A stretch of 64,000 nt of DNA from Pseudomonadota bacterium (lineage in GTDB: Bacteria > Pseudomonadota > Alphaproteobacteria > Rhizobiales > JAKPQE01). The stretch covers positions 1 through 64,000 of the forward strand of contig JAKPQE010000026.1 in NCBI GenBank assembly GCA_029572955.1, written 5' to 3'. Under the pieces are notes generated by a model, which searched no databases, was not told the DNA's origin, and worked only from the letters and a program-made list of their open reading frames with translations. Position numbers and translations under genes: made by a program. Every line of letters begins with the position of its first letter. Position 1 is the stretch's first letter. Below are positions 1 to 64,000 of this stretch, in pieces.

Positions 1-263
1 ACGCCGGTATCGAGCCATCGGTCGGCAGCGTCGGCGACAGCTACGACAATGCCCTCGCCGAAACCATCAACGGCCTCTACAAGGCCGAGGTCATTCATCG
101 ACGCGGGCCATGGCGGTCCTTCGAGGCGGTCGAGTTCGCCACCCTCGAATGGGTCGACCGGTTCAACAATCGCCGGCTATTGGAGCCCATCGGTAACATA
201 CCGCCGGCGGAAGCCGAGGCACGCTTCTACGCCATGCTGGAAACTCAGCCCATGGCCGCGTGA
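1..263 (+). CDS. IS3-family transposase OrfB, C-terminal part (partial)
   Basis: The reading frame starts at base 3 and ends at TGA 261-263, giving the last 86 residues. It contains the signature YDNALAETINGLYKAE followed by FATLEWVDRFNNRRLLEPIG. This is the end of the DDE (rve) catalytic domain of IS3-family OrfB, including the final catalytic Glu of DDE. The enzyme cuts and joins the element's ends. The 5' part is cut by the window edge. Family assignment is firm; the exact IS name is not attempted. Confidence 0.88.
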   Translation, partial: AGIEPSVGSVGDSYDNALAETINGLYKAEVIHRRGPWRSFEAVEFATLEWVDRFNNRRLLEPIGNIPPAEAEARFYAMLETQPMAA

Positions 264-302
264 CTCAAACAAAATGGCCTCCGGCAAACCCGGCGCGGTT
301 CG
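1..302 (+). mobile_element. Right end of an IS3-family insertion sequence (left part outside window)
   Basis: The window opens inside the transposase gene of an IS3-family element. The element ends with a terminal repeat at about 278-302 (CCTCCGGCAAACCCGGCGCG followed by GTT). This matches the usual IS3-group right end, the complement of TGAACCGCCC..., with one or two differences. The left repeat and any target duplication lie outside the window, so intactness cannot be judged. It sits 107 bases past the last gene of the sugar cluster and so marks that cluster's edge. Confidence 0.8.
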
Positions 303-408
303 GAATGCATATTTACGATCATTTTGAGTTCTTTTGTGTCAATTCCTGACAGATTTCGACATGGACCATACCCACTGGAGACCGCGCCGCGAACGAGCAG
401 GGCCGTGG

Positions 409-2070
409 TCAACCCGCATCCTCGGTAGTCACAAGACCCGCGAAATCGAGACCATGTTTGCCGAGCCAGGCTTCGGTGTGCCAGGAGACGGCGTGGCGGG
501 CGCCGCGCCGGTCGCGGGCGACGCGACCATAGGGGAAGCGGGCATAGCTCGAGGTCGCGCCGTACCAGTAGTAGAAGGCGCGGCGGTCGAAGGCGCGCCA
601 GCTCGCTTCCGGGGCAAAGGCGAAGGCGAGCTTGGCAAGGCCGCGGGCGAGGCGCACGGGCGTTGCCATGCGGACCGGCGGATTGATCGGCACCTCGCGC
701 CAGACGCCGCCCCAGTCCTCGGCCTCGAGCATGCGGGCATAGAGGTTCTGCCCGGCCTTCAGGCGCCGCGAGATCGGCTGCCAATAGTCCATGTATTCGC
801 GGTCCCAGAGCGGCATCCACCAGGAGAGCCCCATCAGCTCGTAGGAGCGCTGGCCGGCGATCGTATACTTCGACTGGCGGTTTTCCAGTTCGAGGAGTTC
901 GTGGGCGGCGTGAGCGGTCGCCAGCGTCGGCTCGGGCAGGTCTTCCTCGGCGAGCTGGCGGGCGAGCATTTCGGCGATGCGCTTGTCGTTCTCGGGCGTC
1001 ACCAGCGCATCCCAGAGCCGGTAGTGCTTGCCGACCATCGCCGACATGGCGAGGGCCGAAAGGCTCGCCGGATCGGTCCTGTCGATCGGGCCGGCGAGGG
1101 CCTTCGGGATGTGGTTGCCGGTGATGTAGTCGCCGGACTGGCCGTTGACGACGAGCGCGTCCGGGGCAAGCACGCCCCTTTCGAGGAGGTAGTCGAGCGG
1201 GGCGAGGTCCTGGACGAAGGCGACCGAGTTCAGCACCTCGGCGTGATCGAGGAAGCGGCGGAAAAGGTCGCTCTGGAAATGCGCGCGCTGGCCAGCGAGC
1301 GGCTGGGGCACGTAATGCCAAGGATAGCCGAGGCGCCGGGCGACGTCGCGGCTCGGCCCGACCTCGCGATTGCCGGGCAGCCCGTAGGCGAAGCAGACGA
1401 CGTTCTTGTGGCCGAGTTCGGCAAGGCCCGAGACGATGGCGCGGGAATCGCGGCCGGCCGAGAGCGGGATGGCGATCTGGCGGCCGCCGGCGGCGGCGAT
1501 CGTCTTCTCGACGATGCGCATGGTGATGTCGCGGCAGGTGCGGAGCGCTTCGGCGTCGTCCTGTTCCTCGACCCGCCAGGGCTCGTAGCGATAGTGGCGG
1601 CGAACGCTCGCCTTGCCGGCGCCGTCGACGAGGACGAACTGGCCGGGCTTCAGGCATTTGACGCCGCGATAGAGGGTGCTGGCGCCGATCGTATAGCCGG
1701 ACATCGCGGCGGCACGCGCCTGATCGGCGTCGATGTCGAGCGGGCCGGTGGCCGCCAGCAGGGCCCGGCCGGCGGGGCTGACGCGTGTGCCCTCTCGGTC
1801 CTCGTGCCAGAGCATCTGGATCGAGGCGCAATGGTCGACCGCGGCAAGGCCGAAGCGGGGCCCGGCGAAGGCGAGGGCGAAGAAGCCGTCGAGACCGGCA
1901 AGGAGACCTGCGACCTCGGTTGCCTCGGCGGCGGCGAGCGCCGCGCAGAGGGCGGCGTCCGTCCGGCCGATCAGCAGGCCGGATATCCACAAGGTCGCGC
2001 CATCGACCGCGACCGAGCGCCAGCCCGGCCGGCCGTCGGCACCGATGATGCGCAGGTGCGCCGCTATCAT
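409..2070 (-). CDS. Asparagine-synthase-like amidotransferase, no glutaminase Cys
   Basis: A 553-residue protein of the asparagine synthetase / beta-lactam synthetase superfamily. The ATP-binding PP-loop SAGRDS is at about residues 204-209. The N-terminal half resembles the class II glutaminase fold, but the protein does not begin with the Met-Cys of active glutaminases, so it probably does not hydrolyse glutamine. ATG 2070 is chosen because GAGG lies 9 bases upstream; a TTG 27 bases further up is also open. It is the last gene of the minus-strand cluster, 75 bases after the preceding glycosyltransferase stop. Members of this family in glycan loci amidate or adenylate sugar carboxylates. That role, perhaps on the carboxyl of a nonulosonic acid, is inferred only. 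Confidence 0.75.
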   Translation of the reverse strand: MIAAHLRIIGADGRPGWRSVAVDGATLWISGLLIGRTDAALCAALAAAEATEVAGLLAGLDGFFALAFAGPRFGLAAVDHCASIQMLWHEDREGTRVSPAGRALLAATGPLDIDADQARAAAMSGYTIGASTLYRGVKCLKPGQFVLVDGAGKASVRRHYRYEPWRVEEQDDAEALRTCRDITMRIVEKTIAAAGGRQIAIPLSAGRDSRAIVSGLAELGHKNVVCFAYGLPGNREVGPSRDVARRLGYPWHYVPQPLAGQRAHFQSDLFRRFLDHAEVLNSVAFVQDLAPLDYLLERGVLAPDALVVNGQSGDYITGNHIPKALAGPIDRTDPASLSALAMSAMVGKHYRLWDALVTPENDKRIAEMLARQLAEEDLPEPTLATAHAAHELLELENRQSKYTIAGQRSYELMGLSWWMPLWDREYMDYWQPISRRLKAGQNLYARMLEAEDWGGVWREVPINPPVRMATPVRLARGLAKLAFAFAPEASWRAFDRRAFYYWYGATSSYARFPYGRVARDRRGARHAVSWHTEAWLGKHGLDFAGLVTTEDAG

Positions 2071-2145
2071 GACCGGGCACCTCGCAAAGTTGACCAAACC
2101 GCCGCCGGCGCCCCTAGCAATCTCGAATCGCTGCTCACAGCCACC

Positions 2146-3687
2146 TCACTCTTCACCTGCCAGGAGATTGCGGATTTCGGCCGGATCGCCGGCCGCGCCG
2201 ATCAAGGTAACCTCCGCCAGCTCGGCGGCATCGAAACACGGCAGGTTGCGCTCGTCCCAGCGAACGTCGACGAAACGACAGCGGCGATCGAGGATCTGCT
2301 GCGCGGCGGCATGGAAGCGGACGATCCCGAGATCGAGGACGACGACCGCCCGGTCGCTGCAGCAGGCCTCCCAGAAGGCCGTCGACTGAGGGTAGTCGGA
2401 GATGATCACGTCGGCGTCGGCCAGCGCCTGCGGGAACGGTCTCGTGTCAAGCTCGGCCAGGCCGGTCAGCGGATGGGGCAACCCGCTGAGCTTGCTCTCC
2501 GGGTGCGGCTTGACCGCAAATTCGACCGAAGCGTCCCGAAACGACTCGAGGACGGCGAAATGCTGGTGCAGATAGACCGGATCCGGCAACAGCGGAGGCA
2601 AGTTCTGCAGACCGCCATTGAAGCAGGTCGGCAGGTAGAGCACCCGCGGCCTCGCCCGCCGGGTTCTTGGCGCCGTCCTTGCGGCCTTGCGAAACAGCGG
2701 GTCTCCCCCTCCCCCGACGATCCTGGCCGGACGCAGGCTCCGATACTCGTCGCCGTAGCTCAAACGATTCGACAGATTCGCCGCCGCCTCGGTCGGGGCC
2801 ACCACCCTTTCTGCGACGATGCGATCGACCAATAGCAAAAGCGCCGCCTCATCGATGAAGCTTCCCGACCCGCCATGGTCGAAGATCGCCGTAGGAATAC
2901 CGCGACGCCTAGCTTCTAGTAGGCATGCCCGGACCGAAAAATTGCCGGCTGAATTGGCCCAGAGAGCGCGCGGCAGCTGCATCCCGGACAGGCCGTCGAG
3001 TAGCCGGTCGGCACGCTCCACGGTCGTGGCGATCTCGGCGCAGGCGGCGTTGCGCAGCGGCGCGACACGGCCGGTATCGACGGGATACCGATCGAGCAGA
3101 GCAACGAGTGCATCCGTCAAGAAGGACACCCGCCCGGCGTCGGCGCGCCCCCGTTTCAACGCCTGAGCCGCGATCGTCTCGGCATGGCGATAACCGATCG
3201 CCTCGCTGCCGAGGGCCGCCTCGCTGCGCAGCAATCCGTTGTGGCTGATTGCGACGGCGTCTGGCGCGATCAGCGCTTGGACAAGGCGGCCGGGCGTGGC
3301 AGACCACGATGCGACGCGGGCCAAACGCCGTGCCAGCGGCCGCGAGATGCGCTGATCGTATCTTGACGACGTGGCCTTGGCTGGGGCGGCCGCTACCGCG
3401 GCGCCATCCAGCCCCGCTCCGAGGATGACTGCGCCTTGGGCTTCGGCGGCTTCGGCGAGCCAGGCCCGATGACCGAACTCCCGGACGGTCGCGCTCGCCC
3501 TGGCGACTGCCTGGATGGCCGTGATCCGCAATCGCTCGTCCGCGAGCCCGGCGATCAACTGCAAGCTCAAGTCGCTTTGCTGCGATTGCCGAGCCCGCAG
3601 ATCGGCATAGGCGATCGGCCAGAAGAAGCCCGATCGCCAATCCGGCAGATTAGGCACCGCCGCCAGCTTTCCGGGGAGGGTCGTCAT
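2146..3687 (-). CDS. Putative GT-B glycosyltransferase of the nonulosonate cluster
   Basis: A 513-residue soluble protein. Its C-terminal half has the pattern FAVKPHPESK, then LADADVIISDYPQSTAFWEA. This is the phosphate/nucleotide-binding signature of GT-B proteins related to CDP-glycerol glycerophosphotransferases and capsule transferases. No signal peptide or membrane segment is visible. Its ATG overlaps the stop of the preceding gene by four bases (ATGA), so translation is coupled. It is one of four such proteins in this cluster. A role as transferase for one of the CMP-nonulosonic acids is inferred from context. No family name is certain. Confidence 0.6.
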   Translation of the reverse strand: MTTLPGKLAAVPNLPDWRSGFFWPIAYADLRARQSQQSDLSLQLIAGLADERLRITAIQAVARASATVREFGHRAWLAEAAEAQGAVILGAGLDGAAVAAAPAKATSSRYDQRISRPLARRLARVASWSATPGRLVQALIAPDAVAISHNGLLRSEAALGSEAIGYRHAETIAAQALKRGRADAGRVSFLTDALVALLDRYPVDTGRVAPLRNAACAEIATTVERADRLLDGLSGMQLPRALWANSAGNFSVRACLLEARRRGIPTAIFDHGGSGSFIDEAALLLLVDRIVAERVVAPTEAAANLSNRLSYGDEYRSLRPARIVGGGGDPLFRKAARTAPRTRRARPRVLYLPTCFNGGLQNLPPLLPDPVYLHQHFAVLESFRDASVEFAVKPHPESKLSGLPHPLTGLAELDTRPFPQALADADVIISDYPQSTAFWEACCSDRAVVVLDLGIVRFHAAAQQILDRRCRFVDVRWDERNLPCFDAAELAEVTLIGAAGDPAEIRNLLAGEE

Positions 3688-4832
3688 TTGCCACGCTCCG
3701 ATCGGGCGAGCCAGTCATCGATTACATCCAACGCCCGCGCCGCGGCAAGACTCGGGTCCGGCAATTCGGCTTGGGCCTTGCGCCAATAGTCGTCTCGGGC
3801 CTCCGGCGCAAGGGCATGGCGCATGGCGCTCGCCAGCGCCTCCCGGTCCCAGGCGACCGAACCGAGCCCCATGTCGGCACAGGGTAGCGACAGAAGACCG
3901 GTCCATCGGCGATAGAGTTCGGCAAGGCGCGGCTCCGATAGCACGTAGAGGACGGTGCCCAGCGGTCCGTTTGCCTGGCGGCTGAGTTGCGCGTGGTCGT
4001 AGCCGCAGGTCGAAAACGGCGTAATGAGGAGATCGGCGGCAGCGAGCAAGGGCTCCTGGTTCCGTTCGTCGTCGAAGTCGATGGCGAGACCGCATTGCGA
4101 GGCCAGGGCCGTGACGCGCTCGCGACACATCGACCCTTCCTTGGGGTGTGGCCGATAGACGAGGCGCGTGCGCTCGCGCTCGAAACCCGCGGCAATACGC
4201 AACACGTCGGCGATCGCCGCGCCATAGGCCGGCTCGTCCCAGAGTGGCTGGCCGGCGATCGCGAGGAACCACGTCTCGTTGCCGACTGCAAACCGGGTGC
4301 GCCCCTGCGAGCGCATCATATCGACATCGACTCCGGCATAGCCGACATGCTTCAGCGAGCCGACCGCAGTGGCGGTGGCGCTCCAGCGCTCTCCGGTCAG
4401 GCCGACGGCGACCTCGTCGATGCAGAGGAAGTGTCGGGGCAAGGTTCCGAATGTGCGATTGGCATCGCCCCAGAAATCCTGAACCGCAAAGGTGGGTAGG
4501 TCCTCGGACGCTATGTAGAGAAGCGCCTCATCGAGGCCGGCGCCGGGACCCGACAGACCGACGACGAGCGCGTCCGGCCGGTGTTTGGCAAGGATGGCCC
4601 GAGCCGCTGCCAAGAGAGCCGCGGCATCGCCGTCCGTCAGCGACGAGACGATTGGAGCGGCGAATTGCACGCAGTCATGCGAGCCGCCGCGATAGCGATC
4701 GGCAGCAGGCGCCTGAAGGACGCATGACACCTCGAATCGTCGATCGCCGGCCGCTGCCGCACCGAGTTCAACGATCGCCTGACCGGCCCCGACATCGCGC
4801 GCCGACAAGAGGAGGCGATGGCGACCGCTCAA
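3684..4832 (-). CDS. Putative GT-B glycosyltransferase (TTG start)
   Basis: A 382-residue protein read from a TTG codon at 4832 that overlaps the stop of the kinase-like gene (TTGA). The open frame continues upstream to 5066, but that stretch lies inside the kinase gene and has no protein-like character. The mature N-terminus would read MSGRHRLLLSARDVGAGQ, a plausible Rossmann start. The C-terminal half holds RLVYRPHPKEGS and LLAAADLLITPFSTCGYDHA, the same GT-B pattern as its neighbour. Its substrate cannot be read from the sequence. It is probably a sugar transferase acting on the products of this cluster. Confidence 0.58.
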   Translation of the reverse strand: MSGRHRLLLSARDVGAGQAIVELGAAAAGDRRFEVSCVLQAPAADRYRGGSHDCVQFAAPIVSSLTDGDAAALLAAARAILAKHRPDALVVGLSGPGAGLDEALLYIASEDLPTFAVQDFWGDANRTFGTLPRHFLCIDEVAVGLTGERWSATATAVGSLKHVGYAGVDVDMMRSQGRTRFAVGNETWFLAIAGQPLWDEPAYGAAIADVLRIAAGFERERTRLVYRPHPKEGSMCRERVTALASQCGLAIDFDDERNQEPLLAAADLLITPFSTCGYDHAQLSRQANGPLGTVLYVLSEPRLAELYRRWTGLLSLPCADMGLGSVAWDREALASAMRHALAPEARDDYWRKAQAELPDPSLAAARALDVIDDWLARSERGK

Positions 4833-5869
4833 AACCGACTCGCCCCGATTGCCTGGATGAGATCGGCACGCGCCGTCTGCATCTCGGCGAGATTGGCGAA
4901 CTTCTGCCATTCGCTGGCCGGCCAAGGCATTCCCTTCACTTCGGCCTCGCACATGATGGCGGCCGAGCGCATGACGAGGTTGCGCAGGCTCTCGCGCAGC
5001 CAGTCTCGGGACGACCCGATCTGGCCTCCGGCCTGCACATGGCCGGCGAGCAGGGCGCGTGCGCAAGTCAGGGCCATCGCGTCGTCCTGGATTTCGAGAA
5101 GGATCAGACGCTCGATCGCGAATGCCAGGTCGATCGTCGGTGATGCCCAGGTGACGACCGCTTCCTCAAAGTCGAGAAAAACCACGCCACCCCGTTCGTC
5201 CACGAGAATGTTTCCGGGATTGAGGTCGCCGTGAACGACCTGGTCCTGCGGCGAGGATTGCAGGAAACGATCGAGATGCCGTGCACAAAGGGCGCGGACG
5301 GCATACGGTATCCGGCATTGGCCGGCCGTTTGTGAGGTCACCGCCTCCAATCGCGCGACAAGCGTTGCCTTGCGGGCGACGGCAGCAGCACGGATCGCCG
5401 AGCCGTCGGGACAGACGGCCAGGGCCCCGTGCAGCCTCGCGATCGCGGCGCCGAGCGCGAACAACTCGGCCGGTTCGGCCGTGGGATGGCGTCCCTTGAC
5501 GAAGGGCGAGGCGCACAGGGCGGTGTCGGCATCGATACTGCGGGGAAAACCCTCCAGTATCACTGAAGCGCCAACGCCCGCCTGCAGAACGAACCGGGCG
5601 ACGGCATTGGCGGCAGTCTGCCAAGGCGCATGGGAAGCGGGGATCAGCTTGACGAACAGGCTGGCGCCGTCATTGTCGACGAACCGGAAGAATCGAGCCG
5701 ATGTTGCCTCATCGGACACGTCGCCGAGCCGATGGACCGCGCCGTTTCGGCCTATTGCCGCGATCATCCGCCGCGCAATGTCGGGATCGCATGGCAGGTC
5801 GGTGAACGCGAGCGTCCGCGTGCCCGTCCGCGCCGGAAATCGCGGGATCCAGGATGGCTTATTTGCCAT
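4829..5869 (-). CDS. Aminoglycoside-phosphotransferase-family kinase
   Basis: A 346-residue protein of the APH/choline-kinase fold. It has the catalytic loop HGDLNPGNILVD (the HGDxxxxN signature) followed by VVFLDFEEAV, the metal-binding DFG-equivalent. Such enzymes move the gamma-phosphate of ATP to a small hydroxylated substrate. ATG 5869 lies within the end of the upstream NeuB-like gene; a GTG nine bases earlier is an alternative. Placed between a NeuB-like gene and two putative glycosyltransferases, it is more likely a sugar or lipid-sugar kinase of the glycan pathway than an antibiotic resistance gene. The substrate is unknown. Confidence 0.75.
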   Translation of the reverse strand: MANKPSWIPRFPARTGTRTLAFTDLPCDPDIARRMIAAIGRNGAVHRLGDVSDEATSARFFRFVDNDGASLFVKLIPASHAPWQTAANAVARFVLQAGVGASVILEGFPRSIDADTALCASPFVKGRHPTAEPAELFALGAAIARLHGALAVCPDGSAIRAAAVARKATLVARLEAVTSQTAGQCRIPYAVRALCARHLDRFLQSSPQDQVVHGDLNPGNILVDERGGVVFLDFEEAVVTWASPTIDLAFAIERLILLEIQDDAMALTCARALLAGHVQAGGQIGSSRDWLRESLRNLVMRSAAIMCEAEVKGMPWPASEWQKFANLAEMQTARADLIQAIGASRF

Positions 5870-6950
5870 GACCTGCACGGCCGGAAGTCGGCCCGGAATA
5901 TGCGATGTCGTTCCAGGATACCGGTCGACCCATCCGGACGGCGCGGATCAGGCGACAACCCGCCACCGCCGACCAGAGTTCGGCGCCGATCCCGCGCGCG
6001 GGAAAGGCGAAGTCGATCGTTTCGAGCGAAATCTCGACCCCCGGTTCGAGGTCCCTTCGAGCCACCAGGCCCATGCGGTCGATCGGCTTGGCGCGGGCTG
6101 GGGAGAGCCGCCGCATCGGGTCCCCGATCGCCGCATGAATGGCACTGACTGCGGTCAGCAGGCCAGCAACCTCAGACAGTCGCATTGCGTGAAAAGTGTC
6201 CTGATCGATGTCGGCGCCGTCGGGCACGACGCCCTTTTCCAGCACGGACGCGCCGAGTGCCGCTCCGGCGAGCATCATCTCAAGGCCGTGATGATGGTCG
6301 GACAAGCCGATAGGTACCCGGAACAGCCGCGACAGCGTCGGGATCATCTGCAGGTGATGCTGGCTGAGCGGCGCCGGCGGCGCCGGGGGCGAGTGCTCGA
6401 TCAGGAGGGCCGAGGCGCCGCCCTCGCGCGCCCAGTTCTCGGCTGTCGCGATCTCGTCGAGCGACGACTTTCCGGTATCGATCATCAATGGCAGACCGAG
6501 GCCGGCAGCAAACCGGATCAGCGGCTCGTGGGTTATGTTGCTCGACGGGATCTTGATCGCAACGGCGCCAATATCGCGGGCGAATGCAGCCCCTTCGATG
6601 TCGTAGACCGATAGGACGAAATCGATGCCGGCGCCCCGCGCGACGGCGAACAGGCGGTCAGTCTCAGCGAGCGAGACCACCTTGCGCGCGATCAGCGCGC
6701 GGTAGTTCTCGTGCAAGATCTGATTGCCGTCGAAATAGGCGGCTTCGGTGCCATCGTCCAGGGCAATCTCGGCCCGGTGCAGCACCGCCCCCTTGACGAT
6801 CTCGATCCCCGCCGCGACCAGAGAACTCAGCATGAACTCGGCCAGTGCCATGTCCTGGTTGAAAAACAGGTCGATGTCCGGAAGCAGCAACGGTGCGGCG
6901 CCGCCGCCAACGAGCCGCTTGCCGAACCAAACCGAAGGCATGTCGGTCAT
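5859..6950 (-). CDS. Divergent NeuB-like nonulosonate synthase (first of four)
   Basis: A 363-residue protein with the NeuB TIM-barrel layout and a C-terminal SAF (antifreeze-like) domain at about 310-355. NeuB enzymes condense phosphoenolpyruvate with a 6-carbon hexosamine to make a 9-carbon ulosonic acid. Several hallmarks are changed. The N-terminal AExGxNHNG motif is absent (DIDLFFNQD lies at the equivalent place). SDHHHG at 217-222 keeps the first metal-binding His, but the usual EKH reads EKG at 238-240, removing the second. ATG 6950 overlaps the hisH stop (ATGA); the longer upstream frame lies inside hisH. It may use an unusual acceptor, work without the metal, or have another function. 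Confidence 0.7.
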   Translation of the reverse strand: MTDMPSVWFGKRLVGGGAAPLLLPDIDLFFNQDMALAEFMLSSLVAAGIEIVKGAVLHRAEIALDDGTEAAYFDGNQILHENYRALIARKVVSLAETDRLFAVARGAGIDFVLSVYDIEGAAFARDIGAVAIKIPSSNITHEPLIRFAAGLGLPLMIDTGKSSLDEIATAENWAREGGASALLIEHSPPAPPAPLSQHHLQMIPTLSRLFRVPIGLSDHHHGLEMMLAGAALGASVLEKGVVPDGADIDQDTFHAMRLSEVAGLLTAVSAIHAAIGDPMRRLSPARAKPIDRMGLVARRDLEPGVEISLETIDFAFPARGIGAELWSAVAGCRLIRAVRMGRPVSWNDIAYSGPTSGRAGHGK

Positions 6951-7591
6951 AGCGAGAGGAACCTTTCGAGCAAAGCCAGGCCGGCCGGTCCGCTCTTTTC
7001 GGGATGGAACTGGCACCCGTAGAGCGGCGGCTTGCCGATGACGGCCGCAATGCGGCGTCCGCCGTAGTCGGTATCGGCGATGCGATGCGCCGGATCGGAC
7101 GGCCAGGCGGTGTAGGAATGGACGAAATAGAAGGCCGTGCCCGGCTGCGTGCCTGCGAGGATCGTCTCGGACCAGTCCGGCCCTTCCGGCGCAGGCCAGA
7201 TGCCGCGCCAGCCGATCTGCGGGATGCGGTGCGGGGTGCCGTCGGCGCGCGTCACTGGGATCCGCTGGACGCTGCCCGGAACGATCTTTAGGCCCTCGTA
7301 CACCCCGAATTCCTCACTCGAATCGAGCAGCATCTGCATACCGACGCAGATGCCGAGGAGCGGCCGCCCGGACTGGGCGAACGCGCAGACGGAATCGCGC
7401 AGGCCGTGAGCGATGAGCGTTTCGACGCATGCGCCGAACGCGCCGACGCCCGGCACGACGAGGCGATCCGCCTCCGCGACGCGGCGTGGATCACCGGTCT
7501 GGTCGACCTCGGCGCCAACCGCCTCGAGTGCACGACGCACCGACAGGAGATTGCCGACACCGTAGTCGCAAAGCGTGACTTTGTAGCTCAT
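6947..7591 (-). CDS. hisH: HisH-like glutaminase subunit of sugar amidination system
   Basis: A 214-residue class I glutamine amidotransferase. The nucleophile Cys82 lies in GICVGMQML, and the His and Glu of the triad lie in CQFHPEKSG near the C-terminus. It should release ammonia from glutamine for its HisF partner, encoded seven bases upstream. Its setting in a nonulosonate cluster, with HisF and a WbpG/PseA-type PP-loop enzyme, shows it is the glycan-modification paralogue and not the histidine pathway enzyme. ATG 7591 is chosen over an earlier in-frame codon at 7693 because residues from MSYKVTLCDYGVGN match the family start. Confidence 0.88.
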   Translation of the reverse strand: MSYKVTLCDYGVGNLLSVRRALEAVGAEVDQTGDPRRVAEADRLVVPGVGAFGACVETLIAHGLRDSVCAFAQSGRPLLGICVGMQMLLDSSEEFGVYEGLKIVPGSVQRIPVTRADGTPHRIPQIGWRGIWPAPEGPDWSETILAGTQPGTAFYFVHSYTAWPSDPAHRIADTDYGGRRIAAVIGKPPLYGCQFHPEKSGPAGLALLERFLSL

Positions 7592-7598
7592 CGGTAAA

Positions 7599-8372
7599 TC
7601 AATCGGCTCGCAGCGGTTCGCGAACCGCGATGTCGTTCGCACGGGCGGTGGCGCGCAGCTCGGCAAGCGAATACCTTCGATAGTGCAAGGCATCGGCGAT
7701 GCCGATGGCGTCGGCCATGCCCTCGGTCACCGCCGTGACCAGGTCCTGCGGCTTGCCGAAGCCACCCGAAAGGATCACAGGAACCGCAACCGCTCCGGCA
7801 ACGGCGCGCGCGAGTTCCACGTCCAACCCATTGCGGGTCCCTTCCCGGTCGACCGACGTCAACAGGACCTCGCCCGCCCCGAGATCGGCGGCGTGCCTAG
7901 CCCATTCGACCACATCGTAGCCGGTGTGCTCGCGGCCGTTGTCGACGAAGGCCTCCCACCGCCCCTCACCTTGGCGCTTTGCCTCGATCGACACGACCAT
8001 GCATTGCGAACCGAAGCGACGCGCGACATCGCCAATCAACTCCGGCGTCCGCGTCGCCTGGGTGTTAATCGCTACCTTGTCCGCGCCGGCCTTCAGCAGG
8101 GTCTCCACATCGGCGATTGAGCGAACGCCGCCGCCGACCGTCAGAGGTATGAAGATGTTCTCCGCCGTGCGCCGTATGATGTCGGTGAGGCTGTTGCGGC
8201 CGTAAAGACTGGCGACGATGTCCATATACAGCAGTTCGTCCGCACCCTCTCGGTAGTATCGCAAGGCATATTCGTTGGGATCTCCCAGTTTTCGCAACCC
8301 CTCGAGATGCACTCCCTTGATCAGGTTCGGCCCCTTGATATCCAGTCGCGCAATGATACGCAGGTTCTTCAT
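7599..8372 (-). CDS. hisF: HisF-like ammonia-channel cyclase subunit of sugar amidination system
   Basis: A 257-residue (beta/alpha)8-barrel closely following HisF, with the catalytic Asp11 in ARLDIKG and phosphate loops VGGGV and ILSGG. The second catalytic acid of true HisF, Asp130, is Glu130 here (VVSIEAKRQ). This supports a role other than imidazole-glycerol-phosphate synthesis. In the known WbpG/PseA systems HisF passes ammonia from HisH to the sugar-modifying PP-loop enzyme. The gene lies 18 bases after that enzyme's stop and is followed at once by hisH. The function is inferred from this arrangement. Confidence 0.87.
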   Translation of the reverse strand: MKNLRIIARLDIKGPNLIKGVHLEGLRKLGDPNEYALRYYREGADELLYMDIVASLYGRNSLTDIIRRTAENIFIPLTVGGGVRSIADVETLLKAGADKVAINTQATRTPELIGDVARRFGSQCMVVSIEAKRQGEGRWEAFVDNGREHTGYDVVEWARHAADLGAGEVLLTSVDREGTRNGLDVELARAVAGAVAVPVILSGGFGKPQDLVTAVTEGMADAIGIADALHYRRYSLAELRATARANDIAVREPLRAD

Positions 8373-8390
8373 GGTGGGAATTGGGACCTT

Positions 8391-9710
8391 CTAGTCCGAC
8401 CACACGGTCTTGCGCAGCGACCAATTTCCATTGGCGAACTGCCATAGATGCGGCGAACGGAAATGATCAGTCAACCGATCGAAATAGTGTCGATCCATGA
8501 TCGGTTGCTCGAACATGTCGGCCGCCCTCCCGAATTTCTCGGGATGGATCGAAAGATACTTGAAGATTTCATCGGCGAATCGCTCCGGCCATTCGCCGTC
8601 ATAGCGGCGCACCAAAGCCACGCCTTCCTCGCGATCGATGTCCCGTGACCGGATCTCCTGAGCGGCGTCGTAACTCGCCCGGCCGATGCCGAATTTTATG
8701 TACGTCGTGTAGTAATGAAAGTCATCTATGCGGTCGTCGATTGAGTTATACTTTGAATACGTGCCTGGCGTACGCTCTGGCGAAACCTGAAACCCGCCGT
8801 TTTCGACCGAATAGTAGTAACAACTCTGCGGATGCCATTTCAGATAGTAGCCGAGATAGTGCACTTCGATCCCGGCCTCGCCGAGAATATCTGGATGCTC
8901 CGGCATGTATAGCTGAAATTCCGAGACGTTCACGCCAAACTGATTGACGAGATTACTCATGGACACGCCGCCAAAATAGGTGTCTTCTAGGCCGTATTGA
9001 CTGGAAAAAAAACTGCGATCTCGCAAGGACGACGACGTATCTCCGATTGGATTACCGTACTCTGCTTCGTTTTCACCGAAGACAACAAGGGAAATCCCGA
9101 AACGTACGGCCATCTTCGGGGCGAGGTTCTTCTGGCCGATGATGAACGGCTGGAACGGATGGAACAGATTGTCGACGGCCAAACGGGTCAACAGTCGGTG
9201 CACCATGCCATTCGGCGTGACGAGAATATTGTCAAAGCCGGCATGGATCCAAGCTTGGTGATTTCGCCAACCCCACTCGGTATATACGTGCGGCGCCCAG
9301 GTCACCGTCAGAGGATTCATGCCGTATTTGTATTTTAATACATGCGCGGCGTAGAAGCTGTCCTTACCGCCCGAACCTGGAAGCAGGCAATCATAGTGTC
9401 CGTCATCGCGGCGATAGCGGTTGCACAGATCGACCAGCCGCTTCTCGCGCTCGGCCCAGTCGATGGTCTGATGCTTGTGCTCAGCGAGGCGACAGGCATC
9501 GCAGACGCCTTCGTCGTCGAAGTTGATCGTCGTCTTGCGGCTGGCACGGGTGTGTTGGAATTCGACTGCGGAGTTCGGCCGCTGATTGGAGATGACGCAC
9601 CGCTTGCAGTAGCGGACACCGGTCGGCAGTCCGTACAATGCCGCGCGCTCCTTGGCATCCGGAGCAAAAGGTGCCAGATCGATCGGGCCCGGATAGGGGA
9701 TTTTCTTCAT
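8391..9710 (-). CDS. N-acetyl sugar amidotransferase (WbpG/PseA/WbuX type)
   Basis: A 439-residue PP-loop enzyme. Cys35/Cys38 (CKRC) and Cys70/Cys73 (CDAC) form a likely zinc site. The ATP-pyrophosphatase loop SGGKDS is at 113-118. This layout is that of the N-acetyl sugar amidotransferase family, which turns the acetamido group of a sugar into an acetamidino group. Ammonia is supplied by HisH/HisF, both encoded directly downstream. ATG 9710 begins MKKIPYPGPI; an in-frame extension to 9740 lies in the spacer. The base composition is noticeably AT-richer than the flanking chromosome. The likely substrate is a legionaminic- or pseudaminic-type sugar made by this cluster. Confidence 0.88.
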   Translation of the reverse strand: MKKIPYPGPIDLAPFAPDAKERAALYGLPTGVRYCKRCVISNQRPNSAVEFQHTRASRKTTINFDDEGVCDACRLAEHKHQTIDWAEREKRLVDLCNRYRRDDGHYDCLLPGSGGKDSFYAAHVLKYKYGMNPLTVTWAPHVYTEWGWRNHQAWIHAGFDNILVTPNGMVHRLLTRLAVDNLFHPFQPFIIGQKNLAPKMAVRFGISLVVFGENEAEYGNPIGDTSSSLRDRSFFSSQYGLEDTYFGGVSMSNLVNQFGVNVSEFQLYMPEHPDILGEAGIEVHYLGYYLKWHPQSCYYYSVENGGFQVSPERTPGTYSKYNSIDDRIDDFHYYTTYIKFGIGRASYDAAQEIRSRDIDREEGVALVRRYDGEWPERFADEIFKYLSIHPEKFGRAADMFEQPIMDRHYFDRLTDHFRSPHLWQFANGNWSLRKTVWSD

Positions 9711-9733
9711 GGTTACTTGCCTCAATGAGCGCC

Positions 9734-10561
9734 TTACCAAGCACTGAGACCGCCGTCGACAACCATATTCTGTCCAGTGACATAGGAAGCCGCATCGGAG
9801 GCGAGAAAGATCAGTGCACCTGTCATTTCGTCGGACTGGGCCATACGACCGAGAGGGACACGCCTGCCGTAACGTTCCATGAATTCGGCATTCTGGCCGC
9901 TCACGATGCCGCCCGGCGTCAGCGTGTTGACGCGGATGTTGTGCGGCGCCCAGACGGTCGCGAAATAGTGCGTCAAGCTCACGATGCCGCCCTTGGAAGC
10001 GGCATAGACCGGCGGCGTCGAAATCGGCCGGCCCATATAGAGTGAATCGTCGTAGATCCGATTGTCGGGGCCCAGAATCCCGTAGATCGACGCCGTCTGG
10101 ATGATGCTGCCTCCGCGACCGTGAGCAATCATGCGCCGGCCTGCGGCCTGGGCCACAAGAAAGGCGCCATCGAGATTGACGGCATTGACTTTGCGCCAGG
10201 TCTCGAGGACGTAGTCCTCCGGCGGCGTCAGAAAGGCGGCCAGATCGTCGGTCTTCGTCGCCGCGTTGTTGGAGACGATGCGAACCGGACCGAGCTCGCG
10301 CTCGACCCGCTCCATGAGGGCCTCCACGCTGATGGGATCCGACACGTCGCAGACCACCCCGAGCGTGGCAGCGCCGTAAGTCTCTGCGATCTCGCCGGAA
10401 AGCTCTTCGACGGCCGCCGAATCGAGGTCGACGACCGCGACCTTTGCGCCGAAATCGGCCAGTGCGGCCGACAAGCGCCGTCCCAAAATGCCGCAGGCGC
10501 CGGTGACGACCGCGGCGCGATCAGTGAGATCGAACAGGGATCTGAAATGGCCGGTTGTCAT
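9734..10561 (-). CDS. Short-chain dehydrogenase/reductase, PtmA-like
   Basis: A 275-residue SDR with the cofactor loop TGACGILGRRL near residues 20-30, the NNA motif, a catalytic Ser in TASIYG and YAASKGG as the YxxxK pair. The C-terminus reads ASYVTGQNMVVDGG, typical of classical SDRs. It is coupled to the CMP-synthetase gene by an ATGA overlap and followed by the amidotransferase. An SDR in the same position, PtmA, occurs in the Campylobacter legionaminic acid locus, so oxidation of an amino-sugar precursor is the best guess. The substrate is not visible in the sequence. Confidence 0.8.
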   Translation of the reverse strand: MTTGHFRSLFDLTDRAAVVTGACGILGRRLSAALADFGAKVAVVDLDSAAVEELSGEIAETYGAATLGVVCDVSDPISVEALMERVERELGPVRIVSNNAATKTDDLAAFLTPPEDYVLETWRKVNAVNLDGAFLVAQAAGRRMIAHGRGGSIIQTASIYGILGPDNRIYDDSLYMGRPISTPPVYAASKGGIVSLTHYFATVWAPHNIRVNTLTPGGIVSGQNAEFMERYGRRVPLGRMAQSDEMTGALIFLASDAASYVTGQNMVVDGGLSAW

Positions 10562-11259
10562 TGCGACCGCCTTTCCTGGAGCAACTGCTCAACGAATAGG
10601 AAGTCGAGGGGCGTATCGATATCGATCGACCGCTCTTCCGGCATTTCGAACAGGATGGTGTCGCCGTAGAAGACCTGCGGATCGGAGAGAAACGGCTCGC
10701 GGCGCCAGACGTAGATCGATGCGTTCATGTCGAAACATCGCGGCGCGTCCTGGCGGCGCTGGATCGGCGGGACCGCGGACTTGGACGGCGCCACGGTTCC
10801 GTCCGACCGTTCTTCCACGAGGTTGAAGTAGGGCGATCGGCGGGCCGGCGCGCCGGTGATCACGCTCGTCACGCCGCTCTCGTCGAACAGCGCAAGCGCG
10901 CCGGCAATATCGTCGGCGATGCGCAGAGGCGAGGTCGCATCGGTGTCGACAATCACGTCGTAGTGCTCGCCGAAGCTGCTTTCGGCGGCCATCACCGCGT
11001 GGATGATCGCCGGCAGCTTGCTGATGGTGTCGGTCGCCAGATCGTCGGGCCGGCGGACGACAAGGTCGGCCCCGTAGTCCCGGCCGATGGTCAGGATCGC
11101 TTCGTCGTCGCTCGATACCACGACCCGATCGAAAAACCCGCATCCAACGGCCATCTCGAGTGTCCAGGCGATCAGCGGCTTGCCCGCGATGGGACGCCGG
11201 TTCTTCCCCGGTATACCCTTGGAGCCGCCGCGCGCGCAGACTGTGCAAATGCGCCTCAT
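10558..11259 (-). CDS. CMP-nonulosonic acid synthetase 1 (NeuA/PtmB/LegF family)
   Basis: A 233-residue cytidylyltransferase. The CTP-binding motif CARGGSKGIPGKN is at residues 8-20, followed by VVSSDDEAI and the metal-site region SIDIDTPLDF near the C-terminus. It activates an ulosonic acid as its CMP-sugar for transfer. It overlaps both neighbours by four bases, between a Gfo/Idh-type oxidoreductase and an SDR. That order resembles the ptm/leg loci, so CMP-legionaminic acid synthesis is likely. It is one of three such enzymes in the window, and the exact sugar is not proven. Confidence 0.88.
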   Translation of the reverse strand: MRRICTVCARGGSKGIPGKNRRPIAGKPLIAWTLEMAVGCGFFDRVVVSSDDEAILTIGRDYGADLVVRRPDDLATDTISKLPAIIHAVMAAESSFGEHYDVIVDTDATSPLRIADDIAGALALFDESGVTSVITGAPARRSPYFNLVEERSDGTVAPSKSAVPPIQRRQDAPRCFDMNASIYVWRREPFLSDPQVFYGDTILFEMPEERSIDIDTPLDFLFVEQLLQERRSQ

Positions 11260-12188
11260 GCCGCAAATCCTTCCTCGACCCAGGTGCCGCAGTCCCTGGC
11301 CGCTTCGATCGCCGCAATCATCTCGACAACGGCGATCCCCTCTTCGGCGGTGCAGTAGCCGCCGGCATTGTTGATGACGGCGCGATGCATCTCCGCCAGC
11401 ATGCCATCCGTATCCGCTGCAAATACCTCGACGGCGCCGTCGACCGCAAGCCGCCCCGATGCCAGATCCAGAACGAAGCTATGGCGCACTGTCTCGACCA
11501 CAATGCGGCGGCGCAGCGGCCGGGCCAGATAGTCGAGGGCGAGCGTCACCGAGGGACAGCGCGCGGTCTCGACCAGCACCGTCGCAGTATCGTCGGCGGC
11601 AACGCCGAGCGCCTCGCCACGACCGCCGAGTGCGGCAAGGCGCCGCCACGGCCCGAACAACCAGAGCATCAGATCGAGCTCGTGGCTGAGATCCCGCAAC
11701 ACGCCTCCCCCGGCCTTACGGGAGGCGGAATAGCCCTGCCGCCAATCCCGCCCGGGTCGCCACTGTGAGAGGTTCTGGCCTACTTCCAGCATCGCCACTA
11801 CCGACGCTTCACCCGCCAAACGCGCGCGCAAGGCCCGCACGGCCGGATGAAAGCGCAGCTGATAGCCGACGGCCATCGCGGCGAAATCGGACTTCGGCAA
11901 TGGCGCCGGGGACGATAACAACGGCTTTTCGACAAGCACGGTGCCGGCATATCCGGACTGTCCGATGCGCCGGACCGTCTCGCCGTGGCGGGCGGTCTCG
12001 TCGGCCACCACAACATAGGCGGGCGAAAGGGACTCGAGCGCCGCCTCGAGGCCGCTGAAGCCTTGATAACCCGAGACCTGGCGCCGACTGACGACCCCGA
12101 CGTCGAGCCCCATCCCGGACAGGACCTGCGCGTGCCGTTCCCCGATCGAGCCGAACCCGACGACCAGTGCCCTCGACTGCGACGTCAT
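11256..12188 (-). CDS. Gfo/Idh/MocA-family oxidoreductase
   Basis: A 310-residue protein. It has an N-terminal Rossmann fold (VVGFGSIGERHAQVL, residues 8-22), then VLVEKPLLS, the EKP motif that carries the catalytic lysine of this family. The C-terminal half is the alpha/beta substrate domain, with GGGVLRDLSHELDL. These enzymes oxidise or reduce sugars using NAD(P). It sits between the PtmE-like guanylyltransferase and CMP-synthetase 1, with four-base or one-base overlaps. It therefore probably acts on a sugar of the legionaminic route or tailors the finished sugar. Confidence 0.82.
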   Translation of the reverse strand: MTSQSRALVVGFGSIGERHAQVLSGMGLDVGVVSRRQVSGYQGFSGLEAALESLSPAYVVVADETARHGETVRRIGQSGYAGTVLVEKPLLSSPAPLPKSDFAAMAVGYQLRFHPAVRALRARLAGEASVVAMLEVGQNLSQWRPGRDWRQGYSASRKAGGGVLRDLSHELDLMLWLFGPWRRLAALGGRGEALGVAADDTATVLVETARCPSVTLALDYLARPLRRRIVVETVRHSFVLDLASGRLAVDGAVEVFAADTDGMLAEMHRAVINNAGGYCTAEEGIAVVEMIAAIEAARDCGTWVEEGFAA

Positions 12189-13252
12189 CAGGGCTCCCCG
12201 ATCATGCCGAAGACGTCGGCGAACTCGTCGCGCGCCCGCTCCAGATCGTCGAGGCGGCCGATGTCGATCCAGTACTCGCGGATCGGGAACACCGCGACGT
12301 CGCGCCCGACGGCTCCCATCTTACTCAGCAATTCGGGCATATCGAAGGGCATCCCTGTCGGGACCAGTCCCAAGACGTCCTCAGAAATGGCGTAGATGCC
12401 GGCATTCACGAGAACGCGTTTCAACGGCTTCTCGACGATCGAAACCATCCGATGATCCTCTACCTCGATCACGCCATAGGGGATTCGGAAATCGTATTCG
12501 CGCGCGCAGACCGTGGCGCCGGCGCCGTGGTCGCGATGATAGTCGATCAGATGAGCGAAATCGACCCTGGTGAGGATATCGCCGTTCATCACGATGAGGT
12601 CGCTTCCCAGGCCCTCGGGCAGGAGCGCGAGGGCGCCGGCGGTTCCCGTTGGCGTCGCCTCCTCGATATAGCGGATGTCGACGCCGAACTGACGCCCGTC
12701 GCCGAAGTGATTGACAATATCGTGCCGCCGATAGTTGACCGAGATGAAGAAGTCGCGGAAGCCCTGGGCGGCGAACCGCTCGACGATGGTCTCCAGTATC
12801 GGCTTGCCGCCGACGGCAAGCATCGGCTTGGGGACGTCGTCGGTGAGTGGCCGCAGCCGTTGTCCGAGACCGCCGGCCATCAGCACCACCGTCTCGCCTC
12901 GCTCCTGCGAGACTACGAAATCCCGCTCCTGAATTAGATCGACGACCCGCCCGGAGGAATCCAGAATCGGCATCTGGCGGAAGCCGCCCCGCCGCATCCT
13001 GGCGAGCACCGCAGTCCGCGGCTCGGTGTCAAACGCCGACACGGGGGCCGGGTTCATGACGGCCGACACCGGAGCGTTCAGGCCAACGCCGCGCAGCAAT
13101 CCTCGGCGGCAATCGCCGTCGGTGATCGTTCCCAGAAGCCTCCGATCCTCGGTGACGATAATGACGATCTTCGCCGACAGCCTTTCCAGCGTCGCAAAGG
13201 CCGAACTCAGCGTGTCATCGGGTGCGATCAGGTATTTCTCAATGTCGTGCAT
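12188..13252 (-). CDS. CBS-domain sugar-1-phosphate nucleotidyltransferase, PtmE-like
   Basis: A 354-residue fusion. Two CBS repeats occupy about residues 1-115. A nucleotidyltransferase domain runs from 120 on, with LMAGGLGQRLRPLTDDVPKP and VMNGDILTRV. The same architecture is found in PtmE, the glucosamine-1-phosphate guanylyltransferase of the Campylobacter legionaminic acid route, which supplies a GDP-linked precursor. Start ATG 13252 gives MHDIEKYL; the open frame continues to 13378 through sequence that is not protein-like. A 160-base gap separates it from the preceding neuC gene, so a separate promoter may lie there. The nucleotide specificity is inferred. Confidence 0.83.
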   Translation of the reverse strand: MHDIEKYLIAPDDTLSSAFATLERLSAKIVIIVTEDRRLLGTITDGDCRRGLLRGVGLNAPVSAVMNPAPVSAFDTEPRTAVLARMRRGGFRQMPILDSSGRVVDLIQERDFVVSQERGETVVLMAGGLGQRLRPLTDDVPKPMLAVGGKPILETIVERFAAQGFRDFFISVNYRRHDIVNHFGDGRQFGVDIRYIEEATPTGTAGALALLPEGLGSDLIVMNGDILTRVDFAHLIDYHRDHGAGATVCAREYDFRIPYGVIEVEDHRMVSIVEKPLKRVLVNAGIYAISEDVLGLVPTGMPFDMPELLSKMGAVGRDVAVFPIREYWIDIGRLDDLERARDEFADVFGMIGEP

Positions 13253-13412
13253 GTTCGAATTCTCGCGTGGTCGCAATTGCGCAGACTGCGATGGCTCTGC
13301 AGTCGACGAACCGACGGCAGCCGAGATACCCCCGTCGCGCTGTCGGCTGCAGCCGCGCTGGCCGTCCCGAGACCCCATGTCCCCGCGGCGCGGGCGGCGG
13401 CCCCCCTATTCC

Positions 13413-14621
13413 TCAAGGCTTCCCGCCCTCCGCTGCCGCCGATGACGCATCGCCTATCGGGTAGTCCCGGAACGGCTTGACCCGAAGCGCGTCGAGCGAC
13501 GCCGTACGGACGATCGCGACGATCCGCTCGGCGGCCCCGGGACCGCCATACGGTGATCTCCGCTCCCGGGTCCGCGTCAGATGCGCCTCCGAGAGCGCCC
13601 GCGTGAGGGCAGCATCGACGGCGTCGGCGCGAGCTTCGCAGTCGATGACCGACGGCGCCCGCGGCCTTCCATCCTGGCGACTGCCGACATTGACGGTCGG
13701 CGTGGCGAGCTGTGGAGCCTCGATCAGTCCGCTCGACGAATTGCCGATCACGGCCGAGGCCTCGGCGACGGCGCTCCAATAACGCCGCGTGCCGAGGTTC
13801 TCGACAGACCGCGCTCGCTCCGGATTGCGCGATGCCCAGGCACCGATTGCGGCGCGGACCGCCGACGAGCCGGGATCGGCATTGGGTGCGGTGATGACCA
13901 CCTGGAACTCGGGTCGCCGGTCGAGTGCCGCAAGGATCGCCGCCAGACCCGACAGGCCGTAATCGCAGCTGTTGGTTTCGGGGTGCCAGGTCAGTACCAG
14001 GAAAGATCCCTCGGGCGCCAGACCGAGATCTTCGCAAAGCGCCCCCCGGGTCAATAGCGGCGTCGCTGCCATGGCATCGAGAGACAGCGTCCCGACGACA
14101 TAGACCCGATCGGCCGGCTCGCCCAGCTGCAGCACGCGCCGTGCAAATTCATCCGCGGCGACGGCGTGCAGCGACGCCAATTTGGTGATGGCGTGGCGGA
14201 TCGACTCATCCACGGCGCCTTCCGTGCACTCGCCGCCATGGAGGTGAAGCAGCGGAATGCGAAGCATGAGGGTCGTTGAGGCAACCGCCAGCAGTTCGTA
14301 GCGATCGCCGAGGACGATCGCCAGGTCGGGCTTCAAGTTGTCGAAGGCATCGGCCAGGCCAAGAGCACCGAGGCCGATGGCCTTTGCGGCCGCAACGCCT
14401 GTATCCGACGACAGCAGCATTGCCACGCGTGCGGCGATGGTGAACCCGTCGGCCTCAATCTGGCGCCAGGTCTCGCCGAACTGATTGGACAGGTGCGCCC
14501 CGGTCACGACCAATTGCAGCTCGAGGACCGGATCGGCGGCGATGGCGTGCAGCAACGGCGCCAGCATGCCGTATTCGGCACGGGTTGCCGTGACCACTGC
14601 GACCCGACGTTTCTCAGACAA
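13413..14621 (-). CDS. Hydrolysing UDP/GDP-sugar 2-epimerase 1 (NeuC/LegG family)
   Basis: About 402 residues of the NeuC fold: RVAVVTATRAEYGML at the N-terminus, VLGDRYELLA, HLHGGECTEGAVDESIRHA and VIGNSSSGLIEA. These enzymes epimerise carbon 2 and release the nucleotide, giving the free hexosamine used by NeuB. The start is a probable TTG at 14621, six bases after GGTGGGG; GTG 14633 is the alternative. The frame runs far upstream into the next gene without meaning. A Pro/Ala-rich tail is slightly longer than usual. A second neuC lies 1.5 kb upstream, so two different substrates are likely. Confidence 0.88.
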   Translation of the reverse strand: MSEKRRVAVVTATRAEYGMLAPLLHAIAADPVLELQLVVTGAHLSNQFGETWRQIEADGFTIAARVAMLLSSDTGVAAAKAIGLGALGLADAFDNLKPDLAIVLGDRYELLAVASTTLMLRIPLLHLHGGECTEGAVDESIRHAITKLASLHAVAADEFARRVLQLGEPADRVYVVGTLSLDAMAATPLLTRGALCEDLGLAPEGSFLVLTWHPETNSCDYGLSGLAAILAALDRRPEFQVVITAPNADPGSSAVRAAIGAWASRNPERARSVENLGTRRYWSAVAEASAVIGNSSSGLIEAPQLATPTVNVGSRQDGRPRAPSVIDCEARADAVDAALTRALSEAHLTRTRERRSPYGGPGAAERIVAIVRTASLDALRVKPFRDYPIGDASSAAAEGGKP

Positions 14622-14668
14622 CGGCAACCCCACCGACCGGTCTTGCCACCGAGCGCTGTCGGGTTTGG

Positions 14669-16111
14669 TCAAACGCCGGCTTCGGTCGCATTCGCATTCC
14701 CGGCCCTCCCCGCCTTCTTGGCGATCGCGACGATGGCGCCGCGCACTCGCTCGGTCGAACCGTCGTCGTCGAAGCCGAGATAGTCGCAAAAGACTTCGCT
14801 CCGTCTTGCTCTCGAGGTCTCGTCGCGGAACGTGCCGGAAACGATCTCCTCGATCGCATCGACGAGATCCTCTGGCGATGTGGCGACGCGGAAGATGTCC
14901 AACTCGTCCGCCAGATAAACATTGTCCGGATAGGTGTCGACCGCCTCGGCAAAGACCGGGATGACCGTCGGCACGCCGAGAATGCGCGCCTCGAGCAGAA
15001 CCGTCGAGCCAAAGCCGATCACGGCATCGGAATCCCGGATGAGCGCCGCCGCGTCGCCGTCGACGGCCTCGCAGTTGGAGATGTCGACCATGGGCCGGCC
15101 GGTTGCCGCTTCCACGGCGCGTTCGATTTCCGAAACCCACCAGTCCTCGACCGATTTCGGCTTAATCTTGAAATCCACCTCGGGATGAGCGATGGCGAGG
15201 CGGCCGATGGTGCCGTGAACCTGGTCGAACAGGCGAACGAAGCCGTGATCGTCGTTAGCGCTAAAAAGCTTGGACCGGCTCGGCCCGGCCGAGCCGAGCC
15301 CGCCTGCATAGTGCCCGAACGAGAACAACGCCACTTGCTTGCGCGTCCTTGCGGCCTTCGTCCGAAACGGACCCTCCGCGGCGAAAAGCCGATCCATGCG
15401 CGGCAACCCGGTCACAACGATGCGCTCGCTCGGCGCCACGCCCGCCGCAGCGAACAACCGCTTGGCGCGCTGGTTGGCGACAAGCACGGCGGTACCTGGG
15501 AAGCGCAGATTGCGTGCCTTCAAGGTCTCTAACCGGACGTGGAAATGGCGCTCGCCGAGGACAGTGAACTCCTTATGGATCGCCACGAACGGCAGGCCGA
15601 TTGCGTCGGCCGAGGCTGCCCAGGGGATCTGGTACTCGTAGTGCGCGGCCGGCGTGACGATACAATCGATCCGGCCGATCTCCTTCATCTGCGCAAGGAC
15701 CTCTCGAAGAAACCTGCCCAGCCGCTCGCGCGCTGCAAGGATGCCCTGATCGCGTTCCTGCCAATAGTGATAGGGCGTCCGCGGCGGCAGCAGTGGACGG
15801 GTAGCAAAGAGCGAATTGATCGCTTGGACGACGCCGTTCGGCGCCTCGAAGACATCGATATCGGGAGAATTCGCCAGCATCAGGAAATCCTGGCGACTGC
15901 GGCTGGTGCTGAACCCAAGAACGCGAATCGCCTCCCCTCCCGCTACGTCGCCGAGCGGCGCCATGTCGCCAATGATGCGCTTGGCGGCAAGCCTTGCAAG
16001 CGGCCTTTCCGGATGGCCGGGGAGGCGGCACAGTCCGTTGAGAGCCCCCGACGCCAGACGGAACGCGAACCGCTTGAGGGGCGCGCGCGGCAGGGATGCC
16101 AGTTCTGGCAT
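14669..16111 (-). CDS. Putative GT-B glycosyltransferase
   Basis: A 480-residue soluble protein. Its C-terminal half shows HPEVDFKIKPKSVEDWW and LIRDSDAVIGFGSTVLLEARILGVPTV. This is the same phosphate-binding/GSTxxxE pattern as CDP-glycerol glycerophosphotransferase-like GT-B proteins. The N-terminal half contains IVTPAAHYEYQIPWA, perhaps the acceptor domain. The ATG overlaps the stop of the neuC2 gene (ATGA), and the gene is flanked by neuC homologues on both sides. A transferase for a nonulosonic acid is the likely role; the family and linkage are unknown. A perfect 8-bp inverted repeat (GGCTCGGC/GCCGAGCC) lies inside the gene near 15,285. Confidence 0.58.
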   Translation of the reverse strand: MPELASLPRAPLKRFAFRLASGALNGLCRLPGHPERPLARLAAKRIIGDMAPLGDVAGGEAIRVLGFSTSRSRQDFLMLANSPDIDVFEAPNGVVQAINSLFATRPLLPPRTPYHYWQERDQGILAARERLGRFLREVLAQMKEIGRIDCIVTPAAHYEYQIPWAASADAIGLPFVAIHKEFTVLGERHFHVRLETLKARNLRFPGTAVLVANQRAKRLFAAAGVAPSERIVVTGLPRMDRLFAAEGPFRTKAARTRKQVALFSFGHYAGGLGSAGPSRSKLFSANDDHGFVRLFDQVHGTIGRLAIAHPEVDFKIKPKSVEDWWVSEIERAVEAATGRPMVDISNCEAVDGDAAALIRDSDAVIGFGSTVLLEARILGVPTVIPVFAEAVDTYPDNVYLADELDIFRVATSPEDLVDAIEEIVSGTFRDETSRARRSEVFCDYLGFDDDGSTERVRGAIVAIAKKAGRAGNANATEAGV

Positions 16112-17262
16112 CAGTAGGTGATCCGCTTCTGGACGGAGATGTCCGAAGTCGCGATGATGTCGGCAATCCGCACACCGGCCTGACCGTCGCCGTAGACCGC
16201 ATCGGATTGGTAGTGGCCATGGGCAATCTGGCGGCGGATCGCCTGCTCGATCTCGGTCCGGTCGTTGCCGACGTCGATGACGTTGTGGCCGCGCTCGCGA
16301 CCGGCCTGGCGGGTGCCGATATTGACCGAAGGGGTTCCGATGAAGGCGCCGTCGCGCAGGCCACTTGAGGAATTGCCGACGAGGCAGACCGTCTGCCGCA
16401 TTAGCCGGACGTAGACGTCGATCGGCAGGTTCTTGAAGAAATGCATGTTCTTCGCCAAGCCAGCCTCACGCCATTTGCGGATGCCGCGGGCGACGTCGTC
16501 CGATCCCGCATCGGCATTGGGCCATAGCACCACGGCCTGCATGCCCACATCGTGCACCGCCTGGAGGGTCTCCGTGATCTGCTTCTCTCCCTGGCCGTAT
16601 TCGGTCGTCACCGGATGCTGCGAGACGAGCAGGAACGGCTCCGACAAATCGATCTTGTCGCCAACGCCGCCCTCGAACAGATTACCCGGCACGACCATGG
16701 CTTCGCTCTGCAGGATCTCGGCAATAAGATCGATGCGTGGGCAGCCGACCCGGTGCACCGTCGCCGGGTCTTCGCCGAGGCGGATGATGCGCTCTCGCGC
16801 ATCGCTGCTCGCCGGAAAATGCAGATGCGCCAGCTTGGTGATCGCATGGCGAATACTCTCGTCGATCGTACCGCTAACTTCACCGCCCATGGTATGTGCA
16901 AGCGGCACGTTCATATAGGCCGCGGCCAAGGCAGTGGCCATCGTCTCGAACCGGTCGCCGACGGTCACGACCACGTCCGGCGCGAGGTTTTCGAGCACCG
17001 TCGGCAGCTCCAGCAGACCGAGGCCAGTCGACTTCGCCATCGTGACCGGGGTCTCGCCCTCGATCAGCATGTTGATCTTGGCGGCCGGCGCGAAACCGTC
17101 CTTTTCGATCAGGCGCACCACCGCACCATAGCGATCGAGCAAAGCAGAAGCCCCGACTACGAGCTGCAGCTCAAGGTCCGGATGAGCCTTCACCGCCCGC
17201 ATCACCGACTTTATGCTCGAATAATTTGCGCGAGATGCCACCACGATACATACGCGTTTCAT
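16111..17262 (-). CDS. Hydrolysing UDP/GDP-sugar 2-epimerase 2 (NeuC/LegG family)
   Basis: A 383-residue NeuC homologue: VVASRANYSSIKSV, VTVGDRFETMATALAAAYM, HTMGGEVSGTIDESIRHAITK and CLVGNSSSGLRDGA. It should convert a nucleotide-diphospho-2,4-diacetamido sugar to the 2-epimer with loss of the nucleotide, feeding the NeuB enzyme encoded 14 bases upstream. It differs clearly from the other NeuC at 13413-14621, so the two are not a recent duplication. Its neighbours neuB2 and neuA2 form a neuA-neuB-neuC triplet typical of legionaminic or sialic acid loci. Confidence 0.9.
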   Translation of the reverse strand: MKRVCIVVASRANYSSIKSVMRAVKAHPDLELQLVVGASALLDRYGAVVRLIEKDGFAPAAKINMLIEGETPVTMAKSTGLGLLELPTVLENLAPDVVVTVGDRFETMATALAAAYMNVPLAHTMGGEVSGTIDESIRHAITKLAHLHFPASSDARERIIRLGEDPATVHRVGCPRIDLIAEILQSEAMVVPGNLFEGGVGDKIDLSEPFLLVSQHPVTTEYGQGEKQITETLQAVHDVGMQAVVLWPNADAGSDDVARGIRKWREAGLAKNMHFFKNLPIDVYVRLMRQTVCLVGNSSSGLRDGAFIGTPSVNIGTRQAGRERGHNVIDVGNDRTEIEQAIRRQIAHGHYQSDAVYGDGQAGVRIADIIATSDISVQKRITY

Positions 17263-17276
17263 CGTTTTACTTATCC

Positions 17277-18278
17277 TCAGATCAAATCTTCGAAGCTGAT
17301 AGTATCATCGACGGCCAAGGGACGTTTCGCCTCGCGGCCGATCACCTCGCGATACCGCGAAGCCGGAATGCCGTTTCCCGGCTTCTTGAACGCGATGGCG
17401 CCATACTCAAGCACCTCGCCCGCATAGATTTTCTTTGCTGCTACAATGCTTTTCTGGAATATTTTCTTCATTTCTCGATATTTCTCGATATCATTCTTGT
17501 CTATCTCGCTCGTTGCCATAGTCCAAGTGTCACGCAAGGCCTGAACGAACACCTTGAATTCTTCCGGCTCCATAGAATTCGCCGCATCGCTGCCGTACAT
17601 CGCTCGAGAAAACGTAATGTGCTTCTCAATCGCCGTGGCGCCGCGGGCGGCGGCGGCAATGCCGGCGGCATGACCGAGGGTATGGTCCGAGAATCCAATC
17701 GGCAAGCCATAACGGTCGCGCATCTCTTCCAGGACATTCAACCCAACCTGCTCTGGCGGACAAGGATAACTCGATGTACACTGCAGAACGGTCAATGGGC
17801 CACCTGAGAGAAGTACCGAGACCGCGCTGTCAAGTTCTTCCCAATTACTCATACCTGACGAGAGATATACGGGCTTTCCCGTGTTAGCGACATGCTCCAA
17901 CAGCGGAATATTGGTCACTTCTCCGGAGGCAATCTTGTAGGCCGTGACCCCGATCTCCTCCAAGAGATCAACAGCCTCGTTGGCGAACGGCGAAGACATA
18001 AATCCGACGCCGCGCTCTTCGGCATGACTCTTCAGTTGCTTCCACTGTTCTTGAGTGAATGCCGTTCGCTTGAAATATTCGAACCGTGGCTCGACGCTGA
18101 AATACGGCGGCATTGGCGCGTTCTTGAGGGTCTCCGCTTCAGCAATATGTGTTTGGAACTTGACGATATCCGCTCCGTTCGCGGCAGCGACTTCAATCAA
18201 CTTCATCGCATTGCCGAAAGACCCGTCGTGAACGGAACCGACCTCGGCGATGATCACGCCCGCTCTATTCTGTTCCAT
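17277..18278 (-). CDS. NeuB-family nonulosonate synthase 2 (variant motif)
   Basis: A 333-residue NeuB/LegI homologue: IIAEVGSVHDGSFGNA at 9-24, IVKFQTH, KIASGEVTN, GFSDHTLGH and AIEKHITFSRAMYGSDAANS. The metal-binding His of SDHT and EKH are both present. Two usual elements differ: AExGxNHNG reads AEVGSVHDG, and GPDH reads GSDA. The SAF domain at the C-terminus (VAAKKIYAGEVLEY onward) is complete. It overlaps neuA2 by 14 bases and precedes neuC2. The expected reaction is condensation of phosphoenolpyruvate with a 2,4-diamino-trideoxyhexose; the altered pocket may signal a different isomer. The base composition is AT-richer than the chromosomal flanks. Confidence 0.87.
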   Translation of the reverse strand: MEQNRAGVIIAEVGSVHDGSFGNAMKLIEVAAANGADIVKFQTHIAEAETLKNAPMPPYFSVEPRFEYFKRTAFTQEQWKQLKSHAEERGVGFMSSPFANEAVDLLEEIGVTAYKIASGEVTNIPLLEHVANTGKPVYLSSGMSNWEELDSAVSVLLSGGPLTVLQCTSSYPCPPEQVGLNVLEEMRDRYGLPIGFSDHTLGHAAGIAAAARGATAIEKHITFSRAMYGSDAANSMEPEEFKVFVQALRDTWTMATSEIDKNDIEKYREMKKIFQKSIVAAKKIYAGEVLEYGAIAFKKPGNGIPASRYREVIGREAKRPLAVDDTISFEDLI

Positions 18279-18990
18279 CGGTCGTTTCTCCTCGTTGCCG
18301 CGACATCAGCAGGCATTCGGCAATGGTCAGGTCGAGCGGTTCGTCGATGTCGATCGACGCCTCGGGCGGCATCACGTAGGGCAGACAGGGCCGACCGTAG
18401 AGCTTGCCGCGCTCGATGACGCTCGGTCGGGTCACCAGCACCGCCGGGCCGTTGCGGCCATAGGCGGGCGGCATGCCGCCGGTGCCGAGACCGGGCTCGG
18501 GCGCATCGGCGAGATAGGTTTCGAGGCCGTCCTCGGTCAAGCGGAGCGCCTTTAGCGGGTGGAACTGGTGCGGCACTGGCGTGACGCTGACCACCGTCTC
18601 GGCGCCGGTGCGTCGCAAGTCGGCGACGGCTTCGTCGATATGGCGAGCAGTGCGCAGCGGCGAGGTCGGCTGCAACAGAACCAACGCCTCTATCTCGCCT
18701 TCGAGATTAGCCCGCAGCCATTCGAGGGAATGCCGCAGCACGCCGAGCATCTCGGCCGCGCTGTTTGCCAGTTCGCCTGGGCGCAGGAACGGAACCTCGA
18801 GGCCGAGTTCGCGGCCGGTCGCGGCGATTTCTGTATCGTCGGTCGACAGCAATGCGTAATCAACGGTGCGGGCGCCGCAGGCCGCCTCGGCCGTCCAGGC
18901 CAGAAGCGGTTTTGCGGCGCACGGTGCCAGGTTCTTGCGGGAAATGCGGACCGAACCCCCGCGTGCCGGAATGATCGCCACAATGCTCAT
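18265..18990 (-). CDS. CMP-nonulosonic acid synthetase 2 (NeuA family)
   Basis: A 241-residue cytidylyltransferase starting MSIVAIIPARGGS and ending with the metal-site region ASIDIDEPLDL. The nucleotide motif is unusual: the standard ARGGSKRIPRKN reads ARGGSVRISRKN, so the first conserved lysine is valine. The second lysine (RKN) is kept. ATG 18990 overlaps the stop of the preceding gene (ATGA). The gene overlaps neuB2 by 14 bases, so the two are certainly co-translated. It probably activates the product of NeuB2. The lysine loss could lower or change CTP use. Confidence 0.83.
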   Translation of the reverse strand: MSIVAIIPARGGSVRISRKNLAPCAAKPLLAWTAEAACGARTVDYALLSTDDTEIAATGRELGLEVPFLRPGELANSAAEMLGVLRHSLEWLRANLEGEIEALVLLQPTSPLRTARHIDEAVADLRRTGAETVVSVTPVPHQFHPLKALRLTEDGLETYLADAPEPGLGTGGMPPAYGRNGPAVLVTRPSVIERGKLYGRPCLPYVMPPEASIDIDEPLDLTIAECLLMSRQRGETTDGTE

Positions 18991-20423
18991 CGCCGTTCTC
19001 CAACGGCCATTGAAGCCGCCGCCATTGGACACCTGCCCAGCAGACCTTCAATCAATGCGACGAATCGTGCCGTCGCCTGCCCATCGAACGGCACCATATC
19101 TTCGGCCGCCGCATTCTGCGCCTGTGCGAGCTGGCGGTACCACTCGGGATCAGATGTCAACCGCCCGAGCATTGCCTCCAGAGTGGCAGCCGTTTCGACG
19201 CGCACGACCCCGCGGAGCAAAGCAATAGCATCATCGTTGAGGCCGCAATAGTCGACGTTCAGCGTGGGAATTCCGGTCATGACGGCCCATTCAATCGTCG
19301 TCGAAGAGCCACACACGAATATGTCCGCGGCAGGAAGCAAGCTGTACAGGCGTTCGTTACTGATTTGTAAACCGTATCGCGACGCGAGCTGGGCATAGGT
19401 CTCGCGGTTGGACTTGGGGTGCAACGACAGGACGACATTGCTGGCGGACCTTCCCAGAACTTCGAAAATCCTTTCGATTTCGGCCAGATGCCGATCCATG
19501 GGCATCAAGTCGTGCTCGCCGTATATCGGCACGCTGCAAACGACGATCGGTTGATTCAAGTCGAATCCGTATTGCACTGCCATTGAATCCCTGAGGGCTT
19601 CCCGATTGCATATCTCGCGGTAGAGTGGGTCTGTATCCACGCTTCCGATCAGAAGTAGTTTTCGGTCGTTGACGCCGAGCCGAACGAATTCGTCTTTCTT
19701 CGTCTTGCTGTCGAGCAAGACATAGTCGCTATTTCCGTTTCCCAGACACCAGGGATTGGCCGAGAGCATGCCGGCAGAGGCCAGCGCCAGGGTCAGCCAG
19801 CCCGGAGAAAACAGCAACCGACCGAAATCCGTCGGCTGGGCCTGCGCCGGGAAGCGCGCGGCTGCGACGAGATTCAGCAGCGGCGGAAAGGCTTTGGCGT
19901 CGACGCGGAAACGCCATTGGCCCCGCCGCAGCACACTCATGGCGCGGATTGAGGGAATGCCGGGGGCGGCGATGATCCTTGCCAGCCCGAGCTCGCCTGC
20001 AGCCGCCAAGGCGCCGGGTATGGGACCGAGTTCGCGGTCTCCCTGCACCATCAGAACGCAGCCCCCCAACCGCCGGAAGAGTTCAGCGAACAACGCCTTC
20101 TCGGTGATCAGACGGCGACGCACCCGACGCATCGCCAATAGGCCGGCGGCAAAGCCATGCATGACCCGTTCGCGCTGCGCCCAGCGACCGAGGCCCGACA
20201 AATGCTCCCGATCGTGGCGCGGGATTGCGGGCATGACCGTATAGGCAACGCCCATGGCGTGACAATCCGATACCGGGCGCTCGGCGTCTTCGATCGCCAG
20301 AACGACGTGCGGCTCGGCGTCGGGTGACGCCGCGAGAGCACGGATCTGCGGCAGCATTCGCGACCACGACGTGGCGTTGGACGGCAGAAACAACACCATC
20401 TTGCGCATCGCAGGCGAGCTCAC
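18987..20423 (-). CDS. Putative GT-B glycosyltransferase
   Basis: A 478-residue protein. Its C-terminal half contains NVVLSLHPKSNRETYAQLA, LLPAADIFVCGSSTTIEWA and GIPTLNVDYCGLNDDA. This is the GT-B/2-epimerase-like pattern also seen in three other proteins of this cluster. It starts with GTG 20423, overlapping the ABC transporter stop (GTGA); ATG codons at 20408 and 20399 are alternatives. It lies between the exporter and the neuA2-neuB2-neuC2 set, so it may transfer that set's sugar. No signal peptide is seen. The assignment to glycosyltransferases rests on fold-level pattern and context only. Confidence 0.57.
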   Translation of the reverse strand: MSSPAMRKMVLFLPSNATSWSRMLPQIRALAASPDAEPHVVLAIEDAERPVSDCHAMGVAYTVMPAIPRHDREHLSGLGRWAQRERVMHGFAAGLLAMRRVRRRLITEKALFAELFRRLGGCVLMVQGDRELGPIPGALAAAGELGLARIIAAPGIPSIRAMSVLRRGQWRFRVDAKAFPPLLNLVAAARFPAQAQPTDFGRLLFSPGWLTLALASAGMLSANPWCLGNGNSDYVLLDSKTKKDEFVRLGVNDRKLLLIGSVDTDPLYREICNREALRDSMAVQYGFDLNQPIVVCSVPIYGEHDLMPMDRHLAEIERIFEVLGRSASNVVLSLHPKSNRETYAQLASRYGLQISNERLYSLLPAADIFVCGSSTTIEWAVMTGIPTLNVDYCGLNDDAIALLRGVVRVETAATLEAMLGRLTSDPEWYRQLAQAQNAAAEDMVPFDGQATARFVALIEGLLGRCPMAAASMAVGERR

Positions 20424-22219
20424 GGGTGGGCTTCCGGGACGCCGTCAGTCAGCGCCGCAAGCGCCGGCGCTGCCGGCTCGGAGAGCGATGCGACCCCGCC
20501 AGCTTCGATTTGATAGATGCGATCGGCGATCATCCGGATGCCGGGCTGGTGCGAAATAGCCAGCACGGCGACCGTGCCGGAGATCTCCTTCAGGGTCGCG
20601 CAGATGCGCTGTTCCGTTGCCGGATCGAGAGCGCTGGTGGCTTCGTCGAGAAGCAACAGGCGCGGTCTGTGAACGAGCGCCCGGGCGATCGCGATACGCT
20701 GGCGCTGGCCGCCTGACAGGCGTTGGCCGGCCTGTCCGACCTGACTGTTGATCCCGTTCGGCAGCAGCTCGAGCAGTTCGCCGCCCCCCGCCTGGCGCAG
20801 CGCCGCCTCGGCGTCCGCCCGGGTGACGTCGGGTTCGTCGAGCGCGATATTCTCGAACAGTGTTCTATTGAACAGCTGCACCTCTTGCGGGACATAGCCG
20901 ATCTGGTGGCGCCAGGCACGGATGTCCATCTCGCCGACCTCGCGACCGTCGATCTTGATGGCGCCGCTGTTGGGTTTGCGCAGTCCGAGCATCAAATCGA
21001 TGATCGTCGTCTTGCCAGCGCCGGACGGGCCGATGAGCGCAGTTACGCCGGAAGCCGGCACCGTCAGGCTCACCGAACGCAACACCGGTAGGTCGCCATG
21101 GGCAAAGCTGACATCCTCGAAGCGCAGGTCCCGCTCGAAGGTCGGCGGCTCGGTGCCGGCGAACTCTTCGCGCATCGAGTCAGCGCGATGAAACACGTCC
21201 TGGATGAAGACATAGGCCCCATGGTTGGCCACGGTCGATTGCAGCACCTTCTGAAGCTCGCTCATTCGCCCGACGCCGCGGTAGCCGAGTGCCGCAATCA
21301 CAAATATTTCGCCGAACTCAATGTTCTGGATGGCAAGAGCGCCGTAGACCAGCGCACCGACCATCGCGACCGCCAGCGCCTCAGGCAAATACTGAAGCGC
21401 GACGGCGCTGCCCCGGTGCGTCAGGTAGACCCGCAGATATCTGTTGGCGTCGTGCGCGATCAGCGACACCAGAGCATCCTCGCGGCCCATCGCCTTCAGC
21501 GCCTTGTAGCCCTGCAGACCGTCGACCATGTTCGACAACATGGACCGCACCAGCTCGGTCTGCTGGCGGCCCGTGCGGTGGGCAATGCCCACAAAGCGCT
21601 GCAGCACGGCGGCAATCAGGATGCCCGCCGCGACAGAGGCGAGCGTGAACTTCCACTCGACGAGGAAAGCCACCCCCAGATAGAAGCTCGCCTGCAGGAG
21701 CGTATTGACCACCATCACGCTGTTGATCAGGCCATTGGCTGCGCGCTGACTCTCGCTTCCGATCATCGTCGCCAGCTCGCCGGGCGACTGGTCGACGAAA
21801 TATGCCCATCGCGCCCGACCGATGGCGCGCATCAGATCGAGCCGCATGTCGGTCAAGATACCGCCCACGCAGTAGGCCAGAAACAACTGGGCCGCCGAAC
21901 CGGCGATCGCCTTCAAGGCGATCGCCACCACTATCAGGGCTAGGATCGCCCCGAGGGTCTGGGGCAGGCCGACGACGGAGAACAGGCTGGCGACCATGCC
22001 GGCGGCGGCGCTGCCGGGCCGCTCGGCGACGCCGCTTGCTTGGGCGATGCTGAGAAGTGGCAGGAAACTGACGAAGCCGACGCTCTCGGCAAGGCTCGCG
22101 ACCAGCAGGGCCAGCAGGATGAGGAAGCTCTGCCAGGGCCGGCGCTTGAGCAGGTGCCCAATGAGATCGGCCACGGCACCGACGCTACCGACCGATTTCC
22201 GTCCATGCACGTTCGTCAC
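20420..22219 (-). CDS. MsbA-type ABC transporter, fused permease and ATPase
   Basis: A 599-residue half-transporter. It has about six membrane helices in residues 25-300 and an ATPase domain with Walker A GPSGAGKTT, Q-loop GYVPQEVQLF, signature LSGGQRQR and Walker B RLLLLDEATSALD. It should act as a dimer in the inner membrane. Family members flip lipid-linked oligosaccharides or export glycolipids, e.g. MsbA, PglK and WlaB. Here it is the only obvious exporter within the nonulosonate cluster. The GTG start at 22219 overlaps the methyltransferase stop (GTGA). The cargo is inferred. Confidence 0.86.
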   Translation of the reverse strand: MTNVHGRKSVGSVGAVADLIGHLLKRRPWQSFLILLALLVASLAESVGFVSFLPLLSIAQASGVAERPGSAAAGMVASLFSVVGLPQTLGAILALIVVAIALKAIAGSAAQLFLAYCVGGILTDMRLDLMRAIGRARWAYFVDQSPGELATMIGSESQRAANGLINSVMVVNTLLQASFYLGVAFLVEWKFTLASVAAGILIAAVLQRFVGIAHRTGRQQTELVRSMLSNMVDGLQGYKALKAMGREDALVSLIAHDANRYLRVYLTHRGSAVALQYLPEALAVAMVGALVYGALAIQNIEFGEIFVIAALGYRGVGRMSELQKVLQSTVANHGAYVFIQDVFHRADSMREEFAGTEPPTFERDLRFEDVSFAHGDLPVLRSVSLTVPASGVTALIGPSGAGKTTIIDLMLGLRKPNSGAIKIDGREVGEMDIRAWRHQIGYVPQEVQLFNRTLFENIALDEPDVTRADAEAALRQAGGGELLELLPNGINSQVGQAGQRLSGGQRQRIAIARALVHRPRLLLLDEATSALDPATEQRICATLKEISGTVAVLAISHQPGIRMIADRIYQIEAGGVASLSEPAAPALAALTDGVPEAHP

Positions 22220-22896
22220 CCCGCCTTGCCCGAGCGCGCGACGACATTCCAGGCGGCGAATTGCGAACCGTCATCCGGGACATGGCGTCGAAAGCTCTTG
22301 TGCTCCAGAAGCTCGATTTCGAAATCGGCAAACAGCGACCTGATGCGGTCCTCGTCGGCGAAATGCGCCAGACCGGTCCCGGCTAGCCGACCGCGCTGGA
22401 AATTGCACCGTGTGTAGTGGTCCTCGGTGGGCTCTCCGGAGGCGTATTCGTCGAACGCGGAGGAGAACAGATCGACCGCGACGATCAGGCCGCCGTCGGC
22501 AAGACGGGCCTTCGCCTGGGCCAGGGTCCGCGCGATGTCGGCCCCGGTGTTGTGCGTGAGCGAGCCGCGATCGACGATGAGATCGAAGCGGCCGTCAAGC
22601 GGCCAATCCGCCACGAAATCGGCGACCAGAAAATGGTCGGCAAGTTCCGGATATGCCTCGCGAAGCCTCTCGATGATCACCGAACTGCCATCGATGCCCC
22701 AGAAATCGGCACCGATCGATGCGAAAAACGGAATATTGGCACCGGCCCCAACCCCCAATTCCAGCACCCGCAGCTGGGCGGTCGCCTCACCCGGCCGCGC
22801 ATGCCGCATCACCAACGCTACCAACTCGCTCCACGGCCAGACGCTGAGATGGCGGTTGGCCGCATAGATCGTGTTCCATTCTCCGGCGAAGACCAT
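22216..22896 (-). CDS. SAM-dependent class I methyltransferase
   Basis: A 226-residue protein with the SAM-binding motif VLELGVGAGANIPFF, then FWGIDGSS and FDLIVDRGSLTH. ATG 22896 (MVFAGEWNTIY) is taken as the start because it follows the WbqC-like gene by four bases; the longer open frame upstream lies inside that gene. It is coupled to the ABC transporter gene by a GTGA overlap. It probably methylates a sugar of the cluster or a biosynthetic intermediate. The acceptor is not predictable. Confidence 0.8.
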   Translation of the reverse strand: MVFAGEWNTIYAANRHLSVWPWSELVALVMRHARPGEATAQLRVLELGVGAGANIPFFASIGADFWGIDGSSVIIERLREAYPELADHFLVADFVADWPLDGRFDLIVDRGSLTHNTGADIARTLAQAKARLADGGLIVAVDLFSSAFDEYASGEPTEDHYTRCNFQRGRLAGTGLAHFADEDRIRSLFADFEIELLEHKSFRRHVPDDGSQFAAWNVVARSGKAG

Positions 22897-22900
22897 TGTC

Positions 22901-23614
22901 TCAATCCGCTTCTTGCTCGTCGCCAAATGCGAACCGTTTGACATTGGCGAGCCAATCGATCGCTGCCATGTGACTTTCGAAACCCGGATAGACTTGCTGA
23001 TAGACCGGATGCCGGTAGTCGTCGAAAACGAGCTGAATACCCGCGGCCTCGAACGCACCCGCGTCGAGGTAGCCTCGACCGAGCGGCCCGGAAATGTAAC
23101 TACCAGCACCGACCTGCCGACAGAGTTTGAGCACGAGGTCCCCTTTCGCCGATTCGACGGCCTCCATTTCACTGGCTCGCCAAACTGGCGTCGCAATGCC
23201 GAACGCCCGCAGGTGCGCCGCCAGCATCTCCGCGCAGAGTTCCCCCAAATATATCCACTGCTTTTCGTAAAACGGACTCAACCACGCAGAAAGTCCTTCC
23301 ATATATGGCGCACGCGAATAGTTTTGCGCAATCGTTGCCCAATGTTTGCGCTGCCAGTTGCTTCGATTGTCGATCATAATGTCCCGAAGTTGCTTTTCGC
23401 GGTGCCCCTTGCTTTCCACCGGCAGGGTCAGCCAAGTCCACCCCTTGGCCATTCGCACCTTGTTACGATTCTGAAAGCTGTTCTTCTGGAATTGCACGGT
23501 ATCTAGGAAGATGAACAGATCCGATCGACGAATCCGGTCGATATAGCCGAGCCAGGGCAGATAGGCCGGCTGGTGGATGGAGACGATCGGCCGGTTGAGC
23601 GTCAGATGATTCAT
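22901..23614 (-). CDS. WbqC-family protein
   Basis: A 237-residue protein that opens with IVSIHQPAYLPWLGYIDRI, the hallmark of the WbqC family. It continues with FLDTVQFQKNSFQNRNKV. This family is common in O-antigen and capsule loci and is thought to help install amino or acyl sugars, but no reaction is established. The ATG overlaps the neuB3 stop (ATGA). The gene is AT-richer than the chromosomal background. Confidence 0.86.
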   Translation of the reverse strand: MNHLTLNRPIVSIHQPAYLPWLGYIDRIRRSDLFIFLDTVQFQKNSFQNRNKVRMAKGWTWLTLPVESKGHREKQLRDIMIDNRSNWQRKHWATIAQNYSRAPYMEGLSAWLSPFYEKQWIYLGELCAEMLAAHLRAFGIATPVWRASEMEAVESAKGDLVLKLCRQVGAGSYISGPLGRGYLDAGAFEAAGIQLVFDDYRHPVYQQVYPGFESHMAAIDWLANVKRFAFGDEQEAD

Positions 23615-24693
23615 TGTGACGGATCGCCATCGACGTTTTTGAAATCGACATCCGAAAAATCGATCCCGCCATTCTTCTCGATTCTGCGGCGAGCGATCCG
23701 ACCGGCGAGCCGATCCCAGTCGGATACATAGGCTCCATTCGATGATCGCTTGAAAGTGACCGTCGCTTCGGTCAGTCGTTCGCCGACTTCGAGATCCCGC
23801 TTTGCCACGATGCGCCGCCGCGCAATCGGCTTGTACTTTTCCTCGTCCGGGTCCGGAACGACTTCACCCGTACCGAGCGCTGCTTCGACAAAACGAATAT
23901 CACTGACCAACCGGCTCATCTCGTTAACGTCCAGCGAAAACCAGTGATCTGGCCCGGGCAGCCCATGATCCAAAGTAAAATGCTTCTCGATAATCTTCGC
24001 TCCGACCGCAACAGCCGTCGCCGAAGCGAGGGTTCCTTTGCTATGATCGGAAAATCCCCAGACCAAATCTGAATAGAGCGTCGACAACGTCTGAATCTGC
24101 CGAATGTTCAGCCGATCCGGATCGGCTGGATAGAGCGAAACGCAGTGCAATACAGCAAGGTTTTGGTTGAGCGGGCGGATCGCCCGGACGACACGATCAA
24201 CCTCGCCGAGGGTGGCCATGCCTTTCGAGACGATCAACGGCAGTCCCGTCGAAGCATATCTTGTCAAATTCTGTAGATGATCGAAATCGTCCGAGCCGAC
24301 CTTAATCCCCTTGAGGCCCAACTCCATCATCATATCGAGGTTTACTCGATCCTGAACGGTGGTCAGGAACAGTATCCCGAGTTCATCGCACCAGGCCATG
24401 AGTTCGGCCCATTGATCGCGCGTGAATTCCAAACGGCGAAACAAATCGATCATCGGTTCGGTGACTTGTTTGCCCTGACTCTGATAGGTGAAGGGTTGGT
24501 TCGGGTCTGCGCAGAATTCTTCCGCAGTAAACGTCTGAAACTTGATGCAATCGCATCCGATATCCTGCGCAACCCGACACATTTCCTTGGCGATGGAAAG
24601 GCTCCCATTGTGATTGGCACCCGCCTCGGCAATGATGAATGTTGGATGTCCAGCACCGACGTACCGGTCACCGATAATGAATTGTTTGGTCAT
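23611..24693 (-). CDS. NeuB-family nonulosonate synthase 3
   Basis: A 360-residue canonical NeuB homologue: FIIAEAGANHNGSLSIA at 19-35, CIKFQTFTAEEF, KVGSDDF, WGFSDHSKGT and IIEKHFTLDHGLPGPDHWFS. A SAF domain ends the protein. All expected substrate and metal motifs are present, so it should condense phosphoenolpyruvate with a hexosamine to give a nonulosonic acid. Its nearest CMP-synthetase (neuA3) lies 112 bases upstream, with a pseudaminate-type methylase and PseG beyond. That context points to a pseudaminic-acid-like product, although the motifs (NHNG, KFQT) look more like NeuB/LegI than PseI. Confidence 0.9.
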   Translation of the reverse strand: MTKQFIIGDRYVGAGHPTFIIAEAGANHNGSLSIAKEMCRVAQDIGCDCIKFQTFTAEEFCADPNQPFTYQSQGKQVTEPMIDLFRRLEFTRDQWAELMAWCDELGILFLTTVQDRVNLDMMMELGLKGIKVGSDDFDHLQNLTRYASTGLPLIVSKGMATLGEVDRVVRAIRPLNQNLAVLHCVSLYPADPDRLNIRQIQTLSTLYSDLVWGFSDHSKGTLASATAVAVGAKIIEKHFTLDHGLPGPDHWFSLDVNEMSRLVSDIRFVEAALGTGEVVPDPDEEKYKPIARRRIVAKRDLEVGERLTEATVTFKRSSNGAYVSDWDRLAGRIARRRIEKNGGIDFSDVDFKNVDGDPSQ

Positions 24694-24805
24694 GCCGATC
24701 TTTTACCTGGCGCTTGGCGGTTTATCTACGGTCTTAGCCCGAGACTTGTGATCAAATCTTCTGTCGTTCCAACCGGATGTGCTGCCCGCCCGCCCCCGCA
24801 GGGCG

Positions 24806-25498
24806 CTACGACGCACAATGCCGTTGCCGAAATGCCGTCTCGAGACGATTCCAGTCATCCTCGGTATCGACGTCTATAGCGTGACTGCGATCGACCGGGA
24901 AAGGCAGGAGACCGGGCATATTCTTATGACTGTCGTAGGATTTCAAAACGTACCAGTCAAAAACATAGAACAGTCCGGCGTCATCATAGGCAACGGGCAG
25001 ATCTTGCGAGTTGACGTACACCCATTCCGGAAATAACGGCACCAGATGACCCGTCGCATCTGGGACCAGCGACCAGTACGGAGACTTGGTGCATGGCACG
25101 ACACTCATCAGCAAGTTAGGACGGTGACGCTGGAATGCCTCACAGGCTGCGGCAAACACTTTGCCTGGCACGAGCGCTGCGAGCGCCAGGACGAAGAGCA
25201 CATCCCTCGCGCCGTTAGCGGCATCGGCGTGGCGCGGGATGTCGCGATGGATGAGATCGATGAAACCCGCCTTGTCGTTGGAGAGTTCCGGATCGCGCGG
25301 TCCGAGCCAACGCGCCCCGTTGGTCTCGGCGACGCGCGCGATCGCCGGATCGTCGGTGGAAACGAACACGTCCGTCAGGCCCGGCACCTTCTGCAGGGTC
25401 TGCAGGACGTGGGCAAGCACCGGCCGCCCGCCGAGCGTCCGGATGTTCTTGCCCGGAACCCGCTTCGAGCCTCCCCGGGCCGGGATATAGGCAAACAT
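24806..25498 (-). CDS. CMP-nonulosonic acid synthetase 3 (PseF/NeuA family)
   Basis: A 230-residue cytidylyltransferase: MFAYIPARGGSKRVPGKN at the N-terminus, VFVSTDDPAI, and SHAIDVDTEDDWNRLE at the metal site. Both nucleotide-motif lysines are present. It overlaps the methylase gene by one base and precedes neuB3. The neighbours upstream (pseudaminate-associated methylase, PseG-like hydrolase) suggest it makes a CMP-pseudaminic-acid-like sugar. It is one of three distinct CMP-synthetases in the window. Confidence 0.88.
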   Translation of the reverse strand: MFAYIPARGGSKRVPGKNIRTLGGRPVLAHVLQTLQKVPGLTDVFVSTDDPAIARVAETNGARWLGPRDPELSNDKAGFIDLIHRDIPRHADAANGARDVLFVLALAALVPGKVFAAACEAFQRHRPNLLMSVVPCTKSPYWSLVPDATGHLVPLFPEWVYVNSQDLPVAYDDAGLFYVFDWYVLKSYDSHKNMPGLLPFPVDRSHAIDVDTEDDWNRLETAFRQRHCAS

Positions 25499-26139
25499 CA
25501 GGCGCTCTTCTTCAAGAGGTACATCTTGTCGGCCAAGCTATCTTCATTCTTATAAGAATAGATTCTCGCGTCCTCAAGGGAGAGATCGGCGAACCTGTCC
25601 AAAAACATCCGACAATAGTCGCCCTTCCACAGCAGATTCGATTTTCCACGATAATTCACCTCGACGAGGCTTGGCGAAAAGTACTCGAAACCCCAAATCC
25701 ATCCTCGGCTGACGCGATGCATTTCGTCCATGACGCGGGGGAGATCGTCCGGCGCAATGTGGATAAGAACGTTATTGGTGAAGACGATATCGGAAAAGCC
25801 GTCCCGGAACGGCAGATCAAAAGCAGACCCTTGCACGACGCTCAGGCCCGGCCGGTTCCGATGGGCGATCTCAACCGCTTTCTGTTGCAACTCAACGCCG
25901 TAGAGGTGTGAAAAGCCCATTCGGCTCAAGGCATCGAGCTGGTTGCCGACATTACACCCGACTTCGACGATGCGGGCGTTGCGCGGAATGCGGTCGAGAT
26001 GCAGCTTGTTCAGCTCATCCCGGCTGAAACCGAAGCGTTCAATATAGAAGGCGTTGAACGCACTTGCATCTTCGAACTGGTTTCGAGCCGTATAATTCGA
26101 TCCGAATTCACCCGTCCAGACTTCCATTTGTTTCGTCAT
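25498..26139 (-). CDS. Pseudaminic-acid-biosynthesis-associated methylase
   Basis: A 213-residue SAM methyltransferase beginning MTKQMEVWTGEFGSNYTARN. It has the SAM motif IVEVGCNVGNQLDAL, then LYGVELQQ and FTNNVLIHI. The N-terminal WxGEFGxxYxxRN pattern is that of the methylase family found next to pseudaminic acid genes. Start ATG 26139 overlaps the pseG-like stop (ATGA). Its target is unknown; O- or N-methylation of a pseudaminate-type sugar is likely. The codon composition is AT-richer than the housekeeping genes to the right. Confidence 0.82.
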   Translation of the reverse strand: MTKQMEVWTGEFGSNYTARNQFEDASAFNAFYIERFGFSRDELNKLHLDRIPRNARIVEVGCNVGNQLDALSRMGFSHLYGVELQQKAVEIAHRNRPGLSVVQGSAFDLPFRDGFSDIVFTNNVLIHIAPDDLPRVMDEMHRVSRGWIWGFEYFSPSLVEVNYRGKSNLLWKGDYCRMFLDRFADLSLEDARIYSYKNEDSLADKMYLLKKSA

Positions 26140-27197
26140 CGCTCTGCTTTCTGCGCGTCGTTTGTTTTCTTTTCGACAGCGGCGACAATATTGCAAGCCC
26201 CTGGCAAGGCCATGAGCCGCATTTGCGACGCTCTCATCTCGTCTCGAAGCTGGCGGCTCGACCGCAACCGGCCGAGCGCCGTCAGAGCCGCTTCGACGTC
26301 GAACCGGCTCGCATAGGCCAGGGTCGACGCCGCTCCGGCCGCCCCCAGCGGATCGATCAGGGGATGCTGATGCTCTTCGATTGCAATGGCCAGCATCGGC
26401 ACGCGTGCGGCGCAGAGTTCGAAGGCCGTGGTGCCTCCGGCGCTGATTGCCAGATCGGCGCGCCGAATCAGCGGCAGAAGACTCGGCGGCTGCTCTACCG
26501 GCTCGATCGCCGGTGCGGTCGCGGCCATCCGACGAATGCTGTCGGGCGCCGGATGCGAGGGGCCGATCACGACGTCGACGGCAACCGGCGTCAGCTCCGG
26601 CAGAAGCTGCTCAAGTACCCAAAGGCTGTGATTTTCGGGGTCTTCGCCACCGAACGTCACCAGCAGCCGGTCGATCGCTTCGGCTGGGCCGCGGGCGACG
26701 GCGAAATGGTCGGGATGCACGAGGTTGAAACCAGGGCCGAGCAATAAGGTGCGTTCTGCGGCGAGGTCGGGATAGAAGGCCGGTGAGGCATCCATTCGAG
26801 CGTTGACGATGATGTCGGCCGGCATTGGCCCGCAGGCATCGTCGTCGATCGCCACGACCAGAGCGTATGGCAGCAATTGCGACAGGTAGCCGGCGTCGGC
26901 ACGCTTGCTGTCGACGACCACCACCGCCGGCTTGCCGGCCGGCGCATCGAGGAGCGCGGCGAGCGCCACCGCGTCGCCAGGCGCGGCAACGCGCGCCGGC
27001 ATTTCGACGATCTCGAAGCCCCGTCCGCGAATTCGTTCCACCGCCATGTTTTCCGCGACGCCGGCCGTTGCGAATTGCGGGCGCCAGCCCCGCTCCCGGA
27101 ATGCCTCGGCCAGCACGAGCGAGCGCATGACGTGACCGAGCCCGTCCTCACGCACCGCGTCGCATCGCATGACAAGCCGAACGTCGCGAAAAGTCAT
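26136..27197 (-). CDS. pseG: PseG-like nucleotide-sugar hydrolase
   Basis: A 353-residue GT-B-fold protein. The glycine-rich catalytic loop near the start reads RCDAVREDGLGHVMRSL. It continues VVIDSK-like (VVVVDSKRADAGYL), LVTFGGEDPENHS and ISAGGTTAFELCA. This is the layout of PseG, which removes UDP from UDP-2,4-diacetamido-2,4,6-trideoxy-L-altrose to give the NeuB/PseI substrate. ATG 27197 overlaps the deacetylase stop. The catalytic His of the GLGH motif is present. PseC and PseH homologues are not seen beside it. Confidence 0.83.
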   Translation of the reverse strand: MTFRDVRLVMRCDAVREDGLGHVMRSLVLAEAFRERGWRPQFATAGVAENMAVERIRGRGFEIVEMPARVAAPGDAVALAALLDAPAGKPAVVVVDSKRADAGYLSQLLPYALVVAIDDDACGPMPADIIVNARMDASPAFYPDLAAERTLLLGPGFNLVHPDHFAVARGPAEAIDRLLVTFGGEDPENHSLWVLEQLLPELTPVAVDVVIGPSHPAPDSIRRMAATAPAIEPVEQPPSLLPLIRRADLAISAGGTTAFELCAARVPMLAIAIEEHQHPLIDPLGAAGAASTLAYASRFDVEAALTALGRLRSSRQLRDEMRASQMRLMALPGACNIVAAVEKKTNDAQKAER

Positions 27198-27901
27198 GCC
27201 CGCACGCGGATGGTCTGGAAGGCCTCGGCCCATTCCATGCCCGCCTGGCAGCCGCGATAGCGGGCAAGGCTACGCACCGCCTCCTCCGACCTCGGATGCG
27301 GGCTAGCCACCATCTCGTCACCATAGACGCTCAAGGCTTCGATCTTCACATCGATGCTCTCGCTGACGTTGACGAAGAAATCCGCGCGGAAGGGAGCGGT
27401 CGGATTCCACTCGGTGCTGGAGAGTACCTCGAAGGCGAGTAGCGCCGCAAGGTCGCGGAAATGATACGGGCGGAACGCCGCCAGCGCCGCCGTGTGAACC
27501 AATCGGTGATCGATATTGGTGTCGTGGGCGGCGTGCGTCAGCACCACGGTCGGAGCGAAATCGCGGGCGTGGCGTTCGATGCCCTTGACGAGATCGATCT
27601 CCGAGAGCGCGTCCATGCGACAGCAGCGGCGCTCCTCGAGGAATATCTCGGCATCGAGGACGCCGAGTCGGGCAATGGCGCGGCGACCGTTGGCGGCCCG
27701 CTCGGAGATCTGCGCCACGACGTCCGGCTGGTCGAACTGGTGCGGCTCGAAGCGTGCGGTAATCCCCTCGGCAAGGCAGACGACGCGGACGGCGGCGCCC
27801 GCCGACCGAAACCGGGCAATGGTTCCGCCACAGCCCAGAACCTCGTCATCGGGATGGGCCGCGACGACGAGAAGCCGGGCATCCCTCTCGATCAACGCCA
27901 T
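27194..27901 (-). CDS. PIG-L/LmbE-family N-deacetylase
   Basis: A 235-residue zinc hydrolase with AAHPDDEVLGCGG at 14-26, the family's metal and catalytic-base motif. A second metal region is THAAHDTNIDHRLVH. Family members remove acetyl groups from GlcNAc-type sugars. Here it is sandwiched between a sugar reductase (10-base overlap) and pseG (four-base overlap). It may free an amino group on a nonulosonate or precursor for formylation, amidination or another acyl group. The specific substrate is unknown. Confidence 0.85.
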   Translation of the reverse strand: MALIERDARLLVVAAHPDDEVLGCGGTIARFRSAGAAVRVVCLAEGITARFEPHQFDQPDVVAQISERAANGRRAIARLGVLDAEIFLEERRCCRMDALSEIDLVKGIERHARDFAPTVVLTHAAHDTNIDHRLVHTAALAAFRPYHFRDLAALLAFEVLSSTEWNPTAPFRADFFVNVSESIDVKIEALSVYGDEMVASPHPRSEEAVRSLARYRGCQAGMEWAEAFQTIRVRA

Positions 27902-28833
27902 CCGCTCGCCTCCAATTCATGCGCCGTCGCTGCTGCGAGCCACTCGGCGCAAAAGAGCTCGATGCCGTCCTCGACTGTCGGGATGGATCTGCCGAGTTCG
28001 GCCTCGAGTCTGTCGGTTCGCATGCGCATGTCCTTTGGCCGCGCCGCCGCGAGAGCCGCCTCGGCTGCCTTCCCGACAACGGCATTGTCCAGCGACAGTC
28101 CTAGCTTGTCGGCAATGAGCCGGGCGAAGTTGGCCTTCGACATGCCGCGGCCCCCGGCGCCTAGATTGATGCGCCCGAGGCTCCCGCGGGCGATCAGGGC
28201 CGACAGGATTTCGGCGAGATGGGCGGTGTGCAGCGGGTTGAACATGACGTCGTCGAACAGTGTGATCCGCTCTCGCGCCGCCAAGCTGCGGGCGACCCAA
28301 CCTGCAAGGCCGCTCCTATCGCGACCGTTGAACCCGAAGAAATTGACCCGCACCGTCAGGGCGTTTCCATAACGCTCGGCCCAGTCCTCGGCCCAGAGCT
28401 TGGTCAAGGCATAGACGTTGATCGGCGCGACGTCACCCTCGGCATGGGGACCCGGACCGTTGTAGACTTGGTCCGTCGAGACGAGAACCAGACGGGCGTT
28501 GCCGCCAAGTTCGGTCATTGCCCGGACCAGATTGGCCGTCATCGCGACGTTGGCGCGATAGGCGGCCGCTGGTTCGCGTTCGCAAGCGTCGACGTTGGCC
28601 AGGGCGGCGGCATGCACGACCACATCGACGGGTCGATTGCGCAGAAGCCACTTCACGGCCGTCGGGTCGGTGAGGTCGGCTTGCTCGCGCGCCGCAAGAA
28701 ACGAAGTCTCGTCGCCCGGTTCGGAGCGCGAGACGCCGATGCAGTCGAAGCTCTCGGCGAGCCACGGCAGAACGTTGGATGCCAGAAATCCACTGGCCCC
28801 CGTGAACAGAAGCTTGGGGCGTTCCGCCGTCAT
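27892..28833 (-). CDS. RmlD-like NAD(P)-dependent sugar reductase/epimerase
   Basis: A 313-residue extended SDR: LLFTGASGFLASNVLPWL at 8-25, HAAALANVDACEREP, LVSTDQVYNG and YALTKLWAEDW (YxxxK). The VDACEREP block and overall length match the dTDP-4-dehydrorhamnose reductase (RmlD) subfamily, which reduces 4-keto sugars. It lies 11 bases after pseB, so it may act on the 4-keto-6-deoxy product of that dehydratase, in place of or in addition to the absent PseC aminotransferase. No other rhamnose genes are in the window. Confidence 0.8.
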   Translation of the reverse strand: MTAERPKLLFTGASGFLASNVLPWLAESFDCIGVSRSEPGDETSFLAAREQADLTDPTAVKWLLRNRPVDVVVHAAALANVDACEREPAAAYRANVAMTANLVRAMTELGGNARLVLVSTDQVYNGPGPHAEGDVAPINVYALTKLWAEDWAERYGNALTVRVNFFGFNGRDRSGLAGWVARSLAARERITLFDDVMFNPLHTAHLAEILSALIARGSLGRINLGAGGRGMSKANFARLIADKLGLSLDNAVVGKAAEAALAAARPKDMRMRTDRLEAELGRSIPTVEDGIELFCAEWLAAATAHELEASGWR

Positions 28834-28844
28834 GGGATCGCGCC

Positions 28845-29867
28845 TCAGAGCAGGGCTCTCAAATCCTCAAGGTCAAGCCACTCCTCGTTGCTGTCGCTCG
28901 TGTATTCGAAATCGTCGGGGACGCGACGACCGCCATCTTCGAGGAAGCTTCTGCGCTCCCACATCACCGTCGACGGTTCGATCACGAACCGATCGCCGAG
29001 ATCGATGGTGTCCCTGGCGTCGTCGCTGGTGATCATCGCCTCGTGTAGCTTTTCCCCGGGGCGAATGCCGACGACCTCGTGCTCCAGGCCCGGCCCGATC
29101 GCGTCGGCCAAGTCAGTGATCCGCATGCTCGGGATCTTGGGCACGAAGATCTCGCCACCGCGCATCGAGGCCAGCGACGACAGCACGAAGTTGATCGCGT
29201 TCGGCAAGGTGATCCAGAACCGTGTCATGCGCGGATCGGTGATCGGCAGAGTCCTCGTGCCTTCCTCGACCAACCTGCGGAAGTATGGAACCACGCTGCC
29301 GCGGGAATTGAGAACGTTGCCGTATCGCACGGCCGCGAAGCGCGTGTCGGCGCCGCCGACGAGGCTGTTGGCGGCAATGAAGATCTTGTCGGCGGCGAGT
29401 TTGCTGGCGCCGTAGAGGTTGATGGGATTAGCGGCCTTGTCGGTCGACAAGGCGAGGATGCGCCTTGCGCCGGTTCGAATTGCCGTCTGCACGATGTTTT
29501 CGGCGCCGTGGACGTTGGTCCGGATGCACTCGAAGGGATTGTACTCGGCGGCGGGAACATGCTTCAACGCCGCGGCGTGGATGACGTAGTCGACGCCGCG
29601 CATCGCCATCTCTAGGCGCTCGGCGTCGCGCACATCGCCGAGGAAGTAGCGAATGAAGGGATAATCCTTCGTCGACCATCTCTGCGCCATCTCGTACTGT
29701 TTGAGTTCGTCCCGCGAGAAGATGATCAGGCGTTCCGGCTGGAACCGGTCGACGACGGTCTCGACAAATGCCCGCCCGAACGAGCCGGTCCCTCCCGTCA
29801 CTAGAATGGAGGTTCCGGAGAGGTCACAGATCGGCGAGGCGAAATCTCTGATTGCTAGGCTGCTCAT
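28845..29867 (-). CDS. pseB: UDP-GlcNAc 4,6-dehydratase (inverting), PseB-like
   Basis: A 340-residue SDR: ILVTGGTGSFGRAFVETV, IFSRDELKQYEMA, HAAALKHVPAAEYNPFE, ALSTDKAANPINLYGASKL and IPSMRITDLADA. These blocks are diagnostic of the PseB/FlaA1 group, which removes water and inverts C5 to give UDP-4-keto-6-deoxy-L-AltNAc, the first pseudaminic acid step. It follows the leg core after a 93-base gap and starts the deacetylase/pseG/neuA3 sub-cluster. A longer N-terminus (about 15 extra residues) precedes the Rossmann fold. Confidence 0.9.
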   Translation of the reverse strand: MSSLAIRDFASPICDLSGTSILVTGGTGSFGRAFVETVVDRFQPERLIIFSRDELKQYEMAQRWSTKDYPFIRYFLGDVRDAERLEMAMRGVDYVIHAAALKHVPAAEYNPFECIRTNVHGAENIVQTAIRTGARRILALSTDKAANPINLYGASKLAADKIFIAANSLVGGADTRFAAVRYGNVLNSRGSVVPYFRRLVEEGTRTLPITDPRMTRFWITLPNAINFVLSSLASMRGGEIFVPKIPSMRITDLADAIGPGLEHEVVGIRPGEKLHEAMITSDDARDTIDLGDRFVIEPSTVMWERRSFLEDGGRRVPDDFEYTSDSNEEWLDLEDLRALL

Positions 29868-29960
29868 CTCATCAACGGCAAATGATTGCCTTCTCCTTTG
29901 GCTTCAAATCGCGGCGGGCGCGGCAGGTGCCGGGGCACGACGTCTCAACGCCCGCAAATG

Positions 29961-30965
29961 TCAGTTGGCAAGGTCGGCTTCGGTGATCGGCCGGTCGGCG
30001 GCGACCGGACGGGCGAGACGCGCGCCGGCGATCGACCGTGTCGCGGCGATACCCGTGGCGGGGCGCTTCAGGACGATGTCGGCGGGCGCCAGCGTCTCGC
30101 CGGCGGCAAGGTCGCGGGCGGCGTGCCAGGAGCGGCGCACGAGGGCGGCGGTGGCGAGTTCCTCCGGCGTCGGCGTCTTCACCGGCTCGCCGAGGGCCGC
30201 GACCGTCTCGCGGCAACGGCGGATCATCGCGGCAAGCTCATTGGGCTCGAGCGAGGCCTTGTGGTCGGGGCCGTGCAGGTTCCGGTCGAGGGTGAAGTGC
30301 TTCTCGATGACCGTCGCGCCGAGCGCCGTCGCGGCGATCGCCGCATGGTCGCCGAGGGTGTGGTCGGAATAGCCGTTGGGGACGCCGTTGCGCCGGCCCA
30401 TCGCCACCATCGCGATGAGGTTCGCCGCCTCGACGGGCGCCGGATAGACCGAGGTGCACTGGAGAACGGTGATGTCGACGGCGCCCGCTTCGCGCAGCAC
30501 CGCGATCGCGGCATCGACCTCGTCGTCGCGCGCCATGCCGGTCGAGACGATGACGGGCAGCCCGAGCCGGGCGAAACGGCGCAGCGCCGGGTGGTTGGTG
30601 AGTTCGCCCGAGGCGACCTTGATGCGGCGCATGCCCATCGCGACGAGGCGCTCGACCATGTCCTCGTCGAACGCCGTGCAGAGAAACTCGACGCCGCGGT
30701 CGCGGCAGCGGTCGGCAAGGCGGGCGAAATCCGCGGCGGAAAGCTCGAGGGCGCGGATCATGTCGCGCTGGTCGCTGGCGCCGGTGTTGCGGGCCTGGTA
30801 GGCGGCAACGCCGGTTCCGGCGGCGATCAGCTTGTCGGCCTCGAAGGCCTGGAACTTGACGCAGTCGGCGCCGGCCGCGGCGGCGGCGTCGACCATCTCG
30901 AGCGCCCGGCCGAGATCGCCGTTGTGATTGACGCCGGCCTCGGCGATGACGAAGGGCAGGCTCAT
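29961..30965 (-). CDS. NeuB-family nonulosonate synthase 4 (LegI-like)
   Basis: A 334-residue canonical synthase: FVIAEAGVNHNGDLGRA at 5-21, CVKFQAFEADKL, KVASGELTN, NGYSDHTLGDH and VIEKHFTLDRNLHGPDHKAS, with a complete C-terminal SAF domain. It is coupled to the acetyltransferase gene (ATGA). With legB, legC and legH directly upstream it forms the order of legionaminic acid loci, so N,N'-diacetyllegionaminic acid synthesis from the 2,4-diacetamido-mannose precursor is expected. It has the high GC of the chromosomal background. The open frame extending upstream to 31166 lies inside legH and is discarded. Confidence 0.9.
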   Translation of the reverse strand: MSLPFVIAEAGVNHNGDLGRALEMVDAAAAAGADCVKFQAFEADKLIAAGTGVAAYQARNTGASDQRDMIRALELSAADFARLADRCRDRGVEFLCTAFDEDMVERLVAMGMRRIKVASGELTNHPALRRFARLGLPVIVSTGMARDDEVDAAIAVLREAGAVDITVLQCTSVYPAPVEAANLIAMVAMGRRNGVPNGYSDHTLGDHAAIAATALGATVIEKHFTLDRNLHGPDHKASLEPNELAAMIRRCRETVAALGEPVKTPTPEELATAALVRRSWHAARDLAAGETLAPADIVLKRPATGIAATRSIAGARLARPVAADRPITEADLAN

Positions 30966-31588
30966 TTCGCCGGCACGCCCCGCAGTTCGGCACCGTCGTC
31001 GACGTCGCCGACGACCACGGCGCCGGCGGCGATCATCGCCCGGGCGCCGATGGTGCGATACTGGATGACGGTCGCTCCGGCACCGACGAAGCTCTCCGCA
31101 CCGAGCACGACGCCACCGCAGAGCGTCGCGCCGGGGGCGACGTGGGCATGCTCGCCGATGCGGCAATGGTGCTCGACGATCGCGCCCGAATTGACGATGA
31201 CGTTGTCGCCGATCTCGGCGAAGGCCTGGACAATGGCACCGGCCATGACCAATGCCCCCGCGCCGATCCGCGCCGTCGGCGCGACCACGGCGCGCGGATG
31301 AACGAGCGCCGGGAAATCGAAGCCGCGCGCCTTCAACTCGAGGAACAGCGGCTTGCGGCGACCGGCGACACCGACGCTGCCGATGCCGTTGGCGAGCGCG
31401 ACGCCCTTGGCGGCCTCGCTGTCGAGCCAGTCGTCGCCGCCGAGATAGGGCGCGAAGGCCGCGTCGGAATCGGCATGGTCGGGTCCGATGCAGCCGACGA
31501 CATCGAGGCCGGCGGCGCGCGCCAGCTCGACCACCACGGCGGCGTGGCCGCTGGTGCCGAGGACGACGACGGGCGCCATCGCGCTCAT
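30962..31588 (-). CDS. PglD/LegH-like sugar O/N-acetyltransferase
   Basis: A 208-residue left-handed beta-helix acyltransferase. An N-terminal Rossmann-like part (VVVLGTSGHAAVVVELA) is followed by hexapeptide repeats such as IGAGALVMAGAIVQAFAEIG and IGEHAHVAPGATLCGGV. It matches the PglD/NeuD/LegH group, which acetylates the 4-amino group made by the neighbouring aminotransferase. The catalytic His is probably the one in VEHHCRIG. ATG 31588 overlaps the legC stop. Confidence 0.87.
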   Translation of the reverse strand: MSAMAPVVVLGTSGHAAVVVELARAAGLDVVGCIGPDHADSDAAFAPYLGGDDWLDSEAAKGVALANGIGSVGVAGRRKPLFLELKARGFDFPALVHPRAVVAPTARIGAGALVMAGAIVQAFAEIGDNVIVNSGAIVEHHCRIGEHAHVAPGATLCGGVVLGAESFVGAGATVIQYRTIGARAMIAAGAVVVGDVDDGAELRGVPAK

Positions 31589-32772
31589 CCCGCCACCCGC
31601 AATGCCAGCGCCGGGCTCGACGGCAGGTTGACGATCGAATGGCCGAGCCGCTCCGTCGCCGTCATGTCGGCGCGCGGGCAATCGGCGTAGGGCGCGAGCA
31701 GATGGAGCGGCGTCCAGGCCGGCCGGCACAGCAGCCCGTCGCCATGGCAGGCGCCGAGGACCGCATCGAGGAGGTCTGCGTCGGCATCCTCGAGGATCGC
31801 GGTGGCGAGCCAGCCATTGGCGACGACGCCGGCCGGCGCGGTGACGATGGTCACGCCGTCGAGGCCGGCGAAGGCCGTCCCGTAGCGCGCGACGAGGGCG
31901 CGCTTGGCGGCGGCGAATTCGTCGAGCCGTTCGAGCTGGGCGAGCCCGAGGGCCGCGGCAAGGTTCGACATGCGGTAATTGTAGCCGACGACATCGTGCT
32001 CGTAGCGCCAGGGATGCGGCAGCTTCGCCGTCGTCGAGACGTGCTTGGCAAGCCGCGCCAGTTCGGCGTCGTCGGTGAGGATCGCGCCGCCCGAGCCGGT
32101 GGTGACGATCTTGTTGCCGTTGAAGGAGAGCGTGCCGAGCAGGCCGAAGGTGCCGGCGGCGCGGCCGTCGAGGGTCGCGCCGAGGCCCTCGGCGGCGTCC
32201 TCGATGACGGGGATGCCGAATTCGGCGGCAACGGCCAGGAGGTCCGGCATCGGCGCGACGAAGCCGAAGGGATGGACCGGTACGAGGGCGGCGATACGCC
32301 GGCCGGTCGTACGGTTGACGAGGCGGCCGCCTTCCATCTTGGCGATCGCGGCGAGATGGCGGCGGAGGGCCTTCGGGTCGACGGCGAGGGTCGCCGGATC
32401 GACGTCGACGAAATGCGGCACGGCGCCGGCATGGACGACGGCGGCGGCGGTGGCAACGAAGGTCAGGGCCGGCACGAGCACCTCGTCGTCCCTGCCGATG
32501 CCGGCGACGACGAAGGCGACATGGAGGGCCGCCGTGCCCGATGCGGTGACGACGGCATGGGCCGCGCCGGTCACCTCGGCGATCCGGCGCTCGAACTCAT
32601 TGACGTATTCGCCGACCGAGGAGACCCAGCCCGACCTGACGCAATCGTCGACGAGGACGCGCTCGCGCTCGCCCATCAGCGGCTCGTGCAGCGCGACCTT
32701 GCCGTCGGTCGGACCGACGACCGACCGGATCGCGGCGACGAAGGCCGCCGGATCGACCGCCGTGCGGGTCAT
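31585..32772 (-). CDS. legC: LegC-like PLP aminotransferase (DegT/DnrJ/EryC1 family)
   Basis: A 395-residue sugar aminotransferase. It has SGWVSSVGEYVNEFER and VTASGTAALHVAFV at the N-terminal side, PVIEDAAEGLGATLDG for cofactor binding, and SFNGNKIVTTGSGG with the PLP lysine (NGNK). It transfers an amino group to C4 of the 4-keto-6-deoxy-GlcNAc nucleotide made by LegB, encoded ten bases upstream. ATG 32772 gives a standard length; the frame continuing to 33117 is antisense-like sequence within legB. This is the only C4 aminotransferase in the window, so other routes may depend on it. Confidence 0.9.
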   Translation of the reverse strand: MTRTAVDPAAFVAAIRSVVGPTDGKVALHEPLMGERERVLVDDCVRSGWVSSVGEYVNEFERRIAEVTGAAHAVVTASGTAALHVAFVVAGIGRDDEVLVPALTFVATAAAVVHAGAVPHFVDVDPATLAVDPKALRRHLAAIAKMEGGRLVNRTTGRRIAALVPVHPFGFVAPMPDLLAVAAEFGIPVIEDAAEGLGATLDGRAAGTFGLLGTLSFNGNKIVTTGSGGAILTDDAELARLAKHVSTTAKLPHPWRYEHDVVGYNYRMSNLAAALGLAQLERLDEFAAAKRALVARYGTAFAGLDGVTIVTAPAGVVANGWLATAILEDADADLLDAVLGACHGDGLLCRPAWTPLHLLAPYADCPRADMTATERLGHSIVNLPSSPALALRVAG

Positions 32773-32782
32773 CTTCCGTGCC

Positions 32783-33781
32783 TCAGATGTTGTAGACATC
32801 GTGCTTGTAGCGGGAAAGGTTGGAAGGGTCGGCGAACCATTCGGCGGTGAGCGCAAGGCCGCGCTTGAAGCCCTCGCGGCCGCCATGGGCCGGGCTCCAG
32901 CCGAACAGCCGCTCGGCCTTTTCGGTGCCGGCGAAGAGGCGCTCGACCTCGCTCTTTTCCGGGCGAAGGCGGGCCTCGTCGGTCTCGATCTCGATCTCGA
33001 CACCCATCGCCTCGGCGATGAGGGCTGCCGTGTCGCCGATCGAGATCTCGAAGCCGGAACCGATATTGACGACCTCGCCGATGGCGGCATCGCAGCCCAT
33101 CGCCCTGACGAAGCCATCGGCGGTGTCGGTCACGAGGGTGAAGTCGCGGGTCGGCGACAGCGCGCCGAGGCGGATGCGGCGCTTGCCGGCGGCGATCTGG
33201 GTGATCACGGTCGGAATGACGGCGCGGGCCGACTGGCGCGGCCCATAGGTGTTGAACGGCCGGAGCGCGACCACAGGGGTGCCGAACGCCTTGTGGAAGG
33301 AGAGCGCGATCTGGTCGGCGCCGATCTTCGTTGCCGAATAGGGCGACTGGCCGACCAGCGGATGGTCCTCGGTGATCGGCACGAACCGGGCGGTGCCGTA
33401 GACCTCGCTCGTCGAGGTGACGATGACGCGCGAGACATCGAGGTCGCGGGCCGCCTGGACGATGTTGAGCGTGCCCTTGACGTTGGTGTCGACGTAGGAA
33501 TCCGGCGAGTGATAGGAGAACGGGATGGCGATCAGCGCCGCAAGGTGCAGCACGATATCGCAGCCCTTCATCGCCGTGCGCACGCCGTTCGGGTCGCGCA
33601 CGTCGCCGGGAAAGACGTCGAGGCCGTCGACGATCTCCTTCGGCGCGCTGTCGAGCCAGCCCCAGGACGAGAAGGAATTGTAGAAGACGAAGGCGCGCAC
33701 GTCGTGCCCGTCGCGCACCAGCCGTTCGACGAGGTGCGAGCCGATGAAGCCGTCGGCGCCGGTAACGAGAATTCTTGCCAC
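32783..33781 (-). CDS. legB: LegB-like NAD-dependent 4,6-dehydratase
   Basis: A 332-residue SDR: ARILVTGADGFIGSHLVERL, HLAALIAIPFSYHSPDSYVD, VTSTSEVYGTA, SPYSATKIGAD (YxxxK) and RPFNTYGPRQSARAVIPT. The SYHSPxxYVxTN and NTYGPRQSARAVIPT blocks are typical of LegB, which makes the 4-keto-6-deoxy-D-GlcNAc nucleotide (retaining). GTG 33781 is the chosen start because residues from there match the family; an earlier in-frame codon at 33835 would add 18 poorly conserved residues. It is the first biosynthetic gene behind the regulator. Confidence 0.9.
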   Translation of the reverse strand: MARILVTGADGFIGSHLVERLVRDGHDVRAFVFYNSFSSWGWLDSAPKEIVDGLDVFPGDVRDPNGVRTAMKGCDIVLHLAALIAIPFSYHSPDSYVDTNVKGTLNIVQAARDLDVSRVIVTSTSEVYGTARFVPITEDHPLVGQSPYSATKIGADQIALSFHKAFGTPVVALRPFNTYGPRQSARAVIPTVITQIAAGKRRIRLGALSPTRDFTLVTDTADGFVRAMGCDAAIGEVVNIGSGFEISIGDTAALIAEAMGVEIEIETDEARLRPEKSEVERLFAGTEKAERLFGWSPAHGGREGFKRGLALTAEWFADPSNLSRYKHDVYNI

Positions 33782-33842
33782 GATCGATCGGTCGGTTCGG
33801 GTGTTTCGGCGGGCGGCCGCGGCCGGGCCCACCATGGCTACC

Positions 33843-33872
33843 GCACTCCGGGTGAAAGCTCCCCCGGAGTGC
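33843..33872 (-). promoter_or_regulatory. Perfect 10-bp hairpin between regulator and legB
   Basis: GCACTCCGGG at 33843-33852 and its exact complement at 33863-33872 enclose a 10-base loop. The hairpin lies in the 145-base gap after the regulator gene and 62 bases before the legB start. No T-run follows on either strand, so it is not a classical intrinsic terminator. An attenuator, mRNA-processing or stability element are possible readings; function unknown. Confidence 0.4.
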
Positions 33873-33926
33873 CGATGATGAAGAAATGGCCGCGCACCGA
33901 CTGCGGTGGCGCGCGGCGAACGGCGC

Positions 33927-34613
33927 TCAGGCCCCGCCCGTTTCGGGCTCGGGGATGATGCGCAATGGTGGCGTTTTGGCGGCGCGCTCGATCAGCTCGG
34001 GCAGAAAGACGCGCTCCTCGCCATGGCTCGCGACCGCTGCCTCGCAAGCGCGGCGCGGATCGACCATGGCGGTGACGACGAGGCCTTCGGCGAGATCGCC
34101 GAGTTCGGCGAAATCCCGGTAGACCTTGAGGCCGGTGAACTCGGCGGCCGGGTGGGTCGCATCGACGACACCGATCACCTCGACGGCGGTTTCCAGCGCC
34201 GACAGGGCACAGACCTCGGCAAGCTCGCTCGCCCCGACGAGCGCGACCTTCCGCATGCCGCGGCGCTGGGCGCTCTGCAGGATCGCCGAGCACTGGGCCC
34301 GGGCCTTGCGGAAGAAGGCGAAGGACGAGGAGAGGTATTCGGCGGTCAGCCGCGACTTTTCGGAAAAGCCGTGCGGCGTCAGGTAGTAGGCGTAGCGGCG
34401 GCGCGGCACCTGACGGACCTTGATGAGGCCCTTCTTGACGCAGCGCTTGAGATAGGAATTGACGAGGCCGAGGGCGATGCCGAGTTCGGCGGCAAGGCTG
34501 CGCTGGGTCGCTTCCTCGGTCGCGGCGACGGCCTCGAGCAGGCCGAGCATGATCTCGCGCTCGGCAACGGCTTCGCCGGCAAGGCCTTCATTTTCCACTG
34601 TATCACCGATCAC
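33927..34613 (-). CDS. Winged-helix transcriptional regulator with Rossmann-like sensor domain
   Basis: A 228-residue protein. Residues about 18-85 form a winged helix (MLGLLEAVAATEEATQRSLA, then GLVNSYLKRCVKKGLIKVRQ), with the wing in RRRYAYYLTPHG, MarR-like. The C-terminal part, from RRGMRKVALVGASELAEVCA, looks like a nucleotide-binding Rossmann domain with VIGVVDATHPAAEF. It could therefore sense a nucleotide-sugar or cofactor. GTG 34613 is preceded by GAGG at a good distance. Two inverted repeats cover its promoter. Placed at the head of the minus-strand cluster, it likely controls itself and the leg genes. Confidence 0.75.
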   Translation of the reverse strand: MIGDTVENEGLAGEAVAEREIMLGLLEAVAATEEATQRSLAAELGIALGLVNSYLKRCVKKGLIKVRQVPRRRYAYYLTPHGFSEKSRLTAEYLSSSFAFFRKARAQCSAILQSAQRRGMRKVALVGASELAEVCALSALETAVEVIGVVDATHPAAEFTGLKVYRDFAELGDLAEGLVVTAMVDPRRACEAAVASHGEERVFLPELIERAAKTPPLRIIPEPETGGA

Positions 34614-34635
34614 GTCCGGGCCCTCTTCGCGGGCA

Positions 34636-34686
34636 CTGATACAATGTTCATGCGATGAACGTCAAGCCATCGTTCACGGCGTGAAC
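34636..34686 (-). promoter_or_regulatory. Regulator promoter with two inverted-repeat operators
   Basis: Read on the minus strand there is a -35-like TTGACG (34660-34665) and, 18 bases on, a -10-like TATCAG (34636-34641), placing transcription start just before the regulator GTG. The perfect inverted repeat GTTCATGCGATGAAC (34646-34660) fills the spacer. A second, GTTCACGGCGTGAAC (34672-34686), sits just upstream of the -35, with centres 26 bases apart. Both share GTTCAy-N3-rTGAAC. Such placement suggests repression by a dimeric protein, most simply the winged-helix regulator itself. Confidence 0.65.
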
Positions 34687-34714
34687 TTCAGAAGACGGCG
34701 CGGTTTCCGGCCGT

Positions 34715-35566
34715 TCAGGCGCGCTGGCGCACGCTTCTGGTCTCGAGCATCACGAACGAGGCGGCAACGCGCGCGGCAAGGCCGCCAACGAGCGGCAGGG
34801 CGAAGATGCGGGCGGCGAGCCGGCGCAGGCCGATCGGGCCGTCGTAGTAGTCGAGCGACATCGTCGACAGCAGGCGCGTGGCGGTGAGATCGGCGGTCGG
34901 ACCGATGATGGCCGCGGCCATCCGCTTGTGGGCCGAGGGCCAGCGCAGATGCAGGTGCGAGGGCCACTCGATGCCGCGCTTCTTCAGGACAGGATCGCGC
35001 AGCATCGGCGGCAGCATGTGCCAGCCCCAGAGGCGCAGATGGGACTCGTAGGGCACGAGGCGGTGCGGCACCTGATGGATGGCGAGACCGCCTTCCTTGA
35101 GGACCCGGGCCTCCTCTTCGTAGTAGCTGGCGAACACCTTCGGGGCGACGTGTTCCAGCACCTGCTGGCTGAAGACGATATCGATCGAGGCATCGGCAAG
35201 CGGCAGCCGGCTGCCGTCGTAGATGACGAAGCGGTCGTCCTCGTAGCCGAGGGCGACGCGGGCCCAGCGGTTCTGGGGCGTACGATCGCCGCCGACGTCG
35301 ACACCGAAGACGTCGGTGTAGCCGAGCGCGGCGAGGAACATCAGCGTCATGCCGCCGCCGCAGCCATGATCGAGAAGCGCCACGGGACCACCCTTGGCAC
35401 GGGCGTAAGCCTCGATCTCGCCGATCAGCATGGCGAGATGATAGGGACGTTCGACGGCACCGGACCGCACGTCCGCGCAGAACGCCGTCCACAGGGTGCG
35501 AAGCGCCGCCTCGTCCTCGCTGGAAAGGACCGCGCGCATCCTCTCGACCGTCGCATGCCAGGTCAT
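34715..35566 (-). CDS. SAM-dependent class I methyltransferase
   Basis: A 283-residue protein: SAM motif VALLDHGCGGGMTLMFLAAL, then DVFGVDVGG and FSQQVLEHVAPKVFA (Methyltransf_11-like), and HQVPHRLVPYESHLRLWGWH further on. ATG 35566 (MTWHATVERM) is the first sensible start; upstream open frame has no protein character. It is divergent from the plus-strand glycosylation genes and 102 bases upstream of the regulator. It probably methylates a sugar or lipid carrier in one of the two glycan modules. Confidence 0.78.
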   Translation of the reverse strand: MTWHATVERMRAVLSSEDEAALRTLWTAFCADVRSGAVERPYHLAMLIGEIEAYARAKGGPVALLDHGCGGGMTLMFLAALGYTDVFGVDVGGDRTPQNRWARVALGYEDDRFVIYDGSRLPLADASIDIVFSQQVLEHVAPKVFASYYEEEARVLKEGGLAIHQVPHRLVPYESHLRLWGWHMLPPMLRDPVLKKRGIEWPSHLHLRWPSAHKRMAAAIIGPTADLTATRLLSTMSLDYYDGPIGLRRLAARIFALPLVGGLAARVAASFVMLETRSVRQRA

Positions 35567-35680
35567 GGAGTCTTCCCGGATCTTGGACCGCCCCCGAACC
35601 CGAGGCGTCGACAACTGGTGCGTGGAGGTATAGAGGTTCGCTGCCCGCGACGCCAGACGGAGGCCGGGCGCGCTTCTCGG

Positions 35681-36076
35681 ATGACGACGGCGGAAATTGC
35701 GATGGCGAACCAGTTGGCTGACCTCACCCGCCTGCAGATCCTGCAGCTCGTCGGCTTCGCCGCCTTCCTCTCGGCCGGGCAGGTGATGCTGAAGTCGGTG
35801 GCGCTCCGCATCGCCGGCGACGACCTCGTCGCCAAGTTCCTCAGCATCCTCGGCAATCCGCTCGCCTGGTTCGCCTGCGCCATCTATGCGCTTGCCATGG
35901 CGCTGTGGATCCTCGTCCTGCAGCGGGTGCCGCTGTCGATCGCCTATCCCTTCGCGGCGCTCGGCTTCGTCATCGTGCCGATCGCCGGCTGGTATTTCTT
36001 CGACGAACCGCTCGACCTGCGCTACGCCGCCGGCGCGGCGCTGATCGTCGTCGGCATCGTGCTCGTGGCGCGTTGA
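35681..36076 (+). CDS. SMR/EamA-type small membrane protein, ArnE/F-like flippase subunit
   Basis: A 131-residue protein with four predicted membrane helices: LVGFAAFLSAGQVMLKSVAL, PLAWFACAIYALAMALWILV, IAYPFAALGFVIVPIAGWYF and AGAALIVVGIVLVA. The size and the PLSIAYPF motif match SMR-family proteins such as ArnE/ArnF, which flip undecaprenyl-phosphate sugars. ATG 35681 is used; ATG 35702 is possible. Thirteen bases separate it from the GT-C gene, so it starts the plus-strand glycosylation operon. Confidence 0.75.
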   Translation: MTTAEIAMANQLADLTRLQILQLVGFAAFLSAGQVMLKSVALRIAGDDLVAKFLSILGNPLAWFACAIYALAMALWILVLQRVPLSIAYPFAALGFVIVPIAGWYFFDEPLDLRYAAGAALIVVGIVLVAR

Positions 36077-36089
36077 GGCCGCCGCAAGA

Positions 36090-37346
36090 ATGAGCGAAGC
36101 CCGCACCCCTGCCCGTCCCGCCGCGCCGGCCGAGCCGGCGGCGCCCGGTCGCGGCGAGCGCCGGGCGATGCTCGCGATCCTCCTCCTCGCCCTTCTCGTG
36201 CGCCTCGTCGCGCTCCCGGTGGCGCCGACCGAGGGCCTGCCCGACGCCATTTCCTACCGCACGGCGGGGGCAGCGTTCTTCACCGATGGCGGCATCACCA
36301 ATCCCTACCTCATGCCGTTCTACCCGCTCGTCCTCGCCCTCGGCAGCGGCGCCCGCGGCTGGCAGATCGTCGTCGACCTCGTCGCCTCGCTCGCCATCGT
36401 CTGGCTGATCGGGGCGCTCGCTCGGCGGCTGTTCCGGAGCGCCGCGGCGGGCCTTCTCGGCGCGCTGATGGCGGCGCTCTATCCGATGGCGATCTTCTAT
36501 GGCGTCGTCGGGCTTTCGGAGAGCGTGTTCGTCGCGCTGGTGCTCGGCGCCTACCTCGCGCTCTATGACCGCCGCTTCCTGCTCTCCTCGGTGATCTTCG
36601 TCCTCGCCATCCTGACCCGGCCGGCGCTCGAGATCTTCGCGCCCTTCGTCCTCGTCTGGACGATCCTCGTCGTCCATCGCCTCGGCGCGGTCCGTGCCGG
36701 GCGGGCGCTCGTCGTCTACGGTCTCGTCTACGTCGTCCTCATGGCGCCGTGGTGGCTGCACAACTACGAGCGCTACGGCAGCTTCGTGCGGCTGCACCTT
36801 GCTTCGGGCTTCGTGCTCTATTCCGGCAACAATCCGCAGAACGCCAGCGGCGGCGGCATCGGCGGCGTCGATCTCGACACCACCAAATTCGCCGATATCG
36901 CCGATCCGGTGGAGCGCGACCGGCGCTACAAGGAGGCCGCTGTCGCCTTCATCAAGGAGGACCCGGCACGCTTCGGCAGGCTCGCCCTCGTCAAGTTCCA
37001 GCGCATGTGGCGGATGACGCCGTTCGCGCCGGAGTACCGGGACAATCCGGCGGCGATCCTTGCCACCCTCGCTTTCCTGCCGGTATTCCTGCTGGCGCTG
37101 GCGACGGTCGTCCGGCACTGGCGCCGTTTCTGGTACCTTTCCCCGATCTACGGCTTCTTCGCCTTCACCACGCTCGTCCACATGATCACCATCGCCTCGC
37201 TGCGCTACCGTTTCCCGCTCGAGCCGTTCGCCATCGTCCTGGCGGCGCCGACGATGGCGGCGATCGCGGCCAGGCTGCCGCTGGTCGGACCGTTCCTCGA
37301 CAGGACCACGCGGGCAGACGCCGCGGCTTCGGAGCAGGCGCGATGA
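36090..37346 (+). CDS. GT-C-type membrane glycosyltransferase (ArnT/PMT-like)
   Basis: A 418-residue integral membrane protein with about nine helices. A periplasmic start, APTEGLPDAISYRTAGAAFF, carries the acidic residues that GT-C enzymes place in the first loop. Further along, LTRPALEIFAPFVLVW is typical of dolichyl/polyprenyl-phosphate-sugar transferases. It should use a lipid-phosphate sugar on the periplasmic side to decorate a glycan or lipid. A 20-residue Ala/Pro-rich N-terminus precedes the first helix. It overlaps the next gene (ATGA). Confidence 0.75.
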   Translation: MSEARTPARPAAPAEPAAPGRGERRAMLAILLLALLVRLVALPVAPTEGLPDAISYRTAGAAFFTDGGITNPYLMPFYPLVLALGSGARGWQIVVDLVASLAIVWLIGALARRLFRSAAAGLLGALMAALYPMAIFYGVVGLSESVFVALVLGAYLALYDRRFLLSSVIFVLAILTRPALEIFAPFVLVWTILVVHRLGAVRAGRALVVYGLVYVVLMAPWWLHNYERYGSFVRLHLASGFVLYSGNNPQNASGGGIGGVDLDTTKFADIADPVERDRRYKEAAVAFIKEDPARFGRLALVKFQRMWRMTPFAPEYRDNPAAILATLAFLPVFLLALATVVRHWRRFWYLSPIYGFFAFTTLVHMITIASLRYRFPLEPFAIVLAAPTMAAIAARLPLVGPFLDRTTRADAAASEQAR

Positions 37347-38209
37347 CGGCGGCGGACATCACCTGCCCGATCTGCGGTTCGGCGATGCGGCCGACCCATG
37401 CCGGCTATGTGCGGTGCTGCCCGGATTGCGGCTTCCTCGCCTCGACCCTCGTTCCCGAGATCGGCGGCGGCAGCCACGAGCACATCGACGAGGCGGCGCG
37501 GCGCGACAGCCTTGCCGGCCTGCGGCGGCTTTCGGCCAACGAGGAACTCGACCGGCTGGCCAAGCTCGGCCGCAGCGGCGGTCGCCTGCTCGACGTCGGC
37601 TGCGCCTATGGCTGGTTCCTCGCGGCGGCCGAGGCGCGCGGCTTTGCGGCGCTCGGCCTCGAACCCGACGCGGCCGTCGCCGACGAGGCCGAGGCCGCCG
37701 GCCTCACCGTGCGCCGTGGCTATTTCCCTGAAGCCGTCGCCGACGACGCGCCCTTCGACGTGATCGTCTTCAACGACGTCTTCGAGCACATCCCCGAACC
37801 CGACCGGATGATGCGGGTGCTTGCCGAGCGGCTGGCGCCCGGCGGCCATCTCGTCATCAATGCCCCCTCGGCCGAGGGCATCTTCTTTCGCATCGCGGCG
37901 CTGCTCGAGCGGATCGGCGTTGCCGGGCCTCACGCCCGCATGTGGCAGAAGGGCTTCCCCTCGCCGCATCTTTCGTACTTCCGGCCCGATCATCTGGCGC
38001 GGATCGCGACGGCGGCGGGCCTCGTCGAGCGCCACCGCTCGCGCCTGCCGGCACTGCGCGCCGAGGGGCTCTGGGAGCGGCTTTCCTACGACCGCACGCT
38101 GCCGATCCCGGCCGCCGGGGCGATCTATGTCGCGGCCCGTGCGATGATCCCCTTCCTCGGCCTGCTGCCGCCGGACATCCGGCTGATGATTTTCGAGAAA
38201 CCGGCATGA
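37343..38209 (+). CDS. Zinc-ribbon class I methyltransferase
   Basis: A 288-residue protein. A four-cysteine zinc ribbon at the N-terminus (CPICGS ... CCPDCGF) is followed by the SAM domain LLDVGCAYGWFLAAAEARGF. FNDVFEHIPEPDRMMRVL and HLSYFRPDHLARIA follow. This layout is common in sugar or lipid methyltransferases of surface-glycan loci. It is translationally coupled to genes on both sides (ATGA at 37343 and 38206), tying it to the GT-C and GT2 enzymes. The acceptor is unknown. Confidence 0.8.
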   Translation: MTAADITCPICGSAMRPTHAGYVRCCPDCGFLASTLVPEIGGGSHEHIDEAARRDSLAGLRRLSANEELDRLAKLGRSGGRLLDVGCAYGWFLAAAEARGFAALGLEPDAAVADEAEAAGLTVRRGYFPEAVADDAPFDVIVFNDVFEHIPEPDRMMRVLAERLAPGGHLVINAPSAEGIFFRIAALLERIGVAGPHARMWQKGFPSPHLSYFRPDHLARIATAAGLVERHRSRLPALRAEGLWERLSYDRTLPIPAAGAIYVAARAMIPFLGLLPPDIRLMIFEKPA

Positions 38210-39186
38210 TCGACGAGACGCACGACAAGAAGGCGGTGATCGCCGTCGTGGTGCCCTCCTACAAGGTGAAGCGCCACATCCTCGAGGTCCTCGCTGCCAT
38301 CGGGCCGGAGATCGCCCGCATCTACGTCGTCGACGACGCCTGCCCGGAGGGCAGCGGCGACCATGTGCGGGCCCATTGCAGCGACCCGCGGGTCACCGTC
38401 GTCGCCCTGCCGGAGAACCGCGGCGTCGGCGGCGCGACGCTCGCCGGCTTCGCGGCGGCGGCGGAGGCCGGCGCGACCGTCATCGTCAAGCTCGACGGCG
38501 ACGGCCAGATGGACCCGGGCCTCGTGCCGCGCATCGTCCGGCCGATCCTCGAGGGCCGGGCCGACTACGCCAAGGGCAACCGCTTCCACGAGATCGACGA
38601 GCTCGCCGTGATGCCGAAGGTGCGGCTGTTCGGCAATGCCGGCCTGTCCTTCATGACCAAGCTCTCCTCGGGCTACTGGGACATCTTCGATCCGACCAAC
38701 GGCTTCGTCGCGATCGATGCGCGGGTGTTCCGGGCGCTGCCGGTCGACAAGATCGCCAGGCGTTATTTCTTCGAGTCCGACATGCTGTTCCGCCTCAACA
38801 CGCTGCGCGCCGTCGTCGCCGACGTGCCGATCGCGGCCAGGTATGGCGAGGAGGTGAGCAACCTGTCGGTCCACCGCGAGTTCTGGCGGTTCCTCTCCGG
38901 CAATATCCGCAACTTCCTGAAGCGGATCTTCTACAACTACCTGCTGCGCGATTTCTCGCTCGGCACGCTCTACCTCGTCTTCGGCTCGCTGCTCCTCGGC
39001 TTCGGCGTCGCCTTCGGCGCGATCCAGTGGATCGCCCATGCCAATGCCGGCGAGACGGCGAGCGCCGGCACGGTCATGCTCGCCGGCCTGCCGGTGATCC
39101 TCGGCTTCCAGCTCGTTCTCGGCTTCCTCTCCTACGACATCCAGGCCGTGCCGCGCGCGCCGCTGACCCGCAACCTCGGAGACTGA
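38206..39186 (+). CDS. GT2 polyprenyl-phosphate glycosyltransferase (DPM1/ArnC-like)
   Basis: A 326-residue GT-A enzyme: AVVVPSYKVKRHILEVL, YVVDDACPEGSGD, the DXD-type KLDGDGQMDPGLV and YAKGNRFHEID. Two membrane helices close the protein (LGTLYLVFGSLLLGFGVAFG and LAGLPVILGFQLVLGFLSY). This is the plan of enzymes that make polyprenyl-phosphate sugars on the cytosolic face. It would supply the donor that the small SMR protein flips and the GT-C enzyme uses. ATG 38206 overlaps the methyltransferase stop. Confidence 0.85.
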   Translation: MIDETHDKKAVIAVVVPSYKVKRHILEVLAAIGPEIARIYVVDDACPEGSGDHVRAHCSDPRVTVVALPENRGVGGATLAGFAAAAEAGATVIVKLDGDGQMDPGLVPRIVRPILEGRADYAKGNRFHEIDELAVMPKVRLFGNAGLSFMTKLSSGYWDIFDPTNGFVAIDARVFRALPVDKIARRYFFESDMLFRLNTLRAVVADVPIAARYGEEVSNLSVHREFWRFLSGNIRNFLKRIFYNYLLRDFSLGTLYLVFGSLLLGFGVAFGAIQWIAHANAGETASAGTVMLAGLPVILGFQLVLGFLSYDIQAVPRAPLTRNLGD

Positions 39187-39191
39187 CGGCG

Positions 39192-40424
39192 ATGGCGCAG
39201 GGCGAGGAGACCGCGACGCGGAAGGCCCGGCTGGCGGGCCGCGTCAGCCTTGCCGGCTTCGTGCTGGCGACGGCGCTGCTGCCGATCGTCATCGTGCTCG
39301 CCACCCGGGCGGTGCCGGCCGGCATCGGCGCGGCGACCCTCCTGCTTCTCCTCGCCATCGCCATCGACGGCGGCCTTGCCGCCCTCGGCGCACGCCTTTC
39401 CTCCCTCGGCCGCAACCCGGTCGCGCTCGGCTTCCTCGCGCTTGTCGGCTGGGCTCTCGTCTGCCCGTTCTTCGGCAGTCCCTACGGGCTCGACGGCAAG
39501 GCCGCCGCGCGCCTTGCCGGCTCGCTGGCGCTCGTCGCGCTCTGGTGGGGCGTGATCGGCGTCGCGCCGCGGCCGCCGGCGGCGCTCCTCAGATGGCTGC
39601 AGCTCGCCGGGCTCTTCTTCGCCGGCGCGCTGATCGTCTTCGAGCGCGGCAATGCCTATCCGATCCGCACGGCGCTCGGGCTCGAACACTGGTCGCACAT
39701 GACCAACCGGCCGAGCATGGTGCTCGCGGTCTTCGCCATCGTGTTCGCCGCGACCACCCTGCGGCGCGGCACCTGGCCGCTGGCACTCGCCGTGTTCGCC
39801 TGGGCGGTCCACATCGTCTTTGCCGGCGAGTCGGAATCGACCAAGCTCCTCGTCGCGCTCTTTGCCGTCGTGCTGCCGGTCGCCTGGTTGCTGCCGCGCC
39901 TTGCCGCCTGGAGCGTCGCCGGCGGCGCCGTCGCCGCGATGCTCCTCGTGCCCCTCGTCCTGCCGTCCCTCGCCCTGCCGCAGGCGGAGTGGCTGCAATC
40001 CTTCCTGCAGCAGGCGAGCGCCGCCCATCGCCTCGCGATCTGGCAGAGCTACCTGCCCTACATCTTCGAACACCCGATCGCCGGCTACGGCATCGGCGGC
40101 GAGCACCGGGTGATGTCGACGATCGATCCGGCGACCGGCGCGACGGTGGCGGCGCAGTGGCATCCCCATTCGATGCTGATCCAGGGCTGGATCAATTTCG
40201 GCCTCGTCGGCGTCCTCGTCCTGTCGGCGATCGCGATCGCCATCGGGCGCGAGGCCGGGCGCCTGCCGGCCGGGCCGCGGGCCTTCACGATCGCCCTTTT
40301 CGCCGGCGTTTTCGCGGTGGCGAGCATCGGCCACGGCGCCTGGCAGGAATGGTGGCTGGTGCTCGCCGGCGTCGGCCTCACCAGCGTCGCGGTGCTGCCG
40401 CGGCATCCCGGCAAGGCCGGCTGA
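39192..40424 (+). CDS. O-antigen ligase/polymerase-like membrane protein (Wzy_C)
   Basis: A 410-residue protein with ten or more hydrophobic helices and a large periplasmic segment, LQQASAAHRLAIWQSYLPYIFEHPIAGYG...QWHPHSMLIQGWINFG. The RxxIW and HPHS-type residues are features of the WaaL/Wzy O-antigen ligase family, which join a lipid-linked glycan to its final acceptor. It is six bases after the GT2 gene and ends the five-gene plus-strand module. Whether it ligates glycan from this module or from the nonulosonate cluster is unknown. Confidence 0.8.
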   Translation: MAQGEETATRKARLAGRVSLAGFVLATALLPIVIVLATRAVPAGIGAATLLLLLAIAIDGGLAALGARLSSLGRNPVALGFLALVGWALVCPFFGSPYGLDGKAAARLAGSLALVALWWGVIGVAPRPPAALLRWLQLAGLFFAGALIVFERGNAYPIRTALGLEHWSHMTNRPSMVLAVFAIVFAATTLRRGTWPLALAVFAWAVHIVFAGESESTKLLVALFAVVLPVAWLLPRLAAWSVAGGAVAAMLLVPLVLPSLALPQAEWLQSFLQQASAAHRLAIWQSYLPYIFEHPIAGYGIGGEHRVMSTIDPATGATVAAQWHPHSMLIQGWINFGLVGVLVLSAIAIAIGREAGRLPAGPRAFTIALFAGVFAVASIGHGAWQEWWLVLAGVGLTSVAVLPRHPGKAG

Positions 40425-40542
40425 TCCCGCCCGCCGCAGCGGCGCGGCGGTCGGTCGCGATCGCGCGTGCAACCCATTGCGCGACATCCGCTTCCTGATA
40501 GATTTCGCGCCGGTCAACCGCCAACCCGACGGATCCGCCACG

Positions 40543-41919
40543 ATGCCCGATACCGCGATTGCCGATGCCCGCCGGGGCGTTTCCAGCGAGCAGCTCATGC
40601 GCCTCAAGTCGGAGGCGGAAGCCGCCTATGTCGCGGCCCGGCCGAAGTCCGCGGCCGTCGCCCGCGGCGACAGCGGCTTCCTCGGCGGCGTACCGATGCA
40701 CTGGATGCGCGACTGGCCGATGCCTTTCCCGATGCTCGTCGCCAAGGCGAAGAAAGCGACGCTCGTCGACATCGACGGCAACCTCGTCGACGACTTCTGC
40801 CTCGGCGATACCGGCTCGATGTTCGGCCACTCGCCGAAGCCGGTCGCCAAGGCGATCCGCCACCAGGCCCGCAACGGCCTCACCTACATGCTGCCGACCG
40901 AGGATGCGGTCGCCGTCGGCGGCCTCCTCTCCGACATCTTCGGGCCGTTCCAGTGGCAGATCGCGACGACGGCGACGGATGCCAACCGCTTCGCCCTGAA
41001 GGTCGCGCGCGCCGTCACCGGCCGGCGCAAGATCCTCGTCTTCAACGGCTGCTATCACGGCACCGTCGACGAGACCTTCGTGCGGCTCAAGGACGGCGTC
41101 GCCGAGGCGCGGCCGGGCCTCGTCGGCGCGGCCTTCGATCCGGCGAGCCAGACCAAGGTGGTCGAGTTCAACGACGTCGCGGCGCTCGGCCAGGCGCTCG
41201 CCGACCGCGACGTCGCCTGCGTCATCGCCGAGCCGGTCTTGACCAATTCCTGCATGGTGCTGCCGCAGCCTAGCTTTCATGCCGAGCTGCGCCGGCTCAC
41301 CCGCGAGACCGGGACGCTGCTCCTCATCGACGAGACCCACACCATCTCGACCGGGCTCGGCGGCTATACCCGCACGCACGGGCTCGAGCCCGACATCTTC
41401 GTCGTCGGCAAGCCGGTCGCAGGCGGTGTCGCGGCGAGCGTCTGGGGCATTTCGGCGGAGATCGCCCGGCGTTTCGCCGCCTATGACCGCGGCCGCGATC
41501 CCGGCCATTCCGGCATGGGCACGACGCTCTCGGGCAATCCGCTGCAGTTCGCCGCGATGCGGGCCAATCTCGGCGAGGTGATGACGGCGAAGGCCTATGC
41601 CCGGATGGAGCGGCTCGCGGCGCGGCTCGAAAAGGGGCTCGCGCGCGCCATCGCCAAGGCCGACCTGCCCTGGCACGTGGTGCGGGTCGGCGCCCGCGTC
41701 GAGTTCATCTGCGCGCCGGGACCGCTGAAGAACGGGCGCGAAGCCGAGGCGGCGCATGCGCCGGATCTCGAGGCGGCGATCCATCTGGCGCTCGTTGCCC
41801 GCGGCGTGCTGATCGCGCCCTTCCACAACATGATGCTGATTTCACCGGTGACGAAGAAGCGGCAGGTGGACGGCCTCGTCCAGGCCTTCGGCGACATCGT
41901 CGACTTCCTCTCGAGCTGA
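40543..41919 (+). CDS. Class III PLP aminotransferase (glutamate-1-semialdehyde-aminomutase-like)
   Basis: A 458-residue enzyme: FPMLVAKAKKATLVDIDGN, FCLGDTGSMFGHSP, LVFNGCYHGTVDE, LLLIDETHTIST and VVGKPVAGGVAAS, where the GKP lysine should carry PLP. ATG 40543 starts MPDTAIADARRG; the open frame continues 22 codons up without conserved sequence. It is followed after 14 bases by a glutamine-synthetase-family ligase. Such pairs often handle amines or polyamines. A 118-base gap isolates it from the ligase-like gene, so it probably has its own promoter. Confidence 0.82.
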   Translation: MPDTAIADARRGVSSEQLMRLKSEAEAAYVAARPKSAAVARGDSGFLGGVPMHWMRDWPMPFPMLVAKAKKATLVDIDGNLVDDFCLGDTGSMFGHSPKPVAKAIRHQARNGLTYMLPTEDAVAVGGLLSDIFGPFQWQIATTATDANRFALKVARAVTGRRKILVFNGCYHGTVDETFVRLKDGVAEARPGLVGAAFDPASQTKVVEFNDVAALGQALADRDVACVIAEPVLTNSCMVLPQPSFHAELRRLTRETGTLLLIDETHTISTGLGGYTRTHGLEPDIFVVGKPVAGGVAASVWGISAEIARRFAAYDRGRDPGHSGMGTTLSGNPLQFAAMRANLGEVMTAKAYARMERLAARLEKGLARAIAKADLPWHVVRVGARVEFICAPGPLKNGREAEAAHAPDLEAAIHLALVARGVLIAPFHNMMLISPVTKKRQVDGLVQAFGDIVDFLSS

Positions 41920-41933
41920 ACGGACGACAGAGA

Positions 41934-43322
41934 ATGACCAGCCCTTCCGGCGCCTCCCCGGACGAAGCCCGCGCCTTCCTCGATGCCCATCCCGAGATCG
42001 AGGCGATCGACATCGTGCTCGTCGATTCCAACGGCATCGGCCGCGGCAAGATCGTGCGCCGGCACGAACTGATGGCGCTCTACGAGAATGGCCGGCACAT
42101 GCCGATCTCGATCCTCGGCCTCGACATCACCGGCGAGGACGTGCACGAGACCGGCCTGATCTGGGATTCGGGCGACGGCGACCTGAAGGCCTGGCCGGTA
42201 CCGGGCACGCTGAAGCCGCTCGCCGGCACCAATCCGCCGCGCGCCGAAGTGTTCCTGTCGATGTACCTGCTCGACGGCACGCCGATGACCAGCGATCCGC
42301 GCCACGCGCTCGCCCGCGAGATCGCGGCGCTCGGCAAGATGGGCCTCAAGGCGGCGGCGGCGTTCGAGCTCGAATTCTTCCTGCTCGATCCGGCGCGCGA
42401 CAGCGAGGGACGGGTGCGGGCCGCCGCGGCGGTCCTCGACGGGCGGCACAGCGGCAAGACCGAGGTCTATTCGGTCGACCACCTGCACGGCATGGAGCCG
42501 CTCTTCAACGACGTCTACGCCGCGGCCAAGGCGGCCGAAGTGCCGCTCGAAACGCTGATTTCCGAATACGCCCCGGGCCAGTACGAGCTGACGCTGCACT
42601 ATCGCGAGGACGTCATGCAGGCGGCGACCGACCTCATCCGCATCAAGCGGCTGGTCCGTCAGGCCGCCCGCCGGCACGGCGTCGTCGCCTGCTTCATGGC
42701 CAAGCCGATCGAGAAATACGCCGGCTCGGGCATGCATTTCCACGTCTCGCTCATCGACGAGAGCGGGCGCAACGTCTTTTCGGAGGCCGAGCCCGGCAGC
42801 TATGCGCAGCCGCTGCTCCACGCCCTTGGCGGGCTGAAGGAGACGATGGCCGAGTCGATGCTGGTCTTTGCGCCGCACGCCAATTCCTGGCGCCGCTTCG
42901 TGTCGCAGTCCTATGCGCCGATCGCCCCGACCTGGGGTGTCAACAACCGCTCGGTGGCGCTGCGCGTCCCCGAAGGGCCGGTCAAGGCGCGACGCATCGA
43001 GCATCGCCCGTCCGGCGTCGACGCCAACCCCTACCTCGTCGCGGCGACGATCCTTGCCGGCATCCGGCACGGCCTCGAGCGGGCGATCGATCCGGGCGAG
43101 CCGGTGATCGGCAACGGCTATGCCGCGACCGAGGCGGCGAGCGCCACGATGCCGACCGGCTGGCTCGCGGCGATCGAGGCGGCGGAGCGGTCCGACTTCC
43201 TCAAAGGCGCGCTCGGGCCCGACCTGCACCGCACCTTCACGGCGATCAAGCGGGCCGAATATCTGCGGGTCGCCCGCACCGTCAGCGAGCTCGACTACCA
43301 CCTCTACCTGCACGAGGTCTGA
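41934..43322 (+). CDS. Glutamine-synthetase-family ligase (gamma-glutamyl-amine type, PuuA-like)
   Basis: A 462-residue protein of the GS fold: AAFELEFFLLD (metal Glu), LISEYAPGQYELTL, SGMHFHVSLID (ammonia/ATP site), WGVNNRSVALRVP and RIEHRPSGVDANPYLVAA. The size and these blocks fit gamma-glutamylpolyamine synthetases better than GlnA, and no NLYDLP adenylylation motif is seen. It would join glutamate to an amine using ATP. The transaminase 14 bases upstream could act on the same compound. It may be unrelated to the neighbouring glycan genes. Confidence 0.82.
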   Translation: MTSPSGASPDEARAFLDAHPEIEAIDIVLVDSNGIGRGKIVRRHELMALYENGRHMPISILGLDITGEDVHETGLIWDSGDGDLKAWPVPGTLKPLAGTNPPRAEVFLSMYLLDGTPMTSDPRHALAREIAALGKMGLKAAAAFELEFFLLDPARDSEGRVRAAAAVLDGRHSGKTEVYSVDHLHGMEPLFNDVYAAAKAAEVPLETLISEYAPGQYELTLHYREDVMQAATDLIRIKRLVRQAARRHGVVACFMAKPIEKYAGSGMHFHVSLIDESGRNVFSEAEPGSYAQPLLHALGGLKETMAESMLVFAPHANSWRRFVSQSYAPIAPTWGVNNRSVALRVPEGPVKARRIEHRPSGVDANPYLVAATILAGIRHGLERAIDPGEPVIGNGYAATEAASATMPTGWLAAIEAAERSDFLKGALGPDLHRTFTAIKRAEYLRVARTVSELDYHLYLHEV

Positions 43323-43343
43323 GGCCGGGCGCCGTTCCCGACG

Positions 43344-43946
43344 TCAGTCGCCGTTGGCGACATGGCGCGGCATGATCGCGCCGCGCATCCTTTCCAGATC
43401 GTCGTGGTAGCCCTCGGCGTCGCCATATTCGAAGAACCCGGGATAGCGCGGATGGGCGCCGGCGATGCGCCGGGCATGTTTGATCGGGCACCAGTACTGC
43501 TCGGTGCGCGAGGCGATCTCGCGGACATAGGCGAGGAGGCCGTTGGCGTAGGAGCAGTAGAGGCAGTTCATCTTCTCGATGGCGTTGAGATAGGCGAGCA
43601 GGTGGCGGTCGAAGACGATGTAGGCGCGCCGCTCGACCTTCGCGATGCCGTAGACCGGGAAGCAGACCGCCTGATAGAGGCTGACCAAGATGTCGAGCAG
43701 GACGAAGGGCACGATGAGGCTGTAGATCACCGGCGCGGTGATCAGCACCTTCGGCCGCACTTCGAGAAGATAGGGCGCGAGCCGCGCCTTCAGTTCGGCA
43801 TGGCGGCGGCGCACCTCGGCCTCGAAGACGACCCGGCCGTTTTCCATGCGCGAGGCGAACTCGTCGCGGCGCCGATCGAACTCGTCCTCGAGCTCGTCCT
43901 GGAGCTCCTTCATGCGGTCGAGAAGCTGGCTGACGATCGGCTGCAT
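43344..43946 (-). CDS. Conserved membrane protein with Cys-pair motif, function unknown
   Basis: A 200-residue protein I do not recognise by function. Residues 1-60 are charged and likely coiled-coil (LDRMKELQDELEDEFDRRRD). Residues about 66-105 hold one or two membrane helices. The C-terminal half has NCLYCSYANGLLAYVREIASR and YWCPIKHARRI, i.e. a CxxC and a further Cys-Pro, then HPRYPGFFEYGDAEGY. The cysteines could bind metal or heme. It is convergent with the glutamine-synthetase-like gene and about 200 bases upstream of nothing it clearly belongs to. Confidence 0.65.
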   Translation of the reverse strand: MQPIVSQLLDRMKELQDELEDEFDRRRDEFASRMENGRVVFEAEVRRRHAELKARLAPYLLEVRPKVLITAPVIYSLIVPFVLLDILVSLYQAVCFPVYGIAKVERRAYIVFDRHLLAYLNAIEKMNCLYCSYANGLLAYVREIASRTEQYWCPIKHARRIAGAHPRYPGFFEYGDAEGYHDDLERMRGAIMPRHVANGD

Positions 43947-44145
43947 GGGTTACCTCCGCTGGGATCGGTTCGCACTCCGCAACGCCGATGGCGAGTGTCC
44001 GGCGACGCTCTTGTCGGCAGCTCGGGCGGCGGACCGCAAAACGATCCGCAGCAGCAGGTCTAGCATCGAACGAAATCCGGCGGCAGCCCCTCGCGAAGCT
44101 GCCACCGGGCTTCGGCGCCGGCCCGGGGGGCGTCGGCCAGCGCTT

Positions 44146-45549
44146 CTACTGTCGATTCTTGCGCCGTTCCGGTCCCGTGTAGTTCGGATCCTGACCCTTG
44201 CGCCGGTCGAGCGGACCGGTCCTCAGGTCATGGAGGAACTCGGTGATTTCGCGGCTGAGGCGCACCGACTGCTCGGAGAGGGCGCGGCTCGCATCGCCGA
44301 CCGTCCCGGCCGCGGTGCGGGTGCCGTGGATCGCCTGCTCGACCTCGGCGACATTGACCGCGAGGCGGCCGGTGCCGTCGGCGGCGATCTGCACCTGGGA
44401 AGAAATCTCGCCGGTCGCGGCTTCCTGTTCCTGCACGGCGGCGGCGATCATCGCGGTCAGCTGGTCGATCTCCTTCATGACCTCGGCGATCTGGTGGATG
44501 GTCCCGACCGCTCCCGCCGTCTCGGTCTGCACGGTGTTGATCTGGCGGGAAATCTCGTCGGTCGCCTTGGCGGTCTGGCCGGCAAGCGACTTGACCTCGG
44601 AGGCGACGACGGCGAAGCCCTTGCCCATCTCGCCGGCCCGCGCCGCCTCGATGGTCGCGTTGAGCGCGAGAAGATTGGTCTGTTCGGCGATATCCTGGAT
44701 GAGCTGCACGACGTCGCCGATCTGCTCGCTCGAGGCGGCGAGACTGCGGATCGCCGCCGACGAGGTCTCGGTCATCCCGGTCGCCTTCTGCACGATGCCG
44801 GTGGCACCGGCGAGTTGGCGGGCGATCTCGTTGATCGAGGCCGACATCTCCTCGGCCGCCGCGGCGACGGAGCGGACATTGCCCGAGGTCGTCTCGGAAG
44901 CGCTTGCCGCCGAGACCGCCTGGTCGAGTGCGCCCTCGGCGATGGCATCGAGATCGACGGCCGTCGCATCCATCGCCTTGACCCGAGAGTCGACCTCGGC
45001 AATCACCTCCGCCGACGCATCGCGGAACTTGTCGATCACTTCGCTGACATAGGCGAAATGGTCCTTTTGCTCCTGCAGCAGGAGGTGCTGATAGACCGAG
45101 ACGGCGAGGTCGAGATCGAGCAGCACCGCCTTGTTGAGCGCGGCGAGCATGTCGACGAGCCGGGCCGGCCGGAAACGGTATTTGTGGACCACAATGGCGG
45201 TCAGCTCGTTGAGGACGAACTGATAGCCGGCGATGTACCAGCTCGGTTCGAGGCCGATGTCGCGGTGAGCCTGTCCGATCTTCTGGACGCCGGCGGCGTA
45301 GTCGCGATCGAAGCTGCCGCTGAACAGACGCTGCCAGTGCTTGCGCTGGGCGCCCTTCAGCCGCTCGGCGTCGACACCGATCAGTCCGGCGAGGTGCGGA
45401 ATGGTCGCGACATGGGCATAGAAGCGGGCGAGGATCTCGCCGAGATGCGGCTCGATCAGGGTCCATATCTCCCGCAGCACCTGACAATCGGCGCTGCTGA
45501 CGCGGGCGAAGGAAAGTCGTTCACGCAAATCGATGTCGGTGCTGGTCAT
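44146..45549 (-). CDS. Globin-coupled methyl-accepting chemotaxis protein (HemAT-like)
   Basis: A 467-residue soluble receptor. Residues about 15-165 form a protoglobin sensor, with [20 protein letters not shown], the heme-pocket signature including the proximal His. A helical linker follows, then the MCP signalling domain from about 230, with the hairpin tip [34 protein letters not shown]. There are no membrane helices or HAMP. It should sense oxygen and drive aerotaxis through CheA. ATG 45549 begins [13 protein letters not shown] FixK/FNR-type box lies about 150 bases upstream, consistent with oxygen control. Confidence 0.9.
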
Positions 45550-45700
45550 GACATGGTCCCGGAAAGGGCCGAGGCTCGGCCGAACTGCATAGCGATGTAG
45601 CAACCGGCGGTACTCAACCACCGGTTTCGCTATCGTTTTTCCAGCGCGTTAAAATATGGTAAACGATTAATTAAATGCTTGGTTAGTAACAAGCGTAACC

Positions 45701-45714
45701 TTGATACGGGTCAA
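45701..45714 (-). promoter_or_regulatory. FixK/FNR-type box upstream of globin chemoreceptor
   Basis: TTGATACGGGTCAA fits the alphaproteobacterial FixK/FnrL consensus TTGA-N6-TCAA perfectly and the fuller TTGAT-N4-ATCAA in 9 of 10 positions. On the minus strand, AT-rich sequence suited to a -10 (TTAATTAA, about 45667-45674) follows at roughly the distance expected for class II activation, then about 120 bases of leader to the receptor ATG. The rest of the 413 bases between the receptor and the tRNA terminator is AT-rich but holds no gene I can support. A half-matching CtrA-like TTAA-N7-TAAA is at 45649-45663. Confidence 0.55.
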
Positions 45715-45962
45715 TATTGACAGGTCCGTGGCGCAGTATCGGCAAATTTTCCAGGTAAAATCCCAAGATTTCCCAGATCGACTTCCCGGACTCTCGCGAT
45801 TTCTTGCGATAGGGAAAACACGTAGCCACTTTCGACGATGCACGCCCGGCTGCGGCGATTCGCGTCGCGATCGCCCGATACCGCCACCGCAGGCCCCGGT
45901 CAACCGACGCGGCCGGGGACAATCTCCGGAAAAAGAGGCGAGGTGCGAGGCAAACGGATGAC

Positions 45963-45996
45963 GCCGAAAAAGCGAAAGCCACCTTGCGGCGGCTTT
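45963..45996 (-). terminator. Intrinsic terminator of tRNA-Gly
   Basis: On the minus strand AAAGCCGCC and GGTGGCTTT (45975-45983 / 45988-45996, one G-T pair) form a 9-bp stem with a 4-base loop. CGCTTTTTC follows. It lies 34 bases past the tRNA 3' end, the expected place for its transcript stop. Confidence 0.8.
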
Positions 45997-46030
45997 TCGT
46001 TTCGGTCGGCATGTCCAATTTTTGGGAAAT

Positions 46031-46105
46031 TGGAGCGGGCGATGGGATTCGAACCCACGACCCCAACCTTGGCAAGGTTGTGCTCTACCCCTGAGCTACA
46101 CCCGC
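46031..46105 (-). tRNA. tRNA-Gly (anticodon GCC)
   Basis: Seventy-five bases including encoded CCA. The acceptor stem GCGGGTG pairs with CGCCCGC (one G-T). The D-loop is AGCTCAGGGGTAGAGC. The anticodon arm is CAACCTTGCCAAGGTTG with GCC in the loop, and the T-arm contains GGGTTCGAATCCC. All arms fold. It reads glycine codons GGC and GGU. A terminator follows and a weak promoter precedes. Confidence 0.97.
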
Positions 46106-46129
46106 TCGACCAGTCCGTCGGACCGCGGC

Positions 46130-46159
46130 CTATATGGACCAAGGCGCCGGCGATTGCAA
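46130..46159 (-). promoter_or_regulatory. Possible promoter of tRNA-Gly
   Basis: On the minus strand TTGCAA (46154-46159) and ATATAG (46130-46135) are 18 bases apart and end about 25 bases before the tRNA. Agreement with the -10 consensus is poor, so this is a candidate only. The sequence between the tRNA and the M16 gene stop (46106-46262) shows nothing else. Confidence 0.35.
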
Positions 46160-46262
46160 CAGCGAAATGCGCGTTTCGACATGACTTTTTTCGTGTCGCC
46201 GGGCTGTTGCGAAACGGCGCAAAGCCCTTGGCCCGGCGATGATTTCCGACGGCGCCCGGGGC

Positions 46263-47594
46263 TCAGGAGGCGAGCGGGCCGACCGTCGCGACGATCAGGC
46301 CGCCGCTGCCGAAGACGCGCTTCGCGGCCCTTTTCACGTCCTCGATCGTCACCGCCTCGATCAGCGCATTGCGCTTGTTGATGTAGTCGATGCCGAGATT
46401 GTCGAGGTTGAAGGCGAGGAGCTGGGCGGAGATCTTCTGCGACGTGTCGAACCGGAGGGCGAAGGAGCCGACGAGGAAGCTCTTGGCCTCGGCGAGTTCC
46501 TTCTCGGTCGGTCCCTCCGCGGCGAAACGCTTCAGCTCGGATTCGATGAGCTGCATCGCCTCGCCGGCCCGGTCCGACCGGGTGGCGACGCCGCCGACGA
46601 AGGCGCCGGCGTGATCATAGGGCGCAAGGAAGGTGTAGACCGAATAGGCAAGGCCGCGCTTCTCGCGCACCTCGTCGTAGAGGCGCGAGGAAAAGCTGCC
46701 GCCGCCGAGGATGTGGTTGGCGATATAGGCCGGGATGAAATCCGGATCGTCGCGCTTGATGCCGACGCCGCCGAAGCGGATGACGGTCTGCGGGTTGGCG
46801 ATCTCGGATTCGACACGGGCGCCGGCCTTCGGCGTGATCTCGGGCACGGCGACGAGATCGGGATCGGCGGGCAGCCTGCCGAACACCTCGTCGAGCAACG
46901 GCGCCAGCGTCTTGGCATCAATGTCGCCGACGACGGCGACCTTCAGGTCGCGGCGGGCGAACATGCGGTCGCGCAGGCCCGCGAGGTCGGCGGCGGTGAC
47001 AGCTGCGAGCGAGGCTTCGCTGCCCTCCTTGCGCCAGCCATAGGGATGGTCGGGGAAAGCGGCCTCGTACCAGAGGTCGAAGGCGAGTTCCTCCGGATCC
47101 TTTTCGTTGGCCTTGATGCCGGCGACGATCTGGGCGCGCATGCGCTCGATCGGCTCGGCGTCGAAGCGCGGCTCGTTGACGGCGAGCGTCAGCAGGCGGA
47201 AGGCCTCGTCGCGATTGGCCGTCAGCGTCTTCAGTGAACCGTAGAAGACGTCGCGGCCGGCGCTGAAGCTCATCGAGATGGAATTGTCCTCGAGGGCCTT
47301 CTGGAAGGTGGCGCTGTCGAGGTCGCCGGCGCCCTCGTCGAGCAGGCCGGAGAGGAGATTGGCAAGGCCGGTCTTGCCTTCCGGGTCCTGCGCGGAGCCG
47401 CCGGCAAAGCCGAAGTCCATGGCGATCACCGGAACCGCATGCTCCTCGACGAGCCAGGCCTCGATACCGCCGGGGCTGACCACGCGCTGGACCTCGGTCG
47501 CCGCTGCCGGGCGCAGCATCAGCGCGGCAAGGACGAGGAGGCCGAGGGCGAGCGGCCGCAGGCGGCAAGCGATGCGGAGTGCGGGCGTCATCAT
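46263..47594 (-). CDS. M16-family zinc-peptidase homologue, non-catalytic partner
   Basis: A 443-residue protein with an N-terminal signal peptide (LRPLALGLLVLAALMLRPAAA). It has the M16 (pitrilysin/processing-peptidase-like) fold, with LGGGSFSSRLYDEVREKRGLAYSVY in the C-terminal domain. The HxxEH zinc motif is absent: the corresponding region reads GLANLLSGLLDEGAG. It is therefore the inactive subunit that pairs with the catalytic M16 encoded 38 bases upstream. Two adjacent ATGs (47594, 47591) can serve as start. The likely location is the periplasm. Confidence 0.87.
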   Translation of the reverse strand: MMTPALRIACRLRPLALGLLVLAALMLRPAAATEVQRVVSPGGIEAWLVEEHAVPVIAMDFGFAGGSAQDPEGKTGLANLLSGLLDEGAGDLDSATFQKALEDNSISMSFSAGRDVFYGSLKTLTANRDEAFRLLTLAVNEPRFDAEPIERMRAQIVAGIKANEKDPEELAFDLWYEAAFPDHPYGWRKEGSEASLAAVTAADLAGLRDRMFARRDLKVAVVGDIDAKTLAPLLDEVFGRLPADPDLVAVPEITPKAGARVESEIANPQTVIRFGGVGIKRDDPDFIPAYIANHILGGGSFSSRLYDEVREKRGLAYSVYTFLAPYDHAGAFVGGVATRSDRAGEAMQLIESELKRFAAEGPTEKELAEAKSFLVGSFALRFDTSQKISAQLLAFNLDNLGIDYINKRNALIEAVTIEDVKRAAKRVFGSGGLIVATVGPLAS

Positions 47595-47632
47595 GCGATC
47601 CTTCTCTTGTCGATCGGCACGGGCAACGGGGA

Positions 47633-49054
47633 TCAGGAGCGCTTGTCGGCGGAGGCCGCGGTCTCGGCGGCGGCCGGGGCATTGGCCGCGACGCCTTCGA
47701 GGAGGCCGGTCACCGAGCGGCGGATGTCGAGATAGTCGCGCGCCGCCGCGACGACGTCCGCGGCGGTCACCGCCTCGATCCGCGCCGGCCATTCCTGCAC
47801 GTCGGCGATGGTCGAGCCTGTCGTCAGCGCGACGCCGAAGAGCCGCGCCAGGGCGAACTGGCTGTCCTGGGCATAGAGCGCGTCGGCGATCATCGTGCGC
47901 TTGGCGCGGGCGAGTTCCTCGGCGGTGACGCCATCCCTGACGAGACGGGCGATCTCGGCGTCGAGGGCGGCTTCGAGGCCGGCGAGGTCGACGCCGTCGC
48001 GCGGCACCGCATAGACGCCGAAACGGGTGGTGTCGTAGGACGAGCCCGAATACCAGGCGCCGGCGCCGGCCGAGATGCCCTGTTCGACGACGAGGGCACG
48101 ATAGAGCCGGCTGGTCGAGCCGCCGCCGAGGATCTGGGCGAGCAGGTCGAGCGCCTCGGCCCGGCCCGACTCGGCGCGCGAATAGGATGGCACCAGATAG
48201 CTGCGCTGCAGGCTCGGCTGGCTGACACGCTCGTCGGCGAGCCAGACGCGGCGCGCGGCGATCGGCTCGGGCTCCTGCGGGCGCATGCGCTCGCCCGGCT
48301 CGGCGCGGCGCGTCACCGCACCGTAGGTCTTCTCGGCGAGCGCCTTGACCTCGTCGAGGGTGACGTCGCCGGCAACGACCAGCACGGCGTTGTTGGGCGT
48401 GTAGAAGCGGTCGTAATAGGTGATCGCGTCGGCGCGGTCGAGCCTGGCGATCTCGCCCTCCCAGCCGATGATCGGAATCCGGTAGGGGTGGTTGAGATAG
48501 AGCGCGGCATCGAGCGCCTCGCCGAGCTTGGCAGCGGGATCGTTCTCGACCCGCGAGCGGCGCTCCTCCAGCACCACGTCGCGCTCGGGCAGGATCACCG
48601 GATCGGTGAGCACGAGATTGGCCATGCGGTCGGCCTCGAGCTTCATGACGAGGCCGAGTTCCTCCTTGGCGACGCGCTGATAATAGGCGGTGTAGTCGTC
48701 GGTGGTGAAGGCATTCTCCTCGCCGCCGATGCGCGACAGGATCGCCGAGAACTCGCCGTCGGGATGGTCCTTGGTGCCCTTGAACATCAGGTGTTCGAGG
48801 AAGTGGGCGATGCCCGACTTGCCCGGCGGCTCGTCGGCCGAGCCGACCTTGTACCAGATCATGTGGGTGACGACGGGCACGCGATGGTCGGGCACGACGA
48901 CCGCGGTCAGGCCGTTGTCGAGCGTGAAGCTCGCGGTGCCGGGGGCAACGAGCGGCGCCTCGGCCCGGGCCGGGACGGCGGCGGCAAGGCCGGCGACGAG
49001 GGCGAGCGCCGAAAACGAATGGCGAAGGAAGGGACGGACGGAGATAGACGGCAT
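47633..49054 (-). CDS. M16-family zinc peptidase, catalytic
   Basis: A 473-residue exported protease. The signal peptide FSALALVAGLAAAVPARA is followed by the inverted zinc motif HFLEH in GIAHFLEHLMFKGTKDHPDG, and FTTDDYTAYYQRV. The C-terminal domain has LGGGSTSRLYRALVVEQGIS. It should form a heterodimer with the downstream non-catalytic M16 and degrade peptides in the periplasm. ATG 49054 is used; an in-frame GTG at 49081 would lengthen the pre-signal region by nine residues. Confidence 0.9.
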   Translation of the reverse strand: MPSISVRPFLRHSFSALALVAGLAAAVPARAEAPLVAPGTASFTLDNGLTAVVVPDHRVPVVTHMIWYKVGSADEPPGKSGIAHFLEHLMFKGTKDHPDGEFSAILSRIGGEENAFTTDDYTAYYQRVAKEELGLVMKLEADRMANLVLTDPVILPERDVVLEERRSRVENDPAAKLGEALDAALYLNHPYRIPIIGWEGEIARLDRADAITYYDRFYTPNNAVLVVAGDVTLDEVKALAEKTYGAVTRRAEPGERMRPQEPEPIAARRVWLADERVSQPSLQRSYLVPSYSRAESGRAEALDLLAQILGGGSTSRLYRALVVEQGISAGAGAWYSGSSYDTTRFGVYAVPRDGVDLAGLEAALDAEIARLVRDGVTAEELARAKRTMIADALYAQDSQFALARLFGVALTTGSTIADVQEWPARIEAVTAADVVAAARDYLDIRRSVTGLLEGVAANAPAAAETAASADKRS

Positions 49055-49193
49055 CTGGCTCTGGTCCTTCACGTAGGCCACCTTGCGGCGGCGAATCGGT
49101 GCGGTGCGCCGGCGCGCGTTCCGCGCGAGGATATAGAGGGCGGCCCCGGGCCCTTCCAGTTACAAATACTTCATGTTCGGAGCCTTAACGGCG

Positions 49194-49224
49194 GACGGCC
49201 GCGGCGTCGTGCGCCGCGGCCGTC
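49194..49224 (-). terminator. Strong GC hairpin after the secreted-protein gene
   Basis: A perfect 13-bp stem, GACGGCCGCGGCG / CGCCGCGGCCGTC, with a 5-base loop, 31 bases past the stop of the gene at 49255-49929. No T-run follows on the minus strand, so it could end transcription with Rho or simply protect the 3' end. Confidence 0.5.
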
Positions 49225-49254
49225 GAAATTCCGACCCTTTCGGGAAATGCTCGC

Positions 49255-49929
49255 TCACCTGAGGGCGTTGCGATCGTTGACCGGGGCCGCCCGCTTCTCC
49301 TTGGCCGCCTCCTTGGCCGCCTCGACGTCGTAGGCCGCGGTCGCGGCCGGCACGCGATACTCGGACGGCGGCTCGGTCAGATAGCGCCGCGTCGGCATGC
49401 CGTCCGGGCCGAGCTCCGGCTCCGGATTGAGCTTGATGAACTGCTGGCGCATCTCGGCCGGCGACAGCTTGGCATTGGCGCGCTCGTTGTGCGCGATCTG
49501 CGAGGCCCTGTCCTCGGGCTTGCCCGAGAGGCCGGCGCCCGCCAGGCGACCGGCCTGCATTTCTTCGGGCGAGAGGCGCTCGTTCTTGTAGGAGATCTCG
49601 CTCGTCTCGTAGACGCCCTTCTTGGCCTGGGCGGCGCGGGCCTGACGGGCCGCGTCGTCCGGATCGTTCGGCCAGGCCGCGGCATCGCCGACGGCGACGC
49701 CATCGTTCGGCGGCGGCAATTCGTTGCTCGGCGGCAGGACCAGCGGCGAGCGCGCCTGATAGTCGATCGGATCCTTGGGCGGGGTCGCGCCAATGATGCC
49801 GAGGACGCTGCCGATCAGCTTGTTCTCGAGGTCGCCGGCAAGCGCGGCGCCGGAACCGAGCACGAAGGACGCGCCGGCCAGCGCCATGACGGCGTGGCGC
49901 GCGGCTTTCAGGGTCGATCGCTTGGTCAA
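49255..49929 (-). CDS. Secreted/periplasmic protein of unknown function
   Basis: About 224 residues starting at TTG 49929, eight bases after AGGGAG. An in-frame GTG at 49968 is less well placed. The N-terminus is a signal peptide (HAVMALAGASFVLGSGAALA). The mature part is polar and rich in Ala, Pro and charged residues: PPSNELPPPNDGVAVGDAAA, RLSPEEMQAGRLAGAG, KLSPAEMRQQFIKLNPEPEL. No domain is recognised. In related genomes a protein of this kind sits between lspA and the M16 genes. It lies 171 bases after the lspA stop. A terminator-like hairpin follows. Confidence 0.7.
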   Translation of the reverse strand: MTKRSTLKAARHAVMALAGASFVLGSGAALAGDLENKLIGSVLGIIGATPPKDPIDYQARSPLVLPPSNELPPPNDGVAVGDAAAWPNDPDDAARQARAAQAKKGVYETSEISYKNERLSPEEMQAGRLAGAGLSGKPEDRASQIAHNERANAKLSPAEMRQQFIKLNPEPELGPDGMPTRRYLTEPPSEYRVPAATAAYDVEAAKEAAKEKRAAPVNDRNALR

Positions 49930-50100
49930 GACGAGTACTCCCTTCCTCGGCGTGCGGCGCGCGGACACGACAGGTCCTTCGCCGATTTTGCCGAACCCAT
50001 CGGTTCATGGAACCGTCCGGCCGGTTTCGGCATCCTGCACGAAAACGACCCTCCGCGCTCTGGCCTTCGGGCCGGTCGCGTTCAATCCCGGAAACAGGCC

Positions 50101-50625
50101 CTAGCCGCTCTTTGCGGCATTTTTTCGGCCCTCCGTCATCGAGTCATACAGAAGACCCGCGGCACCCGCAACGATGGCCACGTCGGCGAGGTTAAAGACG
50201 TACCATTCGAAGCCGCCGGCATGGAGCAGCACGAAGTCGACGACCGCGCCATGGACGATACGGTCGAGGGCATTGGCGAGGGCGCCGCCGACGATGAGGC
50301 CGATGCTGAGGGCGATCAGCCGGTTGGCGGTGCGGGCGAGCCAGAGGGTCAGCGCCACGGTGGCGACGAGCGTGACGGCGACGAGCAGCCAACGGCCGAG
50401 ATCGCCGTCCTGCTGGAAAAGGCCGTAGGAGACGCCGCGGTTCCAGACGAGCACGAAGTCGACGAAGGGGGCGATGGCGACGCGGCCGCGCGCGGCGATG
50501 TCCCAGCCGACGAGCAGGCCCCACTTGGAGGCCTGATCGAGGACGAAGACGAGGCCGGCGACGAGAAAGCCGAACCGCGACAGCGGCCCGGTCACGCGCA
50601 ATCCCTTCTCGCCGGCCTCGGACAT
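50101..50625 (-). CDS. lspA: Lipoprotein signal peptidase (signal peptidase II)
   Basis: A 174-residue inner-membrane aspartic protease with four helices. The catalytic aspartates are in [19 protein letters not shown] and [12 protein letters not shown]. It cleaves the signal peptide of prolipoproteins just before the lipid-modified cysteine. ATG 50625 is five bases after the ileS stop, the usual ileS-lspA arrangement. Confidence 0.95.
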
Positions 50626-50630
50626 CGGCT

Positions 50631-53624
50631 TCAGCCCCGGGCGGCTTCCCACTCGCGCATCGCGGCGGCGTCGCGCGGGGAAAGGTCCGGATAGTCGGGA
50701 TCGCTGCCGACCTCGGTCGATATCTTCCAGGACCGGGCACACTTGGTGCCGACGGCCCGCTCGGGGACGACGGCGACGCCGGGCACCTCGGCGAGGCGGA
50801 AGGCCTCGGCCGGACCGTCACCGGAAACGAGGCTGGCGGCGCTGGTGATGGCGATCTCGGCAAGGTCGATGCCGGCCATCGCGTCCATGATCTCGCCGTC
50901 GGCGACATGGACGAGCGGCGCGGCCTCGAGCGAGGAGCCGATCCGCTTCTCGCGGCGTTCCAGTTCGAGCGCGCCGGTGACGACGCGGCGAAGGGCGCGG
51001 ACCTTCTTCCACTTCTCGGCGAGGGCCTCGTCGCGCCATTCGGCCGGCACCTCGGGGAACTGGCGCAGATGCACCGAATCCGTCTCGGACGGGAAGCGCG
51101 ACAGCCAGGCCTCTTCCATGGTGAAGGGCAGAAGCGGGGCGAGCCAGGCGGTGATCGCTAAGAACAGGTGATCGAGCACCGTCAGGCAGGCGCGGCGGCG
51201 CAGGCTCGAGGCGGCGTCGCAATAGAGCGCGTCCTTGCGGATGTCGAAATAGAAGGCCGAGAGATCGACGACCATGAAGTTCGACAGCGCCGCGGTGACC
51301 CGCTTGAAGTCGAAGTCGTAGTAGCCCTGGCGCACGACACCGTCGAGCTCGGCGAGCCGATGCAGCATCAGCCGCTCGAGTTCAGGCATGTCGGCGGCCG
51401 CAATGCGCTCGTCCTCGCGGAAATGGGCGAGCGAGCCCAGCATCCAGCGGGTGGTGTTCCTGAGCTTGCGGTAGCTCTCGACGTTGGTCTTCAGGATCTC
51501 CCTGCCGATGCGCTGGTCCTCGGCATAGTCCGATGAAGCGACCCAGAGACGCAGGATGTCGGCGCCGTAGTCCTTGATGACGTCCTGCGGGAAGGTCTGG
51601 TTGCCGAGCGACTTCGACATCTTGCGGCCTTCCTCATCCATGGTGAAGCCATGGGTGACGAGGTCGTCATAGGGTGCGCGGCCGCGGGTACCGCAGGATT
51701 CCAGCAGCGAGGAATGGAACCAGCCACGGTGCTGGTCGGTGCCTTCCAGATAGAGCACCCGGTCCTTGCCGCCCTCGAACGGCCGCTTGACCGCGAGGTC
51801 GTCGCGCTTCTCCAGAACGAAGGCATGGGTCGAGCCGGAATCGAACCAGACGTCGAGGATGTCGGTGACCTTCTCCCAGTCGCCGACATTGTCGACGAGG
51901 CCGGTGAGGAAGCGCTCGCGCGCGCCCTCGACGAACCAGGCGTCGGCGCCCTCGGCGGTGAAAGCCTCGACGATCCGGCGGGTATATTCCCCGGTGCCGG
52001 CGAAACCGGCATTGGGGATGACTTCGCCGGTCGCCTGGTTGACGAAGACGACGATCGGCACGCCCCAGGCACGCTGGCGCGACAGCACCCAGTCCGGGCG
52101 CTTCTCGATCATGTTGAAGAGGCGCACCTGGCCGGACTGTGGCACGAAGCGGGTGTCGGCAATCGCCCGAAGCGCCCGGTGGCGCAGCGTATCGGTGCGC
52201 TCGGCGCCGCTGCCGGCCCAATCCTCGATGCCGGCGTTCGACAGGACCTTGTCCATCGAGGCGAACCACTGCGGCGTGTTGCGGAAGATGATCGGCTTCT
52301 TGGAACGCCAGGAGTGCGGATACTGGTGCTTCAGGCGTGCCCGGCCGATCAGGGCGCCGGCCTCGGCCAGGGCCTTGATGACGGCGTCGTTGGCATCGCC
52401 CTTCTTGCCGTTCTCGTCGATGACGCGGCAGCCGTCGAAACCCGGCGCGTCCTTGGTATAGAACCCGGCGGCGTCGACCGGATGGGGAACGACCGGAGAG
52501 ATGCCGGCGGCCTCGATCTCGGCCTTCTTCATCATCCAGATGTCGAAGTCTTCCGCGCCGTGGCTCGGCGCGGTGTGGACGAAGCCGGTGCCGTCCTCGT
52601 CGGTGACATGCTCGCCGTCGAGCATCGGCACCTTGAAGTCGTAGCCGAGAGCATGGAGCGGATGGGCGAGTGTGATCGCGCCGAGGTCGGCGGCGGTGAC
52701 GTCGCGCACCTTCTCGAACGCCTCGACGCGAGCCGCGGCCATCACCTTTTCGGCGAGACTGTCGGCGAGGACGTAGCGCTCGCCGACCTTGGCCCAGTTG
52801 TCCGCGGCCGCCTTGGTCACCTCATAGAGGCCGTAGCCGATGCGCGAGGAATAGGAGACGGCGCGGTTGCCGGGGATCGTCCAGGGCGTCGTCGTCCAGA
52901 TGACGACGAAGGCCGAGGCAAGATCGTCCGGCCCGGCGAGCAGCGGGAACTTCACGAAGATCGTGTCGGACTGGTAGTCCTGATACTCGACCTCGGCCTC
53001 GGCGAGGGCCGTGTGCTCGACGACCGACCACATGACGGGCTTCGAGCCGCGATAGAGCTGGCCGGTCCTGGCGAACTTGATCAGCTCGGCGGCGATCTGC
53101 GCCTCCGCGTCGAAGCTCATCGTCGTGTAGTAGTCCTTGAAGTCGCCCTCGACGCCGAGGCGGCGGAACTCGGCCGCCTGCGTGCCGATCCACTCGTCGG
53201 CGAACTGGCGGCACTCCTTGCGGAACTCGACGACCGGCACCTCGCGCTTGTCCTTGCCGGCAGCACGGTACTTCTCCTCGATCTTCCACTCGATCGGCAG
53301 GCCGTGGCAGTCCCAGCCGGGGACGTAGTTGGAGTCCCAGCCGACCATCTGCTTGGAGCGGGTGATGACGTCCTTCAGGATCTTGTTCAGCGCATGGCCG
53401 ATATGGAGATGGCCGTTCGCATAGGGCGGGCCGTCGTGCAGGATGTAGCGCGGCCGGCCGGCCGCGTCCTCGCGCAGGCGCTTGTAGAGGTTCATCGCGT
53501 CCCAGCGGGCGATGAACTCGGGTTCGCGCTGCGGCAGGCCCGCGCGCATCGGGAATTCGGTTTGCGGCAGATAGAGGGTCTCGGAATAGTCGCGGCCACC
53601 GGCCGCTTCGTCTTTCTTGCTCAT
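50631..53624 (-). CDS. ileS: Isoleucine--tRNA ligase
   Basis: A 997-residue class I synthetase. The HIGH motif lies in [15 protein letters not shown] (about 68-80), the editing-domain region follows with [16 protein letters not shown], and KMSKS occurs in [15 protein letters not shown]. The C-terminal anticodon-binding domain follows, but no clear terminal zinc-ribbon cysteines are seen. It charges tRNA-Ile and edits mischarged valine. The length fits bacterial IleS. Confidence 0.97.
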
Positions 53625-53976
53625 CGATCGATTCCGGAATGGTCGCCGACCCGGGCGGTCGGCTGAGAGCGGTTCTCTAGAGACTCATGAAGTCCTGGCG
53701 AAACTTGCGTGCTGCTGCCGCGGTCGCGACGGTCGCGCGCCCGGCCGGCTCGTCTTCCCCGGTCCCCCATGCGCAGGGCCACGCCCCGCCTCACACGGAG
53801 GCCGGGACGGTAATTCGCGCAGGCGGCGCGAGGCGCCAGGAACGGGTCTGATCGTAAGACATGGGCGCTTTCTAGTCGAAAACGGCGCAAAGAGGAATCG
53901 AAAAGACGCTGGCGGCCCTTCGCCTTTCGGGGCCGGGCGCCGCGATCGAACGCCGCGGCCGCAGGCGGAACGGCGC
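53625..53976 (-). other. 352-base gap between ileS and the ATP-grasp gene
   Basis: No supported gene. It should hold the ileS promoter, but I see no convincing -35/-10 pair. A minus-strand reading frame at 53791-53862 could encode a 23-residue peptide (MSYDQTRSWRLAPP followed by ARITVPASV) with only a weak ribosome site. A 10-base palindrome TCTCTAGAGA is at 53674-53683. GC-rich complementary stretches follow the ATP-grasp stop near 53,935-53,965. Confidence 0.4.
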
Positions 53977-54933
53977 TCAGAGCGTCTCGCGCGTGACCTC
54001 GCCGCCGCGAATGGAGAAGGCGGGATCGAGCGTCGCGTCGAGCACGGCGTTGTGGATCGGCCAGCCGTTCGGGTCGTCGAGCCAGCCGAACTGGCCGTTG
54101 GTGTTGACCTCGAGGAAGAACACGCCGTCGTCGCCGGTGATGAAATCGAGCCGGCCGTAGTGCAGCCCGAGCCGGTCCATATAGGCGCGGATGCTGTCGG
54201 CAAGGCGATCAGGCAGCAGCCAATCGCGCCACGGCTCGCTGGTCGTGCCGTTGCGGATGCGCCAGTCCTCGAGCCCGAGCTCGGCGCGCGTACGCTCCAT
54301 CTCGAAGCCGAAGCTGCGGCCGGCGACATAGACGACGGTCGCATCGCGCGTGCCGGGGGCGATCTCCTGGAGGAGCCAGGGCCAGGCGGGCGAAAGGTGT
54401 TCGCTGTCGACCGACTGGACGAAGATGTAGTGGTCGCGGTCCTCGCCGACGCCTTCGGTCGTCAGGCGCTTGACCATGCGCCGGCCGGCCGGCCAGCGCA
54501 CGCCCCATCCGGCGGCCCAGTCGGGCACGGTGAAGAATTCGCGGGCAACGCGCATCTGGGCGAGGCGGCCGACCCGGCGCGCGCCCGTCGGCTCCATCAG
54601 CCGCAGGACGCCGCGGGCGCGGGCGTGGTCGGCGATCTCGCGCATCAGCGTGTGGAGTTCGGCTTCGGTGGCGACGCGATCCTCGGGCGAGCCGCCCTCC
54701 CAGTCGGGCGTGTCGCGCAGCGACGGCCGGCGCCACAGGCAGGCCGTTACCTCGTCCGAGGTCACCGCCCGTCCGGTCGGGTCGTTGAAGGCATAGCCGT
54801 CCGCCGTCCAGGCGAAGCGGTACTCGGTCCACAGATCGATGTTGAAGCGAAAGACCGGCTCGCCCCGCTCCGCGCACAGGCTGACGATCATGTCGGCGGT
54901 GCCGTCAATGCTGTTGGAGAGCAGGAGCAGCAT
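53977..54933 (-). CDS. ATP-grasp ligase of the MvdD/graspetide type
   Basis: A 318-residue protein with an N-terminal pre-ATP-grasp region (LLLLSNSIDGTADMIV, CLWRRP) and an ATP-grasp core. The core includes FVQSVDSEHLSPAWPWLLQE, VVYVAGRSFGFEME, LDFITGDDGVFFLEVNTNGQ (metal-binding E and N) and FGWLDDPNGWPIHNAVLD. This arrangement matches ATP-grasp enzymes that form ester or amide crosslinks in RiPP peptides (MvdC/MvdD, TgnB). Some members act on other substrates. A small secreted protein is encoded 146 bases upstream on the same strand; no typical precursor peptide is obvious. Confidence 0.75.
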   Translation of the reverse strand: MLLLLSNSIDGTADMIVSLCAERGEPVFRFNIDLWTEYRFAWTADGYAFNDPTGRAVTSDEVTACLWRRPSLRDTPDWEGGSPEDRVATEAELHTLMREIADHARARGVLRLMEPTGARRVGRLAQMRVAREFFTVPDWAAGWGVRWPAGRRMVKRLTTEGVGEDRDHYIFVQSVDSEHLSPAWPWLLQEIAPGTRDATVVYVAGRSFGFEMERTRAELGLEDWRIRNGTTSEPWRDWLLPDRLADSIRAYMDRLGLHYGRLDFITGDDGVFFLEVNTNGQFGWLDDPNGWPIHNAVLDATLDPAFSIRGGEVTRETL

Positions 54934-55079
54934 ACCCCTTCCCTACTCGTCGCCGGATCCGGCGCCGGCGCCGCTCATCCCTTCGCGGATTCGACGAACG
55001 GCTCCAGCTCTTCGTTCTGTCGCGTTTCCGGACGGCGAACCGGTTTCCACTTCGCCTGGAAACGCTCGAGCGCGTTCGA

Positions 55080-55337
55080 TCAGTCGAAACCGCAATCGTG
55101 GACCTGGTCGGTCTGACCGTTGCGCTGGGTCTCCCAGCCGTCGGTGTTGCAGTTCGCGGTGCTGTCGGCGAGCCGCTTGCCGGGCACCCGCTTCACCTGC
55201 TGGCGATCCCAGTCATAGGTCATTTCCCCGAGATCGACGATCTGGGGACGGGTCGCGAGCGAGAACGGCGTGATGTCGGTCGCCGCCTGCGGCGCGGCGG
55301 TGGTGAGCAGAAGTGCGCTTGCAGAGAGAAGCATCAT
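55080..55337 (-). CDS. Small secreted Cys-containing protein
   Basis: 85 residues (84 from the second ATG at 55334). GGGAGG lies three bases before the first ATG and six before the second, a strong ribosome site. The N-terminus is a signal peptide (MMLLSASALLLTTAAPQAA). The mature part is about 65 residues with two cysteines, in ANCNTDGWETQ and VHDCGFD, the latter ending the protein; they could form a disulfide. It is rich in Thr, Asp, Gln. No family is recognised. Being next to the ATP-grasp gene it might be its substrate, but a signal peptide is unusual for that. Reading continues in frame for 34 codons after the stop. Confidence 0.65.
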   Translation of the reverse strand: MMLLSASALLLTTAAPQAATDITPFSLATRPQIVDLGEMTYDWDRQQVKRVPGKRLADSTANCNTDGWETQRNGQTDQVHDCGFD

Positions 55338-55509
55338 TGACCTCCCGATTCCGAACACTCTTCCGGCGCTGTTCGCTTTTGGAGCTTCGGGAACCCAACG
55401 TTCGCTCCCGTCACCTGACGGGAACACCACGAACATAGCATCTTCGTGGAAGGGCGGCGACGGATTGTGCAATGGCGCGAACGCGGTAGCCGTCGCGTGC
55501 CCGATTTCG

Positions 55510-56505
55510 TCAGGATTCGGCGTGGCCGATTCCGGCCGGCCCGGCCGGGTTCTCCCCCGGGACAGCGGCAGTTTGGCGCACCTCGTGCGCCCGTACGCGG
55601 CGCTCGCGGTGGGCGATGTAGAGGCCCGAGCCGACGATCAGGGCAATGCCGATCCAGGTCAGCGGCGCCGGGAAATCGCCGAACATCAGGAAGCCGAGCG
55701 CCGTCGCCGAGACGATCTCGATGTAGTTGAGCGGGGCGAGCACCGCCGCCGGCGCGCGGGCGAATGCCATCACCACGAGGACGTGGCTGAAGAAGGAGAT
55801 GATCCCGACCGAGGCGAGCAGCGGCCATTGCAGCAGCGTCGGCGCGCTCGCGGTCCAGCCGGGGATGCCGGCAGCCGTGGTGACGAGGAGGGCGAGGCTC
55901 GTGACGGCGGCGCCGGTCAGGCCGGCACTCGCCATCATCGACAGGGTCGAGGTGGTGCCGGCGAGCGAGCGGGTGAGGATCAGGTAGATCGCGAAGAAGA
56001 TCGCCGACACCGCCGGCAAGAGCGCATGGATGCCGAAGAGGCTCCAGCCCGGCCGGATGATGACGAGGGCGCCGAGGAAGCCGACGGCGACGGCGATCCA
56101 GCGGCGCGGACCAACCTTTTCGCCAAGTACCAGCGCCGACATGCCGGTCAGCACCATCGGTTCGATGAAGAAGATCGCAAGACCGTCGGCGAGCGGCATG
56201 CGCTGCACCGCCGTGAACCAGCAAAGCGTCGCCCCGGCGAGCGCGGCGCCGCGCAGGGCGTGGCGCAGGAACGGACGCGGCAGCAGCGTCAGGCGCTGGC
56301 GCAGCACGAGAGCGGCGAGAACGGCCGCGACGGCCTGGAAGACGAAGCGGCCGACGGCGACCTCGAGCGAGGGCAGGCTCTGGCCGAGGTATTTGGCGAT
56401 CGCGTCCATCAGCGGGACGACGACCATGGCGACGGTCATCAGGCCGATGCCGGCCAGCACGGTGTCGGGCGCAGCCCCCCGGCCGGGCATCTTGATGCTA
56501 CCCAC
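55510..56505 (-). CDS. EamA-family (DMT superfamily) membrane transporter
   Basis: About 331 residues with ten predicted membrane helices in two EamA repeats: LAGIGLMTVAMVVVPLMDAI ... FIEPMVLTGMSALVLGEKVG and AVSAIFFAIYLILTRSLAG ... LNYIEIVSATALGFLMFGDF. The substrate is probably an amino acid derivative or metabolite exported or taken up, and cannot be told. GTG 56505 is used; ATG 56490 would remove five residues. It is minus strand, 113 bases from ribF. Confidence 0.87.
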   Translation of the reverse strand: MGSIKMPGRGAAPDTVLAGIGLMTVAMVVVPLMDAIAKYLGQSLPSLEVAVGRFVFQAVAAVLAALVLRQRLTLLPRPFLRHALRGAALAGATLCWFTAVQRMPLADGLAIFFIEPMVLTGMSALVLGEKVGPRRWIAVAVGFLGALVIIRPGWSLFGIHALLPAVSAIFFAIYLILTRSLAGTTSTLSMMASAGLTGAAVTSLALLVTTAAGIPGWTASAPTLLQWPLLASVGIISFFSHVLVVMAFARAPAAVLAPLNYIEIVSATALGFLMFGDFPAPLTWIGIALIVGSGLYIAHRERRVRAHEVRQTAAVPGENPAGPAGIGHAES

Positions 56506-56618
56506 GGAACCAGCCTGTCATCGACGAGAGAACCGCGCCGGCGCCTGGCCGCGCGGCAACACCGGATTGGCGCATTCGCCGCGACAAAGCAAACGAATTC
56601 GGGACCGGTCGGGCAGGC

Positions 56619-57620
56619 TCAGCCGACGAGGCCGATGGCGAGATCGAGCGGCGAAAGTGTGCGGGCCGCAGCGAGGATAGCGCGGGCCTCGTCGCTGTCG
56701 CGGCCCATCTGCTCGACGAGCGCCTCGACGCTCTCGAACTTCGCCTCGGGGCGGATGTAGCCGTGCAGCGCGACCTCGACCTCGGCACCATAGAGATCGC
56801 CGGAGAAATCGAAGACGAAGACCTCGAGCAGCGGCGCGCCGTCGTCGAAGGTCGGCCGGCGGCCATAGCTGGCGACGCCCCGATGCAGCACGCCGTCGTG
56901 GCGCAGGGTCACGGCGTAGATGCCGTGGCGCAGCCGGCAATCGGCCCCGAGCGCCATGTTGGCCGTCGGAAAGCCGAGCAGGCGGCCGCGCTTGTCGCCG
57001 TGGCGCACCGTGGCGCGCACGAACCAGTGATAGCCGAGGAGGCCGTTGGCGAGGGTGACGTCGCCCGCCTCGAGCGCGGCGCGGATGCGGCTCGAGGAGA
57101 CGAGATTGTCACCCTCGTCGGAGAAGCCGTCGACCACGGTGACGCCGAAGCCGCGGTCGGCGCCCGCCGCCTTGAGGAAGGCCGGCGAGCCCTGGCGGCC
57201 CTTGCCGAAATGGAAATCGTGGCCGGTGACGGCATGGCGCATGCCGAGGGTGCCGATCAGCACGTCGCCGATGAACGCGTCGGCCGAACGGCCGGCGAAG
57301 TCGCGCGTGAAGGGAACGACGACGACGCCGTCGAGACCGAGCGCCTCCATGACCTCGGCCTTGACGTCGGGCGGGGTCAGGCGGAAGACCGGCGCGTCCG
57401 GCTTGAACAGGGTGCGCGGATGCGGCTCGAAGGTCATGGCGATGGCCGGCACGTCGAGGCGGGCGGCATGGTCGCGGGCGACATCGAGCACGGCCTGATG
57501 ACCCCGGTGGACGCCGTCGAAATTGCCGATCGCCACCACCGCGCCGCGCAGCTCGTCCGGGAACGCGGCAAGGTCGGCGATATGATGGAAGGGGGCGTCT
57601 GTCGTGGCGGGACCGTGCAT
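56619..57620 (-). CDS. ribF: Bifunctional riboflavin kinase/FAD synthetase
   Basis: A 333-residue enzyme. The adenylyltransferase domain has AIGNFDGVHRGHQAVL (nucleotidyl-transfer GxFDGxHxGH) and FGKGRQGSPAFL. The C-terminal kinase domain has GRLLGFPTANM and YGRRPTFDDG. It makes FMN from riboflavin and then FAD. ATG 57620 is preferred over the GTG one codon upstream. Confidence 0.95.
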   Translation of the reverse strand: MHGPATTDAPFHHIADLAAFPDELRGAVVAIGNFDGVHRGHQAVLDVARDHAARLDVPAIAMTFEPHPRTLFKPDAPVFRLTPPDVKAEVMEALGLDGVVVVPFTRDFAGRSADAFIGDVLIGTLGMRHAVTGHDFHFGKGRQGSPAFLKAAGADRGFGVTVVDGFSDEGDNLVSSSRIRAALEAGDVTLANGLLGYHWFVRATVRHGDKRGRLLGFPTANMALGADCRLRHGIYAVTLRHDGVLHRGVASYGRRPTFDDGAPLLEVFVFDFSGDLYGAEVEVALHGYIRPEAKFESVEALVEQMGRDSDEARAILAAARTLSPLDLAIGLVG

Positions 57621-57744
57621 CACCTGCTCTCCGGCTCGAAAGCTCTCCGGCTCGAGGGCGCGCGACCGTGACGCTTTCGGGCGCCGACGTCAAGCCGGCG
57701 CCCGATGCGGATGCTGTGCGGGGATGGTGGTGCGGCCTTCGGCC

Positions 57745-58185
57745 TTACTCGGTCGGGCGCTTGGGCACCATGACCATGGCCTCGCCGTCGAGCACCTTGG
57801 TGCCGTCGACCTCGGCCTCGCAGTGCAGGCGGGCGCGACGTCCCTTGTCGATGAGCTCGATCACCTCGACCGAAACGACGACGACGTCGCCGATCTTCAC
57901 CGGCGCATAGAAATTGAGGGTCTGGGACAGATAGACGGCGCCCGGGCCCGGCAGGCGGGTGCCGAGGATCGCCGAGATCAGGCTCGCCGTATAGAGGCCG
58001 TGGGCGATGCGCTGTCCGAACCGGGTCTTCGACGCGTAGACGTCGCACAGATGAATCGGATTGGCGTCTCCCGAGATCTCGGCGAAACCGACGATGTCCG
58101 AATCCATCACGGTTTTCATGATGGATTCTTTCATACCGACCGAGAGATCCTCGTAGTAATAGCTGCGAAGTTCGTGGATCGTCAT
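57745..58185 (-). CDS. MaoC-family (R)-hydratase-like hot-dog protein
   Basis: A 146-residue single hot-dog fold: FAEISGDANPIHLCDVYAS (the hydratase motif with catalytic Asp and His) and FGQRIAHGLYTASLIS. It resembles (R)-specific enoyl-CoA hydratases such as PhaJ/MaoC; the exact acyl-CoA is unknown. ATG 58185 is chosen, and the open frame to 58314 lacks conserved residues. The 256 bases between it and cheY must hold both divergent promoters, but I see no convincing consensus. Confidence 0.85.
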   Translation of the reverse strand: MTIHELRSYYYEDLSVGMKESIMKTVMDSDIVGFAEISGDANPIHLCDVYASKTRFGQRIAHGLYTASLISAILGTRLPGPGAVYLSQTLNFYAPVKIGDVVVVSVEVIELIDKGRRARLHCEAEVDGTKVLDGEAMVMVPKRPTE

Positions 58186-58441
58186 CGCGATTCCCCGCGC
58201 CAGTGCCGTGCGTGACAGGTTGGCGAAACGGTAGTCGGTTTTTTGTTGCGGTGCAATAGAACCTTGGCAAGGCGCGGCAATCGGCGACCTTTTCCCGATT
58301 AACGGGTTTTTCAATTCCTCCTCGTATAGTGATCTCGGTATGGGGAGGCCGCGCTGTTGGCCTCGTTCAGTCGAGCAGGGAAAAAGTCAACAAAAGCGAA
58401 GACGAACAGTCTCGTTCAAATAGCGTGGAGTGGAGTAAACA

Positions 58442-58825
58442 ATGGCCGTTGATACGTCGATGCCGGTCCTCGTGGTCGATGACTACAAGACCATGATCCG
58501 GATCATTCGGAATCTCCTCAAGCAGCTTGGCTTCAACGACGTCGACGAGGCGTCGGATGGCACCGAGGCACTGGAGAGGCTGAAGGAGCGCCGCTACGGC
58601 CTCGTCATCTCCGACTGGAACATGGAGCCGATGACCGGTTACGAGCTGCTGAAGCAGGTCCGTTCCGACGCCTCCATCGGCAAGACCCCGTTCATCATGG
58701 TCACCGCGGAATCGAAGACGGAGAACGTCATCGCCGCCAAGAAGGCCGGCGTGAACAACTACATCGTCAAGCCGTTCAACGCGCAGACCCTGAAGGGCAA
58801 GATCGACGCCGTCTTCGGCGAGTGA
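58442..58825 (+). CDS. cheY: CheY-type single-domain response regulator
   Basis: A 127-residue receiver domain with all key residues: Asp13-Asp14, phospho-acceptor Asp58 in VISDWNMEP, Thr88 in MVTAES and Lys110 in VKPF. Phosphorylated CheY binds the flagellar switch. GGAGT six bases upstream of ATG 58442 is a good ribosome site. cheZ follows 195 bases downstream. A GGCC-rich hairpin (58840-58856) lies just after the stop. Confidence 0.92.
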   Translation: MAVDTSMPVLVVDDYKTMIRIIRNLLKQLGFNDVDEASDGTEALERLKERRYGLVISDWNMEPMTGYELLKQVRSDASIGKTPFIMVTAESKTENVIAAKKAGVNNYIVKPFNAQTLKGKIDAVFGE

Positions 58826-59020
58826 TCGACCGGCGGCGGCAGGCCGGCGCGGCCTGACGCGACGCCGACCGCGTTTCGTGACGACATTCCGTCCGCCGGC
58901 ACGGGGGCCGCACGGAAGGACGCGGATTTGCCATGCCGGGCGGGTGCCTCGCGCCCTTTCCCGCGGCATCCGCCGGACCTGTGGGGCCGAGAGCCTGCGG
59001 GTCCCTGGAAGGGGACGGTA

Positions 59021-59698
59021 ATGATCAAGATGGACGAGGCCCGGGTCGAAAAACTCGCCGGCTATCTGCGCGACCGCCGCATCAAGGACCGTTCGGTCGG
59101 CGATGTGATGGCACTGGCCGAGATCATGGCCGAGGCGCTGCAGGATTTCATGCAGACCTTCGACCAGACGCTCTATCACGAACTCGGCGAGATCGGCCGC
59201 GAGATCGCCGAGATGAAGACGGAGATCGGCCGGCTGCGCCCGGGCGAGATCCGCAGCGCCCACATTCCGGAGGCCGGCCGCGAACTCGACGCCATCGTCG
59301 AGGCGACCGAGGCGGCGACCCACACGATCATGGAAGCGGCCGAGGTCATCATGGAGGCCGACGGGTCGGACGCGGACGCCTACAAGAACCTCGTCGACGC
59401 CCGCGTCATCGAGATCTTCGAGGCCTGCTCGTTCCAGGACATCACCGGCCAGCGCATCGGCAAGGTGGTCGAGACGCTGCAGGCGATCGACGAGCGCATT
59501 TCCCGGCTCACGGACCGGCTGAGCGTTGCCGACTTCGTCGACGCCGAGCCCTCGGAGGAGGAATGCGCCCGCGAGAAGCGCAAGCGCGAGCTGATCCTGC
59601 ACGGACCGCAGCACAAGGGCGAAGGCGTCAGCCAGGACGACGTCGACGCGATGTTCGGCCCGGCCTCGCAGGACGACATCGACAAGCTGTTCGACTGA
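59021..59698 (+). CDS. cheZ: CheZ-type chemotaxis protein phosphatase
   Basis: A 225-residue helical protein. Its conserved C-terminal core reads DARVIEIFEACSFQDITGQRIGKVVETLQ, including the catalytic Asp/Gln of the FQDxTGQ motif. It ends with DDIDKLFD, a CheY-binding tail; a similar DDVDAMFG lies just before. It dephosphorylates CheY. ATG 59021 is preceded by GGAAGGGGA. The longer open frame from 58928 has no conserved residues. Confidence 0.92.
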   Translation: MIKMDEARVEKLAGYLRDRRIKDRSVGDVMALAEIMAEALQDFMQTFDQTLYHELGEIGREIAEMKTEIGRLRPGEIRSAHIPEAGRELDAIVEATEAATHTIMEAAEVIMEADGSDADAYKNLVDARVIEIFEACSFQDITGQRIGKVVETLQAIDERISRLTDRLSVADFVDAEPSEEECAREKRKRELILHGPQHKGEGVSQDDVDAMFGPASQDDIDKLFD

Positions 59699-59807
59699 AC
59701 GCCGCCACCCGCGAGAATTCGACGGGCGCCCGCCGACAAGGCCGGGCGCCCGCTGCATTTTCAGGGCCGCGATCGAGGTCCGGATGCGCGCGTGAAACCG
59801 GCGCCGG

Positions 59808-60680
59808 CTACCAGCGCAGGCGCGGCTGGACGCCGATCGGAGTGACGCCGCCGGCGGCGAGCAACTCGGCGAGGCGGCGCGGATCGGGCGTCTCGACCGG
59901 GCCGAGCTCGGCGCCGTGGATGCCGCCGGAAACGAACAGGGCATCGATGCCCTGGGCGGCGGCGCCGGCAAGGTCGGTGCGCACCGAATCGCCGATGGCC
60001 AGCACCCGGGCGCGATCGACGGCGCCGCCCGACAATCCGGCAAGGCTGGCAAGCGCCGCCTCGTAGACTTCCGGATGCGGCTTGCCGATGACCCGGGTCG
60101 GGGCACCGAGGCCGGCATAGACGTCGGCGAGCGCGCCGGCGCAGTAGACGAGATCGCTGCCGCGCTCGACGACCTTGTCGGGATTGGCGCAGATCATCGC
60201 GAGCCCGCGCCCGGCGAGCCGCGTCAGGCTGTCGACATAGTCGTCCGGCGTCTCGGTGACGTCGTCGAAAAGGCCGGTGCAGACGACGACCTCGGCGCGA
60301 TCCTCGCCGACCAGGTCGACATCGAGCCCCTCGAACAGGGCATGGTCGCGCTCCGGCCCGATATGGTGGACGCGGGCGCCGCCATACTGGCCGGCGAGCA
60401 GGTCGTGGGTGACGTCGCCGGAGGTGACGAAACCGTCGAAGGCGTCGCCCGGCACGCCGATGCCGGCGAATTGCGGGCGCACCGACCAGTTCGGCCGCGG
60501 CGCATTGGACAGCAGCACGACGTGGCCGCCCTTGGCGCGGAAGGCGCGCAGCGCCGCGCAGGCCTCGGGCCAGGCGGTGAGGCCGTTGTGCACGACGCCC
60601 CACAGGTCGCAGAGGATGCCGTCGTAGCGATCGGCGATCGTGGAGAAGCCGGGGAGAAGATCGATGGTCTCGGTGCTCAT
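59808..60680 (-). CDS. HAD-superfamily subfamily IIA hydrolase (TIGR01459 type)
   Basis: A 290-residue phosphatase-like protein: motif I ILCDLWGVVHNG (nucleophile Asp, then Trp-Gly-Val), motif II VVLLSNAPRPN, KPHPEVYEAAL and AIGDSVRTDLAGAA. The DxWGVxHxG start and size match the TIGR01459 family, common next to ribF/ileS in alphaproteobacteria. The substrate is unknown; a sugar or nucleotide phosphate is likely. Confidence 0.9.
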   Translation of the reverse strand: MSTETIDLLPGFSTIADRYDGILCDLWGVVHNGLTAWPEACAALRAFRAKGGHVVLLSNAPRPNWSVRPQFAGIGVPGDAFDGFVTSGDVTHDLLAGQYGGARVHHIGPERDHALFEGLDVDLVGEDRAEVVVCTGLFDDVTETPDDYVDSLTRLAGRGLAMICANPDKVVERGSDLVYCAGALADVYAGLGAPTRVIGKPHPEVYEAALASLAGLSGGAVDRARVLAIGDSVRTDLAGAAAQGIDALFVSGGIHGAELGPVETPDPRRLAELLAAGGVTPIGVQPRLRW

Positions 60681-60743
60681 GGCGCTGCGATAGGCCGACG
60701 CGGGGCGAGGGTCAAGTGGCGGGCGAGGTCCCGGGGTCTCGCG

Positions 60744-62075
60744 CTATCGCGCCGCGACGCGCTTCGGCTCGGCCGGAACCGGCCCCTGGAGGATTTCGGC
60801 GCGCACGGGCTTGGCCGGCGAGAACAGATTGCCCTGGCCGAACTTCAGATCGAAATCGAGGAGATCGACGACCGCCGTCTCGGACTCGATGTGGTCGGCG
60901 ATCAGCTCGATGCCGTGGCGGGCGAGCAGATCGGCGAGATCGGCCGGGTGGATATCCGAGCGCAGCTCGTCGGAGCGATGCAGCAGCAGGCCGGCATTGA
61001 TCTTGAGGAAGCGCACGCCGCGATCGGCGAGGTCGACGAGGTCGGTCTTCAGGTCGCGCACCTGATCGACCGAGAAGCGGAAGCCGAGATCGGCGAGCGC
61101 GCCGAGCGTTTCGATCTCGACCGGCCCCATGGCGCGCACCGTCTTCTGGCTGAACTCCAGCACGATCTGGCCGGCGAGCGCCCGGTTGGCCTCGAGGAAG
61201 CCATGCATCTCCTGCAGCATCGCCGCGTCGACGACGGTGGCGAGGCCGAGATTGCAGAAGATGCCGAGGTCGCGGTTGCGGGCGGTGAGGCGGCGCAGCA
61301 CCTGGACGGCGCGGAACAGCACCAGGTTGTCGAGCTTGGCGAGGATGCCCTCGCGCTCGGCGATCGGCAGGAACTCGCTCGGCCGGATGAGTTCGCCGTC
61401 GGGGCCGCGCAGCCGGGTCAGCGCCTCGTAGTAGCGCACCTTGCGCTGCGGCAGCGTCACGATCGGTTGCAGGAAGAGCTCGATACGGTCGTCCTCGATC
61501 GCCGACTTGACGGCCCGCACCAGCTCGGCGTCGCTCAGCGGCTCGTCGCCGACCTTGCGTTCGGCGACCGGGGCGCGCGTCACCGGCTCCTCCGCCTCGA
61601 CGACGGCAACGGGGGCGAGCGGCACTGGCGCCGGGCGCAGGTCGAGACGCCGGCTCGCCTCGACGCCGACGGCATGGGCCTCGCTCGCCTCGTCGCGGGC
61701 CCGGCCGACCTCCTCGGCGAGACGGCCGATGCGGGTCTCGAGGCGGGCGAAATCGGTGACGAGGCCGCCGAGCCGGTCCTCGGCGGTGTCGGTGGCGCCG
61801 GTCTCGATCGAGGCGACGCGGTCTTCCAGGTGCTGCACCTCGCGGGCGAGCGTGCCGGAGAAGCGGTTGAGGTCTTCGAGCCGCGCCTCGAGCAGGCGGC
61901 GATCGCGCTCGCGCAGCTTCTGGCCCTCGAGGAGGACGAAGACGAGAATGAGGGCAAGGGCGACGGCCGCCGCCTCGCCGATGGTCAGGCCGGCGACGCG
62001 ATAGAGCACGGCGCCGAAGGCACCGGCGATGACCACCATGCAAACGGCAATGACGATGGCGGCGATACGTTCCAT
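60744..62075 (-). CDS. TipF-like protein with degenerate EAL domain
   Basis: A 443-residue protein: two N-terminal membrane helices (about 5-50), a coiled coil (about 52-125) and a C-terminal EAL fold from about 195. EALTRLR keeps the EAL start. Later metal sites are changed: CNLG for NLS, LEFSQ where ITE is usual, DQVRDL in place of DDFG, LKIN in place of LKID. Phosphodiesterase activity is therefore unlikely. This architecture is that of TipF, a c-di-GMP receptor that helps place flagella in Caulobacter. Start ATG 62075; 226 bases divide it from the divergent copper chaperone gene. Confidence 0.78.
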   Translation of the reverse strand: MERIAAIVIAVCMVVIAGAFGAVLYRVAGLTIGEAAAVALALILVFVLLEGQKLRERDRRLLEARLEDLNRFSGTLAREVQHLEDRVASIETGATDTAEDRLGGLVTDFARLETRIGRLAEEVGRARDEASEAHAVGVEASRRLDLRPAPVPLAPVAVVEAEEPVTRAPVAERKVGDEPLSDAELVRAVKSAIEDDRIELFLQPIVTLPQRKVRYYEALTRLRGPDGELIRPSEFLPIAEREGILAKLDNLVLFRAVQVLRRLTARNRDLGIFCNLGLATVVDAAMLQEMHGFLEANRALAGQIVLEFSQKTVRAMGPVEIETLGALADLGFRFSVDQVRDLKTDLVDLADRGVRFLKINAGLLLHRSDELRSDIHPADLADLLARHGIELIADHIESETAVVDLLDFDLKFGQGNLFSPAKPVRAEILQGPVPAEPKRVAAR

Positions 62076-62234
62076 ACGCGATTCCGGCCCGGGCGTCGGT
62101 TCGGGCTCGTCCCGAAGAAGTCTGATTCGGCCCTTTGCGCGATGGTGCCGGAGTTCATTGGCCACGTCAGCCGGAAATTGTACCGAAACGGCGAGTTTCT
62201 GCGCGGACAACCGCTACCGGCGCCTGCACGGGCC

Positions 62235-62265
62235 TTGACCTTCCGGTGACTGGAAGGGAGATATC
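62235..62265 (+). promoter_or_regulatory. CueR-type (MerR-family) copper promoter
   Basis: TTGACC (62235-62240) and a -10-like GATATC (62260-62265) are 19 bases apart, the stretched spacing of MerR-family promoters. The spacer holds CCTTCC-N7-GGAAGG (62239-62257), the standard CueR operator. The copper chaperone gene starts 37 bases after. No cueR gene is in the window. Confidence 0.82.
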
Positions 62266-62301
62266 TCGTCAATCGAGCTTCTCGAGAAGGAGAGACCGCA
62301 A

Positions 62302-62496
62302 ATGATCCACCTCACGGTGACCGGAATGACCTGCCAGGGCTGCGCCCGTTCGGTGAAGGGTGCGATCGGCGCGATCGATGAGGCCGCGGCGGTCGAGATC
62401 GACCTTTCGACCGGCAAGGTCGACATCGATTCTGGCAAGCCGCTGGAGCCCTTCGTCGCGGCGATCGAGAAGGCCGGCTTCGACGTCGTCAGGTGA
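62302..62496 (+). CDS. CopZ-like copper chaperone (HMA domain)
   Basis: A 64-residue heavy-metal-associated domain with MTCQGC at residues 9-14 supplying the Cys pair for Cu(I). It ends KAGFDVVR as in Atx1/CopZ. It carries copper in the cytosol to a P-type ATPase that is not in this window. A CueR-type promoter lies upstream. The stop is only 12 bases from the convergent GNAT gene. Confidence 0.92.
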   Translation: MIHLTVTGMTCQGCARSVKGAIGAIDEAAAVEIDLSTGKVDIDSGKPLEPFVAAIEKAGFDVVR

Positions 62497-62508
62497 GCAG
62501 CCCGCCTG

Positions 62509-63231
62509 TCAGAGCGCTTCGCGGACTTCGGCGAGAGAGCGCTTCTGGCGGCCGGCGCCGTCGAAATTCTCCGGCGCGAGCCAGGCCGCGAAGGCCCGCT
62601 CGAGGGCTGGCCATTCGCCGTCGGTCACCGAGAACCAGGCGGTGTCGCGGCTGCGCTTCTTGACGATCATGTGCTGGCGGAAAACACCCTCGAAGGTGAA
62701 GCCGAGGCGGGCGGCGGCCTTGCGCGAGGGCGCGTTCAGCGCGTCGCATTTCCACTCGTAGCGCCGGTAGCCGAGGGCGAAGGCGTTGGCCATCATCAGC
62801 GCCATCACCTCGGTCGCGGCCGGCGTCCGCTGCAGCGCCGGGGCATAGGTGATGCTGCCGACCTCGATCGAGCCGGCCGGCGGATCGATCCGGAGATAGG
62901 CGGCCAGGCCGCAGGGCCGGCCGTTCGCCTTGTCGAGGATCGTGAAGAACACCATGTCGGGCCGGGCGGCGAGGCCTTCGAGCACCATCGCGAAGTCGGC
63001 GAAGGACGAAAACGGGCCATAGGCCATGTAGGTCCAGAGCCGCCCGTCGCGATCCTCGGCGAAGGCCTCGTGGAGCGCCGCGGCGTGGCGCGCCGGATCG
63101 ACCGGCTCGAGCCGGCACCAGCGTCCTTCCATCGCGACGGACGGCGGGCGCGGCGGCGGCGTCCAGCCGTCGAGGCGGGGGCCGACCGGCTGGCCGAGCC
63201 CGTTCGTCTCCGGCGCCATCGTCGCGCTCAC
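62509..63231 (-). CDS. GNAT-family N-acetyltransferase (RimJ/RimL-like)
   Basis: A 240-residue protein with a GNAT core: [20 protein letters not shown], the acetyl-CoA loop [31 protein letters not shown] and [17 protein letters not shown]. The closest pattern is the RimJ/RimL-like group acting on protein N-termini or small molecules. GTG 63231 overlaps the stop of the acyl-CoA synthetase gene (GTGA); ATG 63219 is an alternative. Confidence 0.85.
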
Positions 63232-64000
63232 GACTTCAGTTCGGCGATGTCGCGATAAAGGTCCAGCGCCTCGGGATTGGCGAGCGCCTCGCGGTTGCCG
63301 ATCGGCCGGCCGTGGACGATGTCGCGCACGGCGAGCTCGGTGATCTTGCCGGACTTCGTCCTCGGGATGTCGGCGACGGCGACGATGCGGGCCGGCACGT
63401 GGCGCGGGCTGGCGCCGTCGCGGATGCGGGTGCGGATCTTCTTTTCCAGCGCCTCGTCGAGGACGACGCCCTCGGCGAGCCGCACGAAGAGGACGATGCG
63501 CACGTCATTGTCCCAGGACTGGCCGATGGCGATGGATTCGAGGATCTCCGGCAGCTGCTCGACCTGGGCGTAGATCTCGGCGGTGCCGATGCGCACGCCG
63601 CCCGGATTGAGGGTCGCGTCGGAGCGGCCGTGGATGATCATGCCGCCATGCTCGGTCCACTCGGCGAAATCGCCGTGGCACCACACGCCCGGGAAGCGCT
63701 CGAAATAGGCGGCGCGGTACTTGGCGCCGCCCTCGTCGTTCCAGAACTGCACCGGCATCGAGGGGAAGGCGCGGGTGCAGACCAGCTCGCCCTTCTCGCC
63801 CGTCACCGGATTGCCGTTCTCGTCCCACACGTCGCTCGCCATGCCGAGCGCCGGCCCCTGGATCTCGCCGCGCCAGACCGGCTTCAGCGGAATGCCGAGC
63901 ACGAAACAGGCGGCGATGTCGGTGCCGCCGGAGATCGAGGCGAGGTGCACACCGGGCTTGATGGCGTCGTAGACGAAATCGAAGCCTTCGGCGGCGAGCG
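63228..64000 (-). CDS. aacS: Acetoacetyl-CoA synthetase, C-terminal part (partial)
   Basis: 257 residues to the right edge. Motifs include [54 protein letters not shown] and [20 protein letters not shown], the last holding the catalytic lysine of acyl-adenylate enzymes. These blocks match AacS, which activates acetoacetate with ATP and CoA. The N-terminal part, about 400 residues, is outside the window. Confidence 0.9.

Follow-up and report, generated by a model that had tools for sequence, protein, structure and literature searches.

A widespread clade of NeuB-like proteins lacking the second metal histidine, usually paired with an APH-family kinase

What is the role of a NeuB-like protein that lacks a metal histidine and several substrate residues of its family, and is encoded close to ordinary NeuB genes? 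This question is raised by a gene in the window, i.e., the stretch of 64,000 nucleotides (positions 1 to 64,000 of contig JAKPQE010000026.1) analysed here. The span 5859-6950 corresponds exactly to a single minus-strand gene, since the plus-strand reading is interrupted by an internal stop codon. Its product, P0001, has the NeuB plus SAF architecture, with matches to NeuB (PF03102, 136.2 bits, cut-off 22.1) and SAF (PF08666, 24.4 bits, cut-off 21). It scores well below the equivalog cut-offs of both N-acetylneuraminate synthase (TIGR03569, 139.8 bits, cut-off 399.65) and PseI (TIGR03586, 120.5 bits, cut-off 340.25). The gene and its sites, with the corresponding residues of Neisseria meningitidis NeuB (NmNeuB), are as follows.

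5859-6950, minus strand: EKG-clade NeuB-like gene encoding P0001, 363 aa (PF03102 136 bits, SAF 24.4 bits)
5904-6071, minus strand: SAF domain, residues 294-349; Phe316 at the position of NmNeuB Arg314 (Pfam, alignment)
6231-6239, minus strand: EKG codons, residues 238-240, EKH/ERH in NmNeuB, with His236 replaced by Gly (sequence, joint alignment)
6288-6302, minus strand: SDHHH, residues 217-221, NmNeuB Ser213 and His215 kept (sequence, alignment)
6477-6479, minus strand: Asp158, at the position of NmNeuB Ser154, C-terminal end of a barrel strand (alignment, AlphaFold model)
6537-6539, minus strand: Asn138, at the position of NmNeuB Glu134 (alignment)
6852-6866, minus strand: FFNQD, residues 29-33, replacing NHNG (sequence, alignment)

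The motif changes that an initial annotation had read from the sequence are all found in P0001: EKG stands at residues 238-240, FFNQ (residues 29-32) takes the place of NHNG, and both SDHHH (217-221) and the SAF domain (24.4 bits) persist. Its wider claim that metal and substrate motifs are lost agrees with the alignment: P0001 has lost the second metal histidine along with several substrate residues.

The AlphaFold (AF2) model of P0001 (pLDDT 94.2) superposes on Neisseria NeuB 2wqp with a Z score of 36.6 and an rmsd of 2.2 Å over 343 residues, spanning residues 1-350. The whole fold, TIM barrel and C-terminal SAF domain included, is thus common to P0001 and N. meningitidis NeuB (2wqp/1xuu) at an identity of 22%, and the superposition proposed earlier as a check returns a full NeuB plus SAF protein. 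It had also been considered that intact metal ligands might lie elsewhere in the structure; judged by sequence, the structural match places none there. The top PDB sequence match, Campylobacter jejuni PseI (8h2c), has the same fold (Z 32.6) but still shows EKH, STG and the Arg, a pattern lost in the EKG clade. Metal-independent KDO8P synthases, which are a precedent for the loss of a metal ligand, possess a related barrel (Z about 25-27), yet they lack the SAF domain and the kinase partner and have lost a different ligand. Active sites of TIM barrels lie in the strands and at their ends. In the model, Asp25, Asp158, His186 and Ser217 of P0001 are located at barrel-strand ends, and Lys53, Ser114, Lys133 and Glu238 within strands.

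Relatives were sought across 84,980 species genomes with a hand-made DNA signature for GxSxH...GAxxxEKG. It matched 49 loci, 45 of which encode true relatives; the proteins of the other four (L035, L047, L054, L067) are unrelated and were rejected. Full-length relatives are 35-51% identical to P0001, their frames are all open, and their hosts belong to the Alpha-, Beta- and Gammaproteobacteria, the Verrucomicrobiota and, for a single MAG, the Omnitrophota; named carriers include Legionella, Thiomicrorhabdus, Hoeflea, Thalassospira and Magnetospirillum. Relatives found by homology alone (L025, L143 and L147/L168, the last being loci that the signature would miss) all carry EKG, which argues that EKG in P0001 is not a chance change. 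Profile scores are bimodal, members reaching at least 469 bits and all other NeuB proteins in 347 genomes of the order at most 218. A tree built by a quick method without bootstrap from 38 members and 52 NeuB proteins outside the clade separates the two sets at a single branch (SH-aLRT 100). The clade is rare: among 385 sampled genomes of the class, a clear member was detected only in the genome of the window and in G355. An automatic peptide-pattern search from P0001 alone found no relatives in genome contigs, a phylum-wide search with a two-row profile yielded no additional member, and a plasmid search gave scores only at the level of ordinary NeuB. P0001 is a member of a discrete, conserved and widespread clade within the NeuB superfamily. 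Single members had been annotated in Legionella, but in the literature searched neither the clade nor its altered pocket or its pairing with a kinase is described.

To read the pocket, the clade was aligned jointly with the Neisseria NeuB sequence and ordinary NeuB, using the site residues listed for the Neisseria enzyme, in which Arg314 is essential (PMC6795526). In Neisseria numbering, the equivalents of Lys53, Lys129, Ser213, His215, Glu234 and Asp247 are kept in the clade, Thr110 is Ser, Glu25 is Asp or Glu and Ser132 is kept in 35 of 44. Other positions are changed in a consistent manner. Ser154, a serine in 21 of 21 ordinary NeuB proteins, is Asp in 44 of 44 relatives; Glu134 is Asn in 43 of 44, Thr183 is Pro in all 44, and Arg314 is Phe or Trp in 44 of 45 clade members, while the position of Gln55 holds either Glu or Ala, and that of Tyr186 holds Pro, His or Asn. 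The changes His30 to Phe and His236 to Gly are fixed or nearly fixed, the invariance of Gly240 (P0001 numbering) and of the other pattern residues being partly built in because the signature includes EKG. P0001 itself differs from the Neisseria enzyme by His236→Gly, Glu134→Asn, Ser154→Asp, Gln55→Ala, Tyr186→Pro, Arg314→Phe and the loss of NHxG. Of the two metal histidines, His215 is retained as His219 of P0001 and His236 corresponds to Gly240; Phe316 replaces the SAF arginine that reaches the active site of the partner subunit (Arg314). Inside the clade, and with the EKG-signature positions left out, conservation at the published site positions is significantly above background (entropy 1.18 vs 1.89, p=0.007), as it is for the extended site list (entropy 0.95, p<5e-5). 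The alignment shows a rebuilt rather than an eroded pocket.

The gene is part of an operon ordered WbuX - HisF - HisH - NeuB-like - kinase - glycosyltransferase-like, and further genes related to nonulosonic acids (NulO) lie at higher coordinates of the window.

3684-4832, minus strand: glycosyltransferase-like protein, cluster C3, start inferred; weak CDP-glycerol glycerophosphotransferase similarity, below the Pfam cut-off
4829-5869, minus strand: APH-family partner kinase, HGDLNPGN and DFE intact (PF01636 60.6 bits, cut-off 23.2; AF2 pLDDT 91.6)
6947-7594, minus strand: HisH-type glutaminase of the amidination set
7599-8372, minus strand: HisF/WbuZ-type amidination protein
8391-9740, minus strand: N-acetyl sugar amidotransferase of the WbuX family (TIGR03573 365 bits, cut-off 203)
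10558-11259, minus strand: PseF-like CMP-nonulosonate cytidylyltransferase, below the equivalog cut-off
12188-13378, minus strand: sugar-1-phosphate nucleotidyltransferase, PtmE-like by context
13413-14630, minus strand: NeuC-type hydrolysing epimerase, 5' end approximate (TIGR03568 405 bits, cut-off 236)
17277-18278, 23611-24693 and 29961-31166, minus strand: the ordinary NeuB genes of the window, three in number

As the initial annotation noted, the gene overlaps the amidination set: the hisH stop codon and the start codon of the neuB-like gene have a common ATGA (6947-6950). On the other side, the ATG of the kinase gene (5869) lies within the 3' end of the neuB-like gene, the overlap amounting to 11 nt.

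The kinase is an almost constant companion of the clade. Of the 39 loci that hold an APH-type kinase gene, 37 have it directly downstream on the same strand, at most 115 nt away, and in 29 it overlaps or touches the NeuB-like gene; four further loci break off just behind the NeuB-like gene. The kinase gene is absent from L036 and G355, and an unassigned open frame directly upstream in G355 looks APH-like by eye, without recognition by Pfam. The window kinase belongs to the APH family (PF01636, 60.6 vs 23.2 bits) and has HxDxxxxN and DFE intact, as do the partner kinases of all but six loci. In those six (L040, L042, L048, L051, L056, L069), the catalytic Asp of HGD is Glu or Gln, and they are exactly the loci of a NeuB-like subgroup that reads SCH or TCH and has an Arg or a His beside the Asn138 site, so that kinase activity may not be universal in the clade. 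Distances among kinases and among NeuB-like proteins are correlated (Mantel r 0.82, 0 of 5000 permutations), as is expected from a co-inherited unit, and co-inheritance of the whole operon would also produce this correlation. The model of the window kinase matches the amicoumacin kinase AmiN, homoserine kinase and N-acetylhexosamine 1-kinase with tied scores (Z 20-22), at only 12-15% identity; such matches do not single out a substrate.

An ordinary NeuB was found in 42 of 43 carrier genomes, often 3-30 kb away on the same contig, and the single exception is a MAG. Consequently, the EKG-clade protein is not the synthase of its pathway. In Thiomicrorhabdus, loci encode LegB, LegC, NeuD, NeuB, NeuC, a PtmE-like protein, a CMP-synthetase and Maf along with the NeuB-like/kinase pair, and the amidination genes are present in L134 and absent from L135. 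Since other genes fill every known step to CMP-legionaminic acid, the NeuB-like protein must have another or an additional function. LegB was detected in 27 of 43 carriers vs 21 of 240 genomes of the window's class, a rough comparison as carriers span several classes, and is absent from the other 16 carriers; WbuX occurs in 33 of 43.

A further clue comes from Legionella pneumophila Sg1, whose LPS locus comprises ORF8 (N-methyltransferase), ORF9 ('neuB family'), ORF10 and ORF11, the canonical NeuB being ORF24 (PMC3766260). Disruption of ORF8 or ORF11 abolishes the epitope of mAb 20/1, from which the authors proposed a late LPS modification (PMC3766260). In amoeba-passaged lines, independent indels and nonsense mutations arose in ORF9 (lpp0833), ORF10 (lpp0832, 'phosphotransferase') and ORF11 (lpp0831) (PMC12308824). 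The Legionella loci L049, L063, L073 and L167 show the order methyltransferase - EKG NeuB-like - APH - GT-like, i.e., the gene order of Sg1 ORF8-11, together with a separate canonical NeuB. Compared with Sg1 ORF9 (lpg0768/lpp0833) and its neighbours, the window has only the NeuB-like - kinase - GT part in common, amidination genes standing directly upstream where Sg1 instead has the methyltransferase. The cassette thus appears to be that of Legionella LPS ORF9-11, as suggested by gene order, annotation and a Legionella relative rather than by the lpg0768 sequence. The function of ORF9-11 is described as not understood, though their loss is repeatedly selected in amoebae.

Together, these observations make it probable that the clade acts in late modification of legionaminic-type NulO glycans, either the LPS O-chain or flagellin. 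As an overall account, we favour, with some reserve, the view that the EKG-clade protein and its kinase, often with GT-like and methyltransferase proteins, take part in late modification or assembly of such glycans. The suggestion of the initial annotation that the protein could be an enzyme on a CMP-linked sugar fits this late-pathway context. We infer that the protein is catalytic, that its substrate is phosphorylated by the kinase and that Asp158 has a role in the reaction. In the favoured, though rather doubtful, scheme, the kinase would phosphorylate a sugar or another small substrate, and the barrel, equipped with the two lysines, Ser213, His215, Asp247 and an Asp for Ser154 and deprived of the second metal histidine, would act on a keto-acid sugar, either at a C-C bond or by isomerisation, dispensing with the normal Mn site. 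The glycosyltransferase-like protein would then install the resulting modified residue. More generally, the NeuB-like protein and the kinase might constitute a two-part system for a new ATP-dependent NulO step using a barrel without the two-histidine metal site, which we put forward tentatively.

Two other proposals of the initial annotation, a metal-independent synthase and an inactive regulator, are both possible but less probable than a re-tooled active protein, given how strongly the new pocket residues are conserved. KDO8P synthases tolerate the loss of a single metal ligand, and together with DAHP synthases they are the next structural neighbours of the P0001 model; a metal-independent or one-ligand PEP-dependent synthase making a second, different NulO can be conceived on this pattern, with the equivalents of Lys53, Lys129, Ser213, His215, Glu234 and Asp247, Thr110 (as Ser) and, in 35 of 44, Ser132 still in place. 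Yet the Asp at position 154 brings a negative charge into what we take to be the PEP phosphate site, Gln55 and Tyr186 are lost, and in the Thiomicrorhabdus 6S3-12 cluster two 'synthases' are accompanied by only a single hydrolase gene and a single CMP-synthetase gene. Moreover, Arg314, essential in Neisseria NeuB (PMC6795526), is Phe or Trp. We consider such a synthase unlikely. The idea that the protein takes over from NeuB as a second complete NulO synthase was dropped, an ordinary NeuB being present in 42 of 43 genomes.

Nor do we expect, at similarly low odds, a non-catalytic NeuB-fold sensor, scaffold or activator of the kinase or of the ordinary NeuB. The loss of the metal histidine and Arg314, the nearly constant presence of an ordinary NeuB and the tight pairing with the kinase would suit it; a pure scaffold would not need a pocket conserved with its own new residues, but ligand sensing would yield an equal conservation signal. 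The three ordinary NeuB copies of the window could make one copy redundant, which would allow a decaying or chance-altered NeuB. This reading can hardly be entertained: it is refuted by the conserved clade, with identical changes in three proteobacterial classes (Alpha, Beta and Gamma), in the Verrucomicrobiota and in a MAG of the Omnitrophota, and by a full-length, open frame with translational overlaps on both sides. A pseudogene was dropped too, as was a chain-terminating cap for ABC-exported O-chains, the latter being a misfit with the Maf/flagellin clusters.

Databases would label the clade as sialic acid synthases, a label probably wrong for all its members, so that NulO-pathway predictions based on counting NeuB genes would over-count.

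Several minor observations concern distant proteins and neighbouring genes. The IMG/VR viral contig L079 encodes (ORF 12360-13248 of the reverse complement) a distant NeuB-fold protein with EKG, scoring 34 bits to P0001. Very divergent NeuB-domain proteins, with 35-75 bits to PF03102, were found in G799 (C1:237492), G817 (C5:136682), G818 (C17:163437) and G828 (C241:10970) and apparently represent other classes. A Methyloprofundus MAG (G802) contains eleven NeuB-family matches in its single genome. Clusters C4 and C14, found beside relatives, have a glycosyltransferase-like look, clear Pfam matches being absent or the proteins unscanned. In the window, long open frames without a Pfam match adjoin pathway genes at 2146-3687, 14669-16111 and 18987-20423 (minus strand). 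Finally, the region 16111-33835 (minus strand) carries the three ordinary NeuB genes along with NeuC, PseB/PseG, LegB/LegC/NeuD and CMP-synthetase genes, i.e., at least three nonulosonic acid pathways within one island.
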